Part shown: piece by piece, positions 1 through 64,000 of the stretch
How positions within the stretch are numbered: position 1 is the stretch's first letter
Layout: each line of letters opens with the position of its first letter
Assembly (NCBI RefSeq): GCF_040786275.1
Contig: NZ_JBFMVT010000002.1
Span: 3,968,001-4,032,000, forward strand
Source of the DNA: Buttiauxella gaviniae
GTDB lineage: Bacteria > Pseudomonadota > Gammaproteobacteria > Enterobacterales > Enterobacteriaceae
DNA length: 64,000 bases
Reading direction: 5' to 3'
Made by a program: the position numbers and the translations under genes
Notes under the pieces: generated by a model
Told to the model about the DNA's origin: nothing
The model's database searches: none
What the model saw: only the letters and a program-made list of their open reading frames with translations

Positions 1-147
1 GACAACTCCTGGAAGTTAGCGGCGATAAGAAAAATAATTTGCGCGCGATTTACTGATTTCGATTTCCCGTATTTTACAATATAAGCAGAATAATATTCTG
101 ACGATAATATCTTCCCGCGCAGGAGGTCCTAATTATCGCTGTCCCGC

Positions 148-264
148 TATACCCGTCATACCTCAAGTTGTGGGGGTGCTAGCTGCACTCGCTTACCTCA
201 GTCACTTACTTCCAGGGATAAGCTCCCTGGCCGCCTACCCACAACTCGAATTATTTAGGGTATA
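148..264. repeat. Enterobacterial palindromic intergenic repeat upstream of dadA
   Basis: An imperfect palindrome of about 117 bp lies in the 383-base stretch before dadA. Outer arms read AGTTGTGGG (166-174) and CCCACAACT (238-246); an inner stem is CCAGGG (212-217) and CCCTGG (225-230). The ends resemble a repeat I know from Yersinia, Serratia and other enterics, with edges like TACCCGTCATACTTCAAGTT and ACTCGAATTATTTAGGGTAT. It carries no gene. Positions 1-147 are AT-rich and show no gene; in E. coli a divergent gene (ycgB) lies on that side, so promoter sequence for it may be there. Confidence 0.75.
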
Positions 265-277
265 TATCAGGTTGGGT

Positions 278-293
278 TGTGAGGAAAGTCACT
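278..293. promoter_or_regulatory. CRP (cAMP receptor protein) site for dadAX
   Basis: The sequence TGTGA-N6-TCAC followed by T matches nine of the ten conserved bases of the CRP consensus TGTGA-N6-TCACA. It lies about 90 bases before the dadA start. E. coli dadAX is known to be catabolite-repressed and Lrp-controlled, so a CRP site is expected here. The transcription start is not determined. Confidence 0.7.
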
Positions 294-383
294 ATAACAA
301 AGCCATATGTTGAATAACATTTTCATCTGAGTTATCAATTTGTAATCAGAAGATTATTCTTTTAGCTAAATGGTGGAACAGTT

Positions 384-1682
384 ATGCGTGTTGTGGTGCT
401 GGGAAGTGGCGTTATCGGTGTCAGCAGTGCCTGGTATTTACGTCAGGCAGGGCATGATGTCACGGTTATCGACAGGGAGGCTGGGCCTGCAATGGAAACC
501 AGTGCGGCAAATGCCGGGCAAATTTCTCCGGGCTATGCGGCACCCTGGGCCGCACCTGGCGTTCCCCTTAAAGCTATTAAGTGGATGTTCCAGCGCCATG
601 CTCCGCTGGCAATTAGCCTCGATGGCACACAATTCCAACTGAAGTGGATGCTGCAGATGTTGCGTAACTGCGATATGCGCCATTACATGGAAAACAAAGG
701 CCGTATGGTGCGACTTGCCGAGTACAGCCGTGATTGCCTGAAAGAGTTGCGTCACAGCACCGGTATTCAATACGAGGGGCGGCAGGGCGGTACGCTGCAA
801 CTATTCCGCACCGCTCAGCAGTATGAAAACGCAGCCAAAGATATTGCCGTGCTTGAAGATGCTGGCGTGCCGTACCAATTGCTGGAATCTTCCCGCCTGG
901 CAGACGTTGAACCGGCGCTGGCCGATGTGGCCCATAAACTTACCGGCGGTTTGCGTTTACCCAACGACGAAACCGGCGATTGCCAGTTATTTACGCAAAA
1001 TCTTGCGCGAATGGCCGCCGAGGCGGGCGTTGAGTTTCGATTCAATACGTCGGTCGATCGCCTGCTGTATGAAGGCCAAAATATCTATGGCGTTCAGTGC
1101 GGCAAAGAGGTGATAAAGGCCGATGCATATGTGGTCGCCTTCGGGTCCTACTCAACCGATCTGCTGAAAAAAATCGTTGATATTCCTGTCTATCCGCTCA
1201 AAGGTTACTCGCTTACCATCCCGATTGCCGACGAGCAGGGCGCGCCGGTTTCGACTATTCTCGATGAGACATACAAAATTGCTATTACGCGTTTTGATAA
1301 GCGTATTCGCGTCGGCGGAATGGCAGAAATCGTCGGTTTTAATACGGAATTATTGCAACCCCGCCGTGAAACGCTGGAGATGGTGGTTCGCGATCTTTAC
1401 CCGCGCGGAGGGCACGTTGAACAAGCGACATTCTGGACGGGCTTGCGCCCAATGACGCCAGACGGTACGCCAATTGTCGGGCGCACCCCGTTCAAAAATC
1501 TTTGGCTCAACACCGGGCACGGAACGCTTGGTTGGACGATGGCCTGCGGTTCAGGCCAGATGTTGAGTGATTTAATTTCAGGAAGAACGCCTGCGATACC
1601 CTTTGACGATCTCGCGGTTGCGCGTTACTCCCCGGGTTTCAGGCCGACAGGCTCACAGCGCCTGCATAACGCTCATAACTAA
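384..1682 (+). CDS. dadA: D-amino acid dehydrogenase small subunit DadA
   Basis: This FAD enzyme of the inner-membrane face oxidises D-amino acids, chiefly D-alanine, to the 2-oxo acid and ammonia and feeds electrons into the respiratory chain. At 432 residues it matches E. coli DadA in length. The N-terminus has the dinucleotide-binding fold ([17 protein letters not shown], residues 3-19) with an acidic strand end at VIDRE. The C-terminal part carries the DAO-family stretch [15 protein letters not shown] and the glycine-rich [15 protein letters not shown]. It is followed after 20 bases by dadX, so the pair converts L-alanine to D-alanine and then to pyruvate. A CRP site lies upstream. The start ATG is preceded by GGTGGA. 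An overlapping frame from 370 is a shadow. Confidence 0.97.
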
Positions 1683-1702
1683 TTTCAAACAAGGAGAGGG
1701 CA

Positions 1703-2773
1703 ATGTCCCGTCCGATTGTTGCGACGCTGAAGCTCAGCGCGCTGCGTAACAATTTAAATGTTGTCCGCCAGGCAGCCCCCCATTCGCGCGTCTGGTCGGT
1801 GGTTAAAGCGAATGCGTATGGTCATGGACTGGAGCGCGTCTGGTCGTCGCTAAGAGAAACTGACGGCTTTGCGATGCTAAACCTTGAAGAGGCTATTTTG
1901 CTGCGAGAACGCGGCTGGAAAGGGCCGATCCTGATGCTAGAAGGCTTCTTCCACGTCGATGAACTCCCGCTGTTTGACCAATATCGCCTCACCACCAGTT
2001 TGCACAGTAACTGGCAGGTGAAAGCCTTAGCCAACGCCAAACTCAATGCGCCACTCGATGTTTATCTCAAGATGAATAGCGGGATGAACCGCCTCGGTTT
2101 TAGCCCCGACCGCGTACAGTCCATCTGGCAGCAACTGCGCGCTATCGCTAACGTCGGCCAACTCACGCTGATGGCGCATTTTGCAGATGCAGAACAAACG
2201 GATGGTATTGTCGAGCCGATGAAACGTGTGGAACAGGCGGCAGAAGGCCTGGATTGCGCCCGTTCCCTTTCAAACTCTGCGGCAACGCTCTGGCACCCGG
2301 AAGCCCATTTCGACTGGGTGCGCCCTGGGATCATTCTCTATGGTGCGTCGCCGAGCGGCCAATGGTGCGATGTTGCCACCAGCGGCTTGCAGCCCGTCAT
2401 GAGCCTGCAAAGTGAAATCATTGGCGTACAAAACCTTAAACCGGGAGATACGGTCGGATACGGCAGTCGCTTCCGCGCCAGCGCCGAACAGCGCATTGGC
2501 ATCGTTGCCTGCGGCTATGCTGACGGTTACCCGCGCCACGCGCCAACTGGCACGCCAGTGCGTGTCGATGGTGTGTTAACCCAGACCGTGGGCGCGATTT
2601 CTATGGATATGCTGGCCGTCGATCTCACTCCTTGCCCGCATACCGGCATTGGCAGTCCGGTCGAACTTTGGGGTAACGAGGTGAAAATTGATGATGTGGC
2701 CCATGCGGCAGGTACAGTCGGATATGAATTGATGTGCGCCCTGGCACCGCGTGTGCCGGTTGTGACGCTGTAG
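1703..2773 (+). CDS. dadX: Catabolic alanine racemase DadX
   Basis: This PLP-dependent racemase interconverts L- and D-alanine, supplying DadA with substrate during growth on L-alanine. It has 356 residues, as in E. coli. The PLP lysine lies in VVKANAYGHG (K35) and the catalytic tyrosine region is VGYGSRFRAS. The start is preceded by AGGAGAGGGCA, a strong ribosome-binding site. The gene is second in the dadAX operon. It is the catabolic rather than the biosynthetic paralogue (Alr) on the basis of this linkage. Confidence 0.97.
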   Translation: MSRPIVATLKLSALRNNLNVVRQAAPHSRVWSVVKANAYGHGLERVWSSLRETDGFAMLNLEEAILLRERGWKGPILMLEGFFHVDELPLFDQYRLTTSLHSNWQVKALANAKLNAPLDVYLKMNSGMNRLGFSPDRVQSIWQQLRAIANVGQLTLMAHFADAEQTDGIVEPMKRVEQAAEGLDCARSLSNSAATLWHPEAHFDWVRPGIILYGASPSGQWCDVATSGLQPVMSLQSEIIGVQNLKPGDTVGYGSRFRASAEQRIGIVACGYADGYPRHAPTGTPVRVDGVLTQTVGAISMDMLAVDLTPCPHTGIGSPVELWGNEVKIDDVAHAAGTVGYELMCALAPRVPVVTL

Positions 2774-2786
2774 ACTCTTAATTTCT

Positions 2787-2859
2787 GGTGGATGGCGCAT
2801 GCGCCTATCCACCCTACAATGGTTTTGTCGGTCGGGTAAGGCCTAAGCCGCCACCCGAC
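2787..2859. repeat. REP element pair (BIME-like) between dadX and cvrA
   Basis: Two palindromes lie back to back in the gap between convergent genes. The first, 2787-2813, begins GGTGGATGGCGC and ends CCTATCCACC. The second, 2831-2859, begins GTCGGGTAAGGC and ends GCCACCCGAC, in inverse orientation. They match the REP/palindromic-unit type seen five more times in this window. No Rho-independent terminator with a T-run is obvious, so the REP pair may protect or end both transcripts. Confidence 0.85.
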
Positions 2860-2888
2860 ATCATCCTGGCCTTCAAATTAGCATAAAA

Positions 2889-4619
2889 CTACTCAGCTTC
2901 GTCGCTCTCGACACGGACACCGATTTTGCGTACCTGGTTATCTTCTTTCTCGGCAACGGTCCAAATCATACCTGCAAATTCGACCTGGTCACCCACAACC
3001 GGCGCGCCGCCTAACATCCCCACCACGAACTCACCCAGCGTTTGCTGCGTATTTACGGTGTCATCAAGGTCGAGACCGTAAATAGTCGCGACATCGGCAA
3101 ACTGCGCGCTGGCTTCAAGAATAAAGTCACCAAAGAAGCGCTGGTCGAGTGAAACCGGCGGTGACTGGCTAAACATTTTGCCCAGCGCAGGAAGGTCGCG
3201 CTCACGGCCAATGACACAAAGCACATCGCCAACTTGTAAACGCGTTCGATCAGTTGGATGCAGCAAAACATTGTCGCGGAACAGCGCGGCTATGCGCGTG
3301 TCTTTCGGCATTTTCAGGTCACGCAGTGCCGCCCCGATACACCACTTATCTTCGCTAAGCTGATAAACAAACTGCTCCCATGGGTTTTCGGGGTGAATAT
3401 CTAACCCCACGCGGGAAACCGGCCAGCCCACTGGCGGCACCACAACTTTCGCTTTTTTGGCCGCCCAACCAAGCGACGTGCCTTGCAGCAGCAGCGAGAC
3501 TAACACCACGAAGAACGCCACATTGAAGAACAGACGGGCGTTCTCAAGCCCCGCCATCATCGGGAAGACGGCGAGAATAATCGGCACCGCGCCGCGTAAT
3601 CCCACCCAACTGATAAACACGCGCTCGCGCAGATTAAACCCTCGGAACGGCAGGAGCCCCGCGAAAACAGACAGCGGGCGAGCAAAGAAAATCATCCAGA
3701 TAGAGAGCAGCAGCGCAGGGATCGCAATCGGTAACAGATCCGATGGATTGACCAGAAGCCCCAGCACCAGGAACATGCCAATTTGTGCAAGCCATGCCAG
3801 TCCATCAAAGTTTTGCAGAATGCCAAAACGGCTGCGAATCGGGCGGTTACCAAGCAAGAAGCCACAGAGATAAACGGCCAGAATCCCGCTGCCGTCTAAC
3901 GCGGTGGTGATACCAAACACCATAATCCCGCCGCTTAACGCCAGCAGCGGATACAAACCCTGCGGCAACGTAATGCGGTTAATCATTTGCAGCAGCAGAT
4001 AACCGCCGCCGAGGCCAAGCAAAATCCCCAGGCCAAACTGCTGAATAATGTGCACCAGGAACATCCAGCTCAGGCCGCTTTGCCCTTGCTGAATCATCTC
4101 GATGAGAGTAATGGTCAGAAACACCGCCATCGGATCGTTACTGCCGGATTCAATCTCAAGCGTTGCGCCCACACGTTCGTTAAGCCCCTTACCGCCGAGC
4201 AGCGAGAACACCGCCGCCGCATCGGTTGAGCCGACGATTGCGCCAATCAACATACCTTCGATTAAATTGAGATTAAACAGCCAGGCCGCGGCCATGCCGG
4301 TTAAACCGGAGGTTATCAACACGCCGACGGTGGCAAGCGACAGCGCCGGGCCAAGGGCTACGCGAAATGAACTTGCCTGGGTGCGCATTCCGCCATCGAG
4401 CAGAATCACCGCCAGCGCAAGGTTACTGACTAAATAGGCGAAAGGATAATTATCAAACGGAATACCCCCGATGCCATCAACGCCCGCCAACATACCGATA
4501 GCGAGGAAGATAACCAAAATGGGGATACCAAGACGCGAGGAAAAAGAACTCAATAAGATGCTACAAGTTACCAGTACGGAACCTAAAATAAACAGACTGA
4601 CTATCGCCCCTGCGTCCAA
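2889..4619 (-). CDS. cvrA: K+/H+ antiporter CvrA (NhaP2, CPA1 family)
   Basis: Inner-membrane cation/proton antiporter of the CPA1 family, 576 residues against about 578 in E. coli. The first 400 residues form about a dozen hydrophobic segments (starting [20 protein letters not shown]) and contain the acidic ion-binding stretch [15 protein letters not shown] and [11 protein letters not shown]. The cytosolic C-terminus holds a TrkA-C-type domain (around [16 protein letters not shown]) and a CorC/HlyC-type domain ending at RVESDEAE. The family exports K+ and confers tolerance of osmotic downshift or high K+. It is transcribed alone, away from ldcA, with which it shares orientation. Confidence 0.95.
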
Positions 4620-4706
4620 AATTCGCTTTCTCCTTTGCCCTGCGCCATTCGAGTGGAAATGTTAACACGGAAAACATTGATTAATCGTGCTATGTAAGGG
4701 CGAGGC

Positions 4707-5627
4707 TTAATTATTTTGCCTCAATACCGGATGACCGCTGATTGTCAGGCTGGCGGTTTGCCCATCATGGTGCAGTTCGCCATATGCACCTAAGGGGAGG
4801 GTAACCGTTTCCGGTTCATGGCCGAAAGGCAAACCACGCAGAACGGGAATCGATAAGCGTTGCTGCAACATGTGGCACATCTCGTCGAAATCGTAATCGC
4901 CGTCGTAATCACTTAACGTAGCTCCGTTGAAGCTGCCCAGAATCAGCGCTTTTTGACGCGCTAAAATCCCGGCGTGATGCAGTTGCAAAAGCATGCGCTC
5001 GACGCGGAAAGGGTGCTCATTAATATCTTCGACCACCAAAATGCCGCCATCAATCGGAGTTAGCCATGGCGACCCCATCAGCGACACTAACATGGCGAGA
5101 TTGCCGCCCCATAATTTCCCGCTCGCCGAACACGCCGGTGTGGCGCTCTGCCAGTTCAGCGTGAATTGCGGCTCAGTAATGGCCTGCCAGAAATGCTGCC
5201 AGGTGAAGCTGTTTAGCTCTTCGGAACCAAAGTTTCCGGCAAGCATCGGGCCGCTAAAAGTGATGGTTCCGGTCTGAGAAAGCAGCGCTAACTGGATAGC
5301 CGTGAAATCACTATGCCCGCAGATTATCGGCGTACGTTCGCGCAAGGCGCGGCCAATACGCGAATAGTCAATATTTTCAAGCAGGCGAGTGGCACCGTAC
5401 CCGCCGCGCACCGCCAGAACAATGTCGCACTCTGTAGGAAGTACAGATAAATCCTGAATATCAGCCAGCCGCTGCTCATCGGTTCCGGCAAAACGCTGGA
5501 AACGGCGCGTCACCACAGATTGGTTTTCTACCCGATGACCGGAGGCTTTCAGGCGTTCTATACCGCGAGCCGCTGCGGCCTGATTAACACAGAAACCTGA
5601 AGGGGCAATCAAACGAATCGTGGACAT
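4707..5627 (-). CDS. ldcA: Murein tetrapeptide carboxypeptidase LdcA
   Basis: This cytoplasmic LD-carboxypeptidase removes the terminal D-alanine from L-Ala-D-Glu-mDAP-D-Ala tetrapeptides so the tripeptide can be reused in peptidoglycan recycling. It is a serine peptidase of family S66, 306 residues (E. coli 304). The nucleophile serine is S106 in GHSDFT. The conserved Glu is in LVVEDINEHPFRVERML and the His in LPFGHEPETVTLPLG. The N-terminal IRLIAPSG and VRGGYGATRLL stretches are typical. It is divergent from emtA, another murein enzyme, over about 110 bases. Confidence 0.96.
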   Translation of the reverse strand: MSTIRLIAPSGFCVNQAAAARGIERLKASGHRVENQSVVTRRFQRFAGTDEQRLADIQDLSVLPTECDIVLAVRGGYGATRLLENIDYSRIGRALRERTPIICGHSDFTAIQLALLSQTGTITFSGPMLAGNFGSEELNSFTWQHFWQAITEPQFTLNWQSATPACSASGKLWGGNLAMLVSLMGSPWLTPIDGGILVVEDINEHPFRVERMLLQLHHAGILARQKALILGSFNGATLSDYDGDYDFDEMCHMLQQRLSIPVLRGLPFGHEPETVTLPLGAYGELHHDGQTASLTISGHPVLRQNN

Positions 5628-5737
5628 GGCATTTCCTGGCTGTGAATTATTTGGTTATCATGCCGCTAACAAAGGTGGTTGTCACCCGCCAGGCGGCGAT
5701 GAATCGCAGTTCTCAGTACTGAAATAAGGATAGATGC

Positions 5738-6346
5738 GTGAATATAAGATGGCTGATTGTATTGGTTTTGTTTTTGGCAGGATGTTCAAGTCACACCACG
5801 AAACAACCCGAGTGGGATCCAACCAAACCGGTACAACGCGCATTAACATGGATGCCAATAACCGATCAGGCAGCAAAAGAGTGGGGCGTAAGCCCGCGAG
5901 TGATTACGGCTATCATCGCCGTTGAATCCGGCGGTAACCCAACACTTGTCAGTAAATCCAACGCGGTTGGTCTGATGCAAATTAAAGCCTCAACGGCGGG
6001 GGCGGATGTTTACCGCCATCTGGGATGGGGTGGGCAGCCCTCAACCAGCGACCTGAAAGATCCCGCGCGCAACATCTCAGTGGGCACCGCGTATTTGAGT
6101 ATTCTTGAACACGGCATTCTGGCGGGCATTGAAAATCCGCAAACTATGCAATATGCCCTGCTGGCGTCATACGCCAATGGCGCGGGGGCGTTGCTTAGAA
6201 CGTTCTCATCAGATCGCAAAAAGGCGATTAATGAAATCAACGATCTAAGCCCGGATGAGTTTTACGATTACATCGCTAAAAACCACCCGGCACCGCAGGC
6301 TCCGCGTTACCTGTATAAAGTTTCAAAAGCGTTAAACGCGATGTAA
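5738..6346 (+). CDS. emtA: Membrane-bound endo-type lytic transglycosylase EmtA
   Basis: Outer-membrane lipoprotein that cleaves the N-acetylmuramyl to N-acetylglucosamine bond inside glycan strands, giving 1,6-anhydro-muropeptides. It has 202 residues (E. coli 203). The signal peptide ends in the lipobox LFLAGC with the lipidated Cys at 16. The SLT domain has the catalytic Glu in AVESGGNP (E63), followed by [15 protein letters not shown] and the SYANGAGAL motif. Translation starts at GTG 5738, spaced from AAGGA (5726-5730). An ATG at 5734 is in another frame. The stop codon abuts the ycgR stop codon without a spacer. Confidence 0.95.
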
Positions 6347-7090
6347 TTATTTCACCCGGCCTGCTTTTTCACGCGCAGAACGTTCCAGCGAGAAAATAAT
6401 TCGCTGTAATTCGCGCTCCGCGGCCGGGTTAACATTCAGAAAACGGAAACTCAGGCGCGGGGTGCTTACCGTCTGGTTTTTACTGTCGACAACCGTTCGC
6501 TCCGAAAGCGTTATCAACTGCATATCAAAGTGAAATTTCCCCCACTGTGCTAAATCCAGCTCAACCTGAGAAAAACGCATTCCTGCGTTTAGCCCCTCCG
6601 GCAATGGCCCATCAACTAACGCCCCCATCCCACCCAATGACAAATCACACAGTCGAAACTGGAAGGGCGAACCGTCAGGGAGCGTGGTATTGCAATGATA
6701 ATAGGGCTGAAGCGGGGCGGTAATTCGGAAGTACTCGCGACGTTGAACAAACCAAAGCGATGGCGGGACGGATGCATGGAAAGCCGGCAAGTTCAGATAA
6801 TCAATGGCGCGTAATTCAGGCAACACGAACTCGACCTTTGCCCCTTCCGTTTCGGCGGTGAACTGAATGTTTTTCGCCTTTTGAACGGCCTGGTTTTCAT
6901 ACGCCTGGCTGCCAAAATCCACGATCAACCCCGCAGCCGAAACCTCAAGAATTTTGCTGATAAATTGCCCCGATGGCCAACTGAGACGGACCGGCACCTG
7001 GTTTTTATGCAGATCGCGTAACACACCTAATACAGCCAGAGGGCTTTGTTTCAGAAACTGTTCGTTATAGTTACTCAAGGCCAGGTCCAT
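6347..7090 (-). CDS. ycgR: Flagellar brake protein YcgR (PilZ, c-di-GMP receptor)
   Basis: A cytosolic c-di-GMP effector that binds the flagellar motor-switch complex and slows swimming when c-di-GMP is high. It has 247 residues (E. coli 244). The N-terminal YcgR domain spans about residues 1-110. The C-terminal PilZ domain carries the c-di-GMP motifs QRREYFRI (R117, R118, R122) and DLSLGGMG (D149-G154). A FliA-type promoter lies 30 bases upstream, so it belongs to the flagellar regulon. It converges on emtA with no spacer between the stop codons. Confidence 0.95.
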   Translation of the reverse strand: MDLALSNYNEQFLKQSPLAVLGVLRDLHKNQVPVRLSWPSGQFISKILEVSAAGLIVDFGSQAYENQAVQKAKNIQFTAETEGAKVEFVLPELRAIDYLNLPAFHASVPPSLWFVQRREYFRITAPLQPYYHCNTTLPDGSPFQFRLCDLSLGGMGALVDGPLPEGLNAGMRFSQVELDLAQWGKFHFDMQLITLSERTVVDSKNQTVSTPRLSFRFLNVNPAAERELQRIIFSLERSAREKAGRVK

Positions 7091-7119
7091 GTTCTGTTTT
7101 TATAAAGCGGTAAGCTGGT

Positions 7120-7146
7120 ATATCGGCGGAACGGCTGAAAACTTAA
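7120..7146 (-). promoter_or_regulatory. Sigma-28 (FliA) promoter of ycgR
   Basis: Read on the minus strand, TTAAGTTT, 11 bases, then GCCGATAT match the flagellar sigma-28 consensus TAAAGTTT-N11-GCCGATAA at 14 of 16 positions with exact spacing. The -10 end lies 30 bases before the ycgR ATG. FliA control of ycgR is established in E. coli. Confidence 0.88.
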
Positions 7147-7298
7147 CGGAAATCTCACATTTTTAAGGGAAGAAATTCAACAGCGATCACGTTTTTCAAA
7201 TGCTTGATTATACTTAGCGTACCGACAGACAGAACCCGCTGCCAAATCACTGTGGATTCTGACTTGTTACCACACACAATAATGAGAGGATGTTGAAC

Positions 7299-7550
7299 AT
7301 GGGTATCATTGCGTGGATTATTTTCGGTTTGATTGCGGGCATAATTGCAAAACTGATTATGCCTGGTAGAGATGGCGGCGGTTTTATCGTGACCTGTATT
7401 TTGGGGATCATCGGTGCTGTTGTGGGTGGCTGGATAGCCACATTCTTGCATATCGGCGGGAGCGTGACGGGCTTTAACTTCCCGAGCTTCCTGGTCGCCG
7501 TTGCGGGTGCGATTATTGTTTTGCTTATTTACCGCATGGTTCGACGCTAA
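7299..7550 (+). CDS. ymgE: GlsB/YeaQ/YmgE-family small membrane protein
   Basis: A small hydrophobic inner-membrane protein of 83 residues, nearly the same as E. coli YmgE (84). It has three hydrophobic segments separated by the family signature IMPGRDGGG (residues 20-28) and ends in basic RMVRR. The molecular function is unknown; family members are stress-linked (transglycosylase-associated domain by name only). The ATG at 7299 is chosen over 7290 because AGAGGA sits 8 bases before it and abuts the earlier ATG. It ends at a strong terminator and marks the left edge of the non-backbone insertion. Confidence 0.9.
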   Translation: MGIIAWIIFGLIAGIIAKLIMPGRDGGGFIVTCILGIIGAVVGGWIATFLHIGGSVTGFNFPSFLVAVAGAIIVLLIYRMVRR

Positions 7551-7573
7551 TTTATTCTGATCTTTTGTTAAAG

Positions 7574-7600
7574 AAACGGCCCCTGAATGGGGCCGTTTTC
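7574..7600 (+). terminator. Rho-independent terminator of ymgE
   Basis: Stem AAACGGCCCC (7574-7583), loop TGAAT, stem GGGGCCGTTT (7589-7598), then TTC. It lies 23 bases after the ymgE stop. A similar stem recurs at 11275-11300 on the far side of the T6SS module. Confidence 0.85.
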
Positions 7601-7658
7601 TTAGTGAAATAAAGTGCTTCGTCGATTTAAACAAGGGCGATGTAGTGACTACAGGTGC

Positions 7659-8033
7659 CTAATCCATTATCCATTTATCTTGCTGTTTAATAATACGTTC
7701 ATATTCATTTGATTCATAGGCATCCAGACAGTTCATTAAAATGTTTTCTTTCTCCGTGAGAATGGATGTTTTAGTATTTTTTTTAAGGGACGCCTTAAAG
7801 TAAGCTCTTACTGCAGAGTAGGCATCCTCAGAATTATGTTTCCCTAACTGAAAGTAACCATCTAAAGCTACACTGCTATCAATATTCAAACTGCCGCTAT
7901 ATCTATCTGATAAACAATATGCCATGCCCCACTTTTTTAATTTCTCTCTTGCATCAATGATTTCATTTTTGTTTGGAACGGCTATGGAAGGTAGGGATAC
8001 AAGCAAAATGCAATAAACAAGAACTTTCATCAT
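7659..8033 (-). CDS. Tai4-type immunity protein, periplasmic
   Basis: Likely immunity protein against the Tae4 amidase encoded just upstream. It has 124 residues from the ATG at 8033, with a Sec signal peptide (MMKVLVYCILLVSLPSIA) placing it in the periplasm where Tae4 acts. The mature part is alpha-helical by eye and has cysteines in AYCLSD and MNCLDAYE, as in Tai4-family proteins. The start overlaps the tae4 stop by four bases (ATGA), with GGGAG 8 bases ahead. The longer frame to 8123 would hide the signal peptide and is rejected. The gene is AT-rich compared with the backbone. A second in-frame ATG is at 8030. Assignment rests on gene order and signal peptide more than on conserved residues. 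Confidence 0.82.
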   Translation of the reverse strand: MMKVLVYCILLVSLPSIAVPNKNEIIDAREKLKKWGMAYCLSDRYSGSLNIDSSVALDGYFQLGKHNSEDAYSAVRAYFKASLKKNTKTSILTEKENILMNCLDAYESNEYERIIKQQDKWIMD

Positions 8034-8596
8034 TTGAGCTCCCAAAATTTTACTTCTGTTGTTGTGATGTTTGGGTTTGCATGAGAAAAGTAACAATGAT
8101 CCCCACAATCTCCTCCATTCCACAATGTGACATGACCACGAGCATCACTCCATCCATCAACAGTGAATATCAGAATCCCTTTTTTAGCTTGCAGTAATGG
8201 AAAAATCTTCTGTGGGCTGTCTTTAAGATCTGGATTTTTAAATTGTTTCTCTACATAAATCATCATGTCTGGAACGCGCATTATATATGCGTACCCATCA
8301 CCACCTCGCAGTTTATAAGCACCAGCACCTTTTTTTATTCTTAATCCTCCATAGTTAAAAGCCCTACTTAAACGTAATGCGCAGGCATTCGCATACGGAT
8401 TAGGAATTTGACCTTGGCTCGCTAAACTTTTATCGTTAGCCTCTTTATAGTGCTCATATACATTACCCCCAACTAACATATATGTCTCTTCTGCTGTTTT
8501 GCCTACCGGGTAAGCGTTCCATAATGCGTTAAATTTAGGACGGTTAACTCCGATATTTGAAGCTAATCCTCCAACTCTGGCTGTTACCGTTGTCAT
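8030..8596 (-). CDS. Type VI amidase effector Tae4
   Basis: A T6SS-delivered DL-endopeptidase that cleaves the D-Glu to mDAP bond of peptidoglycan in rival cells. It has 188 residues and no signal peptide, as expected for T6SS cargo. The NlpC/P60-like catalytic Cys is in NACALRLSRAFNY (C72) and the His in RGHVTLWNG (H155), with D151 nearby. C164 and C168 (GDCGDHC) match the disulfide pair known in Tae4 members. It overlaps vgrG by four bases upstream and tai4 by three to four downstream, so effector and immunity are translationally coupled to the spike gene. It is distinctly AT-rich, a sign of horizontal exchange. Confidence 0.92.
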   Translation of the reverse strand: MTTVTARVGGLASNIGVNRPKFNALWNAYPVGKTAEETYMLVGGNVYEHYKEANDKSLASQGQIPNPYANACALRLSRAFNYGGLRIKKGAGAYKLRGGDGYAYIMRVPDMMIYVEKQFKNPDLKDSPQKIFPLLQAKKGILIFTVDGWSDARGHVTLWNGGDCGDHCYFSHANPNITTTEVKFWELK

Positions 8597-11049
8597 CGCT
8601 GATCCTTTTCAATAATATTCATCAAAGTATTGTTGAAGATATTGCAAATACATATGGTTCCATTGTCATTCACTATGCCATTAAAATGTAAGTGGTCTTT
8701 AGTGTCATCTATTCTATTGTATTCCACCTCGCATGAAACAGACTCTCCAGACTGATAACCTATAGTCTGAACATGAAGATTAAGATCAGCATAATGTCGG
8801 GAAATATCTTCAACTTTTATTTTATCTTCACCATATGACCAGCTAATTGAAGTAATTTTCTTTTCCTCATTTATTGATTCATCTTCCTCTTTTGATGCAT
8901 CCGATTCATCTGAACTGTTTTTATCTCCGAAATGCTCAATACCGTTATCCTGCGGCGATCCACCATCACCTCCATCCGCCAGCGGACTCAGCATCGCCGG
9001 CTGCAGCGTCGGGACCGGTGTCCCAGGAGTGCCGCCGCCGTTGAGGTTGATTTTCGGCCCGGTGATATCAATGCCGGCAGGGTGAATGACGATAAACGAG
9101 GCGCCCACCTGCAGGGTGATTTTGCTGTGGCTTTTCAGGGCAATATCGCCCTGAACGTCAATGCCCAGCGCCCCGGCAATCTTCTGCGCCAGGTCGTCTT
9201 TCACCTCCAGGCTGTATTTCCCTTTCACCAGGCTGACGTGGTCTCCGGTGGTGATGTGCGCCTGCTTTCCTTTTACCGTGATTTTTCTGTCGTTCGCCAC
9301 GTACAGCGCGTCATCGTGACCGATATTTTCTGTGCGGTCGTGTGCCACCCTCAGCGTCTGGTCATTACCGACATTTGTCTGCCGGTCATGCGCGACGCTG
9401 AGGGTTGTGTCGTGTCCGGCGGCATTCTCTTTGCCCACCGTAACCGTCTGCCCCAGTGCGACGGTGATGTTCTGGTTGTTGCCGATGGTTTCGGTGTGGT
9501 CGGATTTCACCTCCGTATCACGGTTGTTCAGCACCACGGTCTTCATGTCCTTCTGGGCATGCATCGACAGCAGCTCCTGGTTTGTCTCATCCTCGAACAT
9601 CAGCTCGTTGTAGCCGCTGCCCTTGTAGGTCTGCGAGCGGATGGCCATCTGCGTTCGGGTGCCCGGCAGGTCGCCCGGGGCGCGGTTGCCGGCGTGGTAG
9701 GTGCGCCCGGTGATAATCGGCTGGTCCGGGTCGCCGTTGAGGAAATCGACAATCACTTCCTGGCCGACGCGCGGGATGGCGATGTTGCCGAACCCGGCGC
9801 CCGCCCACGCCTGTGAGACGCGTATCCAGCACGAGCTTTTCGCATCCGCCTGGTTGTAGCGGTCCCAGGTAAATTTCACCCGCACCCGCCCGTGCTCGTC
9901 GCAGAAGATTTCTTCCCCCGGCGGGCCGGTCACCACCGCACTCTGCGGGCCGTCGACCCGCGGTTTGAGAGGGGGCTGTGCGCGCCAGGTCTGAATGGCG
10001 GGGATGACGCTGAAGCTGTTGGTGAGCGTGGTGCCCTGGCCCTCGCTGCCGGTGAGCGCCTGCGGCTGGCTGCCGGTTAACGTACAGGCCACCACCTGCC
10101 AGAGGTCGTTGAGGTCTGCGCGCGGGTGGTCCGTCAGGCTGAAGCAGCGCCCCGGCTGGAGCTGGGGTGAGTTGCTGGTGCCGGTGGCGTAGTCCACATC
10201 GCTGCGCCAGCCTTCCACCTGATATTTCGCAAAGTCTGCCCCGCGCTGTGCGTCCTTGAAGCGCCCCGGATAGTCAAAAATCTCATACACCGCCCGCTGG
10301 TTGGGCATCTCCGACGGGCGGTGATTAAACTGCCCGGGCCAGAGCGGGGCCTTAAAGGTGTAGTCCCGGGTGGTGACCTGCGCCGGGCGGATTTGCGCGC
10401 GGCGGCAGAAGCTGTTGATGCAGTAGCGGCTGGATTCACTGGCACCGTTGGGGTTGTACGGCAGCGGGTCGAGTCTGCGCAGCACGCGGCTGTCATCGGC
10501 GAAGGTCAGTTTCTGCAGGTTGCGCTCCAGATATTCCTCCTCGCAGAAGAAAATCCCCTCTTCGGCGGCCAGCCGGGCGATGAAGTCGAAGTCGGTTTCC
10601 TGGTACTGGACGCAGAACTCACGGAAAGGGTGCGGACGGCGGAACAGGGCGTCGTGGGTGAGCACACCCGTCTCCTTGAGCAGCGTCTGAAAGATGGCGC
10701 GGATATCGACATTCTGGAAGCTGCGGCAGTTCTGCCGCTGGCTGCTGCGCCAGAGCTCCGGGCGCAGGGTTATGTGGTACAGCGTCTGGTGTCTGCCGGT
10801 GTTGCCCTGCTCGCAGAAGGTCACGATACCGCGCAGACGGCGCTTAATCTCCTCACCCTGCCGGATAATCAGCGTTCCCCCCTGGTCGAGGACTTTACGG
10901 AATTCCAGGGCCGGGTTGCTGCTGGCGAGGGTCAGCTCAAGGCGAAACAGGGAGGAGAGGGACTGGGTGAGCTGAAAGTCCACCACGGCGAAGGTGTCAT
11001 CCGGGGTCCGCCCGGCGGTAAAGGTAAAGCGGGTGCCGTCACTGGCCAT
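8593..11049 (-). CDS. vgrG: Type VI secretion spike protein VgrG with extended C-terminal tail
   Basis: Trimeric spike tip of the type VI secretion system, 818 residues from ATG 11049, which has AAGGAAA 6 bases upstream. The longer frame to 11100 adds 17 unlikely residues. Order: gp27-like base (from SDGTRFTFTAGRTPDD), gp5-like OB fold (around VRVKFTWDRYNQAD and IPRVGQEVIVDFLNGDPDQP), and a beta-helix of repeated VGNDQTLRVAHDRT-type units up to about residue 690. A proline-rich link and an acidic Ser/Glu tract (SDESDASKEEDES) follow, then a roughly 90-residue beta-rich tail. The tail is AT-rich, unlike the GC-rich core, and matches the composition of tae4-tai4. It is likely the cargo-binding adaptor for Tae4 (inference). 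No hcp or structural T6SS genes are in the window. Confidence 0.95.
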   Translation of the reverse strand: MASDGTRFTFTAGRTPDDTFAVVDFQLTQSLSSLFRLELTLASSNPALEFRKVLDQGGTLIIRQGEEIKRRLRGIVTFCEQGNTGRHQTLYHITLRPELWRSSQRQNCRSFQNVDIRAIFQTLLKETGVLTHDALFRRPHPFREFCVQYQETDFDFIARLAAEEGIFFCEEEYLERNLQKLTFADDSRVLRRLDPLPYNPNGASESSRYCINSFCRRAQIRPAQVTTRDYTFKAPLWPGQFNHRPSEMPNQRAVYEIFDYPGRFKDAQRGADFAKYQVEGWRSDVDYATGTSNSPQLQPGRCFSLTDHPRADLNDLWQVVACTLTGSQPQALTGSEGQGTTLTNSFSVIPAIQTWRAQPPLKPRVDGPQSAVVTGPPGEEIFCDEHGRVRVKFTWDRYNQADAKSSCWIRVSQAWAGAGFGNIAIPRVGQEVIVDFLNGDPDQPIITGRTYHAGNRAPGDLPGTRTQMAIRSQTYKGSGYNELMFEDETNQELLSMHAQKDMKTVVLNNRDTEVKSDHTETIGNNQNITVALGQTVTVGKENAAGHDTTLSVAHDRQTNVGNDQTLRVAHDRTENIGHDDALYVANDRKITVKGKQAHITTGDHVSLVKGKYSLEVKDDLAQKIAGALGIDVQGDIALKSHSKITLQVGASFIVIHPAGIDITGPKINLNGGGTPGTPVPTLQPAMLSPLADGGDGGSPQDNGIEHFGDKNSSDESDASKEEDESINEEKKITSISWSYGEDKIKVEDISRHYADLNLHVQTIGYQSGESVSCEVEYNRIDDTKDHLHFNGIVNDNGTICICNIFNNTLMNIIEKDQR

Positions 11050-11274
11050 GGTGTATTTCCTTTCCTGTCCATGGATGTATTGACCAGAATTAACAGCCAT
11101 TGTTGAACTATAATTCTGATAAATATAAATAAATCAATGTAATAACTGGTTTAAGGGTAGGGGCGGAGTGATGTTGTGGCTACGACGGCTATCACAGAAT
11201 CTGAAAGAGGAAAACGTACAAAGCGGTTTCATACTCAATTGGGCAGCCAGTAGTGATCCGCTCATGGACTGGTG

Positions 11275-11300
11275 TTGGCCCCATAATTGGGGCCGTTTTG
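11275..11300 (+). terminator. Terminator-like hairpin between vgrG and ygjK
   Basis: Stem GGCCCC (11277-11282), loop ATAATT, stem GGGGCC (11289-11294), then GTTTT. Only the plus strand has a T-run, yet no plus-strand gene leads into it. It closely resembles the ymgE terminator at 7574-7600, so it may be a displaced or duplicated copy. The rest of 11050-11303 is AT-rich and holds the presumed vgrG promoter on the minus strand. Confidence 0.5.
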
Positions 11301-11303
11301 CCT

Positions 11304-14783
<3,480 letters not shown>

Positions 14784-14807
14784 TCATCCAGCGGAATGGC
14801 GTTTATC

Positions 14808-14827
14808 TTAGTTAAAGTTTTACTAAA
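14808..14827. promoter_or_regulatory. EbgR operator-like site in the ygjJ-ebgR intergenic region
   Basis: An imperfect inverted repeat, TTAGTTAAA then TTTACTAAA (14819-14827), lies between the divergent ygjJ and ebgR genes. The 9-mer TTTACTAAA is identical to one arm of the inverted repeat before ebgA at 16081-16112. This suggests that EbgR controls ygjJK, itself and ebgAC. Binding is untested. Confidence 0.5.
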
Positions 14828-14910
14828 AAATACACTTAAAGTGGTAAAGCGATAACTGGATCACATCTGGCGTAATGAAGAAAACAGGCCAAAAGCAGAG
14901 CTATACATGA

Positions 14911-15945
<1,035 letters not shown>

Positions 15946-15974
15946 TTTATTAAAAGCTTTATCGTCAAAATAAT

Positions 15975-16000
15975 GTCGGGTGGCGTTGCGCTTACCCGAC
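15975..16000. repeat. REP element after ebgR
   Basis: Palindrome GTCGGGTGGCGTTGCG followed by CTTACCCGAC, the same REP type found at 2831, 21309, 46485 and 48192. It lies 29 bases after the ebgR stop and before the ebgA operator. Confidence 0.85.
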
Positions 16001-16080
16001 CGATAAAACCCCGGTTCGTACCGATAACCACATCATTCCCCCATCCTGAACCCCGACGATTTATTGTGATCCCTGCGTCA

Positions 16081-21272
<5,192 letters not shown>

Positions 21273-21277
21273 TTAAA

Positions 21278-21306
21278 AAAGCCAGCAGGTAAACCCTGCT
21301 GGCTTT
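21278..21306 (+). terminator. Rho-independent terminator of the ebg-ygjI operon
   Basis: Stem AAAGCCAGCAGG, loop TAAAC, stem CCTGCTGGCTTT, 6 bases after the ygjI stop. The stem is flanked by A-rich and T-rich tracts and so could also serve the minus-strand ydeP-like operon. Confidence 0.85.
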
Positions 21307-21308
21307 AG

Positions 21309-21335
21309 GTCGGTTAAGCGTTAGCGCCACCCGAC
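21309..21335. repeat. REP element
   Basis: Palindrome GTCGGTTAAGCGTTAGCG followed by CCACCCGAC between the ygjI terminator and the small minus-strand gene. Confidence 0.8.
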
Positions 21336-21345
21336 ATTAGAGAGG

Positions 21346-21489
21346 CTAAAACTCAAGCGGATAAATGATTAACCCGAGTCCCATCAGGCATCCCCCGGCA
21401 ATAAACAAATGCAGACGAGGATTGCGGCCACCAAATGCCAGCCCCAGGTTAACAAAGCTTATCGCAAGTAATGTCATTAAAATGGCCAT
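21346..21489 (-). CDS. Small membrane protein, 47 residues
   Basis: A short frame too small for usual gene callers. It starts at ATG 21489 with GGGAGG 6 bases ahead and ends with TAG at 21346. The protein has two hydrophobic segments, MAILMTLLAISFVNLGLAF and LFIAGGCLMGLGLIIY, joined by a polar turn (GGRNPRLH), so it is a likely inner-membrane hairpin. It begins 21 bases after the ydeP-like gene on the same strand and is probably cotranscribed. I do not recognise the family. The strong ribosome-binding site and coherent topology argue that it is real. Confidence 0.68.
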   Translation of the reverse strand: MAILMTLLAISFVNLGLAFGGRNPRLHLFIAGGCLMGLGLIIYPLEF

Positions 21490-21510
21490 TAGCAACCTCC
21501 CGTCTGTTAA

Positions 21511-23793
21511 TTACAACGCTTTTTCAACGACCACCGGCACGCTTTTATACGCAGGAGTGGCGCTTTGTTTATCGTAGTGATCCAGGTCGATAAGAATGTT
21601 GGTTTCCGGGTAATAAGCCCCGACCGCGCCTTCCGCCATGTCGTGAATCACAACCGTTAACCCTTCCACCACGCGCTCATGGCGCACGCCTTCGTGGTTG
21701 ACGGCTTTAAGATTCACTTTGTCTCCGGCAGCAATACCCAACTCTTTGGCCTGATGCGCGTTGATAAACATCACATCACGACGCCCGGTAATACCGCGAT
21801 AGCGGTCGTTCATCCCGTAAATGGTGGTGTTGTACTGGTCGTGGCTACGCATCGTGGTGAGCATCAGCGTGTTACCCGGCAAGGTTTTCTGTGCCGTATT
21901 GTTAAACACGATGAAGTTCGCCTTCTCACTCTCGGTGAGCCAAATGCGATTCGATGCGCCATTCCACATTCTGAAGCCGCCCGGCTGCTCGATGCGCTCG
22001 TTGTAATCTTTAAAGCCCGGAATCACCTCTTCGATGGCTTTACGGATCAGACGGTAGTCACCGATCATCTCCTGCCAGTTCACTTTGCTTTGCGGCAGGG
22101 TAGCCATTGCCAGACCGGCGACAATCGCCGGTTCGGAACGCAGATGTGGCGAGGCAGGTTTCAGCGCACCGCATGAAGCGTGAACCATCGACATAGAGTC
22201 TTCGACCGTCACGCTCTGCACGCCGTTTGCCTGAACATCGCGTTCGGTACGGCCCAGCACTGGCAGGATATAGCTGTTTTTTGCCAGCAGCAGATGAGAG
22301 CGGTTCAGTTTGGTGGTCATATGCACCGCCAAATCCAGTTTCCGCATCGTCGGGAAGGTCACCAGCGGGTCAGGCATTGCCACCGCCAGGTTACCGCCAA
22401 GGCAAATCAACGCTTTGGATTGACCGTCGCGAATCGCTTTCACGCTTTCAACGGCGGAGTGGCCGTGCTTACGCGGTGCTGTGAACCCAAAACGCGCTTC
22501 CAGTGCTTTGAGGAAGGTTTCGCTCGGCGCTTCGTTGATACCCACGGAGCGGTCGCCCTGCACGTTGGAGTGGCCGCGCAGTGGGCAGATGCCTGCGCCC
22601 AGACGCCCCATATTGCCTTTAAGCAGTAACAGGTTTGCCAGTTGCTGAATATTTTCAGAGCCGTTTTCGTGCTGCGTAATACCCAGGCCGTAGCTGATAA
22701 TGGTGGCTTTGGATTGTTCGTAGCAGTGAGTCAGCTCGCTGATTTGCGCAAAGCTCAGCCCGGACTCTTTGAGAATATCGCTCCAGCTTGTTTTCGCTAA
22801 ATCTTCCGCCAGCTCTTTGAAACCGGCAGTGTGTTCGGCAATAAACGCTTTATCGATAACATCCGCTTTACCGTGCATTTCAGCGGTCATTTGATGCTCG
22901 AGCATCAATTTCATGACGCCTTTAAGCAGGGCGATGTCGCCGCCAACGCGCACGTTATACAGCCCGCTGCTGAGCGGAGTTGAACCGTTGGTCAACATAT
23001 CTGACGGGCTTTGTGGGAAGCTAAACTTCTCCAGGCCTCGTTCGCGCAGAGGGTTAATGGTGATAATTTTGCCGCCGCGCAGGGAGACTTCACGCAGCGT
23101 GCTGAGCATGCGCGGGTGGTTGGTCGCCGGGTTATGGCCAACACAAATCACCAGCTCGCAGTGGTCAAAATCTTGCAGTGTTACGGTGCCTTTCCCGATA
23201 CCGATAGACTGTGGCAGGCCAACGCTTGTTGGGCCGTGGCACATGTTTGAGCAGTCAGGGAAGTTATTGGTGCCGTACTCACGGGCAAAAAGCTGATAGA
23301 GAAACGCCGCTTCGTTAGAGGCGCGTCCGGAAGTATAAAACTCTACGCTGTCCGGGGAGTCGTAGCTGCGTAACTGTTCGCCAATTTCGGCGAAGGCTTG
23401 TTCCCAGCTAACGGGCTGATAAGTATCGCTTTGGGCATTATATTTAACCGGATGGGTTAAACGTCCGGCATCTTCAAGATGAAAATCGCTCCAGGTCCAC
23501 AGTTCGCTAACCGGATGTGCGGCGAGAAATTCAGGGTCCACGCGCTTGGTGGTGGCTTCCCATGACACGGCTTTAACGCCGTTTTCGCACAGTTCCATTG
23601 GCGAGCGGTGATCCGGGTCAGGCCAGGCGCAACCTGGACAATCAAACCCTTTTACCTGATTCATCCTGAATATTGCAATCACGCCGCGACGCAGGGTTTT
23701 TTGCCCATGAACGGCTAAAGCGCTGCCTTTTACTGCGCCCCAACCGCCCGCTGCACCGTTGTAACTACGAATACCTTCAGCGTTCTGTTTCAT
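21511..23793 (-). CDS. ydeP: FdhF/YdeP-family molybdopterin oxidoreductase
   Basis: A formate-dehydrogenase-H-like molybdopterin enzyme of 760 residues (E. coli YdeP 759). Shared landmarks include SYNGAAGGWGAVK, FDCPGCAWPDP, EFYTSGRASNEAAFLYQLFA, NNFPDCSNMCH and ICPLRGHSNVQGDRSVGI. It lacks the full N-terminal Fe4S4 cysteine set of classical formate dehydrogenases but keeps the bis-MGD-binding fold and the C-terminal beta-barrel (AKELGIAAGDKVNLKAVN). E. coli YdeP is linked to acid resistance; its substrate is unknown. In E. coli ydeP is not beside ygjI, so the context is rearranged. The family assignment is firm; strict orthology with YdeP is likely but not proved. Confidence 0.88.
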   Translation of the reverse strand: MKQNAEGIRSYNGAAGGWGAVKGSALAVHGQKTLRRGVIAIFRMNQVKGFDCPGCAWPDPDHRSPMELCENGVKAVSWEATTKRVDPEFLAAHPVSELWTWSDFHLEDAGRLTHPVKYNAQSDTYQPVSWEQAFAEIGEQLRSYDSPDSVEFYTSGRASNEAAFLYQLFAREYGTNNFPDCSNMCHGPTSVGLPQSIGIGKGTVTLQDFDHCELVICVGHNPATNHPRMLSTLREVSLRGGKIITINPLRERGLEKFSFPQSPSDMLTNGSTPLSSGLYNVRVGGDIALLKGVMKLMLEHQMTAEMHGKADVIDKAFIAEHTAGFKELAEDLAKTSWSDILKESGLSFAQISELTHCYEQSKATIISYGLGITQHENGSENIQQLANLLLLKGNMGRLGAGICPLRGHSNVQGDRSVGINEAPSETFLKALEARFGFTAPRKHGHSAVESVKAIRDGQSKALICLGGNLAVAMPDPLVTFPTMRKLDLAVHMTTKLNRSHLLLAKNSYILPVLGRTERDVQANGVQSVTVEDSMSMVHASCGALKPASPHLRSEPAIVAGLAMATLPQSKVNWQEMIGDYRLIRKAIEEVIPGFKDYNERIEQPGGFRMWNGASNRIWLTESEKANFIVFNNTAQKTLPGNTLMLTTMRSHDQYNTTIYGMNDRYRGITGRRDVMFINAHQAKELGIAAGDKVNLKAVNHEGVRHERVVEGLTVVIHDMAEGAVGAYYPETNILIDLDHYDKQSATPAYKSVPVVVEKAL

Positions 23794-24134
23794 TTATCTG
23801 CTGCCCAAAACATACCTTCAATCAGGCGGGCACCATAGCAAAAAAGAGACGCCGATCCGGGCTGCGTAAGGGGTACGCCGGGGTAAGAGGACTACTACCT
23901 GCGAGAAGGGTACCGGGTAGTTTTGGGTTCAAAAGAATGCACAATTGTTAAAATAAACGGGTTAAATATTCCTCTGGAATAATGTTTTGCATAAAAAGCA
24001 CCCCGAAAGAGTTAGCCGTAAGGGGGGCAATATTGCCGTCTGGCTTACTCCTTAATTTATTGGGGTTATCAATGAATCCAGGCAATAAAAAAGCCGGTCA
24101 GTCTGCACTGCCGGCTTAAATCACTTTGCAAGGG
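23794..24134. other. Intergenic region between ydeP-like gene and TonB receptor
   Basis: No convincing gene lies in these 341 bases. The left part must hold the promoter of the minus-strand ydeP-like gene. The right part ends in the terminator of the TonB receptor at 24085-24118. Confidence 0.6.
24085..24118 (-). terminator. Rho-independent terminator of the TonB receptor gene
   Basis: Read on the minus strand, AAGCCGGCAGT pairs with ACTGACCGGCTT apart from a one-base bulge, followed by TTTTTTAT. It starts 17 bases after the receptor stop codon. Confidence 0.82.
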
Positions 24135-26312
24135 TTAGAAATCGTAACCCACGGTTGCAATCACAGAGCGCTCGGCGCCCCAGTAGCAGTAGCCCGTGCC
24201 GTAGCAGCCCGCGACATAATCCCGGCCCGTCAGGTTGGTGGCGTTAACCTGCACGAATGCGCCTTTCAGGGCTGGCGTCCACGCGCCCATGTCTGCGCGA
24301 ACCATGGCATCCAGCAGCGTGACAGACGGCACGCGCAGGGTGTTTTCGTTATCAGCCCACTGTTTACCGATATAACGCACGCCCGCGCCCAGGCTAATGC
24401 CAAAATCGGCTTTGAACATTCCCCACAGGCTTGCCATCTGATCCGGCGTCACGTATGGCGTGTTGCCGTCGTTCCCGTCAATGGCATCTTTAAAGCGCAC
24501 TTTGTTGTAGGTATACCCGGCGATGGTGGAGAAGCGGTTATTCCACTGAGAGCGAGCTTCCAGCTCCACGCCCTGGGAATGAACTTTGCCCGCCGGTTCA
24601 TAGTAGCTGCCTTGCACCACGCGGTTGCCGACATCTTTTTGCGTCAGGTCATACAGTGCGACGGTGTACATATCCGCCGTGCCCACCGGCTGATATTTCA
24701 CGCCTGCTTCATACTGTTCAGCGGTTGTTGGTTTCAGCAGTTTGCCATCAGCATCCGGCAGAACCTGCGGGGTAATCGCCTGGCTGTAACTTACGTACGG
24801 TGAAATGCCGTTGTTAAATGCGTACAGCAGGGAAGCGCGGCCGCTGAAATGGTCATCAGTACGGTTATCGGTGATGTCGCTGTCAATGGCGTCTGCGACG
24901 ATATGGCTTTTGGTGACCAGGTGGTCATAGCGGCCAGACAACGTCATATGCCACTGATTCCATTTCATATCATCTTGCAAATAAACGCCGGTCTGTTCGT
25001 ACTGGCGCTTACCGGCTTTGGTCAGCAGACCCTGGTTGATGGTGGCGTAAGTTGGGTCGCGCGGATCGTAATAGTAGAAACCGCCAGGGCCCCCAGATTC
25101 GCCGGTCCACGGATTGAGATTCGTGGTGTAGGCGGAGTCATCAGACAGGTTATTGGTGTATTTATGGAACTCGCCGCCGAGCACCACTTTGTGGTCCAGA
25201 TCACCGGTCGCAAAATCAGCTTCAAGCTGGTTATCAATAGCATAGGCATCGAGCGACGATGTTTCACCGCTGTAATAACGCATCAGTTCGTCATGTGCTG
25301 CATCCGCCCAACCAATCTGATAAGCCTGCTTCAGGCCGACGTTGGAGTGGGTGTAACTGGCGTTGGAGCGGAATGCCCACACCTCGTTAAAGCGATGCGC
25401 AAATTCGTAGCTGTAAATCTGCTGGTGGCGTTTAAATTCGTCATTGCCAGGCTCGACGTCAGAAAAGCCGGTGCTGAGTTTACGCCCGGTGCTGGAATAG
25501 ATGCTGCCGTCTGCGGGGACGGAACCGTGGAAGCCGCCGGACGGATCTTTTTCCAGATAAGCGCGTAGCAACAGCGAGGTGTTTTCACCCGGCTGCCAGA
25601 GCAGAGACGGGGAGATCGCATAACGTTCGTCGCGCGTTTTTTCATATTGCGTGTCGCTATTTTTGGTTAACCCCGTAATGCGATACGCCCATTCATCGTT
25701 AATCGCATTGGTGTAATCAAACGCGGTGCCGTTGGTATTGTTATTGCCGTACATCGCACGGACGTGGCCTTCCTCGGTAAATTGCGGGCGCTTTGAGGTT
25801 TCCATCACCAGGCCGCCAGGAATCGTTTGCCCGTAAAGCGCTGAAGATGGCCCTTTAATAACGTCAATGCGCTCCAGGAACCACGGGTCAACTTGCACCA
25901 CGTTATAGCTGCCGCCGTCGCTCATCAGGCGCAGGCCATCCAGGAAGGTGTTATTCACATCACCGCCGTGGAACCCGCGCAGAGCAACGGTGTCATAGCG
26001 GGTTGCACCGCCGGCAAAACCAGTAAACGCGCCCGGGGTGTAATTCAGCGCGCTGTTCACGCTGAGTGCGCCCTGGTCTTCAATTTGCTGGCGAGTCACG
26101 ACAGAAACAGATTGCCCGGTGGTAATTAACGGCTCATCGGTTTTAGTGGCACCGCGGCTGACGGTTGCGCTATAGCCTTCCGTAGGGCTGGTGGCGGTTT
26201 CAGCAGGTGCCGCGGTCACCACGACGGTGTCTTCTGCCATGACATAAGCTGGAGCTGCGAGTGCAAGCGCGCAAAGTAAAGCGGAGCGCTTTACGGTAAA
26301 GGCCAATTTCAT
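24135..26312 (-). CDS. TonB-dependent siderophore receptor, FhuA/FoxA-like
   Basis: An outer-membrane receptor for ferric siderophores, 725 residues. The signal peptide ends at APAYVMA, followed by the TonB box EDTVVVTA. The plug domain includes GQSVSVVTRQQIEDQGALSV and RIDVIKGPSSALYGQTIPGG. A 22-strand barrel ends with the terminal aromatic VGYDF. Paired cysteines in AGCYGTGYCYWGAERS and the overall pattern are typical of hydroxamate receptors (FhuA, FcuA, FoxA). The ligand cannot be set from sequence alone. A Fur box lies about 50 bases upstream. No siderophore ABC transporter or reductase is adjacent, so it is an orphan receptor using uptake genes elsewhere. Confidence 0.93.
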   Translation of the reverse strand: MKLAFTVKRSALLCALALAAPAYVMAEDTVVVTAAPAETATSPTEGYSATVSRGATKTDEPLITTGQSVSVVTRQQIEDQGALSVNSALNYTPGAFTGFAGGATRYDTVALRGFHGGDVNNTFLDGLRLMSDGGSYNVVQVDPWFLERIDVIKGPSSALYGQTIPGGLVMETSKRPQFTEEGHVRAMYGNNNTNGTAFDYTNAINDEWAYRITGLTKNSDTQYEKTRDERYAISPSLLWQPGENTSLLLRAYLEKDPSGGFHGSVPADGSIYSSTGRKLSTGFSDVEPGNDEFKRHQQIYSYEFAHRFNEVWAFRSNASYTHSNVGLKQAYQIGWADAAHDELMRYYSGETSSLDAYAIDNQLEADFATGDLDHKVVLGGEFHKYTNNLSDDSAYTTNLNPWTGESGGPGGFYYYDPRDPTYATINQGLLTKAGKRQYEQTGVYLQDDMKWNQWHMTLSGRYDHLVTKSHIVADAIDSDITDNRTDDHFSGRASLLYAFNNGISPYVSYSQAITPQVLPDADGKLLKPTTAEQYEAGVKYQPVGTADMYTVALYDLTQKDVGNRVVQGSYYEPAGKVHSQGVELEARSQWNNRFSTIAGYTYNKVRFKDAIDGNDGNTPYVTPDQMASLWGMFKADFGISLGAGVRYIGKQWADNENTLRVPSVTLLDAMVRADMGAWTPALKGAFVQVNATNLTGRDYVAGCYGTGYCYWGAERSVIATVGYDF

Positions 26313-26363
26313 TTAATTATTTTCCCGAGAAGGTGTTTTTGTTAGTGGTGATAAAAATAGTAA

Positions 26364-26378
26364 TGCGAATTATTATCG
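26364..26378. promoter_or_regulatory. Fur box of the TonB receptor gene
   Basis: TGCGAATTATTATCG matches 11 of the 14 defined positions of the 7-1-7 Fur consensus TGATAAT-N-ATTATCA. It lies 52 bases before the receptor start, so iron repression is expected. Confidence 0.72.
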
Positions 26379-26446
26379 TTATTGTTTTGTGTTTCAAGTG
26401 CAAATGTTGGCAGTAGATAATTGAAAAGCCATGAAAAGATTAATGT

Positions 26447-26575
26447 TTATGGGCCTCGTCCCATTGTTCTTCCAAGGAGATTGTCTCTTATACAGGTCTC
26501 ACTCTGACAATCTTTTAGGGTGAGATCTGTACGGTGCTGAGGTTTTCCGTTCACCCAAACGTTTAGTTTTTCCAT
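26447..26575 (-). CDS. Small soluble protein, 42 residues, with structured leader
   Basis: A 43-codon frame from ATG 26575 to TAA. It has a good ribosome-binding site (AGAGGTG, 7 bases before ATG). The product starts MEKLNVWVNGKPQHR, contains two cysteines spaced DCQSETC, and ends LLGRTMGRGP. It is polar, with no membrane segment or signal peptide. I do not recognise the family. The start region is framed by inverted repeats CGTTCACC (26548-26555) and GGTGAACG (26591-26598), and a shorter stem covers the ribosome-binding site. The leader carries strong hairpins at 26600-26782. This suggests post-transcriptional control, if the gene is real. Confidence 0.55.
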   Translation of the reverse strand: MEKLNVWVNGKPQHRTDLTLKDCQSETCIRDNLLGRTMGRGP

Positions 26576-26599
26576 GTAATCACCTCTAATGGTGAACGT

Positions 26600-26627
26600 G
26601 CCAGGGGAATGACGCCATTCCCCTGGC
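26600..26627. repeat. Perfect 12-bp hairpin upstream of the 42-residue gene
   Basis: GCCAGGGGAATG (26600-26611) and its exact complement (26616-26627) enclose a 4-base loop ACGC. On the minus strand it precedes the small-gene ribosome-binding site by about 15 bases. It has no T-run, so it is not a standard terminator. Confidence 0.8.
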
Positions 26628-26647
26628 GACCCCGGCGCCCGGCAAGT

Positions 26648-26782
26648 AAATCGCCGCTAAAGCGGTAATCCCCCGTTTTTCCCCAACATTCAGGGTCGTT
26701 CGCGACCCGTTCCCGACGGTCGCTCTCTCACGTGGTTCCCGACCACGTGACCCTGACTGAAGGGGAAAAACGGGGGCGATTT
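26648..26782. repeat. Multi-stem palindromic element, 135 bp
   Basis: Nested perfect arms: AAATCG/CGATTT (26648-26653, 26777-26782), CCCCCGTTTTTCCCC and complement (26670-26684, 26762-26776), CAGGGTC/GACCCTG (26691-26697, 26749-26755). Inside lie the hairpins GGGTCG-TTCG-CGACCC (26693-26708) and CACGTGG/CCACGTG (26729-26735, 26743-26749), plus CCGC-TAAA-GCGG near the base. These helices partly compete. No protein is encoded. It could be a MITE-like repeat, a structured RNA or a leader for the 42-residue gene. The stretch 26783-27020 shows nothing else convincing. Confidence 0.75.
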
Positions 26783-27023
26783 AAGCCGGGAACAAGGGTG
26801 TTGCTGCAAATTTCAAGAATATTGTCGCGTTGGCTTTGCTGCTAAATCTAAAGCGATGCCGTGCAAAAGTAATAACGCGCAGGGGAAATGGAGGTTTACC
26901 GCTTGCGGCGATTTAGCCTCCGGTGAAAGGAACCTTCCCGATACTGACAGAGTGAATATCATCTGTGTTGAACGCAAAGATGTGAATAAGAGACAACCAG
27001 GGGAAAAAGGGAAACCGAAAAAT

Positions 27024-27058
27024 TCCCTCTCCTGGGAGGGAGAGGGTTAGGGTGAGGG
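27024..27058. repeat. Short extragenic repeat at the treA 3' end
   Basis: TCCCTCTCCTGGGAGGGAGA followed by GGGTTAGGGTGAGGG is a dispersed intergenic motif familiar from many proteobacterial genomes. The stem CCCTCTCC/GGGAGAGGG lies about 30 bases after the treA stop and may act as its transcript end. Confidence 0.65.
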
Positions 27059-27077
27059 CCTAATCAGGTGTAATAAA

Positions 27078-28790
27078 TTACTGCCCGGTCGTCTCCACCG
27101 CTTTTGTCGTCTCCGTCACCGGGCCTGGCGTCGCGGACGGCAATTTATCCGGCGTGGAATCACACGGTTTCTCGCTGCCACACAGCAAATCGAGCATTTT
27201 CAGCGTCACGCCGTTGGTCCAGCCAAAACCATCTTGCAGTGGATATTCACCGCCACCGCCGCCCGTACCAGTACTGGAAACATCATACTTTTCAACCAGC
27301 TTCTGCTCGCGGTTGTAAGTATGCTGCACGTTGGTCAGGAAGCGCCAGGTGACTTCCATGGCTAAATCCTTGTGGTCGTAATTTTGCAGCCCTTCGGTTG
27401 CCACCCATTGCAGCGGCGCCCAGCCGTTCGGGGCATCCCATTGCTGGCCGGTTTTCAGATTGGTGGTGGCGAGCCCACCGGCTTTAAGCAACTGCGCCCG
27501 CGTGATGGTCGCCATCTTGTCGGCCCGCTCTTTTGATGCGGCATGCACATACAGCGGGAAGAGTGCGGCAGCCGTTAACTGGGAACGAACCGCGTGGGTT
27601 TTCAGATCGTAATCCGCATACCAGCCCTGTTTTGCATTCCACAGATGCGCTTCCATCGCTTTTTGTCGGGCATCAGCCGCCTGCTGATATTGCCCGGCAC
27701 CCGCGCTGTCTTTCGCAATAGTACTGGCGTGGGCGAGGGTTTTTTCCATCTGGAATAACAGCGCGTTTAAATCGACAGGAATGATGGACGTGGTGCGAAT
27801 GGAGCCGAGCTGTTCGGGATTATCCATCCAGCGCGAGCTAAAGTCCCAGCCCGATGCAGCAGCGGCACGCAAATCGCGGTAAATTTCTGTTGCCGGGCGA
27901 TTAGGGTTATTTTTCGCGGTGGTGACGTCATCTAAATACGATTCGGTACGCGGCGTATCACGGTCATCCCAATAGCGGTTTAACACCGACCCATCTTTGA
28001 GTTTCACCACGCGCAGCGTTTCAGCGCCAGGCTCAAGCGAGTCGCTGCCCTGCATCCAGTAGGCATACTCTTTTTTCAACTGCGGCAGATAAGTGGTGTA
28101 AACCTCATCCCCGTTGTGGCTGGCAAGCAGTTTCACCATAAACGCAAAGAACGGAGGCTGAGAGCGGCTCAGATAATAGCTGCGGTTGCCGTTGGGAATA
28201 TGCCCCCAGGCATCAATTTCATGGGCAAAGTTTTCCACCATATCCTGCACTTTGTCCCAGTGGCCGCTTTCCGCAAGCCCCAGCATGGTGAAGTAGCTGT
28301 CCCAGTAATAGACTTCGCGGAAGCGCCCGCCGGGCACAACGTACGGTTTCGGCAGCGGTAACAGTGAATCCCATTTATCGGCGCTGTCTGTGGTGCGCGT
28401 CAGCACCGGCCACAGGCTGTCGATGTGTTCGCGTAATGACTGCCCCTCAGGGGGAACGTACTTTTCGCCTTCTTTTGGCAGCGTAAAGTTAACGTCGACA
28501 AAATGGCGCAGATCAAAGCCAGACTGATTCCGCTGCATGCGGTAATCGGCAAGAATCATCAGCGGATCGGTTTTAGGCACCGCATCGGCAAACGTTTTTT
28601 GGTCGGGGAATAATTTTGCCGTTTGTACATCGGTAAACAGCGGGCCGAGGAGCACATCGGGTGGCTGAGGCTGCGATTGCGGGCCGTCAGCGGCCGTTGA
28701 AGGCAAGGTAAAAGTGACGAAGGCACAACCGATAGCTATTTGAATCGCAATGAATAATGTGCGAGGACGGCGCAAAACAGGATTTATCAT
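27078..28790 (-). CDS. treA: Periplasmic trehalase TreA (GH37)
   Basis: Hydrolyses periplasmic trehalose to two glucose, allowing growth on trehalose at high osmolarity. It has 570 residues (E. coli 565). The signal peptide covers about residues 1-34 (ending near PSTAA). Family 37 signatures are visible: [20 protein letters not shown] and [15 protein letters not shown]. The C-terminus carries [19 protein letters not shown], then a Thr/Pro-rich tail. The start is preceded by AGGAGA. In E. coli treA is almost next to ymgE; here it resumes the backbone after a 19.5-kb insertion. Confidence 0.95.
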
Positions 28791-28932
28791 CTATTGTTCT
28801 CCTTTGCGGGGTAGCGGTGAAAGTTTTCCGCGATCAACCCTATGAAAACCTTAGACGAATATCCGCTCAGCACCAGGAGAGATGTCGCATATTACGCGAA
28901 AGCAGATAATTTACCGTTTGCGCACGTTCATT

Positions 28933-30321
28933 TTACCCTTGAGGGTTTATCAGCCATGTCCCCGGTTTTTCCACAGACACGCTGATATTGCGCGACTGAT
29001 TATTACCGCGAAGGGTGATGTCGTATTTCCCGACCGGCAGTTGCAGGAATGCATAGCCGTTTGCGCCCGGCGTGACTTTCTCCGTCTTGCCGTTCACGTC
29101 CAGCTCTTCACCTTCATTCATGCGCACATAAACACGCGCCAAAATTGCATCGGTGACGGGAAGCACGCTTTTTGCCGAACCTGGCTCGGCTTTTTCCGGG
29201 CTCGCGGCTTTTTCATTTTTCGTGGTGGCAACAGGTGAAACCGTGGCGCTATTGCCCCCAAAAATCACTCCGCCAACGGCAACACCCACCAATAGACTGG
29301 CCGCGGTCAGCAGCGGTAATTTGTAGCGTTTCCAGAACGGCGACAGCGGGGTGATTTCCGCATCTTCCACCGCAACCAGCATAGTGCCGGGCTGTTTGGA
29401 TGACGCCAGGCCATTCAGACTGCTGACCGGCAATTCCGCAAGAGTAGCAAACTCTGCAATAGATTGCGGCCTGTCTTCCGGTTTTAGCGCAAGAGCGCAA
29501 TCGACCGCGTGCAACAGGCTATGGGAATAGCCGTCGGGGCGATTTTTAGCCAGCTTAACGCAGGGGTCCTGGATGGTTCGCGTCACGCTTGCCGGAGGGC
29601 AAGTGCCGGTGATTAGCGTATAGAGAATCGCGCCCAGGGCGTAAATATCCGTCCACGGCCCGAGCTGATTTTCCAGATCTTCAGCGTACTGTTCCAGCGG
29701 TGCAAAGCCCGGATTTAACGGCGTTTTAATTTCATCGCCGCTATCACCATTCAGGCGGCGCGGGGCTCCTGCGTTTAACAACAGCGGCGTGCCGTTATCC
29801 TGAATCTGAATACTGCGCAGCGACAAGTCACGATGAATAAAGCCTTCGTCGTGTAACGTCGCCAACGCGCCGCACAGCATCGGTAGCATTCGGCGAATCC
29901 AGGCTTCGTTAAAAATCTCAGGCTGATGCTGGTGCAGTTCCGCAAGCGTGGTGCCGCTGGAGTAAAGTGTGGCCGCATACGCCGTTTCGTTTTGCGTCCA
30001 GAAACTTAACACTTGCAGCAGGTTGGGGTGATTAAACTGCGCGAGTTGGCGTGCGGACTGAACAAAGCGGTCCATGCCTGAATTAAAGGCTTGGGTGTCC
30101 AGTTTGCTGCGCAACACGAGCTGCATGTTATCGCTGCGCACCGTTAACGCGCGCGGCATAAACTCCCGAATCGTCACCGGGCGTTCAAGCTGATGATCCC
30201 ATGCTTTATAATCCACATGAGTATGGGTGGATTCAGTTACCTGCTGAATCTCAAAGTCGTCAAAACGGAAACCTGGCGGCAGAGCGTCGGGCAGTTCCTG
30301 GTCGTATTCTTTGTCAGTCAT
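28933..30321 (-). CDS. Membrane-anchored pseudokinase with C-terminal PEGA-like domain
   Basis: A Ser/Thr-kinase-like protein of 462 residues from ATG 30321; the longer frame to 30420 lacks family similarity. The kinase-like domain covers about residues 15-295. The VAIK lysine is Arg (VTIREFMP, R52). The catalytic loop is HRDLSLRS, with the usual Asn replaced by S170. The DFG Asp is Asn (LLNAGAPR, N183). HRD itself (163-165) and TDIYALGAILYTLITG are kept. One membrane segment lies at about 335-355, then a Pro/Glu linker and a roughly 70-residue periplasmic domain (VYVRMNEGEELDVNGK, LPVGKYDITLRG) resembling PEGA domains. It is third in an operon with an exported protein and an SH3-type lipoprotein. 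T6SS and other kinases share the IREFMP-like region; a T6SS link is possible but unproved. Confidence 0.82.
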   Translation of the reverse strand: MTDKEYDQELPDALPPGFRFDDFEIQQVTESTHTHVDYKAWDHQLERPVTIREFMPRALTVRSDNMQLVLRSKLDTQAFNSGMDRFVQSARQLAQFNHPNLLQVLSFWTQNETAYAATLYSSGTTLAELHQHQPEIFNEAWIRRMLPMLCGALATLHDEGFIHRDLSLRSIQIQDNGTPLLLNAGAPRRLNGDSGDEIKTPLNPGFAPLEQYAEDLENQLGPWTDIYALGAILYTLITGTCPPASVTRTIQDPCVKLAKNRPDGYSHSLLHAVDCALALKPEDRPQSIAEFATLAELPVSSLNGLASSKQPGTMLVAVEDAEITPLSPFWKRYKLPLLTAASLLVGVAVGGVIFGGNSATVSPVATTKNEKAASPEKAEPGSAKSVLPVTDAILARVYVRMNEGEELDVNGKTEKVTPGANGYAFLQLPVGKYDITLRGNNQSRNISVSVEKPGTWLINPQG

Positions 30322-30358
30322 GGGGGTCTTTCTCTGCTGGATATCGCCAAATTTCAGG

Positions 30359-31309
30359 TTATTTCTGGGCGCGCCATGCGCCAACCGCTGGGTCACGCAA
30401 TTGCGGACGCAGGGAGTCAATCAACAGCAGGGTGATCGGCGTGTCCGGTGCAAGCCAGGCCGACCAGACTTTACGCACTTCATTTAAACGTTTCTGAATC
30501 CCGGCTTCATCCACCGTCATTTCACGAGGCACTTCCACCGCAACGGTTCCGGTCGCTTGCCAGCCATTAAGCTGCGCGTTGTAGGGCAAAATCATCCAGC
30601 TTTGCGGTGCGTGTTCATTGCTGACTACCATGCGTTCATTATTCAGGCTGGTAATCAGCAGGCTGTCGGAGCTGGCATCGTTGCTCAATCCGCTCACTGG
30701 GAAACCGTGTACGAAGGTCATCATATGGCGTTTTTCGCCGTGAGTGCCGCTTTGTACGATTTCGCTGCGACCATTCAACCAGCCGCCTTTTTCGCATTTT
30801 CCATTAGGGATAAACATCGCCGATGCGTTGGCATCGCCTTGCCAGAAGGTACGCAGATGGCAGCCGTCCTGCAGCGTAAACTCCTGCCACGGGGTACGGT
30901 CAGCCAAAGGTGAATCCCCATTGGTAAGAGGCTGAGATTGGGGCTCGCTGGAAACAACCGGGGCGATAATCACCGCCCAGTCGCTGCTTTTCGATGCGCT
31001 ACCCACTGCCAGCGTTTCGCCTTTGGGATCTTCCAGCCGCCAGTCCACCAACTTCACCGTGCTGCACTGGCTCTCCAGCAGCGTGCCCAGGCGCGGCATA
31101 AACACATTGAGCACCGATGGGTTTTTATCGCCATTGGCGACGATACGCAGCGGAAGTTCATCCGCGCACCAGTTTTGCGGCGCGTTGCCGGGCACGTTAT
31201 CTATCCAAACATCCAGCTTTTGCGAAGGAGACTGCACGATACGGTAGTTACCAGCCCACACGGTTGTAGATGCCAGCAGCAGCGCCAGACTCGAAAGCCA
31301 GAGTTTCAT
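30359..31309 (-). CDS. Exported protein of unknown function in pseudokinase operon
   Basis: A 316-residue protein with a clear Sec signal peptide (MKLWLSSLALLLASTTVWA). ATG 31309 is chosen because AAGGA lies 5 bases before it; the frame upstream to 31369 would bury the signal. The mature part is soluble and carries cysteines (NWCADEL, SQCSTVKL, DGCHLRTFW, GKCEKGGW) that could form disulfides. I do not recognise the family. It lies between the SH3-type lipoprotein gene (44 bases upstream) and the pseudokinase gene (37 bases downstream), suggesting that the three proteins work together at the periplasmic side of the membrane. Confidence 0.75.
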   Translation of the reverse strand: MKLWLSSLALLLASTTVWAGNYRIVQSPSQKLDVWIDNVPGNAPQNWCADELPLRIVANGDKNPSVLNVFMPRLGTLLESQCSTVKLVDWRLEDPKGETLAVGSASKSSDWAVIIAPVVSSEPQSQPLTNGDSPLADRTPWQEFTLQDGCHLRTFWQGDANASAMFIPNGKCEKGGWLNGRSEIVQSGTHGEKRHMMTFVHGFPVSGLSNDASSDSLLITSLNNERMVVSNEHAPQSWMILPYNAQLNGWQATGTVAVEVPREMTVDEAGIQKRLNEVRKVWSAWLAPDTPITLLLIDSLRPQLRDPAVGAWRAQK

Positions 31310-31353
31310 AGAAATCCTTGTTAGACGAACAACTTTAAATAAAAGGTCGAAAA

Positions 31354-31848
31354 TTAATCGATAATCCACGTGCCACTTTCGGCATTTTTACAGGCTTTAC
31401 TGGCGTCATCCACCGCAACACAGGTCGCTTTTTTGGCCGCTTTACGAGGGCGAGGGCGATCCTTTTTGAGCGTCTGCGCGTAGAGTTCGCTTTTCACTAG
31501 GGCACGCATAGGAACGTATCCCAACATTTCCTGTTTATCCTGCTCGGCAATGGCGAGCCAGTGATTTTCGACCTCACCCAGCACGGTGTAACTTTGCCCA
31601 TTCTCAAGGGTGCTAATGACTTTCCCGCCGAAGTCCGGTTTGCTCATAATGGAACCCGGATATAGCGCCCGGTAGCTTGCGTTCACCGGGGTAAATTCAT
31701 GAGGCGCGGAGACGGCATAACGGTGCGTGAGAGTGACGCCGTTGATTTCACTGGTCACGAGCGTATCGTCCGTCATTTTTGGCGGTGGCGCTTTACAGCC
31801 CACGACGGTTGCAACCACAGCCAGGATCAACAGGTTTCGCAATTTCAT
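31354..31848 (-). CDS. Lipoprotein with SH3-like domain
   Basis: A 164-residue lipoprotein: the signal MKLRNLLILAVVATVVGC carries the lipobox VVGC with Cys at about 18. Residues from about 75 to 125 (KVISTLENGQSYTVLGEVEN, WLAIAEQDKQEMLGYVPMRA) resemble a bacterial SH3 domain, which usually binds peptidoglycan or peptides. The C-terminus has a basic stretch (KKDRPRPRKAAKK) and two cysteines (TCVAVDDASKACK). First gene of the pseudokinase operon. A 10-bp inverted repeat lies upstream at 31968-32003. Confidence 0.75.
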   Translation of the reverse strand: MKLRNLLILAVVATVVGCKAPPPKMTDDTLVTSEINGVTLTHRYAVSAPHEFTPVNASYRALYPGSIMSKPDFGGKVISTLENGQSYTVLGEVENHWLAIAEQDKQEMLGYVPMRALVKSELYAQTLKKDRPRPRKAAKKATCVAVDDASKACKNAESGTWIID

Positions 31849-31967
31849 CTTAACTTTCCCTGAAAAAATGGTTCAAACCTGGTCGCCGAGAAGGGGTAAA
31901 AAGGGCGATGAATAAATCCAGGAATCCGAAGAATAATTCACATCACTTATACATAGTAACGTTAATT

Positions 31968-32003
31968 TTACATCGCCTGATTAACAATTCAATGGCGATG
32001 TAA
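31968..32003. promoter_or_regulatory. 10-bp inverted repeat, possible operator
   Basis: TTACATCGCC (31968-31977) and its exact complement GGCGATGTAA (31994-32003) are 16 bases apart, in the 437-base gap between the divergent lipoprotein operon and a small membrane protein gene. It resembles a dimeric repressor site, or a hairpin. Apart from this, 31849-32285 shows no gene. Confidence 0.45.
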
Positions 32004-32285
32004 CTGATTGACATCATTAAGTGTTAAACCGATCAAGAACCAGGCTCAGCGCATTGATAATCTGGGCGAATGAGCAGGCGTTCGCACACACGCTTGCCTG
32101 GCTGATGAAACAGGATTTCAACTGTAGAACATAAAGTGATGATGGGACAGCGAGTGCTATACACATTTTTGCGAGATTAAAGGGGAGGTGCGTCGCAAAG
32201 TGGCTTTATTCAGATAAGCGGTAATAGCGGCGCAAAGGAAAGGGGAATACATTCATCGCGTAAATAGTTCACCGGGGAAAGTACC

Positions 32286-32483
32286 ATGAAACTTCCTGTT
32301 CGACGCCTTGTCTGGCTGATTGTCGCCTGCGCGGGTGCGCTGGCTTTACTGATGGCGCAATCTACGATTGATGAAAATAACATCATTCATGACTCCGCCC
32401 TGATGCCGCTGGGGGCCATTCTTTTGCTGGCAGCGCCCTTCGTGGTGGTCTACGACGTGGTTAAGACGCTATGGCGCAAGTGA
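32286..32483 (+). CDS. Small two-helix membrane protein, 65 residues
   Basis: A 65-residue protein with two predicted membrane helices (RLVWLIVACAGALALLMA and LMPLGAILLLAAPFVVVYDV) joined by a polar loop, and a basic end (VKTLWRK). GGGGAAAG lies 6 bases before the ATG. It stands alone, divergent from the pseudokinase operon. No recognised family; role unknown. Confidence 0.62.
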   Translation: MKLPVRRLVWLIVACAGALALLMAQSTIDENNIIHDSALMPLGAILLLAAPFVVVYDVVKTLWRK

Positions 32484-32709
32484 CGAAAAGCGGTAAATCA
32501 TTTTTATTGAGTTGATTACTGCGTCATTCCGCCGCTGCACCGATAGATAATCGAATACTTCTCGCCCGGAATAAGTGAATTATTCTGGGTATAAGTATTG
32601 TTGAATAATATATTGCTATTTCCCCCTGCGCTTTAAATCCACGCCCTGCTTAATTTTAAGCAGAAACCCCTAAAAATCTCTGTTATAACTTTATGCCATA
32701 TTGTTTGCT

Positions 32710-32825
32710 GGCAGGATAAAACACGGTTTTCTGCCTGCGCAATATAAGCATTGTTAATAAGTCAGCGCTTTTAACTTCGCGGTAACCTTTAACCACAAAT
32801 AATAAGTTCTACCGCAACAGGTAGA
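32710..32825. promoter_or_regulatory. Leader hairpins before the formamidase gene
   Basis: The gap 32484-32831 (348 bases) has no gene. It ends with two hairpins. One pairs GGCAG with CTGCC and AAAAC with GTTTT (32710-32738). The other, TCTACC-GCAACA-GGTAGA (32808-32825), covers the ribosome-binding AGGTAGA of the ATG at 32832. This could modulate translation, or indicate that a later ATG is used. Confidence 0.4.
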
Positions 32826-32831
32826 CAATAA

Positions 32832-33788
32832 ATGCAAAAACATAAGCGGATATATTCCGCACAACACACTATGAAGGCTTTTATGGGCAAGAGAATCATT
32901 ACGGATTTTTTATATCAGTTTGCGGCAACGAATAAACCCGTTGCTCATGCGGTAAACGGGGATACGTTAACTTTCAAAACACGGGACTGCTTTTCAGGAC
33001 GAATAGTTAACCCGACGGATCTCACCACTACCTTTAATTACGACTCAGCTAATCCCGCAACCGGCCCGGTGTTTGTGGAAACCGCACAGCCTGGCGACAT
33101 TCTGGTGGCAGAAATTCTGGATATCCGCGTCGCACAGCGTGGCGTGGTGACAACGCTGCCGGGCTGTGGCCCGCTCAGCGACACCCAGGAGATTCGCACC
33201 AAACCTATCGACATCATCGATGGAATGGCACAGTTCAACGATCTTCAGTTCCCTGTCGAGCCGATGGTCGGCGTTATCGGTGTTGCCCCTGCAAACGGGG
33301 AAGTACGCTGCGGTTTCCCGGGAAACCACGGCGGAAATATGGACTGCAAGCAAATCAAAAAAGGGGCCGTTCTCTATTTACCTGTTCAGGTTGAAGGCGC
33401 GTTATTTGCGCTTGGCGATCTGCATGCGGTGATGGGGGACGGGGAATTATGCGGCACCGGCCTGGAAATTGCCGGGGAAGTAGACGTGCGCCTGTCGGTG
33501 CTAAAAGGGCAGTCTATTGCCTGGCCGGTGCTGGAAACGCCAGAGAAATGGTACGCACTCGCCAACGCGGAGCACTATCCCGATGCCCTTAAACGGGCGG
33601 CAGAACAGATGCAATCCCTGATTTGCAATGCATATGGCTGGGATTTAACCGACGCCTACCTCTATATGAGTCTGCAAAGTGATACGGAAATCTGCCAGGC
33701 CTGTAAGCCGTGTCTGGTGGATTTGATTGTGCGAGTAGGGACACCAAAAAGAAGCGATAAACCATTAATTTCCCGGGGTGAAGCATGA
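32832..33788 (+). CDS. Formamidase/acetamidase family amidohydrolase
   Basis: A member of the FmdA/AmdA acetamidase-formamidase family, which hydrolyses short-chain amides to ammonia and the acid. Up to 318 residues. Family features: DTLTFKTRDCFSGRIV, NPATGPVFVETAQPGDILVAEI, GNHGGNMDCKQI, YLPVQVEGALFALGDLHAVMGDGE, and the C-terminal KPCLVDLIVRVGTP. The start is uncertain: ATG 32832 has AGGTAG in a hairpin, while ATG 32883 (301 residues) has AAGG 5 bases upstream and fits the family start better. The stop overlaps the permease start by four bases, so import and hydrolysis of a nitrogen compound are coupled. The actual amide is unknown. Confidence 0.85.
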   Translation: MQKHKRIYSAQHTMKAFMGKRIITDFLYQFAATNKPVAHAVNGDTLTFKTRDCFSGRIVNPTDLTTTFNYDSANPATGPVFVETAQPGDILVAEILDIRVAQRGVVTTLPGCGPLSDTQEIRTKPIDIIDGMAQFNDLQFPVEPMVGVIGVAPANGEVRCGFPGNHGGNMDCKQIKKGAVLYLPVQVEGALFALGDLHAVMGDGELCGTGLEIAGEVDVRLSVLKGQSIAWPVLETPEKWYALANAEHYPDALKRAAEQMQSLICNAYGWDLTDAYLYMSLQSDTEICQACKPCLVDLIVRVGTPKRSDKPLISRGEA

Positions 33789-35128
33789 AAAACGTATCCA
33801 CCGAACCCACACTGAAAGTCGCCCTGAGCTATAAAGATTTGGTGATTTACGGTCTGGTCTTTATGGTCATTATTGCGCCGATGGCCATTTTTGGTTTTGT
33901 GAGCAAAGAGAGCCACGGCATGGCCCCCCTGGTGTATGTGGTGGGCGTGGCGTGTATGATTTTCACCGCGCTAAGCTACCGTAAAATGTCGCGCCGCTAT
34001 CCCATCGCCGGTTCCGTTTATGCCTATGTGAACAAAGCGACTAATCCCCATATTGGCTTCCTCGCGGGGTGGCTGATTATGATGGATTACCTGTTTGCCC
34101 CGGCGCTGTTGTATGCCATGACCGCAACCTGGTGTACCGATCTGCTGCCGTTTATTCCGGGTTGGGTTTGGATAGCTTTCTTTATGCTGACTAACTGCTG
34201 GGTAAATATCCGTGGCATCGAAAATACCGCGAAAGCAGATATTTTTATTTTCAGCATTTCTGCGCTGGCGTTAATTGTGTTCCTGGTGGTTGGGGTTAAC
34301 TATATTATGCACGGCGGCGGCGTGGGTGAATTTACCATCACGCCGTTCTATCAGCCAAATGTCATTAATGCGCAGTTCATCGGCACGGCGGTAACCATTG
34401 CGGCGCTCTCTTTTCTGGGCTTTGACGGTATTAGTACGCTTGCCGAAGAGGCTAAAAATCCCACCCGCGATATTGGCAAAGCGATTATTGCCGCGCTGTT
34501 TATTGTCGGCGGATTGTTTATTCTTCAGTGCTATATCGCGACCCTGATTCAGCCTGATTTTATGAAAATGGATGCTGACAGCGCCTTCTTTGATGCAGCC
34601 TATCTGGCGGGCGGCGCGCCACTGAAGATTTTCCTGCTGATTGTGAACATTCTGGCGGTCGGGATCGCCAACACCCTGGCGGCTCAGGCGGCGGCCTCGC
34701 GTATTGTCTACGGCATGGCGCGTGACCATTTCCTTCCGTCGATGTTTGCGCGTATTCACCCGACATACCGTACGCCGTGGATCAGCACCATTGCGATTGG
34801 CGCGTTGTCGCTGGTGCTCGGGTTATCTCTCTCGATCGACTTCCTGGCAAAACTGATTAACTTCGGCGCCATGAGCTCGTTCATTATTTTGAACCTCAGC
34901 GTGGTGTGGATGTTCTTTATCAAAGAAAAACGCCGCAATGGTATCGGGGAACTGTTTTCGAATCTCATTTTCCCGTTGGTGGGGACGGCGATTCTGCTCT
35001 ACGTTTGGGTCAACTTTGATTCAGCCACCATGAAAATTGGTTTCACCTGGCTTGTAATCGGTATCGTCATTGGTATGGTTAAAACCCGCTTCTATAAGCG
35101 CTTGCCTACGCCGGTGACGCTTTCTTAA
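33785..35128 (+). CDS. APC-family permease, PuuP-like
   Basis: Inner-membrane transporter of 447 residues with about 12 hydrophobic segments. It resembles the putrescine importer PuuP along its length (ALSYRKMSRRYPIAGSVYAY, NPHIGFLAGWLIMMDYLF, ALSFLGFDGISTLAEEAKNP, AAASRIVYGMARDHFLP). Substrate may be an amine or amide used by the upstream formamidase-like enzyme, with which it shares a four-base ATGA overlap. A strong terminator follows. Identity as PuuP itself is not claimed; the puu genes are not here. Confidence 0.85.
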   Translation: MKNVSTEPTLKVALSYKDLVIYGLVFMVIIAPMAIFGFVSKESHGMAPLVYVVGVACMIFTALSYRKMSRRYPIAGSVYAYVNKATNPHIGFLAGWLIMMDYLFAPALLYAMTATWCTDLLPFIPGWVWIAFFMLTNCWVNIRGIENTAKADIFIFSISALALIVFLVVGVNYIMHGGGVGEFTITPFYQPNVINAQFIGTAVTIAALSFLGFDGISTLAEEAKNPTRDIGKAIIAALFIVGGLFILQCYIATLIQPDFMKMDADSAFFDAAYLAGGAPLKIFLLIVNILAVGIANTLAAQAAASRIVYGMARDHFLPSMFARIHPTYRTPWISTIAIGALSLVLGLSLSIDFLAKLINFGAMSSFIILNLSVVWMFFIKEKRRNGIGELFSNLIFPLVGTAILLYVWVNFDSATMKIGFTWLVIGIVIGMVKTRFYKRLPTPVTLS

Positions 35129-35165
35129 AAATGCACCTCGCTTAACGTTGAGCGAAGTCGTAGAC

Positions 35166-35205
35166 AAAAAACCACCGCAGCAGTGTGCTTCGGTGGTTTT
35201 TTTTT
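35166..35205 (+). terminator. Rho-independent terminator of the formamidase-permease operon
   Basis: ACCACCG (35171-35177) pairs with CGGTGGT (35191-35197), preceded by an A-tract and followed by eight T residues, 42 bases after the permease stop. Confidence 0.9.
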
Positions 35206-35319
35206 GCAATCAGGGCGTCACGATACGCCATGTGTGATGAGGCACAAAAAATAAACATTTCTCGCGGAATTTAACGCCGATCGCGTAACGGCGGGCGCAT
35301 TACCTTCTATATTCTGATA

Positions 35320-35349
35320 ATACAAGATTGTATTTCTGGAGATACAAGA
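35320..35349. promoter_or_regulatory. Operator-like palindrome and direct repeat before an MFS gene
   Basis: ATACAA-GA-TTGTAT (35320-35333) is a perfect palindrome, and ATACAAGAT recurs directly at 35341-35349, up to the ATG at 35352. The ribosome-binding GGAGA lies between. A repressor could block both transcription and translation; no candidate regulator is proved. Confidence 0.4.
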
Positions 35350-35351
35350 TA

Positions 35352-36662
35352 ATGCTTAACGATCTGCACCTGTCGACCATTAAAAGTATTAACAAGCGAA
35401 TTATTCCTTTTTTGATGTTGCTGTACCTCATCGCCTATATCGACCGTTCCAATATCTCCGTTGCGGCTTTGCAGATGAACGCCGATCTGGCGTTAACCGC
35501 TGAGATGTACGGGATTGCCGCGGGTATTTTTTATATCGCCTATATCCTTTTTGAAGTCCCCAGCAACGTCATTTTAACCCGCGTAGGAGCAAAATTATGG
35601 ATTGCACGCATCATGGTGACGTGGGGTGTTATCGCCGCCGGAATGAGCCTGGTGCAAACCCCGATGCAACTCTATGTGATGCGCTTTCTGCTGGGCGTGG
35701 CGGAGGCGGGTTTCACGCCGGGAATTATCTATTACTTATCTTGCTGGTACCCGCGTAGCGATCGCGCCCGCGCCATGTCGATGTTTTATATTGGCGCGGC
35801 GCTGGCGTCGGTAATTGGTTTACCGATTTCCGGGACGATCCTTAATATGCACGGATTTTTTGATATTGCAGGCTGGCGGTGGCTGTTCTTGTTAGAAGGT
35901 ATTCCCGCCGTTGTGCTTGGGGTTGTCGTCTGGTTTTATCTCGACGATGCGCCAGCCAAAGCAAATTGGTTAAAACCAACGGAGCGAGAGTGGTTGCAGG
36001 CAAAACTTGCCGAAGAGTCAGCCCTTAATGCAACGTCTGACAGCCACAACTGGAAGGCGGCGTTGACCAATAAAAAAGTCTGGCTGTTAAGTGCGATTTG
36101 GTTATTACAGGCGTTCGGCACAATCGGCATTACGCTATTCTTACCGCTTATTGTCAAAGGCGTGGTTTCTGAGCAAAGTAATTTTATTGTGAGTGTATTT
36201 TCTGCCGTACCGTTCTTGTTTGCCTGCATATTTATGTTTATGAACGGGCGTCACTCAGATATTACCCGCGAGCGTCGTTTCCATTTAGGGCTGCCGTTGA
36301 TGGCCGCCGGAGCGCTACTGATTTTCGCGATATTCAGCCATAACTTATTGATGTCTTATATCTTCCTGGTCATTACGGTTGGGCTGAACTGGTCTATTAC
36401 GCCTATCTTTTGGGCGGCTACAACCGAGTCTTTAACCGGGGTGGCAGCAGCGGCCGCTATTGCTTTAATCAACGCGATAGCCAATATTGCCGGGCTTATT
36501 TTCCCGCCGTTTATGGGCCGCATGAAAGATCTCACCGGGAATTACGATATTTCTCTGATGATTGTCGCAGGGGCATTAATCGCCGGCGGATTATTGGGGA
36601 TCTATGTGCTTAGCAACGCGCGAAAAGCCGCTGAGAAACATCTCGTTGCCCAGAAGAAATAG
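35352..36662 (+). CDS. MFS transporter, anion:cation symporter family
   Basis: A 436-residue major-facilitator protein of the ACS family, which imports organic anions such as tartrate, phthalate or hydroxyphenylacetate. Signature: RIIPFLMLLYLIAYIDRSNI near the N-terminus, GVAEAGFTPGIIYYLSCWYP, and WRWLFLLEGIPAV. There are twelve membrane segments with a central loop (DAPAKANWLKPTEREWLQAK). ATG 35352 is preferred (GGAGA 9 bases upstream) over the frame start at 35328. It lies between the formamidase operon and a convergent flavoprotein gene; substrate unknown. Confidence 0.85.
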   Translation: MLNDLHLSTIKSINKRIIPFLMLLYLIAYIDRSNISVAALQMNADLALTAEMYGIAAGIFYIAYILFEVPSNVILTRVGAKLWIARIMVTWGVIAAGMSLVQTPMQLYVMRFLLGVAEAGFTPGIIYYLSCWYPRSDRARAMSMFYIGAALASVIGLPISGTILNMHGFFDIAGWRWLFLLEGIPAVVLGVVVWFYLDDAPAKANWLKPTEREWLQAKLAEESALNATSDSHNWKAALTNKKVWLLSAIWLLQAFGTIGITLFLPLIVKGVVSEQSNFIVSVFSAVPFLFACIFMFMNGRHSDITRERRFHLGLPLMAAGALLIFAIFSHNLLMSYIFLVITVGLNWSITPIFWAATTESLTGVAAAAAIALINAIANIAGLIFPPFMGRMKDLTGNYDISLMIVAGALIAGGLLGIYVLSNARKAAEKHLVAQKK

Positions 36663-36680
36663 CGCGGTGGGTTAATCGTT

Positions 36681-36720
36681 AAAAAGCCACTGCAACCAGA
36701 CGTTGCAGTGGCTATTTTTT
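36681..36720. terminator. Bidirectional terminator between convergent MFS and flavoprotein genes
   Basis: AGCCACTGCAA and TTGCAGTGGCT (stem) with loop CCAGACG, flanked by AAAA and TTTTTT. It can end the plus-strand MFS transcript and overlaps the end of the minus-strand oxidoreductase gene. Confidence 0.88.
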
Positions 36721-38977
36721 AGCGCACGTTCAGGGAATAGACGGCTGGAAGACTTCCGGCCGTTTTCACGATTTCGAGTTTTATCTGCTGCACGGTGAGC
36801 GCTTCCAATAAACGATGCTCACAAACCGAGTGGCGATTATCCATCACTTCCGCAAGCAACGTCTGGTCTGCCCATAAACGGTAGTGCGTTATGCAATGCG
36901 GCGTAACGGCTAACGCGTGGCCCATTTGCACGGTTTCCATCGCGTTGTCGAAATCATTATCCAACACCAACGTCAGGGCATTTACGGTGCGAGGATGTTC
37001 CCAACTCCAGGTCACAGTGGGCAGATTGTCGTCGATTGCCGGAACCCAGGCGTTGGTGTGCTGTTCCGGGCGCAAACGGCCATTGAGTAAGTTTTCGGGA
37101 GCATAACAGCGCAGCGGAGTGGTAAAGCGCACAGCCGGAAGAATTTGATTCGGTGAACGGCGCGGGAGCCAGAAATCAAACTCATCGACACCGTAATCCC
37201 CGTCAGCAATCTGGCGGGTATGTTTAGCCACCCGGGCGTTCAGGCTGTTAAACACCGTCATGATGCCCGGCAACGGGCGGTCGGTCAGCGCCATATCAAT
37301 CTGTTCGTTGCTTTCAAAAGCTACAAACAAATACTGATCCCGCGGGCTTTGGTAATTAAAGTGAACGCTATATTCGCCCGCCTCGGTAACGGACAACTCG
37401 CGTTCATCCAAAGGGACATCCGGCGTGAAGTTTCCGGCCCGTTCGCTGCTCATCAGGCTGATTTTCAGCGTTTGTTGCGAACTTGCTCGCAGGGTGAAAT
37501 TCAGCTCAGGAAGACATTCACCGGCTTTAATCGGCAGCAAAAGCGCCATTCGCTCGTTTAATGCCGTCCAGTTGCCGCTGGCAGGTAATGCGTTAAGCAC
37601 AAATTCACTGCTGGTGGTGACGCGCGCCCCATTCGCCGGATCGGCGAGCCACTGGCGCGGGATGTAACACCCGGTCTGCTGCAGATGTTGTTGAAGCGTG
37701 CCGATACGCTGCGGATCGGCGAGCTGCGGGGCATCAAGTTGTTGCTGGTGGCAAAGTGCGGCGGCGCGGCCAACGACTTCACCCAGTAATCCGCAGGTGC
37801 ACATCACGCGTGCGCTGCCGAAAGCCACATGCGAAGCGGAAATGAGTCGCCCGGTCAGGAACAGGTTTTCCAGCGAGCGACTATACAAGCTGCGGTAGGG
37901 AATGGTGTATGTCCCTTTGCTATGAAACTGGCGGCAGCCGTCGTGTTTGCTGTAAACCCCGTCGGCCGGGTGCAAATCGATAGACCAGCCGCCGTACGCT
38001 ACGGCATCGTAGTGATCGCGCTGCTCAATGATGTCTTGTTGGCACAGCATATGATCGCCCACGAAACGGCGGCTCTCGCGTTTGCCAGGAATCGCGCCGA
38101 CCCATTCAATGGTCATATTGGCGGCGTCCGGGAATTGGCCTGAATTTTTAATGTAATCCCACACCCCCCAGACAATTTTCCACAGTTCCCATTTGATCTC
38201 TTCGCTGTCATGAATGGTGTCGAGGCGGCCACCCCATTCCAGCCACCATAAGTCGCATCCGTTAAGCGTTGAGGTCAGGCGTGTGTAACGGGGGATCTCT
38301 TCGATATCTTTAAGCGCAAAAGAAGGGGGGATGAAATTAACCGGAGCGCTGCCTTTTTTGGTGTAGAAATAGATCGAGTGCCCAAGTTTATGGCCGAAGT
38401 TATCGCCGGGTGCCATTTTTTCATCAAACTCATCGGGCTCTTCCGCACCCACGCGGTATTCCGCGCCTGCAAGATGCCCCAGAACGCCATCACCGGTAGC
38501 GTCACAAAATTGCGTCGCAGCAATGTCGTAGAAAGTTTCGTTAATCGCGTTGAAGCCTTTGGCGTGAGTGATGCGTTTGCCTTCGGTAGTGACATCGAAA
38601 AGGGCGGTATTGAGCAATAAGGTCAGATTCGGATCGCTACGGGCCATATCCAGCAAAACCAAATCAAACATCACCGGATTTCCCTCTTTATTACGGTAGA
38701 GGTTCTCTTCCATGATTTCGCCCATGATGCCGCCTTCGCGCGACCAGCGGTTATTATTTCCCATATGGGAAGTGGCACCGTTGGCCCATAAGCGCACTTC
38801 ACTGGACGCGTTGCCGCCCAGAACAGGGCGGTCCTGAACCAGCACAACCTGCAATCCGTCACGCGCTGCGGCGAGGGCTGCGCATAATCCGGCAAGCCCC
38901 CCACCGGCAACCAGTAAGTCGGTTTTTAAATGTTGTTGCGGGAATTCGCGGGCGTTGGTTTGCTGAAAAATTTGCAT
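36719..38977 (-). CDS. FAD-dependent oxidoreductase with C-terminal beta-sandwich region
   Basis: A 752-residue protein of the FAD_oxidored (PF12831-type) family. The FAD-binding fold is DLLVAGGGLAGLCAALAAAR (about residues 20-39) followed by VLGGNASSEVR; ATQFCDATGDGVLGHLAGAEY and RLISASHVAFGSARVMCTCG are typical family segments. From about residue 450, two beta-rich stretches (including WSWEHPRTVNALTLVLDNDF) look like carbohydrate-binding or discoidin-type modules. No signal peptide. Members occur in sugar or polyol catabolic loci; substrate unknown. Divergent from the IclR gene across 63 bases, so IclR control is likely. Confidence 0.82.
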   Translation of the reverse strand: MQIFQQTNAREFPQQHLKTDLLVAGGGLAGLCAALAAARDGLQVVLVQDRPVLGGNASSEVRLWANGATSHMGNNNRWSREGGIMGEIMEENLYRNKEGNPVMFDLVLLDMARSDPNLTLLLNTALFDVTTEGKRITHAKGFNAINETFYDIAATQFCDATGDGVLGHLAGAEYRVGAEEPDEFDEKMAPGDNFGHKLGHSIYFYTKKGSAPVNFIPPSFALKDIEEIPRYTRLTSTLNGCDLWWLEWGGRLDTIHDSEEIKWELWKIVWGVWDYIKNSGQFPDAANMTIEWVGAIPGKRESRRFVGDHMLCQQDIIEQRDHYDAVAYGGWSIDLHPADGVYSKHDGCRQFHSKGTYTIPYRSLYSRSLENLFLTGRLISASHVAFGSARVMCTCGLLGEVVGRAAALCHQQQLDAPQLADPQRIGTLQQHLQQTGCYIPRQWLADPANGARVTTSSEFVLNALPASGNWTALNERMALLLPIKAGECLPELNFTLRASSQQTLKISLMSSERAGNFTPDVPLDERELSVTEAGEYSVHFNYQSPRDQYLFVAFESNEQIDMALTDRPLPGIMTVFNSLNARVAKHTRQIADGDYGVDEFDFWLPRRSPNQILPAVRFTTPLRCYAPENLLNGRLRPEQHTNAWVPAIDDNLPTVTWSWEHPRTVNALTLVLDNDFDNAMETVQMGHALAVTPHCITHYRLWADQTLLAEVMDNRHSVCEHRLLEALTVQQIKLEIVKTAGSLPAVYSLNVR

Positions 38978-39040
38978 AAAGTTTGTTTCCTCTAAAACTA
39001 ACGATAAAATCGTGCTTCTTACATTTATTTGAAGTGCGCT

Positions 39041-39736
39041 ATGTCATCACAACCGAATCAAAGTCTTATCGACGGTATCCGTTGTTTGCAGTATCTGGTC
39101 ACCAGCGGCCGGGCTATTGGTTGCCGGGAACTGGCGCGCCTGATGGGCATCAACGCGACTCGGGTTAATCGCCTGCTGATGACCATGGCGGCGATTGGCC
39201 TGACCCAACAGGATGAACAGCGCCGGTATCTGCCCGGCCCCGGCATTCATGCCCTGGCCGCGCAGGCTATTCGTGGCTCCGCACTTTTCTCGCAGGCTTT
39301 GCCTCTGCTTGAGCGCCACGCCCCCAAAGACATCGTGGTGGCGATGGGCGTGCTGTGGGAAGACCAGGTGATTTATATCTATCACTCTGAACCCGGGAGC
39401 CAAATGAGCCAGGCTCTGGCGGGCTTCCACACGCTCCCTGCGTGGCAGTCGGTTATCGGTATGGCGCTGCTTGCGAGCGAAACCGACGATGCGCTGCGCG
39501 CACGTTTTTCCCCCGAAAACTGGCAGCAAATGGCACCGTACCTGGCCCAGCAGCGTGAGCAGGGGCACGTCGTCTGGCGGCATAGCGATGGCGAACTTTC
39601 CATGGCCCAGCCCCTCGGGGCGCACAATGCTGCGCTCGCTTTTGCAGGGATGTGGGAGGCGGGAGATGAGCATATTGCTCCGCGCCTCAGCCAGCTTCAT
39701 CAACTTACCGCGCAACTGGTTTCACCTGCGGTTTAG
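39041..39736 (+). CDS. IclR-family transcriptional regulator
   Basis: A 231-residue regulator. The N-terminal winged helix-turn-helix spans about residues 8-60 (LIDGIRCLQYLVTSGRAIGC, ELARLMGINATRVNRLLMTM). The C-terminal effector domain includes VVAMGVLWEDQVIYIYHSEP and LPAWQSVIGMALLA. ATG 39041 gives the family-type start. It is divergent from the flavoprotein gene and its 3' end overlaps the convergent MFS gene by 32 bases, which suggests that it controls both. The inducer is unknown. Confidence 0.88.
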   Translation: MSSQPNQSLIDGIRCLQYLVTSGRAIGCRELARLMGINATRVNRLLMTMAAIGLTQQDEQRRYLPGPGIHALAAQAIRGSALFSQALPLLERHAPKDIVVAMGVLWEDQVIYIYHSEPGSQMSQALAGFHTLPAWQSVIGMALLASETDDALRARFSPENWQQMAPYLAQQREQGHVVWRHSDGELSMAQPLGAHNAALAFAGMWEAGDEHIAPRLSQLHQLTAQLVSPAV

Positions 39737-41042
39737 TCTCCTGCGGCGTGTCGAGGTCGATACGCCCAACCACAAACAGATAAGAACAAATTCCCAAACC
39801 TGCGAGGATGGCGATAAACGCCAGCGCCGGAGCAAAGTTATGCCCGTCGATCAGCGCGCCAATGGCAATCGGCACCACGATGGAAGAGAGCGCCCCGGTA
39901 AAGTTGAAAACGCCGCCCGCAAGGCCAATTAAATGGCGGGGTGCGAGAGCGGTAACAAATACCCAGGTGATGGTGGCAAGGCCGTTGCCAAAGAAGGCAA
40001 TCGACATAAAGAGAATAATAAGCGTCGGGTTGTCCGTGTAATTCGCGCCAAGAATAAACAGCGTCAGTGACATACCAAGAATAACCGGCGCTTTACGGGC
40101 GAAACTTGCGCTTACGCCTCGTTTAATCAGGCGGTCTGAAACGAACCCCGCCAGCAGTACACCGAAAAATGCGGCCAAATACGGGACTGATGCGATATAG
40201 CCGGACTTAATAAAATCCATGTGGCGATACTGCACAAGGTAGGTCGGGAACCAGGTCAGGAAGAACCAGAAAGTGGCTGAAATGGTGAACTGGCCGAAAT
40301 AAATCCCGATCAATTTGCGGCTACGGAACATCAGCGCCAGATCGCCCCAGGCAAATTTACGTTTTGCCGCTTCCTGGCGGCTTTCCAGAATGGCGCCCCC
40401 TTTGCGAATATGATCCAACTCTTCTTTGGAAACGCCTTTGTGTTCCAGCGGCTCACGGTACAGGCAATACCAGACCACCGCCCAAATCATCCCCGCCACG
40501 CCGGTAATCAGGAACAAACCCCGCCAGCCATATAACGCCTGCACATGAAACAGTAGCGGCGTCATACCGGCGAGGCCCACAAACTGTGCAGACGAGTAAA
40601 TGCCAATTGCGCTGGCGCGTTCGTTTTCCGGGAACCAACTGGAAATTACGCGGTTATTGGATGGCATCACCGGCGCTTCAAAAGCCCCGACGCCCAGGCG
40701 CAGGCCAATCAATCCGCCGAAACTGCTGGCGACCGCATGCAGGGCGGTAATCAGTGACCAGATAAACAGGCCCACGCCGTAGACGATGCGTGACCCGAAA
40801 CGGTCGATAACGAAACCGCCGGGAATTTGCAAGGCGGCATAAATCCAGCCAAAAGCGGAGAAAATCAGCCCCATTTGTAGCGGGCTAAACTGGAGATCTC
40901 CTGCCATTTCGGTTGCCGCAACGGAGAGGTTCGTGCGGTCCATGTAGTTGATAATGATGTTAATAAAAACCAGCCCGAGCACCATAAATCGTACGCGCCC
41001 GGTGCTTTTAACCTTCGTAGTAGCAAGCGGTTGTTCTGACAT
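39705..41042 (-). CDS. MFS transporter, hexuronate/galactonate type
   Basis: A 445-residue major-facilitator protein like GudP/GarP/DgoT/ExuT. The N-terminal segment RVRFMVLGLVFINIIINYMD, then RTNLSVAATEM, and GVGAFEAPVMPSNNRVISSW are the signature of sugar-acid importers. Twelve membrane segments are visible. ATG 41042 is chosen (AGAGA 8 bases upstream); a GTG at 41048 is also in frame. Together with the flavoprotein and IclR genes it forms a probable sugar-acid utilisation unit. Its last 32 bases overlap the iclR-type gene on the opposite strand. Confidence 0.87.
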   Translation of the reverse strand: MSEQPLATTKVKSTGRVRFMVLGLVFINIIINYMDRTNLSVAATEMAGDLQFSPLQMGLIFSAFGWIYAALQIPGGFVIDRFGSRIVYGVGLFIWSLITALHAVASSFGGLIGLRLGVGAFEAPVMPSNNRVISSWFPENERASAIGIYSSAQFVGLAGMTPLLFHVQALYGWRGLFLITGVAGMIWAVVWYCLYREPLEHKGVSKEELDHIRKGGAILESRQEAAKRKFAWGDLALMFRSRKLIGIYFGQFTISATFWFFLTWFPTYLVQYRHMDFIKSGYIASVPYLAAFFGVLLAGFVSDRLIKRGVSASFARKAPVILGMSLTLFILGANYTDNPTLIILFMSIAFFGNGLATITWVFVTALAPRHLIGLAGGVFNFTGALSSIVVPIAIGALIDGHNFAPALAFIAILAGLGICSYLFVVGRIDLDTPQETKPQVKPVAR

Positions 41043-41112
41043 AATCACGTTCTCTTGGTTTTTGTTATCACGGCCTGCGGTTGCCAGCAGGTGGCGTTGT
41101 TTATCTTTCTAT

Positions 41113-41129
41113 GTTTCTTTTATAGAAAC
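41113..41129. promoter_or_regulatory. Inverted repeat upstream of the MFS gene
   Basis: GTTTCT (41113-41118) and AGAAAC (41124-41129) are separated by five bases, 71 bases before the MFS start. Spacing and position fit an operator, possibly for the IclR-type regulator. The rest of 41043-41343 has no gene; ATTCCCGG/CCGGGAAT at 41285-41308 is a hairpin after zinT and may end its transcript. Confidence 0.4.
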
Positions 41130-41343
41130 ACTTAGTGGTTCGCAAAGAGATATCGTCTGAAATGTGATCAGCCTAAAATTTCCCGGTAGAAATAGAGGGA
41201 TTTACGAAGTGATAAAAGCGAACGAAAGGTGAAAACGGGGCGGGGAATATCAGGTGCGAATGAGATCAATCTTAATCATGTGAAATTCCCGGCGAGAGCA
41301 CCGGGAATGTAAGATTTATTACTTAATGAGCCGTGATTAACGC

Positions 41344-41991
41344 TTAGTGAGACAACATCTCATGAACAACCTGCTCTTTACTTAAAGAGTACTCATAGTA
41401 CGTCGGCCAGTTATCCATCTCTTTAAGCAGTTTTTCCTGCGAGTCGTTACCCATGAAAATATGGAAGTGTTCGGATTTACGCGGGCCAATAATATGATCG
41501 CTGAACTGAACATATTTAGGCGCTTTAGACTGGCTGTCCTTACATTCGAACAGATAGCGCACGCCTTTTTTGCCTGATTTATAGGTCAGGATTTTATGCC
41601 CGGCATAATCATATTTACACTCAGCCACGGTTTTGCCGGTATGGAACTCAATAACATTGTTTTCGATGCCGATCATATCAATATCGGTGGCGTAGCCTTT
41701 TTTATAATACTCTTTGTATTGCGCCGCCGTTTTGCTGCCATCTTTCTGTGCTTTTTTCTCCATTACCGGATCTAAATCGCCGTTTAACAGATAAGGATTG
41801 ACCGACTGCCACACGCCGTCCCAATCGCTTAATGCGCGGTCTTTCACGTTCTTATCTTCAAATACCCCTTCACTTGCTTTGCGTTCCACATCGGTAAGCG
41901 GTTTACCGTGCGAGTGGCTGTGCGCCAGAGCGTTAGCACTACTCAGCAAAATTCCCATGCTCAGAACCAGGGTCGAAATCCGTAATGTCAT
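41344..41991 (-). CDS. zinT: Periplasmic zinc/cadmium-binding protein ZinT
   Basis: Periplasmic metal chaperone that helps ZnuABC acquire zinc when it is scarce. It has 215 residues, as in E. coli (YodA/ZinT, 216). The signal peptide ends at ANALA, followed by the His-rich HSHSHGK. The calycin-like domain has [20 protein letters not shown] and the metal-site [12 protein letters not shown]. It is preceded by a strong Zur palindrome and transcribed alone. The C-terminus ends VVHEMLSH. Confidence 0.96.
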
Positions 41992-42020
41992 CAGCGTCTC
42001 CGTTTGTATGCCATGAAATT

Positions 42021-42051
42021 GTCGATAATGTTATAACATAACATTATCGAC
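42021..42051. promoter_or_regulatory. Zur box of zinT
   Basis: A 31-bp palindrome: GTCGATAATGTTAT, AAC centre, ATAACATTATCGAC. It matches the enteric Zur core GTTATA-N-TATAAC type with extended symmetry and lies 30-60 bases before zinT, so zinc repression is expected. Confidence 0.88.
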
Positions 42052-42076
42052 ATTCAACAGGTATGAAAACACTTTG

Positions 42077-43570
42077 TTACGTAGCGGCCTGGGTTAGAGG
42101 GGGGGTATATTTAATTATCCCGGCCAGGCGAATAAAAGAGGGCTCCATATCGCTGTCTTTTATACTGGCGAATCCGACCAATAACCCTTTTGATTTCTGA
42201 GCATTAAAATAGTAACGCGACAGCGGCCTCACCAAAATACCTGCGGCGTTCGCCTCTTTTGCAATGCCGACATCATCCGCCTGGGCAGGGAGCTGAATAA
42301 TAAGATGCAGACCGGCATTACTGCTGTAATACCCCAGATATTCTTCCCCTAAATGCTGTTTGATTAATTCCACTAACTGGTTTCGGCGCTTGCTATAAAG
42401 CTGGCGCATTTTACGGATATGGGCTGCGTAATAACCCTCTTTGATAAATTCCGCTAATGCGGCCTGCACAACCTGATGCCCACCGCGATAGAGCTCGTTA
42501 TGAACCTTCTTAAGCGGGGCGGATAAAGGCTTAGGTAATACGACATAACCCAGGCGCAGCGCGGGGTAGAGTGTTTTGCTAAAGGTGCCGATGTAAATCA
42601 CCGGGCTCTCTTCTTCCAGGCCCTGGAGCGAAGGGATAGGCTGGCCGGAGAAGCGGAATTCACTGTCATAATCATCTTCCACAATCCAGCTATTAAATTC
42701 CCGCGCAAGGGAGAGTAATAGCTGGCGGCGAGGAAGGCTCATCACGGAACCTAAAGGATATTGGTGCGAAGGGGTGACGAAAATTAATTTTGGCCGTTCG
42801 TCGGGTGACGTCTTGGGAACCAGCCCCTGGTCATCAACATCAAGCGCGGAAAACGTCACGGCATTCATGCGCAATATATTTTTAATTCCCCAATATCCGG
42901 GCTCTTCAATCCAGGCATGATCGCCTGGATTACAAATTGTGCGGGTGACTAAATCCAGCGCCTGATGAATCCCTTCGGTGATTAATATCTGATCGGTTGA
43001 ACATTTCACGCCGCGTGCGGTGCGCAAATAATCGGAGAGGGCAGATTTTAAAACTTCCAGGCCGCCTGCGGCATCATAGGTGAGATATTTCGGGTCTGGA
43101 CGCCGGGCAATAAGGTCATAAATCTTTTTAAAAGTACGGTGCGGAAAACTGTTTACGTCAGGCACGCCGGGAATGAAATCGCCCCACTGAGCGGGACTTG
43201 CGCTGGCATTTTCCAGCAGCGCAAGCCCGCGCTCAGAAAGGCTCGTCAATCCATCAGGCAGAGGCGTTTGAGCCGAACGCGCAACCTGCGTGTTGAGATT
43301 ATCGAGAACGCTTTCTGTCACAAACGTGCCGCTGCTGGTGCGCGTCGAAATATACCCCTCGGCCTGCAACTGTTCGTAAACGCGCAAAACGGTATTGCGC
43401 GAGAGCGCCAGTTCATTCGCTAAATCTCGCGTGGGCGGCATGCGTGCCGCGGGGCGCAAATTCCCCTCAAGAATTGAACTGCATATCGCAACATAAAGTT
43501 TCTTATGAAGTTTCTCGCCAGGCGTTTGAAGAAATGCCTGCTTGATCACATCTACGGCAAGTGAACGCAT
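42077..43570 (-). CDS. MocR/GabR-type regulator (HTH plus aminotransferase-like domain)
   Basis: A 497-residue MocR-family regulator: an N-terminal GntR winged helix (HKKLYVAICSSILEGNLRPA, MPPTRDLANELALSRNTVLR) joined to a fold-type I aminotransferase-like domain with the PLP lysine in YIGTFSKTLYPALRLGYVV. In the GabR model, PLP with GABA acts as the effector that activates gabTD. It is divergent from gabT across 110 bases, matching that role. ATG 43570 has AGGA 5 bases upstream; the frame runs on to 43726 without family match. Confidence 0.9.
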   Translation of the reverse strand: MRSLAVDVIKQAFLQTPGEKLHKKLYVAICSSILEGNLRPAARMPPTRDLANELALSRNTVLRVYEQLQAEGYISTRTSSGTFVTESVLDNLNTQVARSAQTPLPDGLTSLSERGLALLENASASPAQWGDFIPGVPDVNSFPHRTFKKIYDLIARRPDPKYLTYDAAGGLEVLKSALSDYLRTARGVKCSTDQILITEGIHQALDLVTRTICNPGDHAWIEEPGYWGIKNILRMNAVTFSALDVDDQGLVPKTSPDERPKLIFVTPSHQYPLGSVMSLPRRQLLLSLAREFNSWIVEDDYDSEFRFSGQPIPSLQGLEEESPVIYIGTFSKTLYPALRLGYVVLPKPLSAPLKKVHNELYRGGHQVVQAALAEFIKEGYYAAHIRKMRQLYSKRRNQLVELIKQHLGEEYLGYYSSNAGLHLIIQLPAQADDVGIAKEANAAGILVRPLSRYYFNAQKSKGLLVGFASIKDSDMEPSFIRLAGIIKYTPPLTQAAT

Positions 43571-43680
43571 TTGGATCCTAATATTAAAACGATTTGGCTC
43601 TCGATTCAGGTACCAGATACTGTCTAAATGGATCTCGACAATCAACCTGTATATCTGAATTGTGTGTGAGGGATAAAAAA

Positions 43681-44946
43681 ATGAGTAATAACGAACTCCA
43701 TCAACGTCGCCTGGCTGCCACTCCACGTGGGGTCGGCGTAATGTGTAATTTCTTTGCTCAAAAAGCGGAAAACAGCACCATCACCGATGTTGAAGGTAAG
43801 GAATATATCGATTTTGCCGCAGGGATTGCCGTGCTGAACACCGGCCATCGCCATCCTCGCCTGATGCAGGCGATTGAGCAGCAACTTCAGGCATTTACTC
43901 ATACCGCCTATCAAATCGTTCCTTATGAAAGTTATGTCTCCCTGGCTGAAAAAATTAACGCCGCCGCGCCTATTTTTGGGCCGAAGAAAACGGCATTTTT
44001 CACCACCGGTGCCGAAGCGGTAGAGAACGCGGTGAAAATTGCCCGCGCCCATACCGGTCGCCCAGGGGTGATTGCGTTTAGCGGCGGGTTCCATGGCCGC
44101 ACCTATATGACCATGGCGCTTACCGGCAAAGTGGCTCCGTATAAAATCGGCTTCGGGCCATTCCCAGGCTCCGTTTTCCATGCGCCGTACCCGTCAGAGC
44201 TGAACGGTATTTCTACTGATGACGCCGTGAAAGCCATTGAGCGCCTGTTTAAATCGGATATCGAAGCTACCCAGGTTGCGGCCATTATCTTTGAACCGGT
44301 GCAGGGCGAAGGGGGCTTTAACGTCGCGCCGCCTGAGTTTGTGGCTGCGATTCGCCAAATCTGTAACACCCACGGAATAGTGATGATCGCCGATGAAGTG
44401 CAAAGCGGCTTTGCCCGTACCGGCAAAATGTTCGCGATGAACCATTACGCGCATCAGCCTGATTTGATGACCATGGCGAAAAGCCTTGCGGGCGGCATGC
44501 CGTTATCGGGCGTTGTTGGTAAAGCGGAAATTATGGATGCGCCAGCCCCAGGTGGTTTAGGCGGCACTTATGCGGGTAACCCTCTGGCTGTGGCGTCGGC
44601 ACACGCCGTGCTGGATGTCATCACCGAAGAAAAATTGTGTTTACGCGCCCAGGCATTGGGCGAGCGCCTGACCTCGCGCCTGCGTGAAATCACCGCAACC
44701 TGCCCGGCGCTGGTGGAAATTCGCGGCCTGGGCTCAATGGTTGCCGCTGAATTTTATGATGCGGCAACGGGCGAGCCTTCAGCGGCTGTCGCGCAACAGG
44801 TTCAGAAACGTGCCCTGGAGCAGGGGCTACTGTTGCTGACCTGCGGGCAGAACGGGAACGTGATTCGCTTCCTCTATCCGCTGACGATTCCGGATGCCCA
44901 GTTTGATAAAGCGCTCGATATTATTAAAAACGCAACGCAGATGTGA
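43681..44946 (+). CDS. gabT: 4-aminobutyrate aminotransferase GabT
   Basis: PLP enzyme converting GABA and 2-oxoglutarate to succinate semialdehyde and glutamate; 421 residues (E. coli 426). Landmarks: FFTTGAEAVENAVKIARAHT, GFHGRTYMTMALTGK, IIFEPVQGEGGF, DEVQSGFARTGKMFA and the PLP lysine in MTMAKSLAGGMPLSG. ATG 43681 has GAGGG upstream; the frame from 43594 lies in the regulatory gap. It is followed by gabD eight bases later, forming a gabTD operon divergent from the GabR-type regulator. Confidence 0.95.
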   Translation: MSNNELHQRRLAATPRGVGVMCNFFAQKAENSTITDVEGKEYIDFAAGIAVLNTGHRHPRLMQAIEQQLQAFTHTAYQIVPYESYVSLAEKINAAAPIFGPKKTAFFTTGAEAVENAVKIARAHTGRPGVIAFSGGFHGRTYMTMALTGKVAPYKIGFGPFPGSVFHAPYPSELNGISTDDAVKAIERLFKSDIEATQVAAIIFEPVQGEGGFNVAPPEFVAAIRQICNTHGIVMIADEVQSGFARTGKMFAMNHYAHQPDLMTMAKSLAGGMPLSGVVGKAEIMDAPAPGGLGGTYAGNPLAVASAHAVLDVITEEKLCLRAQALGERLTSRLREITATCPALVEIRGLGSMVAAEFYDAATGEPSAAVAQQVQKRALEQGLLLLTCGQNGNVIRFLYPLTIPDAQFDKALDIIKNATQM

Positions 44947-44954
44947 GATGCCTG

Positions 44955-46406
44955 ATGATGAATTTAACGAATCCCGACCTGTTGCTTGATTCATGCCCGC
45001 TGGATGGGGAATGGAGCCACGCGCTTTCGGGCCAAAAAATGGCGGTTGTCAATGCGGCGACGGGCGAAAAAATTGCCGATGTGCCTTTGATGGGGCAGGC
45101 GGAAACTCAACGTGCGATCGCGGCTGCGGAACAGGCGCAGAAAGAGTGGAAAAAGCAGACGGCCGCCAGTCGGGCCAAAATTCTGCACCGTTGGGTCAGC
45201 CTGATTAATGAAAACAGCGACGATCTGGCGCGGTTGATCACCCTCGAAGGCGGCAAGCCGCTCGCCGAGGCGCGGGGTGAAGTGAACTATGCCGCGTCGT
45301 TTATTACCTGGTTTGCCGAAGAGGCAAAACGCGTGGATGGCGTGCTATTGCAGCCGACCAACGCCGATCAGCGCTTTATCGTATCGAAACAGCCGGTTGG
45401 CGTTTGCGCCGCTATCACACCGTGGAATTTCCCGGCGGCGATGATTACGCGCAAGGTCGCACCTGCGTTGGCTGCGGGCTGTGCGATTATCGTCAAGCCT
45501 GCGGAACAAACTCCGCTGACGGCGCTGGCGTTAGCCAAACTGGCGGAAGAGGCGGGTTTACCCAACGCGCTTTTGCAGGTGATTCCCGGAGATGCAAAAG
45601 AGATTGGCGGCGAGCTTTGCCGCAATGCCACGGTGCGAAAACTCAGTTTTACTGGCTCGACCGATACCGGACGTTTACTGATGGCGCAGTGCGCGCCGAC
45701 TATCAAAAAATTGTCACTGGAGTTGGGGGGTAACGCGCCTGTAATCGTCTTTGATGATGCGGATCTTGAGCTTGCCGTAAAAGGCATTCTGGCCTCCAAA
45801 TTCCGTAACAGCGGCCAGACCTGTGTGTGTGCAAATCGCATCTACGTTCAGAGCGGCATTTATCAGGCACTGAGTGCAGAACTGGTGAAGGCTGTCGAAG
45901 CATTGAAAGTGGGTAACGGCCTGGACGACGGCGTGACCCAGGGGCCGCTCATTAATGCTAAAGCGATAGATAAAGTTGAGCTGCATATTCAGGACGCGCT
46001 GGAAAAAGGCGCGACGCTATTAACCGGCGGGAAAAAACACCCGCTCGGCGGCAACTACTTTACGCCAACGATTGTGGCAAACGTCACCCAGGAGATGCGT
46101 TTTGCCAGGGAAGAGACGTTTGGCCCCGTTGCGCCGCTCTTCAAATTTGAAACCGACGAACAAGTGGTGAATTACGCCAATGACACGGAATTTGGCCTTG
46201 CCGCGTATATCTTTACTCAGAATGCGAAACGCCAATGGCAAATTCCCGAAGCGCTGGAATATGGCATGGTAGGCGTGAATACCGGTTTGATCTCCAACGA
46301 AGTTGCACCCTTTGGCGGAATTAAACAATCCGGGCTGGGCCGTGAAGGTTCTAGATTCGGTATTGAGGAGTATCTGGAGATGAAGTACGTCTGCGTCGCT
46401 CTGTAA
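44955..46406 (+). CDS. gabD: Succinate-semialdehyde dehydrogenase GabD
   Basis: Oxidises succinate semialdehyde to succinate with NADP+ or NAD+, feeding the TCA cycle; 483 residues (E. coli 482). Landmarks: ITPWNFPAAMITRKVAPALA, KKLSLELGGNAPVIVFDDAD (general-base Glu) and the catalytic Cys in NSGQTCVCANR. It ends with the family motif GREGSRFGIEEYLEMKYVC. ATG 44955 is preferred; a second ATG follows directly at 44958. Confidence 0.95.
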   Translation: MMNLTNPDLLLDSCPLDGEWSHALSGQKMAVVNAATGEKIADVPLMGQAETQRAIAAAEQAQKEWKKQTAASRAKILHRWVSLINENSDDLARLITLEGGKPLAEARGEVNYAASFITWFAEEAKRVDGVLLQPTNADQRFIVSKQPVGVCAAITPWNFPAAMITRKVAPALAAGCAIIVKPAEQTPLTALALAKLAEEAGLPNALLQVIPGDAKEIGGELCRNATVRKLSFTGSTDTGRLLMAQCAPTIKKLSLELGGNAPVIVFDDADLELAVKGILASKFRNSGQTCVCANRIYVQSGIYQALSAELVKAVEALKVGNGLDDGVTQGPLINAKAIDKVELHIQDALEKGATLLTGGKKHPLGGNYFTPTIVANVTQEMRFAREETFGPVAPLFKFETDEQVVNYANDTEFGLAAYIFTQNAKRQWQIPEALEYGMVGVNTGLISNEVAPFGGIKQSGLGREGSRFGIEEYLEMKYVCVAL

Positions 46407-46436
46407 TATCCGCGAAACTCAAACATCGCTTTAACG

Positions 46437-46509
46437 GGTGGATGGCGCTTGCGCTTATCCACCCTACAAAGTCCAGTTCGTAAATTGGGTAAGCGTAGCG
46501 CCACCCGAC
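46437..46509. repeat. REP element pair after gabD
   Basis: Two REP palindromes: 46437-46463 (GGTGGATGGCGC to ATCCACC) and 46485-46509 (TTGGGTAAGCG to CCACCCGAC) in inverse orientation, like the pair at 2787-2859. They separate gabTD from the permease gene. Confidence 0.85.
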
Positions 46510-46621
46510 ATCAATTTATCCAATCCTGAAGCCCCAAAACAGGGCAATTCTGCCCTTACTGCACCATGTTAATGCCTTGCGAATATCTTTAACAATTATG
46601 TGACATTGAGCGTATACATAT

Positions 46622-46634
46622 AACATATTATGTT
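46622..46634. promoter_or_regulatory. Operator-like palindrome before the APC permease gene
   Basis: AACATA-T-TATGTT, a perfect 13-bp palindrome, 51 bases before the permease start. The same half-sites recur before the aldehyde dehydrogenase gene at 49960-49992. It is a candidate binding site for the nearby GntR-family regulator. Confidence 0.5.
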
Positions 46635-46684
46635 TTATAAAATAGACACACTGCCTGCCCTTATGCCACATAAAGAGAAAAGAT

Positions 46685-48166
46685 ATGGAACAGACGACAG
46701 ACAAAGAAAACCATCAGCATCAGCCAGTTAAAGGCGAGCAATTCAATCGCTCGATAGGGCTGATGTCTAACTTCGCATTGGGATTCACCTACCTTTCACC
46801 TTTAACCGCAGTCTATTCGCTGTTCGCTTTAGCCGTCACACTCGCAGGCCCACCGGCAATTTGGTGGATATTGATTGTCGCCTGCGGTCAGTTGCTGGTG
46901 GCGCTGGTATTTGGTGAAGTGGCTTCTCAGTATCCGATTACCGGGGGCTTATACCCGTGGGCGAGAAGATTGTGGGGGAAAAAATATGCATGGATTGCCG
47001 CATGGATTTATCTCTGGGCATTAGTCGTCACCATCACTTCTATCGCGGAATACACCTCGACCTTCGTCGCCTCGCTATTTCACTACGCCACAAGTGCGGG
47101 CAACATGATGCTGACCTCCATCGTATTGCTGCTGATTATGATGGTTGTGAATATGTCCGGGACGAAAAATTTAGCCCGCGTGGCGAGAATAGGTTTTTGG
47201 TGTGAAATCGTCAGCGTTATTGCGCTTGGTATCTACCTGTTAATATTCCACCGTTCACAACCGTTCTCCGTTGTTTTTGATTCGATGGGGGTGCTTGCGA
47301 AAGACGGAAATTACACTACGGCCTTTATGTCTGCTTCGTTAATGGGCCTGTTTATGTTCTTTGGCTTCGAAGCCTGCGGCAACGTGGCGGAAGAAGTGAA
47401 AAACCCCGGTAAGAAAATTCCCGTTGCGATGATTTTAAGTATCGTCTTTGGGGCGATCTCAGCGGTTATTTCGATTATGGGTTACCTGCTTTCTTCTCCG
47501 GATTTGATTAATATCGTTAACGGGAAAATTTCAGACCCGATTCCGGCTATTCTGAACGAAGCATTAGGTGAGACTGGAGCCACGGTGTTTATTGTGGTTG
47601 CGATTATTGCCATGCTGTCATGCATTCTTTCTCTCCAGGCTGCGCTAAGCCGTCTGATATTTTCTTTCTCCCGCGATAATATGCTGCCGGGCAGCCAGTG
47701 GATGTCCAAAATATCCAAACACAGCGTGCCGGATAACGCCATGATGGTGAGCTGTTTGCTGCCGGTGATTATCTGTGTCTGGGTCTATTTCCAGCCGGAT
47801 AGCCTGGCGCGCATTACGGCCTTCGCGGTTATCGGGATCTACATTTCCTTCCAGATGGTGGTGCTGGCGGCGCTGCGTCAACGTCTGAAAGGCTGGAAAC
47901 CCGCGGGTGAATGGACGATTGGCTCCTGGGGCATTCTCGTCAACGTTCTGGCGTTAGCTTATGGCCTGTGCGGGATTTGGCTGCTGGCGCAACCGGCTGA
48001 AGGGGAGAGTTTTGTTGACCGCTGGACGGTGCTGGTGGGGCTTGCGATTGTCATCGGTTCGGGGCTGATTTATATGTTTATCACCAAACCGTTTGGCCGC
48101 TCAAACGCGCCGGAAAATGATGCGATTGAGCATGCCCGGAAGCTGACGGCACAACAAAATAATTAA
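46685..48166 (+). CDS. APC amino acid/choline-transporter-type permease
   Basis: A 493-residue inner-membrane permease of the ACT branch of the APC superfamily, which includes GABA and choline permeases. Landmarks: SIGLMSNFALGFTYLSPLTA, FGEVASQYPITGGLYPWARR and FGFEACGNVAEEVKNPGKKI. About 12 hydrophobic segments. Its place between gabTD and the aldehyde/spermidine oxidation operon suggests import of GABA or a related amine. Specificity is inferred from context only. Confidence 0.85.
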   Translation: MEQTTDKENHQHQPVKGEQFNRSIGLMSNFALGFTYLSPLTAVYSLFALAVTLAGPPAIWWILIVACGQLLVALVFGEVASQYPITGGLYPWARRLWGKKYAWIAAWIYLWALVVTITSIAEYTSTFVASLFHYATSAGNMMLTSIVLLLIMMVVNMSGTKNLARVARIGFWCEIVSVIALGIYLLIFHRSQPFSVVFDSMGVLAKDGNYTTAFMSASLMGLFMFFGFEACGNVAEEVKNPGKKIPVAMILSIVFGAISAVISIMGYLLSSPDLINIVNGKISDPIPAILNEALGETGATVFIVVAIIAMLSCILSLQAALSRLIFSFSRDNMLPGSQWMSKISKHSVPDNAMMVSCLLPVIICVWVYFQPDSLARITAFAVIGIYISFQMVVLAALRQRLKGWKPAGEWTIGSWGILVNVLALAYGLCGIWLLAQPAEGESFVDRWTVLVGLAIVIGSGLIYMFITKPFGRSNAPENDAIEHARKLTAQQNN

Positions 48167-48191
48167 GATTTAATATTGGATTCAGAATGTT

Positions 48192-48225
48192 GTATGTCGG
48201 GTGGCGCTGCGCTTACCCGACATAC
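48192..48225. repeat. REP element
   Basis: GTATGTCGGGTGGCGCTGC followed by GCTTACCCGACATAC; the outer 10 bases are exact complements. It lies between the convergent permease and Cache-protein genes. Confidence 0.85.
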
Positions 48226-48287
48226 AAAATACTGCGAACCGGGTTCGCTGGGGGAAGCGCAAGCGTCCTCCACCAGAACGTAAATGA

Positions 48288-48980
48288 TCAGCACTGAAAC
48301 AAATTAAAGTAATCATTCTCATAAACGAGAGTGGCCATTTTTGTATCCAGCAAATCCCCCACGCGAAATCTTGGATGCGTAGAAAACACAATTCTGCTGT
48401 CTTTATTGGTAAGAAAAACTTTATCGTTGATGGAGTAGGGTAATAGCTCCTCTTCAACGCGGCTTACCAATAGATCAATTGCGGCGACACCCAGAAACTG
48501 CTCTTTAAAATAGACCGGTACGGCGCAGGTGAGGGTATAAGAGGTATTACAGATATAATCGACATACGGGCCATGGATAAATGCATTCCCCACGGCAGGG
48601 GCTTGTTTAAACCACTCAAAGGTTCTGAAATCCAGACGCTGTTGCGTAGCCTGATCTAAATCGAGATTCACTTGCTTAACCCCATCGGCCTTCTTATACC
48701 ACCACTCAAGCAGCCAGAACTCTTTATTGCTGCTGGTGCTTTCTATGTGGCTGGCAAACCCGGCACCGGAGCAATAAACATTACTGTTAAGCGTGGTTTT
48801 AATATGCTGCTGAATCATATTTCTGACGGCGGGTTCAAGCAGATGCTCCAGATTAACATTCTCAATTTCAGCCAGCGAGGATTCAATCTCTTTGGCAAGT
48901 AAACCTGTAGATTCAATAGTAGAGTGAATGATGCTATCAATTTTTTGCGTAAGTTCTCGGATAGACGTTGTTAATAGCAT
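48288..48980 (-). CDS. Cytosolic Cache-domain (amine-sensor-like) protein
   Basis: A 230-residue protein with a Cache-type ligand-binding region at about residues 60-215. Visible features: FRTFEWFKQAPAVG (the R-x-x-W-F ligand motif), GPYVDYICNTSYTLTCAVPV, EQFLGVAAIDL. Residues 1-55 are helical, probably dimerising. There is no signal peptide, membrane segment or output domain, unusual for Cache domains, which normally sense outside the cell. It lies 25 bases after the GntR-family gene on the same strand, so the two probably act together. Amine or amino-acid binding is inferred from the motif and the polyamine context. Confidence 0.75.
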   Translation of the reverse strand: MLLTTSIRELTQKIDSIIHSTIESTGLLAKEIESSLAEIENVNLEHLLEPAVRNMIQQHIKTTLNSNVYCSGAGFASHIESTSSNKEFWLLEWWYKKADGVKQVNLDLDQATQQRLDFRTFEWFKQAPAVGNAFIHGPYVDYICNTSYTLTCAVPVYFKEQFLGVAAIDLLVSRVEEELLPYSINDKVFLTNKDSRIVFSTHPRFRVGDLLDTKMATLVYENDYFNLFQC

Positions 48981-49005
48981 AATTACACCTGGTTTTTAGG
49001 GTTTA

Positions 49006-49731
49006 TCAGTTTGCACTGTACTTCAATTTATTTTCTATCAGATAGAAGGTGAAGGTGTCGATTAAATCCTTAGCCATTTTAACGGACACCGATTCATTAT
49101 GTGACGCAAGCGTATCTATTAAGCTGCTATACAGCTCAACAATCTCACGGTGTATATTTTCTGAACGGAATGGAATCGCCACCAGAGATGACCACTCGGA
49201 TTGCAAAATCAGCTCCTGATTAGCAAGGCGAGCCGACTGAGAACACGCCGCAATGGCGAGTAAACAGCGCATATCCGCCTGGGTTCGCGCCTCAGGAGAG
49301 GTGGCGGAATTAAGCACCTCAACAAATTCGCGCAGGCGGGTAATATCCGCGTTGGTCATCCTGCGTGATGCAAGGCGTGCGCTGTGGCTAATAATTGCGC
49401 AATGCATTTCGCCCAGGTCGGAAAGGTAATCGGTGCTTAATGTTTTGAAAGGATTAAGAGTATTACTGAATTCCCACGCTTGTTCGCAGACAAAACTTCC
49501 GCCGTTACGCCCACGCACCGTGTGGATGAGATTATTGGCGCGCAGCGTATTCAGCGCTTCCCGAATCGTGATGTGCGAAACGCCCATCATTTTTGCAAGA
49601 TCCGCTTCATTAGGCAGTTGTTCGTTTGCCTCAAGCAAGCCAGTAATAATGGCGTTGGAAAGCCGCTGAACGATTTGATCGGAACGGCTGGCTTGACCGA
49701 TTGGCGCGAATATCACCGCATGAGTAATCAT
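49006..49731 (-). CDS. GntR-family regulator, FadR subfamily (FCD domain)
   Basis: A 241-residue regulator. The winged helix-turn-helix (QIVQRLSNAIITGLLEANEQ, LPNEADLAKMMGVSHITIRE) occupies residues 18-85. An all-helical FCD ligand domain follows, with metal-site-type His and Asp (MHCAIISHSARLASRRM). Divergent from the aldehyde dehydrogenase operon across 277 bases that hold repeats and an inverted repeat. It probably controls that operon and the permease; the Cache protein encoded downstream may modulate it (inference). Confidence 0.88.
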   Translation of the reverse strand: MITHAVIFAPIGQASRSDQIVQRLSNAIITGLLEANEQLPNEADLAKMMGVSHITIREALNTLRANNLIHTVRGRNGGSFVCEQAWEFSNTLNPFKTLSTDYLSDLGEMHCAIISHSARLASRRMTNADITRLREFVEVLNSATSPEARTQADMRCLLAIAACSQSARLANQELILQSEWSSLVAIPFRSENIHREIVELYSSLIDTLASHNESVSVKMAKDLIDTFTFYLIENKLKYSAN

Positions 49732-49920
49732 AATATTCCTTGATGAAACAATCCTTTAAATGAACGTCTAAACATAGCATACAACCCCTTTTTAATGAAG
49801 GAAGCCTTAACTATTCGACCTCGTCCGCCGCAACATTTAGTGCCCATCTGGCGTGCTTTAAACAGCGTGATTATCGGCTGCTAATTGCATAGCAAAAAAT
49901 CCATTCGAAGTGGGATGTAT

Positions 49921-49942
49921 ATCATATTGTTATCATATTGTT
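49921..49942. promoter_or_regulatory. Tandem 11-bp direct repeat in the divergent promoter region
   Basis: ATCATATTGTT occurs twice in perfect tandem (49921-49931, 49932-49942). The 11-bp period places both copies on the same face of the helix, as for side-by-side regulator binding. It lies about 70 bases before the aldehyde dehydrogenase start. Confidence 0.5.
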
Positions 49943-49959
49943 GTTGAATTTAATCTTTA

Positions 49960-49992
49960 TTAAACATATTACATAATATAATTTATGTTTAA
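49960..49992. promoter_or_regulatory. Inverted repeat before the aldehyde dehydrogenase operon
   Basis: TTAAACATA (49960-49968) and TATGTTTAA (49984-49992), separated by 15 AT-rich bases, just before ATG 50009. The half-sites match the palindrome before the permease at 46622-46634, so a shared regulator is likely. Confidence 0.5.
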
Positions 49993-50008
49993 ACGACCGG
50001 AGAGCACA

Positions 50009-51436
50009 ATGAAAATCCTCAAACATTTTATCAATGGGCAGTATGTTTCAGGGGCAGAGGAGAATCTCTTCGACCTCGTGAGTCCGGTCAATGGCGAGAC
50101 GTACGCGCTGTCACCGAGCGCCGGGCCTGCGGAAGTTGATCAGGCTTACACTGCCGCTAAAAGCGCATTCGCCATCTGGAAACACTCCACGCCCGCCCAA
50201 CGACAGCGTGCGCTGCTAAAACTGGCCGATGAAATCGAGCGCAACATGGACAGGCTGACCGAAGCGCAAAGCGAAGAAACAGGCCAGCTACGTCACTTCA
50301 TCGAAAAGGAAGAAATTGCCGCATCCTGCGATGCGCTGCGTTTTTTTGCCGGAGCCGCCCGATGTCTGGAAGGCAAAGCGTCCTATGAATATTCCGCCGG
50401 TTTAACCTCGACGATTCGCCGTGAACCTCTGGGGATCGTCGGGCAGGTCACGCCGTGGAACTACCCGTTTATGATGGCGGTGTGGAAAATTGCGCCAGCA
50501 CTGGCCGCCGGAAATACGGTGGTGCTTAAACCGAGTGACACGACGCCAATCAGCACCTTGATTCTTGCCGAACTCGCCGCGCCAATCTTCCCGCAGGGGG
50601 CGTTTAACGTGGTGCTTGGTAAAGCTGAAACGGGCTCGCTGGTGGTTTCAAGCCCGGAAGCCTCGCTGGTTTCTATTACCGGTTCGGTACGCGCAGGGTT
50701 ACAGGTGGCGGCGTCTGCGGCGGCAAACCTCACCAAAGCGCACCTGGAACTGGGCGGCAAAGCGCCGGTTATTGTGTTTGCGGATGCGGACATAGCTAAA
50801 GCGGTCGACACCATCACTACCGCCGGGTTCTTTAACGCCGGGCAAGACTGTACCTCCGCGACGCGCATTCTGATTGAAGACTCAATTTATGAGCCATTCC
50901 TTGAGCAACTGGTCAGCAAAACCCGCGAAATTAAATTTGGCACGCCGGACGACAAAGAGGCGTTATATGGCGCGTTGAATAGCCGTAATCAGCTTGAGCA
51001 GGTAAAAGGCTTTATTAGCCGCCTGCCGTCGCACGCCAAAATTGAAACCGGCGGCAAACCCGGCGCGGGCCCAGGTTTCTATTTTGAACCGACGATTATT
51101 TCCGGGCTTGAACAGCGCGACGAGGCTATTCAGCACGAAGTCTTTGGCCCGGTAATGACGGTGCAGAAATTCAGTTCTGAAGAAGAGGCGCTCGATAAAG
51201 CAAATGACGTGGAATATGGCCTGGCCGCCAGTATCTGGACCAGCAACCACGGTCGCGCCCAGCGTTTTAGCATTCGCCTGGATTTTGGCACCGTATGGAT
51301 CAACAACCACATTCCACTTTGCGCTGAAATGCCCCACGGCGGCTTCAAAAAATCTGGCTACGGGAAGGATTTGTCATCCTACTCGCTGGATGAATACACG
51401 CGTGTGAAACATATTATGTGCGATATCTCCGAATAA
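50009..51436 (+). CDS. Aminobutyraldehyde dehydrogenase, PatD-like
   Basis: An NAD-dependent aldehyde dehydrogenase of 475 residues, closest in pattern to E. coli gamma-aminobutyraldehyde dehydrogenase PatD (474). Landmarks: RREPLGIVGQVTPWNYPFMM, AHLELGGKAPVIVFADADIA and the catalytic Cys in NAGQDCTSATR; C-terminus SYSLDEYTRVKHIM. It would turn 4-aminobutanal, the spermidine dehydrogenase product, into GABA for GabT. ATG 50009 has GGAGAG 4 bases upstream. First of four genes spaced 6 to 22 bases apart. Confidence 0.88.
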   Translation: MKILKHFINGQYVSGAEENLFDLVSPVNGETYALSPSAGPAEVDQAYTAAKSAFAIWKHSTPAQRQRALLKLADEIERNMDRLTEAQSEETGQLRHFIEKEEIAASCDALRFFAGAARCLEGKASYEYSAGLTSTIRREPLGIVGQVTPWNYPFMMAVWKIAPALAAGNTVVLKPSDTTPISTLILAELAAPIFPQGAFNVVLGKAETGSLVVSSPEASLVSITGSVRAGLQVAASAAANLTKAHLELGGKAPVIVFADADIAKAVDTITTAGFFNAGQDCTSATRILIEDSIYEPFLEQLVSKTREIKFGTPDDKEALYGALNSRNQLEQVKGFISRLPSHAKIETGGKPGAGPGFYFEPTIISGLEQRDEAIQHEVFGPVMTVQKFSSEEEALDKANDVEYGLAASIWTSNHGRAQRFSIRLDFGTVWINNHIPLCAEMPHGGFKKSGYGKDLSSYSLDEYTRVKHIMCDISE

Positions 51437-51453
51437 AATAATAAGGTGATGAA

Positions 51454-51930
51454 ATGAAAACCATTAAAGTCGCGGCACTCTCCCTTGCGCTCTTCTCTCA
51501 TTTAGCGCTGGCAGACGTTTCACCGTTAACCGTGGTGAAAGATTATATGTCCGCATGGAATGCCCATGATTCCGCCAAAGCGGCGCAATATCTGGCAAAC
51601 GATGTAGTGTATTACGATGCGGCAGCCGGTACGCCGGTTAAAGGTAAAAACAATGCTGAGAAAGATGTCATCGGCGCCTTTATTAAAGCCGTTCCCGACC
51701 TTACCTGGAAAATGACCAGCAAACCGGTTTATGACCACGACACCATTGCTTTTCGCTGGGAATTTAGCGGAAAAAATAGCGGCGAATGGGCTGGGGCTCC
51801 GGCAACGAATAACCCCATCAAATTTGAAGGCGTCAGTTATATCACCGTCAATAATGGGAAAATTACCTGGCAGGGGGATTATTACGACTCTAAGAAATTA
51901 GACGAAGAGTTAAAACCCCAGGCTAAATAA
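51454..51930 (+). CDS. Exported SnoaL/NTF2-like protein
   Basis: A 158-residue protein with a Sec signal peptide (MKTIKVAALSLALFSHLALA). The mature part has the SnoaL-like polyketide-cyclase/NTF2 fold pattern: VKDYMSAWNAHDSAKAAQYL, VIGAFIKAVPDLTWKMTSKP, ITWQGDYYDSKKLDEEL. SnoaL-like proteins are small-molecule-binding or isomerising domains; here the position between the aldehyde dehydrogenase and spermidine dehydrogenase genes suggests a periplasmic accessory role. Function unproved. Confidence 0.78.
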   Translation: MKTIKVAALSLALFSHLALADVSPLTVVKDYMSAWNAHDSAKAAQYLANDVVYYDAAAGTPVKGKNNAEKDVIGAFIKAVPDLTWKMTSKPVYDHDTIAFRWEFSGKNSGEWAGAPATNNPIKFEGVSYITVNNGKITWQGDYYDSKKLDEELKPQAK

Positions 51931-51952
51931 TCAGCACCAGATAAGGTTTTAT

Positions 51953-53845
51953 ATGTCGATTACCAGACGTGATTTTCTCAACGGCGTTGCCATTACGATT
52001 GCCGCAGGGCTGACACCTCTCGACCTTGCAAAAGCGTCGGGTAAAGCCAGCGCAATGATGGGTGAGGAGTATTATCCTCCCCAGTTGACCGGGCTGCGTG
52101 GAAACCATCCGGGCTCTTTTGAAATGGCCCATGCGATTGGTCGCGATCATGAAAAATTCAGTACTGAGCATCTTCCTGTTGAAGAAGAATATGATCTTGT
52201 CATCGTCGGCGGCGGTCTTAGCGGATTATCCGCCGCCAGTTTCTGGCACGATCTGGCGGGTAAAAATAGCAAAGTGCTGGTTCTCGATAATCATGACGAC
52301 TTTGGCGGGCACGCTAAACGAAATGAATTTAAAGCCGCTGGCAAAAAGATTATTGGCTACGGCGGGAGCGAGGCTTTCCAGTCGCCAACGCGAAATTTCA
52401 GCCCGGTAGTTAATGGCCTGATGTCGACGGTGGGCGTCAGCGTCACCCGAATGAAGAAAAGTTTTGACGTTAATTTCTACCCGGATCTTAATCTCAGCCG
52501 CGGGGTATTTTTCGACAAAAAGAATTTTGGCGAAACCAAAATTGTTGGCGGCGATCCGGGGCGGGCGGTAGCCGATGATATTCCCCCAGACAGACTTAAT
52601 GGCCGTAGTCTTGAAGCATTTATCAATGATTTCCCATTAAGCGAAAGCGACCGCAAAGCTATTCTCGATTTATACGTTAAGCCGGTGGATTACCTGAAAG
52701 GGATGTCGGTTGAGGAGAAAACCGAGTGGATGGACACCCACAGCTACCGGGATTTTCTGGTGGAAAAAGTGGGCCTGAGCAAAATGGCGGTGATGTATTT
52801 CCAGCAGCGTACCAATGACTTTTTTGCCATTGGTATCGAAGGTGTGAGCTGCAGCGATGCCAGAACCTGCGCGCTGCCGGGCATGGAGGCGATGGAATTA
52901 CCGCCGCTTGATGAAGAAGCCCTCGCGGATCTCGAAGAACCTTACGTTTACCATCTCCCTGACGGCAATGCCGGACTTGCGCGGTTGATTGTCAGGCATT
53001 TGATTCCGGAAGCCTTACCCGGCACCACGATGGAAGATTCCATCACCTCGCGGCTTAATTATGAAAAGCTCGATCGCCAGGACAACACCACGCGCATTCG
53101 CCTCAACAGTATCGTTATTAATGCCGCGAATACCGATGACGGCGTGGTAGTGACGTACATCAATGACGGGAAAGCGCACCGTATTAAGGGGCGAAAGGCA
53201 GTGATGGCGGGGTACAACATGATGATCCCGTATCTGGTGCCGGAAACGCCGGAGCAGCAGAAAGCGGATCTGCGCCTGAATGTGAAAGCGCCGCTGGTTT
53301 ACACCAATGTGGTCGTCAAAAACTGGCAGGCGTTTACCCAGCTTGGCATTCACGAATTCTATTCCCCCGCCGCACCGTACAGCCGCGTCAAACTCGATTA
53401 CCCGGTCAGTCTGGGGAGTTATCAGCATTCGCAGGCGGCGGATCAGCCCATGTGCCTGCATATGGTTTATGTCCCGACTTACCCTGGCAGCAAACTCAGC
53501 GCCCGCGAACAGTTCCGCCAGGGTCGCGCCTATTTGCTCGGCACCCCTTTCGAGACGCACGAAAACATGATCCGCTCGCAGCTTCAGGAGATGCTCGGGC
53601 AAACCGGCTTTGACCACGAGCGCGATATTACCGCCATCACCGTAAACCGCTGGGCGCACGGCTACGCGTATTACGCCAGCGCTCTGTTCGATGATATGGA
53701 CAAAATGCCGGAAATCGTTGAGCGGGCGCGTAAGCCGATTGGCCGAATCGCCATCGCTAACTCCGATTCAGACTGGGATGCCTACGCCCACACGGCGATT
53801 GACCAGGCGTGGCGTGCGGTCAACGAACTTAAAGCGATGGGATGA
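51953..53845 (+). CDS. Tat-exported spermidine dehydrogenase-like flavoprotein
   Basis: A 630-residue FAD protein with a twin-arginine signal (SITRRDFLNGVAITIAAGL, R5-R6), so it is exported folded with cofactor. The FAD fold is YDLVIVGGGLSGLSAASFW (residues 80-98), then VLVLDNHDDFGGHAKRNEF. The sequence before it, YYPPQLTGLRGNHPGSFEMA, and GYGGSEAFQSP are hallmarks of the family I associate with spermidine dehydrogenase SpdH (Pseudomonas PA3713, Citrobacter enzyme). That enzyme cleaves spermidine to 1,3-diaminopropane and 4-aminobutanal with an artificial or cytochrome acceptor. Neighbours fit: an aminobutyraldehyde dehydrogenase upstream, a triheme cytochrome c six bases downstream, and gabTD nearby. 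Other amines cannot be excluded. Confidence 0.75.
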   Translation: MSITRRDFLNGVAITIAAGLTPLDLAKASGKASAMMGEEYYPPQLTGLRGNHPGSFEMAHAIGRDHEKFSTEHLPVEEEYDLVIVGGGLSGLSAASFWHDLAGKNSKVLVLDNHDDFGGHAKRNEFKAAGKKIIGYGGSEAFQSPTRNFSPVVNGLMSTVGVSVTRMKKSFDVNFYPDLNLSRGVFFDKKNFGETKIVGGDPGRAVADDIPPDRLNGRSLEAFINDFPLSESDRKAILDLYVKPVDYLKGMSVEEKTEWMDTHSYRDFLVEKVGLSKMAVMYFQQRTNDFFAIGIEGVSCSDARTCALPGMEAMELPPLDEEALADLEEPYVYHLPDGNAGLARLIVRHLIPEALPGTTMEDSITSRLNYEKLDRQDNTTRIRLNSIVINAANTDDGVVVTYINDGKAHRIKGRKAVMAGYNMMIPYLVPETPEQQKADLRLNVKAPLVYTNVVVKNWQAFTQLGIHEFYSPAAPYSRVKLDYPVSLGSYQHSQAADQPMCLHMVYVPTYPGSKLSAREQFRQGRAYLLGTPFETHENMIRSQLQEMLGQTGFDHERDITAITVNRWAHGYAYYASALFDDMDKMPEIVERARKPIGRIAIANSDSDWDAYAHTAIDQAWRAVNELKAMG

Positions 53846-53851
53846 GCGAAC

Positions 53852-55036
53852 ATGAAACAGATTGTTATGGCGATGGGATGTTTGCTTTTTACCGGGAATG
53901 CCGCTGCGCAGTCGGCGGGCGAATATATGGCAAAAGTGTCGGATTGTGCGGCCTGCCACACGGCAGTGGGCGGGCAACCGATGGCGGGTGGGAAAAAGTT
54001 CTCAACGCCCGTCGGGGATATTTACGCCACCAATATTACGCCGGACAAAACCAGCGGGATTGGCGATTACACCCGGCAAGATTTTGAAAAGGCCGTCAGG
54101 CAGGGGATTGCGAAAGACGGGCATCCGCTGTACCCCGCGATGCCGTATCCGTCCTACGCCAAAATGACCGACAAAGATATTGACGATCTCTATGATTATT
54201 TCATGAAAGAGGTGCCTGCTTCTAATGTGAAAAACCCGCGCAATGAGATTCCGTGGCTGCTTTCCGCCCGCTGGCCGCTGCATATCTGGAACTGGTTATT
54301 CGTTGATGAAGCGAAAGCCGGTGAAGTTAAAACAGGCGAAGTTAAAACAGGCGAAACCAGCGCCAAAAAACCTGATGCTACTCTGCTCGCTCGCGGGGCT
54401 TATTTAGTTGAAGGGCCGGGCCACTGCGGGGCCTGCCATACGCCGCGAGGCGTGACGATGCAGGAAAAAGCCTATGACGGCTCAAGCGACCTTTTCCTGA
54501 GCGGAGCCATGATCGACGGCTGGTATGCGCCATCGTTGCGAAATCTCTCGATGCCGCCAGAAGAGTTAAAAGACCTGCTGCGAATGGGAAGAAGCCAGCA
54601 CGGCGCCATATCCGGGCCAATGAGCGAGGTGATTACCCAGAGCACGCAATATTTAACCGATGGCGATCTGGAGGCGATTTCCTCGTACCTGCTGAGTTTT
54701 AACCCTAAGAATGTCACACCGGTCTCCAGCGACGGAGCCGTGAGGTATTCCCCAACGGATGGGAAAACGCTTTATTCCATGTACTGTTCGACCTGTCATG
54801 GGGATGACGGTAAGGGCAAAGATTTCACCGTGCCTTCTTTAGTCAATAACTCAATTATTACGGCCAAAGATCCTGCCTCGCTGATTTCGATAATTAATCA
54901 GGGAGCGGAAACGCCGCAAACGCAGGGCAATATTTCCTGGAAAATGCCCGCGTATAAAGACGTGATGTCTAAAGAAGAGAAGGATAACCTGGTGAATTAC
55001 GTTCGCGGTACATGGGGAAATAAAACCGATAAGTAG
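53852..55036 (+). CDS. Triheme cytochrome c
   Basis: A 394-residue periplasmic cytochrome with a signal peptide (ending GNAAA) and three CxxCH haem sites: CAACH (32-36), CGACH (192-196), CSTCH (312-316). The layout matches cytochrome subunits of membrane alcohol/aldehyde or flavoprotein dehydrogenases. It likely takes electrons from the preceding flavoprotein and passes them to quinone or an oxidase. The link between domains 1 and 2 contains AGEVKTGEVKTGETSAKK, encoded by 15-bp tandem repeats. Last gene of the four-gene operon; start spaced six bases from the previous stop. Confidence 0.92.
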   Translation: MKQIVMAMGCLLFTGNAAAQSAGEYMAKVSDCAACHTAVGGQPMAGGKKFSTPVGDIYATNITPDKTSGIGDYTRQDFEKAVRQGIAKDGHPLYPAMPYPSYAKMTDKDIDDLYDYFMKEVPASNVKNPRNEIPWLLSARWPLHIWNWLFVDEAKAGEVKTGEVKTGETSAKKPDATLLARGAYLVEGPGHCGACHTPRGVTMQEKAYDGSSDLFLSGAMIDGWYAPSLRNLSMPPEELKDLLRMGRSQHGAISGPMSEVITQSTQYLTDGDLEAISSYLLSFNPKNVTPVSSDGAVRYSPTDGKTLYSMYCSTCHGDDGKGKDFTVPSLVNNSIITAKDPASLISIINQGAETPQTQGNISWKMPAYKDVMSKEEKDNLVNYVRGTWGNKTDK

Positions 55037-55046
55037 TATTTTCAGA

Positions 55047-55090
55047 AAGGTAAGCGGTCTGCTCTGCTAAAACAGATCAGACGCTTACTT
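55047..55090. terminator. Hairpin between convergent cytochrome c and gspO genes
   Basis: AAGGTAAGCGGTCTGCTCTG pairs, with two mismatches, with CAGATCAGACGCTTACTT around loop CTAAAA. It lies in the 77-base gap between convergent operons and probably ends both. No long T-run is present. Confidence 0.65.
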
Positions 55091-55113
55091 ATCCCTCCAT
55101 CGTTCGCCTTAAC

Positions 55114-55953
55114 TCAGGCCGCCAGATAAAGAAAATACCCCCCAGATAAAATCAGCCACGGGCCAAAGGCGACCGGTTGGTTTAGCTTTTGGCGGTAAAA
55201 CAAATGCATAGCACCCGCGCCAACTAAGCCCCCAACGGCGGCAAATGTCACCAGCTCCGGCAGTATCTCCCAGCCCAACCAGGCGCCAAGCGCTGCCAGT
55301 AATTTGGCATCGCCACCGCCCAGCGCGGCTTTGCCGGTCAACTGCGAGAAGATAAACGCCAGCAGCGCAAAGGAGAGATACCCGCAAATTGCCCCGATGA
55401 CCGCGCTCTGTAATGGCACAAATGCGCCGTCAAAATTGACCACTAAACCTATCCAGATTAACGGCAGCGTCAGCACATCGGGTAACAGCATGGTTTGCGC
55501 GTCAATAACCGCCAGCGCCAACAAAAATGCGATAAACAATAAGCCTGCAGCAAGGTTTATTCCCGGCGGCCAAAGTAACCCTGCGAGAACAAATAATAAT
55601 CCGCAGGTCAGTTCCACCAGCGGGTAACGCAATGAAATGGATTGCTGGCAGCAGCGGCTTTTGCCGCGCAACAGGCACCAGCTAAGTACCGGGACTAAAT
55701 CACGGCGCAAGATGGGCTGCTGGCAGGCGCAACATGCCGAAGGGGGCCAGCAAAGGTTATATATTTTCCCGGGGATATGGGGAATATCCAGCGTCTGTCG
55801 GGCTTCTTCCCGCCATTTTTCGGCAAGCATTTTTGGCAGTCGCCAGATCACGACATTCAAAAAACTGCCGATTAATAACCCGGTAACGCCTAACAGCGCA
55901 AGCCAGACGGCGGGGTGCGAATAAGCCAGCTCGGTTAACAGCATTTGCTTCAC
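55114..55953 (-). CDS. gspO: Type II secretion prepilin peptidase GspO
   Basis: Inner-membrane aspartic protease and N-methyltransferase that matures GspG-K pseudopilins; 279 residues. Catalytic aspartates are in ALAVIDAQTMLLPDV and LGGGDAKLLAALGAWLG. The cytosolic zinc-type loop has CCACQQPI and SRCCQQSI, where the second pair is adjacent rather than the usual C-x2-C. Translation probably starts at GTG 55953, which overlaps the gspB stop (GTGA); ATG 55944 is an alternative. Last gene of the operon. Confidence 0.93.
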   Translation of the reverse strand: MKQMLLTELAYSHPAVWLALLGVTGLLIGSFLNVVIWRLPKMLAEKWREEARQTLDIPHIPGKIYNLCWPPSACCACQQPILRRDLVPVLSWCLLRGKSRCCQQSISLRYPLVELTCGLLFVLAGLLWPPGINLAAGLLFIAFLLALAVIDAQTMLLPDVLTLPLIWIGLVVNFDGAFVPLQSAVIGAICGYLSFALLAFIFSQLTGKAALGGGDAKLLAALGAWLGWEILPELVTFAAVGGLVGAGAMHLFYRQKLNQPVAFGPWLILSGGYFLYLAA

Positions 55954-56513
55954 CAGTCCGAAAGCGCGGCCGCGCGGAAAGTTTCGCCCTCGAACGAAAA
56001 CAGGCTGTCGTTAGGTTCGATGGTCACAAGCGTAACGCCGCTGCCAATATCCTCGCCTTCGTGGTAATCGCGCCCATTAAGGTTGATAACGCTTTTTCCC
56101 GGCTCGCTGGAATATATATGCGCGCTGTATTTAATCGCGGGCAGACGGTGGCGCGTGTTTTCAGGTAATTGTTCTATGCCGGAAAAATCATCGCTATTTA
56201 CCGGTTTTTCCTCAGCAGCTTCAGGGGCGGCGGCTTCCGGTTCTGGCGGCTCTTCTTCGGCGATCTCCTCCTCAATAACGGGTAGCGGCTGGGTGGCAAA
56301 CGTCAGATGTTGGCGAATATTGCGCCAGTTTTGCGGCGCATGATGCACCACTTCGACGCGCTGAACCGTCGGCGGATTATGCAAGCTATGCCAGCCGTAA
56401 CAGGACGCTGCCCCGGAAAGTGCTGCCAGGGTTAAGCCCGCAGACCAGGTTAAGATCAGGCACATTCTGGCGGACATACGCGCCTGCGGTTTAAGCTCGA
56501 TCGACAAATTCAT
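55950..56513 (-). CDS. gspB: Type II secretion assembly protein GspB
   Basis: Inner-membrane partner of GspA that helps place the secretin in the outer membrane; 187 residues. A cytosolic N-terminus (about 17 residues) precedes one membrane segment (CLILTWSAGLTLAALSGAA), a Pro/Glu/Ala-rich periplasmic linker (EEEIAEEEPPEPEAAAPEAA) and the T2SSB-type domain YSAHIYSSEPGKSVINLNGR with NDSLFSFEGETFRAAALSDW. ATG overlaps the gspA stop by four bases. Confidence 0.92.
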   Translation of the reverse strand: MNLSIELKPQARMSARMCLILTWSAGLTLAALSGAASCYGWHSLHNPPTVQRVEVVHHAPQNWRNIRQHLTFATQPLPVIEEEIAEEEPPEPEAAAPEAAEEKPVNSDDFSGIEQLPENTRHRLPAIKYSAHIYSSEPGKSVINLNGRDYHEGEDIGSGVTLVTIEPNDSLFSFEGETFRAAALSDW

Positions 56514-58087
56514 GGTGTCTCCTGCTGCGAAGAATGGCGGGTGGCCTGCTCGCGAGCGGGGATCGCGCCATCAAGCGTCGGAATGTTTTGGTCCGGCTGA
56601 TTGCTCAGGCGAATTAAGGTTTGCTCCCCGGCGATGCCGTCTGCGGGCAGACGCTGTTGCTTCTGAAACGCGAGAATGCCCGCCTGAATTTTTGAGTTTT
56701 TATCGCTAACCGGGGTTTTTAACGCCGTGGTAAGTCGGGATGAAACCCACTGAATATCTTCCGCAGGGCTACGGTGGGTCACGCGGGTTGCGCCGCTATC
56801 CGGCAAGCGCCAGATGAGCGTGGCGTCTTTCTGGAAACGCTGATTCAGCCAGTCGAGCGACACTTCCCACTCCTGATTATCAAAAAGCAGCGAGGCTTTG
56901 CCCTCCGCCACGTGGCTGAGTACCGCAAACCAGTGGCCCAGCGTTTTATCTTTCAGTTGTATTACCGCTGGGTAATTGAGCGCGATGACCTCATTGAGCG
57001 ACTCAAAACTTCTGAAACAGCGCAGCCCTGCGGGGGATAACGCCTCGCATGGAGCGGCATCGTCCGCGCTGTCATATCCCCATGTTGCGAGCAGCAGCGA
57101 AAACGCATCGTTTGGGTTGCGGGCTTTGTTCACGGAGCCGTCGAACAGTTTTTGTGCCTGCGGATCGGGAGCAACGCTGACCGGCACCTTCACGGTTTTG
57201 ACCTCCGGTGCCGGAAGCCAACCCCATTGCTTCCAGCCCAACCAGCCTGTGGCAAACACCACCATGCAGACCACGGCGAAGGTGAAAACACCGGATACGC
57301 CCCCCATATCGACTCGCCCAGAAACCTTGTGCGCCGCGTCTGCCGCCTGAGAAGAACTCACCCGCCAGCGACGCGCCAGGGCGGCGTCCACCAGCATTTG
57401 CTCGCACATACGATTGATAATGCGCGGGATCCCCTGGCTTGTGCGCGTGATAACGCTGATGGCTCCGCGCGAAAAAATAGGGTGCAGGCAGCCTGATTTT
57501 TGCAGGCGAAAACGCACCGCGGCATCAACTTCTTCTTCGCATAGTGGGGCCAGGAAAAAGCTCGCCGTCACACGCTGGCGCACCTGATTCAAACGGGCGT
57601 CACGCAGATGTTCAGTCAACGCGGGCTGGCCAATCAAAATAATCGACAGCAGTTTGCGGTCGTTGGTTTCAATGTTGGTCAGAGCGCACAGGGCTTCAAG
57701 CTGGGGCAGCGCGAGATGCTGCGCCTCGTCAATCAGCAGAACGGCATGCTTTTTCGCCCGATGGGTGTGCCGTAAAAATGTCTCCAGTTGCATTTCAGCG
57801 GGCAGGTGAAACGCATGGCAAATGTGCTCCATCAGCGTGGTGTGCGACGTTAGCGGCGCAATCAGATACGCGGTTTCCATTTCCACGCCCGCATGCAGGC
57901 AAACATAACGCGCAAGCGTCGTTTTCCCGGTGCCGGGCGAGCCGATAAGCGTCATAAACCCGCCGGAATCCATGGTGCGATGCACGTGGTTCAACGCTTC
58001 ACGATGCGAAGGGCTGAGATAGAGATAATCCGGGTCGGGCGAGAGCGTAAACGGTGCCGCGCTGAGTGCAAAAAAATCCTGATACAT
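56510..58087 (-). CDS. gspA: Type II secretion ATPase GspA (ExeA-like)
   Basis: A 525-residue inner-membrane ATPase that with GspB binds peptidoglycan and guides secretin insertion. The cytosolic AAA domain has Walker A GSPGTGKTT (49-57) and Walker B AVLLIDEAQ. One membrane segment lies at about 268-288 (GVFTFAVVCMVVFATGWLGW). The periplasmic part has a C39-peptidase-like domain (LLATWGYDSADDAAPCEALS) and a peptidoglycan-binding domain (IQAGILAFQKQQRLPADGIA). ATG 58087 has AGGA 8 bases upstream. Unusually, it sits inside the gsp operon between gspN and gspB. Confidence 0.93.
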   Translation of the reverse strand: MYQDFFALSAAPFTLSPDPDYLYLSPSHREALNHVHRTMDSGGFMTLIGSPGTGKTTLARYVCLHAGVEMETAYLIAPLTSHTTLMEHICHAFHLPAEMQLETFLRHTHRAKKHAVLLIDEAQHLALPQLEALCALTNIETNDRKLLSIILIGQPALTEHLRDARLNQVRQRVTASFFLAPLCEEEVDAAVRFRLQKSGCLHPIFSRGAISVITRTSQGIPRIINRMCEQMLVDAALARRWRVSSSQAADAAHKVSGRVDMGGVSGVFTFAVVCMVVFATGWLGWKQWGWLPAPEVKTVKVPVSVAPDPQAQKLFDGSVNKARNPNDAFSLLLATWGYDSADDAAPCEALSPAGLRCFRSFESLNEVIALNYPAVIQLKDKTLGHWFAVLSHVAEGKASLLFDNQEWEVSLDWLNQRFQKDATLIWRLPDSGATRVTHRSPAEDIQWVSSRLTTALKTPVSDKNSKIQAGILAFQKQQRLPADGIAGEQTLIRLSNQPDQNIPTLDGAIPAREQATRHSSQQETP

Positions 58088-58110
58088 GTTGAGGTTCCTT
58101 TTACCGGCGC

Positions 58111-58851
58111 TTACCAACGCCCTGATGTGTCGAATGTGTATCGCCCTGGCGCATCGCTCCCCTTGCTTTGCGTCATCAGCATTAATAGCGCTGGGGGGAA
58201 TGTGGGGCCGGGTGTTATCTCGCCCTGCAGGCGATACGCTTTGAACCCCTTTAACGAGAGTTGCCCGGTGCTGTTAAATTCCGGCGAGGACTGCGTGATG
58301 TCTGCGAGCCATCGCGTGCTAACGCATCTAAGCCGCAGCCGCACATCGCCGGTGTTAAGCGCCTGCGCGTTATCCGTCACACCGCCGTTTTTCCAGCGAA
58401 GAAAGGCTTGTGATTCAAGGCAGTGGTTCGGGGTAAAACGCAGATGTACCAGTCGGGCGTCAATCTCTCCGGCCAATTGCAGGGTGAGCGGCAGCGCATT
58501 TTGCAAAACGGCGGCAGGTAACTTCAGCGTGGCGTCATCAATATTCCACTCGCCGTTCCAGCCAATGGTGCCTGCCCCCTGGATACCGCGCGGGTCGGCG
58601 AGGCAAATCTGCGCGGCAATGCTTCCTTCCAGCAAAGCGAGTCCGCGCCATGTCCAGCTAAACGGGCCAATCTGCTGGTTATCCCAGCGCAATGTTTGCG
58701 CCTGGCCCCGCCAGAGCGTGCCGCTGACGCCGCCTAAACCGACGCCCGCAGGCAACGGTAGCCATTCAATGACAAAGCGGGCAGGCATCAACCCTATCAA
58801 TGCGATGAGATAGCTGAGCAGCAGGGGGAAGAGGAGATACCGTGGTTTCAT
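58111..58851 (-). CDS. gspN: Type II secretion protein GspN
   Basis: A 246-residue protein of the GspN/PulN family, anchored by one N-terminal membrane segment (YLLFPLLLSYLIALIGLMPA). Features are LPLPAGVGLGGVSGTLWRGQ, a beta-rich periplasmic body, and the end LLMLMTQSKGSDAPGRYTFD. GspN is dispensable in several systems and its role is not settled. Its ATG overlaps the stop of the GspLM fusion gene (ATGA). Confidence 0.9.
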   Translation of the reverse strand: MKPRYLLFPLLLSYLIALIGLMPARFVIEWLPLPAGVGLGGVSGTLWRGQAQTLRWDNQQIGPFSWTWRGLALLEGSIAAQICLADPRGIQGAGTIGWNGEWNIDDATLKLPAAVLQNALPLTLQLAGEIDARLVHLRFTPNHCLESQAFLRWKNGGVTDNAQALNTGDVRLRLRCVSTRWLADITQSSPEFNSTGQLSLKGFKAYRLQGEITPGPTFPPALLMLMTQSKGSDAPGRYTFDTSGRW

Positions 58852-60278
58852 GAGCGGTTAGGCCTCGAGAGCAGCAGACGTTTAACTTCTACGTTGCCCT
58901 GGCCTTTGTCCGTCAGTTGTACCTGGTCCGCGATAATCCCGTATTGAAACTCAAGGGTTTGCAGCCAGTTTGCCAGGGCGATAAAACGCAGCGGCGCGGT
59001 ATCTTTAAGTTCAATGGCTTTGCCTTGCGGGGTTAACGTCGAGGCGGGCAGGCTGGCCTTTTCGCGAGTGCGGGCAATGACGTCAGAAATCTCACTGTTT
59101 TGCGCGGAAATCGCCGGTTGCTGCGCGGCCTGCCGCTGCATCTGGGCGAGGTGCTGTTTCATTTGGTCGATTCGGGGCAACAGTTCACGAGCCGCTTTCT
59201 GGCGTCCGGGTTTATAGCTGAGCGTGACGTTTGCCGCGTCAATGACGCGAAGGTGAACATCTGGCGGCAAACGCTGCTCCATCGCTTTTAACGCCCCGGC
59301 GGAAGCCTGGGATAACTGTGCCTGGAGCGCCTGCTCTGAGGCATCAAACTGCAACGCTTTGACCTGAACGGCGGCGGGGAGCGCGGCATCAAGCGCCCGC
59401 GCTAACGGGATAAAATGGCCGTTACGCGCCTCCATTTTCCGCTTAAAGGCAAACCACGGGTCGCTCACGCGTTTGCTGCCGGGGAACGTCTGGTGATAGA
59501 TCCCCGCCATTTGCGCCTGAAGCCGGGACTCTTCGCGGCTTAACATAACCTTATCCAGCCCGCTGATGACCAGAAAGAGCGCAAGGCAGGCTGCGAGCAA
59601 ATAAACCGGCATGCGCCACAGCCCCAGGTCATTTACGCTATGGCGTTTAGGCCGATAGTCACCTTGCAACAGGCTGACCGGGGGAAGATGCGAAACCCGC
59701 AGCGGGAAGGGGTGTTCCTGAGTCTGCCCATGCAGCCTTTTTTCAGCGGGCAGGCACGCTATTAACGCCTCTTCCAGCACTAAGCCCTGCCAGCGCGATT
59801 CACGGATCAACTGCTGTTCGCCCAGGCTCCAGCGGTACCCTCCGTCACACAGGGGCAGCGCCAGAACGTCCGGCAGCATGCGGGTGAGGCTTAATCCTGC
59901 AGCGTCGAACCCGCGCAGCCACTCCTGAATAACCGCATGTTCTACCGCGGCCAGGTGAACGGTGGGCGCTTCATGCGCGAGCACCGCAACGTGCAGGCGC
60001 GTGGGGTCTTCAACGAGTTCATCTTCAAGCAAAAAGGGCAGCGCATGCCTGGTTTTACGGGTCAGCCTGCCGGGCAATTTAACCGCCCGCAGCACCACAT
60101 CGCAGGCCGGAACCAGAGCAATGACCGCGTTGCCAGTCGCATATTGTTGCAGGTCTGCGAGGCTTGCCGCATTGGGGAGTTCGCCGGAAAACAGTAGCTG
60201 GTCATCCCGGGAAAAAAGCCACCAGTAGACGGGCTGGTGCGCATGGCTTGCCGCGCGGATTAGTAAGGTTTCACTCAT
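58848..60278 (-). CDS. gspL: GspL-GspM fusion protein of the type II secretion platform
   Basis: A 476-residue protein against about 385-400 for GspL. Residues 1-220 are the cytosolic actin-like GspL domain that binds GspE. One membrane segment lies at 223-241 (MPVYLLAACLALFLVISGL). The periplasmic ferredoxin-like domain runs to about 356 (LRVIDAANVTLSYKPGR), where GspL normally ends. Residues 360-476 match the periplasmic part of GspM: a coiled coil (AARELLPRIDQMKQHLAQMQ), SEISDVIARTREKASL, and RFIALANWLQTLEFQYGIIA to VEVKRLLLSRP. GspM's own cytosolic start and membrane helix are missing, and no separate gspM exists between gspL and gspN. GspK stop and this ATG overlap, as do its stop and gspN. 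Confidence 0.9.
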   Translation of the reverse strand: MSETLLIRAASHAHQPVYWWLFSRDDQLLFSGELPNAASLADLQQYATGNAVIALVPACDVVLRAVKLPGRLTRKTRHALPFLLEDELVEDPTRLHVAVLAHEAPTVHLAAVEHAVIQEWLRGFDAAGLSLTRMLPDVLALPLCDGGYRWSLGEQQLIRESRWQGLVLEEALIACLPAEKRLHGQTQEHPFPLRVSHLPPVSLLQGDYRPKRHSVNDLGLWRMPVYLLAACLALFLVISGLDKVMLSREESRLQAQMAGIYHQTFPGSKRVSDPWFAFKRKMEARNGHFIPLARALDAALPAAVQVKALQFDASEQALQAQLSQASAGALKAMEQRLPPDVHLRVIDAANVTLSYKPGRQKAARELLPRIDQMKQHLAQMQRQAAQQPAISAQNSEISDVIARTREKASLPASTLTPQGKAIELKDTAPLRFIALANWLQTLEFQYGIIADQVQLTDKGQGNVEVKRLLLSRPNRS

Positions 60279-61246
60279 GGTGTCATTCCCGTTTCACGGC
60301 TTCGCACCACCACTTTTCTGGCGCTGGTGCGATAAAAATGGCTGGTTAACTGGCTCGGCTGGTTTTCGATGGTGATGGATGAGGCGAAATAGTCGCTGTT
60401 CACCGTGAGCGAGCGGGTGAGCTCTGCCCCGGCAAGATGCTCATTTGCGCCTGGCGCGAACGCTAAAAATTCATCTACGGTTTTGAACCCTTGCGCCGGG
60501 CGGTGTTTGATAAGGTCGCGGGCGGTTTGAACGGGCAGGGTATTGAGAAACAGCGCCGACAATAACGGGGCCTGGTGGTCTAAAAGCGTATTGATATTCA
60601 CCGCCAGAGTGCGCTCGGGCAGAACGCAAATCAAAGGCCGCAGAGCCTGATACAGCGCGCCGTCTATGCCTTTAACGGCGCGTAATTCGCTAAGGTGCTG
60701 CATTGGCTGGTTGGCGGGCAGATACGGCGGGTTCAGCGCCATGTATTCGTTGTCTTCCGCGCCCAAGATTTGCGCATCCCGATTCGCATCCAGCCAGTCT
60801 TCAACGGCGGCGGTCAGTTGCCTGGCGCGCAGGTTATCGACTTCAAGCCCCTCCAGGAGGGAGACAAAAACGTTTTCATAATACTGCGCCAGAATGTCCG
60901 GGTTTTTCGCGTCACGGTTTTGCAGGCTATTGAGATTAAAGCAGGCCTGCTCGTCGCGAATTTCCGCCCGCAATGAAACCTCGTCGATTGGCCAGACGGT
61001 TTGCTGAGAGGCCCAGTACTGCGCGCGGGAGGTGATCTGCGGGCTATCAATTGAATCCTGATACAGCACGCGGGCGGCAAAAGCCTCCCCGCCCAGTAAA
61101 TACTCGCGCATCTGTAGCTGGGTCAAAAGCGTATGGCTGCGCTGCCACATTTGCCGGTAGCGCACCGTCATTTGCGAGGCGAGCAGCGTCATGGCAGAGA
61201 GTAAAAGTAAGACGACAAGCAAAGCCATTCCTCGTTGGTTTTTCAT
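60275..61246 (-). CDS. gspK: Minor pseudopilin GspK
   Basis: The largest minor pseudopilin, 323 residues, capping the pseudopilus tip with GspI and GspJ. Prepilin leader MKNQRG, cleavage before MALLVVLLLLSAMTLLASQM; the fifth mature residue is Val, not Glu, as is normal for GspK. The globular domain includes YWASQQTVWPIDEVSLRAEI and the helical SAM-like insert (LRARQLTAAVEDWLDANRD). ATG 61246 has GGGAG upstream and overlaps the gspJ stop; the longer frame to 61354 is rejected. Confidence 0.95.
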   Translation of the reverse strand: MKNQRGMALLVVLLLLSAMTLLASQMTVRYRQMWQRSHTLLTQLQMREYLLGGEAFAARVLYQDSIDSPQITSRAQYWASQQTVWPIDEVSLRAEIRDEQACFNLNSLQNRDAKNPDILAQYYENVFVSLLEGLEVDNLRARQLTAAVEDWLDANRDAQILGAEDNEYMALNPPYLPANQPMQHLSELRAVKGIDGALYQALRPLICVLPERTLAVNINTLLDHQAPLLSALFLNTLPVQTARDLIKHRPAQGFKTVDEFLAFAPGANEHLAGAELTRSLTVNSDYFASSITIENQPSQLTSHFYRTSARKVVVRSRETGMTP

Positions 61247-61854
61247 CGTGAACTCCCGCTCGCGGCCAGTAAAAATCGGCGCGTCACGGGGCCGTAATCC
61301 GGTAAATCCAGCGTGACTTCTACCGCTTCGGGAAGCGCACCACCCGCCGTCCACTGTGTAAGCCAGCGCCCGTTCTGGTAATAGCGCAGGCGAAACTGCT
61401 TGACTGATCTCAGCATGACGGTGCTGGTGGGCGCGGTATTCGGCACGTTGTCCGGGTAGCGCCAGGTCAGCCGTTCCAGCGTTGAACCCTGTAACCGCCA
61501 GCCCAGTTTTTGCAGCTCGCTGCGGCGCAGGCGGGCATCGGGGTTAAACCAACCGGTACGGGTAAACGTCACGCCATCGCCCGTGCTTTTGAGCAAGCCG
61601 TCGGCGGCGTTAAACACGCTATGACCGGGTTCCATTGCCTCGCGAACGGTGCGCGGAAAGGCCTGCACAAAATCATTTTCCAGTTGCTGCATGGCAAAAC
61701 TGAGCTCGGTCAGGCGCGAGATTTTCTCTTTGGTGATGGCGTTATTGCGTATCACCCCCTGAAATACGGCCTGCGCGGTCAGGCTTAACAGGGCAAAAAT
61801 CACCAGGGCGACCAGCACTTCGAGCAGAGTAAAACCGCGCTGTTTGCCCCTCAT
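61243..61854 (-). CDS. gspJ: Minor pseudopilin GspJ
   Basis: A 203-residue minor pseudopilin. Leader MRGKQRG, cleaved before FTLLEVLVALVIFALLSLTA with Glu at mature position 5. The body has the GspJ-type AMQQLENDFVQAFPRTVRE and QFRLRYYQNGRWLTQW. Overlaps gspI and gspK by four bases each. Confidence 0.95.
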   Translation of the reverse strand: MRGKQRGFTLLEVLVALVIFALLSLTAQAVFQGVIRNNAITKEKISRLTELSFAMQQLENDFVQAFPRTVREAMEPGHSVFNAADGLLKSTGDGVTFTRTGWFNPDARLRRSELQKLGWRLQGSTLERLTWRYPDNVPNTAPTSTVMLRSVKQFRLRYYQNGRWLTQWTAGGALPEAVEVTLDLPDYGPVTRRFLLAASGSSR

Positions 61855-62213
61855 GGCTGGTGGAAGAAATAGCTGCGCAGATGAATGCGCGGGTCATTAT
61901 TCGGCTGGCTTCTCACCTGGATTTCCACGGCGCGTAACAGCGGGTCGCGGGTGGTTTCCCCTTGCCGCTGCCAATACCAGGTGCGCCCGGCGAGTTGCCC
62001 TTTGCCGGAGACTTTCTCAAGGGCAGGCCAGCCGCCCGCCAGACGAAGATCAACCATCTGATTTTCTGCGACCCAGCTCCCAAACACGCTCTCCTCCATG
62101 GATTGCAGCGCCATGATCTGGCTGCCGAGGCTGTTCATTAACGCAAGGCTTGCTCCGGCAAAAATAACCATCGCCACCATCACTTCCAGAAGCGTCATGC
62201 CGCGTTGATTCAT
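61851..62213 (-). CDS. gspI: Minor pseudopilin GspI
   Basis: A 120-residue minor pseudopilin. Leader MNQRG, cleaved before MTLLEVMVAMVIFAGASLAL with Glu5. It has the GspI segments WVAENQMVDLRL and RTWYWQRQGETTRDPLLRAV. ATG overlaps the gspH stop by four bases. Confidence 0.95.
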   Translation of the reverse strand: MNQRGMTLLEVMVAMVIFAGASLALMNSLGSQIMALQSMEESVFGSWVAENQMVDLRLAGGWPALEKVSGKGQLAGRTWYWQRQGETTRDPLLRAVEIQVRSQPNNDPRIHLRSYFFHQP

Positions 62214-62725
62214 GGTGCCTCCGAAGTACTATCAACCAGCCGTGTTTCGCCTGATTCCGTTACGCTTAACGTTGCCAGCGCCTGCTTTTGGTCAAACGCG
62301 GTTAGCTCGAACGGGGTGACTTCGCCGCCGGGAAATAACAGCAATTGCGGTTTGCCTTCCTGCTCCGCCGACGGTGAATCATCCAGCAGCAAATCCTGCT
62401 GCGTCAGTTGGAAGGTGATGCCCTCTACAAAAGTAGGCTCGCTTGCTGAGAGGGCCTTCCAGCCGTGAGACTGGGCCGGATCCCGTACCATAAACTGGTA
62501 CCCGTGCGCGTTAATCCGCAGGCCAAACAGCGCCCCCTGAGCCATCGCTTCCATGCGCTGAACGGGAATCGCATCGGCAAGGGCGGCAAGGCGCTCACGG
62601 GCCTGTTTCTGGGATGAGTTCGACGGCAACGCCATTACCACCAGGCTTGATGTCGCCGCGATAATCACCACCACCAGCATCATTTCGATGAGGGTAAAAC
62701 CGCCGTTGCCGTTGGCCTGAATCAT
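62210..62725 (-). CDS. gspH: Minor pseudopilin GspH
   Basis: A 171-residue minor pseudopilin. Leader MIQANGNGG, cleaved before FTLIEMMLVVVIIAATSSLV with Glu5. The body shows RLAALADAIPVQRMEAMAQG and a beta-rich C-terminal part. Its ATG shares one base with the gspG stop (TAATG). Confidence 0.94.
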   Translation of the reverse strand: MIQANGNGGFTLIEMMLVVVIIAATSSLVVMALPSNSSQKQARERLAALADAIPVQRMEAMAQGALFGLRINAHGYQFMVRDPAQSHGWKALSASEPTFVEGITFQLTQQDLLLDDSPSAEQEGKPQLLLFPGGEVTPFELTAFDQKQALATLSVTESGETRLVDSTSEAP

Positions 62726-63159
62726 TACCCTTTGGCTCCGTTCAAATCCCAGTTGCCAATATCGTCATCGTTACCGGCTTGCCCGTCGGGGCCGGAAGAG
62801 AAAATATCGATGGAGCCGTGCTCGCCTGGGCTCACCAGTTGATAGGCGTTCTGCCACGGATCTTCGGGAAGGCGTTTGATGTAGCCGTTTTGTTTGTAGT
62901 TTTTCGGTTCCGGTGCGGCTTCAGGTTTGGTCAGAAGCGCATCTAAACCCTGTTCGCTGGTGGGGTAGCGCCCGTTATCGAGGGTGTACATATCCAGCGC
63001 ATTTTCGAGGGCGACAATATCGGTGACCGCTTTTTGCCGGTCGGCCTGATTTTTATTCCCCATCAGGTTGGGCACGACAATACTGGCAAGAATGCCCAGG
63101 ATGACGATCACCACCATAATTTCCAGCAGGGTAAAACCCTGCTGCTGACGCTTAACCAT
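62725..63159 (-). CDS. gspG: Major pseudopilin GspG
   Basis: The main pseudopilus subunit, 144 residues. Leader MVKRQQQG, cleaved before FTLLEIMVVIVILGILASIV with Glu5. The family core is QKAVTDIVALENALDMYTLD, NGRYPTSEQGLDAL. The calcium-binding loop region SSGPDGQAGNDDDIGNW is intact. Thirteen bases after gspF. Confidence 0.97.
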   Translation of the reverse strand: MVKRQQQGFTLLEIMVVIVILGILASIVVPNLMGNKNQADRQKAVTDIVALENALDMYTLDNGRYPTSEQGLDALLTKPEAAPEPKNYKQNGYIKRLPEDPWQNAYQLVSPGEHGSIDIFSSGPDGQAGNDDDIGNWDLNGAKG

Positions 63160-63172
63160 AACGGCTCCTTTT

Positions 63173-64000
63173 TTAATGACTGATCATGTTGTTGAGTTGA
63201 AGAATGGGCTCGAGAATGGCCAGCACGATAAACAGCACCACGCTTGCCATGCTGACCACCAGCAGCGGTTCGAAAAGACTCAGCGCCAGCGTCATCTCCT
63301 GTTGCAGTGCGTTATCCTGGTTGTCTGCCGCCCGCGCGAGCATGCTGTCCAGGGTGCCGCTGCGCTCGCCGGAGGCAATCATGTGCAACATCATCGGCGG
63401 GAAAAGGCGCGTCTGCGTTAATGCCCCGCGCAGGGTGCTACCTTCCCGCACGCGTTGTTGGGCGAGCGTGATTCGCAGGCGGGCTTCGGCGTTTTGCAGA
63501 ACTTCACCGCTAATTTGCATGGCGTCCAGCAGCGGGACGGTGCTGGCGTTGAGGATGCTCAGCGTGCTGGCGAAACGGGCGGTATTGGTGGCGCGGCTAA
63601 GGCGGCCTGTCACCGGTAAACGCAGCAGCAAATTGTGGTAGCGCAGGCGGTTGGCTGGGGTTTTTAGCCAGTGTTTCCAGTAAAACCCCGCAGCGGTTGC
63701 CAGCCCTAAAAAGGTGACGCCGTAACGTTGGAGCAGTTCGCTGCACCCCATCAGCATGCGCGTACTGAGCGGCAGCGCTTGCTTCATATGGACGAACTGT
63801 TCCACGACGTTCGGCACCACGGTGACCAACAAAATAGCGATAACGCTTACCGCCACAACGGTCAGCACCAGCGGGTAAACCATCGCCTGGCGCAATTTGT
63901 TTCGCATCTGCTGGCGTTGCTCGGTGTAGTGGGCAAGCCGCATCAAAACGTCATCGAGATGGGAGGATTTTTCACCCGCCGCCACCATCGCGCAGTAAAG
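63173..64000 (-). CDS. gspF: Type II secretion inner-membrane platform protein GspF (partial)
   Basis: C-terminal 275 residues of GspF; the frame runs off the window edge, so the start is not seen. A polytopic platform protein with T2SSF domains: [20 protein letters not shown], then membrane segments ([25 protein letters not shown]-like [15 protein letters not shown]) and the repeat [20 protein letters not shown] with [20 protein letters not shown]. It ends [12 protein letters not shown]. gspE, gspD and gspC should lie upstream beyond the edge. Confidence 0.96.

What the first reader, a model, noticed from the sequence alone, without database searches (positions are those of the whole stretch)
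42077..55036. Self-contained polyamine-to-succinate locus with periplasmic entry
Seen: GabR-type regulator, gabT, gabD, an APC permease, a Cache protein with a GntR regulator, then an operon of PatD-like dehydrogenase, exported SnoaL-like protein, Tat-exported SpdH-like flavoprotein and triheme cytochrome c. Known: spermidine dehydrogenases give 4-aminobutanal plus 1,3-diaminopropane; PatD-type enzymes give GABA; GabT/GabD give succinate. Inference: spermidine is oxidised outside the inner membrane with electrons passed to the cytochrome, and the aldehyde or its cyclic form enters the cell. The standard enteric Puu and patA routes are cytosolic, so a periplasmic respiratory route in an enteric is notable.
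Basis: partly seen in the sequence, partly recalled or inferred. Interest (0 to 1): 0.72.

Follow-up and report, generated by a model that had tools for sequence, protein, structure and literature searches.

The report
Periplasmic spermidine dehydrogenase operon
A Buttiauxella gene cluster encodes an exported enzyme that very probably breaks down polyamines outside the inner membrane and passes the electrons to its own three-haem cytochrome; the enzyme type is long known in gut bacteria, but this cytochrome partner and a cytosolic sensor-regulator pair look like new details.

Summary
The 630-residue protein is a spermidine dehydrogenase (SpdH): 54.6% identical over 626 residues to crystallised P. 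aeruginosa SpdH, with the Tat motif and both haem-b ligands conserved in 51 of 51 aligned SpdHs. Downstream is a triheme cytochrome c related to subunits of alcohol, glucose and fructose dehydrogenases; 43 of 44 named loci have it beside spdH. The operon's dehydrogenase is of the aminobutyraldehyde type; four other loci have PatD within 5 kb instead, which fits 4-aminobutanal as product.

Corrections: 'gabT' is PuuE-type (80.5%); 'GabR' is only MocR-family; puuA is missing from this genome, but patA and patD exist elsewhere. Spermidine dehydrogenases of Serratia and Citrobacter are cited in the literature, so the enzyme itself is no surprise.

Additional: the Cache protein has a dCache fold but no membrane helix and sits by a GntR regulator; an inverted repeat ACATAA-N6-TTATGT precedes the operon in 29 of 30 cassette loci. 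The only haem-copper oxidase detected is a ubiquinol oxidase, so electrons probably enter the quinone pool. Function is inferred throughout.

The parts
42077..43570 (-).
   Evidence: Pfam GntR + Aminotran_1_2; NCBIfam PdxR over cut-off, GabR far below; shorter start inferred from sequence
43684..44946 (+). PuuE-type 4-aminobutyrate transaminase
   Evidence: NCBIfam PRK09792 839 bits, cut-off 747; 80.5% to E. coli PuuE, 53.5% to GabT
44958..46406 (+). succinate-semialdehyde dehydrogenase (gabD-like)
   Evidence: TIGR01780 707 bits, cut-off 646; PRK11241 718 bits, below its cut-off 828; 60% to E. coli GabD
46616..46633 (.). candidate operator before the permease gene, ACATATAACATATTATGT (1 mismatch to ACATAA-N6-TTATGT)
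   Evidence: found within 150 bp of the permease start at up to 2 mismatches in 17 of 29 loci
46685..48166 (+). APC-superfamily permease, part of the cassette; substrate unknown
   Evidence: Pfam AA_permease_2; no NCBIfam cut-off reached; present in 28 of 28 cassette loci
48288..48980 (-). dCache-fold protein without membrane helix, candidate cytosolic amine sensor
   Evidence: AlphaFold2 pLDDT 75.9, pTM 0.78; Foldseek best hits CqsR (serinol, ethanolamine) and, lower, McpU with putrescine; hydropathy
49006..49731 (-). GntR/FCD regulator, same direction as the dCache gene
   Evidence: Pfam GntR + FCD
49971..49988 (.). candidate operator ACATAATATAATTTATGT, perfect ACATAA-N6-TTATGT inverted repeat
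   Evidence: 0 mismatches; present at up to 1 mismatch in 29 of 30 cassette loci
50009..51436 (+). aminobutyraldehyde-type dehydrogenase, cytosolic by lack of a signal (the frame also has an ATG at 49985, inside the candidate operator)
   Evidence: NF010000 645 bits, cut-off 615; 47.5% to E. coli PatD
51454..51930 (+). exported SnoaL/NTF2-fold protein, accessory
   Evidence: Pfam SnoaL; AlphaFold2 pLDDT 86.5 and SnoaL-family Foldseek hits; missing from 5 of 28 cassette loci; export inferred from the N-terminus
51953..53845 (+). SpdH, Tat-motif FAD + haem b spermidine dehydrogenase; haem ligands His60 and His569 (Pa His54, His562)
53852..55036 (+). periplasmic triheme cytochrome c, partner of SpdH
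   Evidence: 296 bits to quinone alcohol dehydrogenase cytochrome subunit 8gy2_B; 3 CxxCH; adjacent in 43 of 44 loci

Best explanation
The operon 50009-55036 is a periplasmic respiratory polyamine dehydrogenase module. SpdH is folded with FAD and haem b, exported by Tat, and cleaves spermidine (and probably spermine) to 1,3-diaminopropane plus 4-aminobutanal/1-pyrroline. Electrons go FAD to surface haem b to the triheme cytochrome c and then into the quinone pool, ending at a quinol oxidase such as cytochrome bo3. The C4 aldehyde (or its cyclic imine) reaches the cytosol, by diffusion or through the neighbouring permease, and is oxidised to GABA by the operon's aminobutyraldehyde-type dehydrogenase, then to succinate by the PuuE-type transaminase and GabD. 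The GntR regulator with its cytosolic dCache partner senses a polyamine-type amine and controls both the operon and the permease gene through the ACATAA-N6-TTATGT repeat. Shown by sequence: family identities, export signals, haem-binding residues, synteny, conservation of the repeat, only one haem-copper oxidase detected. Inferred: substrate, electron order, quinone as acceptor, uptake, sensing and regulation.
For: SpdH is full-length homologous to solved SpdH, with haem ligands 51/51, and the two residues changed in PDB entries 7d9i and 7d9j (Pa Asp282, Tyr443) conserved 46/51 and 49/51. P. aeruginosa SpdH passes electrons from FAD to haem b (PMC12564564, part 1 of the text and passages read). 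Cytochrome family and 3 haem sites; spdH-cytochrome adjacency 43/44 named loci, 9/9 in the fetched stretches L133-L141, and in L081 but not L082. Two different aminobutyraldehyde dehydrogenases lie near spdH: the cassette enzyme in 28 of 44 loci, and PatD with ydc transporter genes directly upstream in L134 and L135, 2.5 kb upstream in Franconibacter L065 and 4.8 kb upstream in L136. ccmF present. One haem-copper oxidase match in the genome, and it is CyoB; in Aeromonas cyoA/cyoB lie directly upstream, divergent, in 4 of the 7 named Aeromonas loci whose ORFs I listed (family confirmed for L066 only). Operator. dCache fold.
Against: No biochemical data for this organism. The cytochrome lacks a membrane anchor (the two Neisseriaceae versions have a C-terminal hydrophobic stretch) and the solved alcohol dehydrogenase cytochrome runs about 58 residues further, so how it reaches quinone is unclear. 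Cytochrome bd and other acceptors were not searched. Two loci at about 60% identity have SpdH without the cytochrome: L077 (18.4 kb held) and L082 (1.5 kb each side). SpdH relatives at 37-44% show no adjacent cytochrome in 5 of 5 stretches of about 1.5 kb each side (L083, L084, L094, L095, L099). One cassette locus (L133) has only a degenerate operator. The repeat was not found at the permease promoter in 12 of 29 loci, and 44 other matches at up to 2 mismatches, 7 of them at up to 1, occur elsewhere in the same stretches. No copy precedes the gab-type genes.
Confidence: 0.75

Rival explanations
1. Same enzyme, but the natural substrate is spermine or another long polyamine, or the purpose is removal of toxic external polyamines rather than growth on them.
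For: P. aeruginosa SpdH acts on spermine and spermidine (PMC9397018 and PMC12564564, passages). SpdH-cytochrome pairs occur without a close aldehyde dehydrogenase relative beside them in the Aeromonas and Atlantibacter stretches.
Against: 28 of 44 loci carry an aminobutyraldehyde-type dehydrogenase and 23 of these 28 also a PuuE-type GABA transaminase in the fetched stretch, which fits use as nutrient and a C4 product.
Confidence: 0.35
2. The triheme cytochrome is not the electron exit to quinone; SpdH hands electrons from haem b to another acceptor, or the cytochrome feeds a periplasmic reductase or peroxidase.
For: The enteric cytochromes have no membrane anchor; P. aeruginosa SpdH accepts artificial acceptors and transfers electrons to an electrode without a cytochrome partner (PMC12564564); L077, L082 and the distant SpdH relatives have no adjacent cytochrome.
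Against: Tight operon spacing (6 bp), 43/44 adjacency, and family membership with cytochrome subunits of dehydrogenases that are known to reduce quinone (general knowledge).
Confidence: 0.2
3. The flavoprotein is an SpdH paralogue acting on a different, non-polyamine amine.
For: Overall identity is 55%, so specificity could differ.
Against: The residues mutated in the SpdH crystal structures are conserved (that they lie in the active site is my inference); linkage to aminobutyraldehyde dehydrogenases and GABA transaminase; spermidine dehydrogenase activity is cited for Citrobacter freundii and related Citrobacter species carry this gene.
Confidence: 0.07

Closest known systems
Pseudomonas aeruginosa SpdH (PA3713; PDB 7d9f)
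   Same: 54.6% identity over 626 residues, Tat motif, both haem-b His ligands and the two residues mutated in 7d9i and 7d9j
   Different: here in an operon with a triheme cytochrome, aldehyde dehydrogenase and SnoaL-like protein; the P. aeruginosa neighbourhood was not examined here
Spermidine dehydrogenases of Serratia marcescens and Citrobacter freundii (biochemical literature, seen only as citations)
   Same: enzymes of enteric bacteria with FAD and/or haem giving 1,3-diaminopropane and 4-aminobutanal; the Citrobacter enzyme is titled membrane-bound; other Citrobacter species carry the same cassette
   Different: no triheme cytochrome partner is mentioned in the passages I saw; [quoted passage not shown]
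Triheme cytochrome subunits of alcohol, glucose and fructose dehydrogenases (8gy2_B, 8hdd_B, 7w2j_C)
   Same: homologous over nearly the whole length with three haem sites
   Different: partner dehydrogenase is SpdH; no membrane-binding tail in enteric copies
Puu and PatA-PatD routes of E. coli
   Same: aldehyde dehydrogenase, PuuE-type transaminase and GabD steps
   Different: first step is periplasmic and respiratory; puuA is absent from this genome and present in 3 of 12 genus genomes, patA and patD are present in 12 of 12
Actinobacterial stand-alone intracellular dCache_1AM protein in an operon with a transcription factor (PMC10104139, passages)
   Same: membrane-free dCache protein next to a transcription factor gene (a figure legend of that paper names GntR among its domains)
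   Different: here in enterics, inside a polyamine cassette, with a candidate operator

Membership tests
SpdH (haem-b flavoprotein spermidine dehydrogenase) | full-length homology to P. aeruginosa SpdH | tested here: met
   769 bits, residues 1-626 of 630; 54.6% identity
SpdH (haem-b flavoprotein spermidine dehydrogenase) | bis-His haem-b ligands (Pa His54, His562) | tested here: met
   His60 and His569, 51 of 51 sequences
SpdH (haem-b flavoprotein spermidine dehydrogenase) | Tat signal | tested here: met
   RRDF within the first 25 residues in 51 of 51; motif only, no signal-peptide predictor was run
SpdH (haem-b flavoprotein spermidine dehydrogenase) | oxidises spermidine or spermine | not testable with these tools
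   needs assay
Triheme cytochrome subunit of membrane-bound dehydrogenases | three CxxCH and homology to solved subunits | tested here: met
Triheme cytochrome subunit of membrane-bound dehydrogenases | membrane-binding tail or helix | tested here: not met
   no hydrophobic stretch beyond the signal peptide (highest 19-residue hydropathy 0.99 after residue 60); no tail in the window protein
Aminobutyraldehyde dehydrogenase (PatD-like) | over curated subfamily cut-off | tested here: met
   NF010000 645 bits, cut-off 615; but the narrower equivalog TIGR03374, 513 bits, cut-off 909, is not met
GabR | over NCBIfam GabR cut-off | tested here: not met
   299 bits, cut-off 600
dCache_1AM amine sensors | dCache fold | tested here: met
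   126 Foldseek matches at E 0.001 or better; the 50 rows shown are mostly dCache-type sensor domains; Pfam dCache_1 is below its cut-off, 33.4 against 45, MCP-like_PDC_1 above, 30.5 against 27
dCache_1AM amine sensors | amine motif: aromatic pair and final Asp kept, carboxylate-binding Arg of the amino-acid motif missing | tested here: inconclusive
   in weak profile alignments Trp123-Phe124 and Asp169 line up with the aromatic pair and final Asp, and Phe121 stands at the Arg position (my reading, residue roles partly recalled); no structure-based residue mapping was done (library missing)

The most novel reading that the evidence does not exclude
SpdH and the triheme cytochrome form a dedicated two-protein periplasmic spermidine:quinone oxidoreductase with a four-haem relay (one b, three c) in bacteria with no cytochrome c oxidase detected, and the GntR-dCache pair is a cytosolic polyamine switch made from a sensor domain that normally works outside the membrane.
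Probability: 0.45. Interest if true: 0.55.

Novelty: new variant of a known kind. Interest (0 to 1): 0.4.

Why it matters
It supplies candidate genes, a candidate electron acceptor and a candidate regulator for a spermidine dehydrogenase activity reported from enteric bacteria decades ago, and it exposes an annotation gap: Pfam and NCBIfam gave no SpdH-named model for this protein, and Duffyella records call it an NAD(P)-binding protein. Placing the enzyme in the periplasm would let a cell consume outside polyamines without draining its own spermidine pool (inference). The GntR-dCache pair and its candidate operator give a testable ligand prediction.

Tried and rejected
Amine-oxidase Pfam model PF01593 on the own genome: three short hits, none at SpdH, so this model does not detect the family here. 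E. coli genomes hold no near match to the operon DNA. GabR identity of the regulator: rejected on score. GabT identity: replaced by PuuE type. Known RNA elements in 39000-58500: none at gathering threshold. Sigma-70 consensus scan: fewer promoter-like hits than shuffles, uninformative. Third operator-like site at 43491 lies inside the MocR-family gene, off any promoter, taken as chance. In the window alone, the 5 hits at up to 2 mismatches are only weakly above shuffles (5 of 100 shuffles reach 5), so the case for the operator rests on position and conservation. Its control is weak in one respect: many of those stretches are from GC-rich Aeromonas (recalled), where an AT-rich motif is unlikely anyway. 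SnoaL-like protein: fold clear but no function could be assigned; a role in imine hydrolysis was considered without evidence. The original papers on the Serratia, Citrobacter and P. aeruginosa enzymes did not appear in my listings; I saw only citations of them. The searches (spermidine + triheme cytochrome + dehydrogenase; polyamine + cytochrome c + periplasmic + spermidine oxidation) returned no paper. The ORF picker missed several cytochromes on the strand opposite to a long chance ORF; the no-cytochrome statements were therefore rechecked by tblastn and by CxxCH counts in all six frames, which added L082 as an exception.
Full report
What is there. The window lies in a Buttiauxella-type genome: the nearest named relatives of its SpdH are Buttiauxella records at 89-92%, and 12 of 12 genomes of the genus searched carry it (in one, G005, split over two contigs).

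SpdH. The flavoprotein matches the crystallised P. aeruginosa spermidine dehydrogenase over its whole length (54.6% identity). In 51 aligned sequences the two histidines that hold haem b in the P. aeruginosa enzyme (His54 and His562, PMC12564564) are invariant, and the residues altered in PDB entries 7d9i and 7d9j are conserved in 46 and 49 of 51; the exceptions are four distant relatives and L029 for the first, L095 and L029 for the second. The Tat motif is present in 51 of 51. A tree of 29 rows puts P. aeruginosa SpdH with the enteric, Aeromonas and Neisseriaceae sequences (97/99 support for the joint group, with a long-branch warning).

Distribution. Full-length SpdH at 59% identity or more occurs in 21 of 198 genomes of the family sample (24 pass the loose threshold), in 7 of 295 of the order sample (18 pass) and only in the window's genome of 369 in the class sample (9 pass, one further genome with a full-length 42% match). 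The samples overlap. So it is patchy. Duffyella gerundensis carries it on a plasmid of 571-581 kb (3 records).

Synteny. Of 44 named loci, 43 have the cytochrome next to spdH; L077 does not. 28 of 44 carry permease, dCache, GntR, aldehyde dehydrogenase, spdH and cytochrome in the same order (Buttiauxella, Citrobacter, Cedecea, Kluyvera and some loosely named Enterobacteriaceae). The SnoaL-like gene is in 23 of these 28. MocR-family and PuuE-type genes are in the fetched stretch of 23 of 28, upstream in 9 Buttiauxella loci and downstream in 12 Citrobacter loci, Kluyvera and RIT714; gabD was found only in the 9 Buttiauxella stretches. Flanks were at most 10 kb, so absence means absence there. 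Atlantibacter and Aeromonas show the pair without the cassette genes. In L134 and L135 the pair instead has patD and ydc transporter genes directly upstream; in Franconibacter L065 and in L136 patD lies 2.5 and 4.8 kb upstream. Two aldehyde dehydrogenases that are only 47.5% identical, each near spdH in different genera, are good genomic evidence that the product is 4-aminobutanal. Loci of one genus are not independent, so these counts are not event counts. Among further stretches, L133-L141 have the cytochrome in 9 of 9, L081 has it and L082 (60%) does not.

Electron path. The cytochrome belongs with the triheme subunits of alcohol, glucose and fructose dehydrogenases, which reduce quinone (general knowledge). 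ccmF is encoded. The haem-copper oxidase model PF00115 finds one match in the genome, and it is CyoB, a ubiquinol oxidase, with CyoA beside it. No cytochrome c oxidase was therefore detected, and quinone is the likeliest end point; cytochrome bd, peroxidases and nitrate or nitrite reductases were not searched. In four of seven named Aeromonas loci with listed ORFs, cyoA- and cyoB-like genes stand divergently next to spdH (confirmed by family search for L066), a suggestive neighbour. Against a simple copy of the alcohol dehydrogenase scheme: the enteric cytochrome has no anchor, whereas the two Neisseriaceae versions end in a hydrophobic helix. A paralogue elsewhere in the genome, beside a gene with molybdopterin-binding domains, has an N-terminal hydrophobic stretch. 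The docking of a soluble triheme cytochrome to the membrane is an open point.

Regulation. The dCache protein has no membrane helix and its model (pLDDT 75.9, lower in residues 81-150) matches dCache-type sensors, first CqsR (apo, serinol, ethanolamine), then among others McpU with putrescine and TlpQ; amino-acid sensors are among the hits as well, so the fold alone does not fix the ligand. A stand-alone intracellular amine-type dCache protein in an operon with a transcription factor is described for Actinobacteria (PMC10104139, passages). An inverted repeat ACATAA-N6-TTATGT begins within 40 bp of the aldehyde dehydrogenase start in the window and all 28 cassette loci at up to 1 mismatch; the further cassette locus L133 has only a 3-mismatch form at the same place, so 29 of 30. 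A related form precedes the permease in 17 of 29 loci at up to 2 mismatches. Elsewhere in the same 29 stretches there are 44 matches at up to 2 mismatches, about 0.07 per kb; 7 of them are at up to 1 mismatch, six at one place inside the MocR-family gene of Buttiauxella. One search scanned 26 stretches, 449,405 bases: 24 without the cassette, the truncated Buttiauxella contig L074, and L133; no site at up to 1 mismatch was found. A promoter element conserved for other reasons is not excluded.

Metabolic setting. puuA is missing from this genome and present in 3 of 12 genus genomes (the other matches are partial at 31-33%, of glutamine-synthetase type by my reading). patA and patD orthologues at 84-87% are present in 12 of 12. 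The locus therefore adds a spermidine entry to a genome that already has the genes of a cytosolic putrescine route and lacks puuA; it is not the only polyamine route.

Known or new. Spermidine dehydrogenases of Serratia and Citrobacter with FAD and/or haem are old biochemistry, seen here as citations. [quoted passage not shown] Listings (open-licence papers only; I read passages of five papers, not every listed one) showed me no paper that describes the triheme partner or GntR-dCache regulation of SpdH. I rate it a new variant of a known kind: known enzyme, partner and regulator candidates that I did not find described.

Noticed in passing
G000 C2:3465000-3473500 (L132): A second triheme cytochrome (36% to the SpdH partner) with an N-terminal hydrophobic stretch, next to genes with molybdopterin-binding and [2Fe-2S] domains: possibly a periplasmic aldehyde dehydrogenase (my reading).
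   Followed up: partly
L070:4103-5398 and L079:8676-9977: The two Neisseriaceae SpdH-partner cytochromes carry a C-terminal hydrophobic helix that the 15 enteric and Aeromonas copies aligned with them lack.
   Followed up: partly
G009 C1:2263191-2264335: The partner cytochrome of one genus member is split over two frames, possibly a frameshift or an assembly error.
   Followed up: no
   Followed up: partly
window 55114-58117: Prepilin peptidase and GspA/GspB-like genes (labels by my reading of the sequences) start 77 bp downstream on the minus strand; in four Buttiauxella loci relatives lie about 1.2 kb from the cytochrome, and none was found in the other fetched stretches.
   Followed up: no
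window 41344-41991: A histidine-rich, apparently exported protein that looks like ZinT (label recalled, not searched).
   Followed up: no
window 51454-51930: The SnoaL-like exported protein is highly conserved when present (85% mean column identity over 22 sequences) but was not found in five cassette loci; its function is unexplained.
   Followed up: partly
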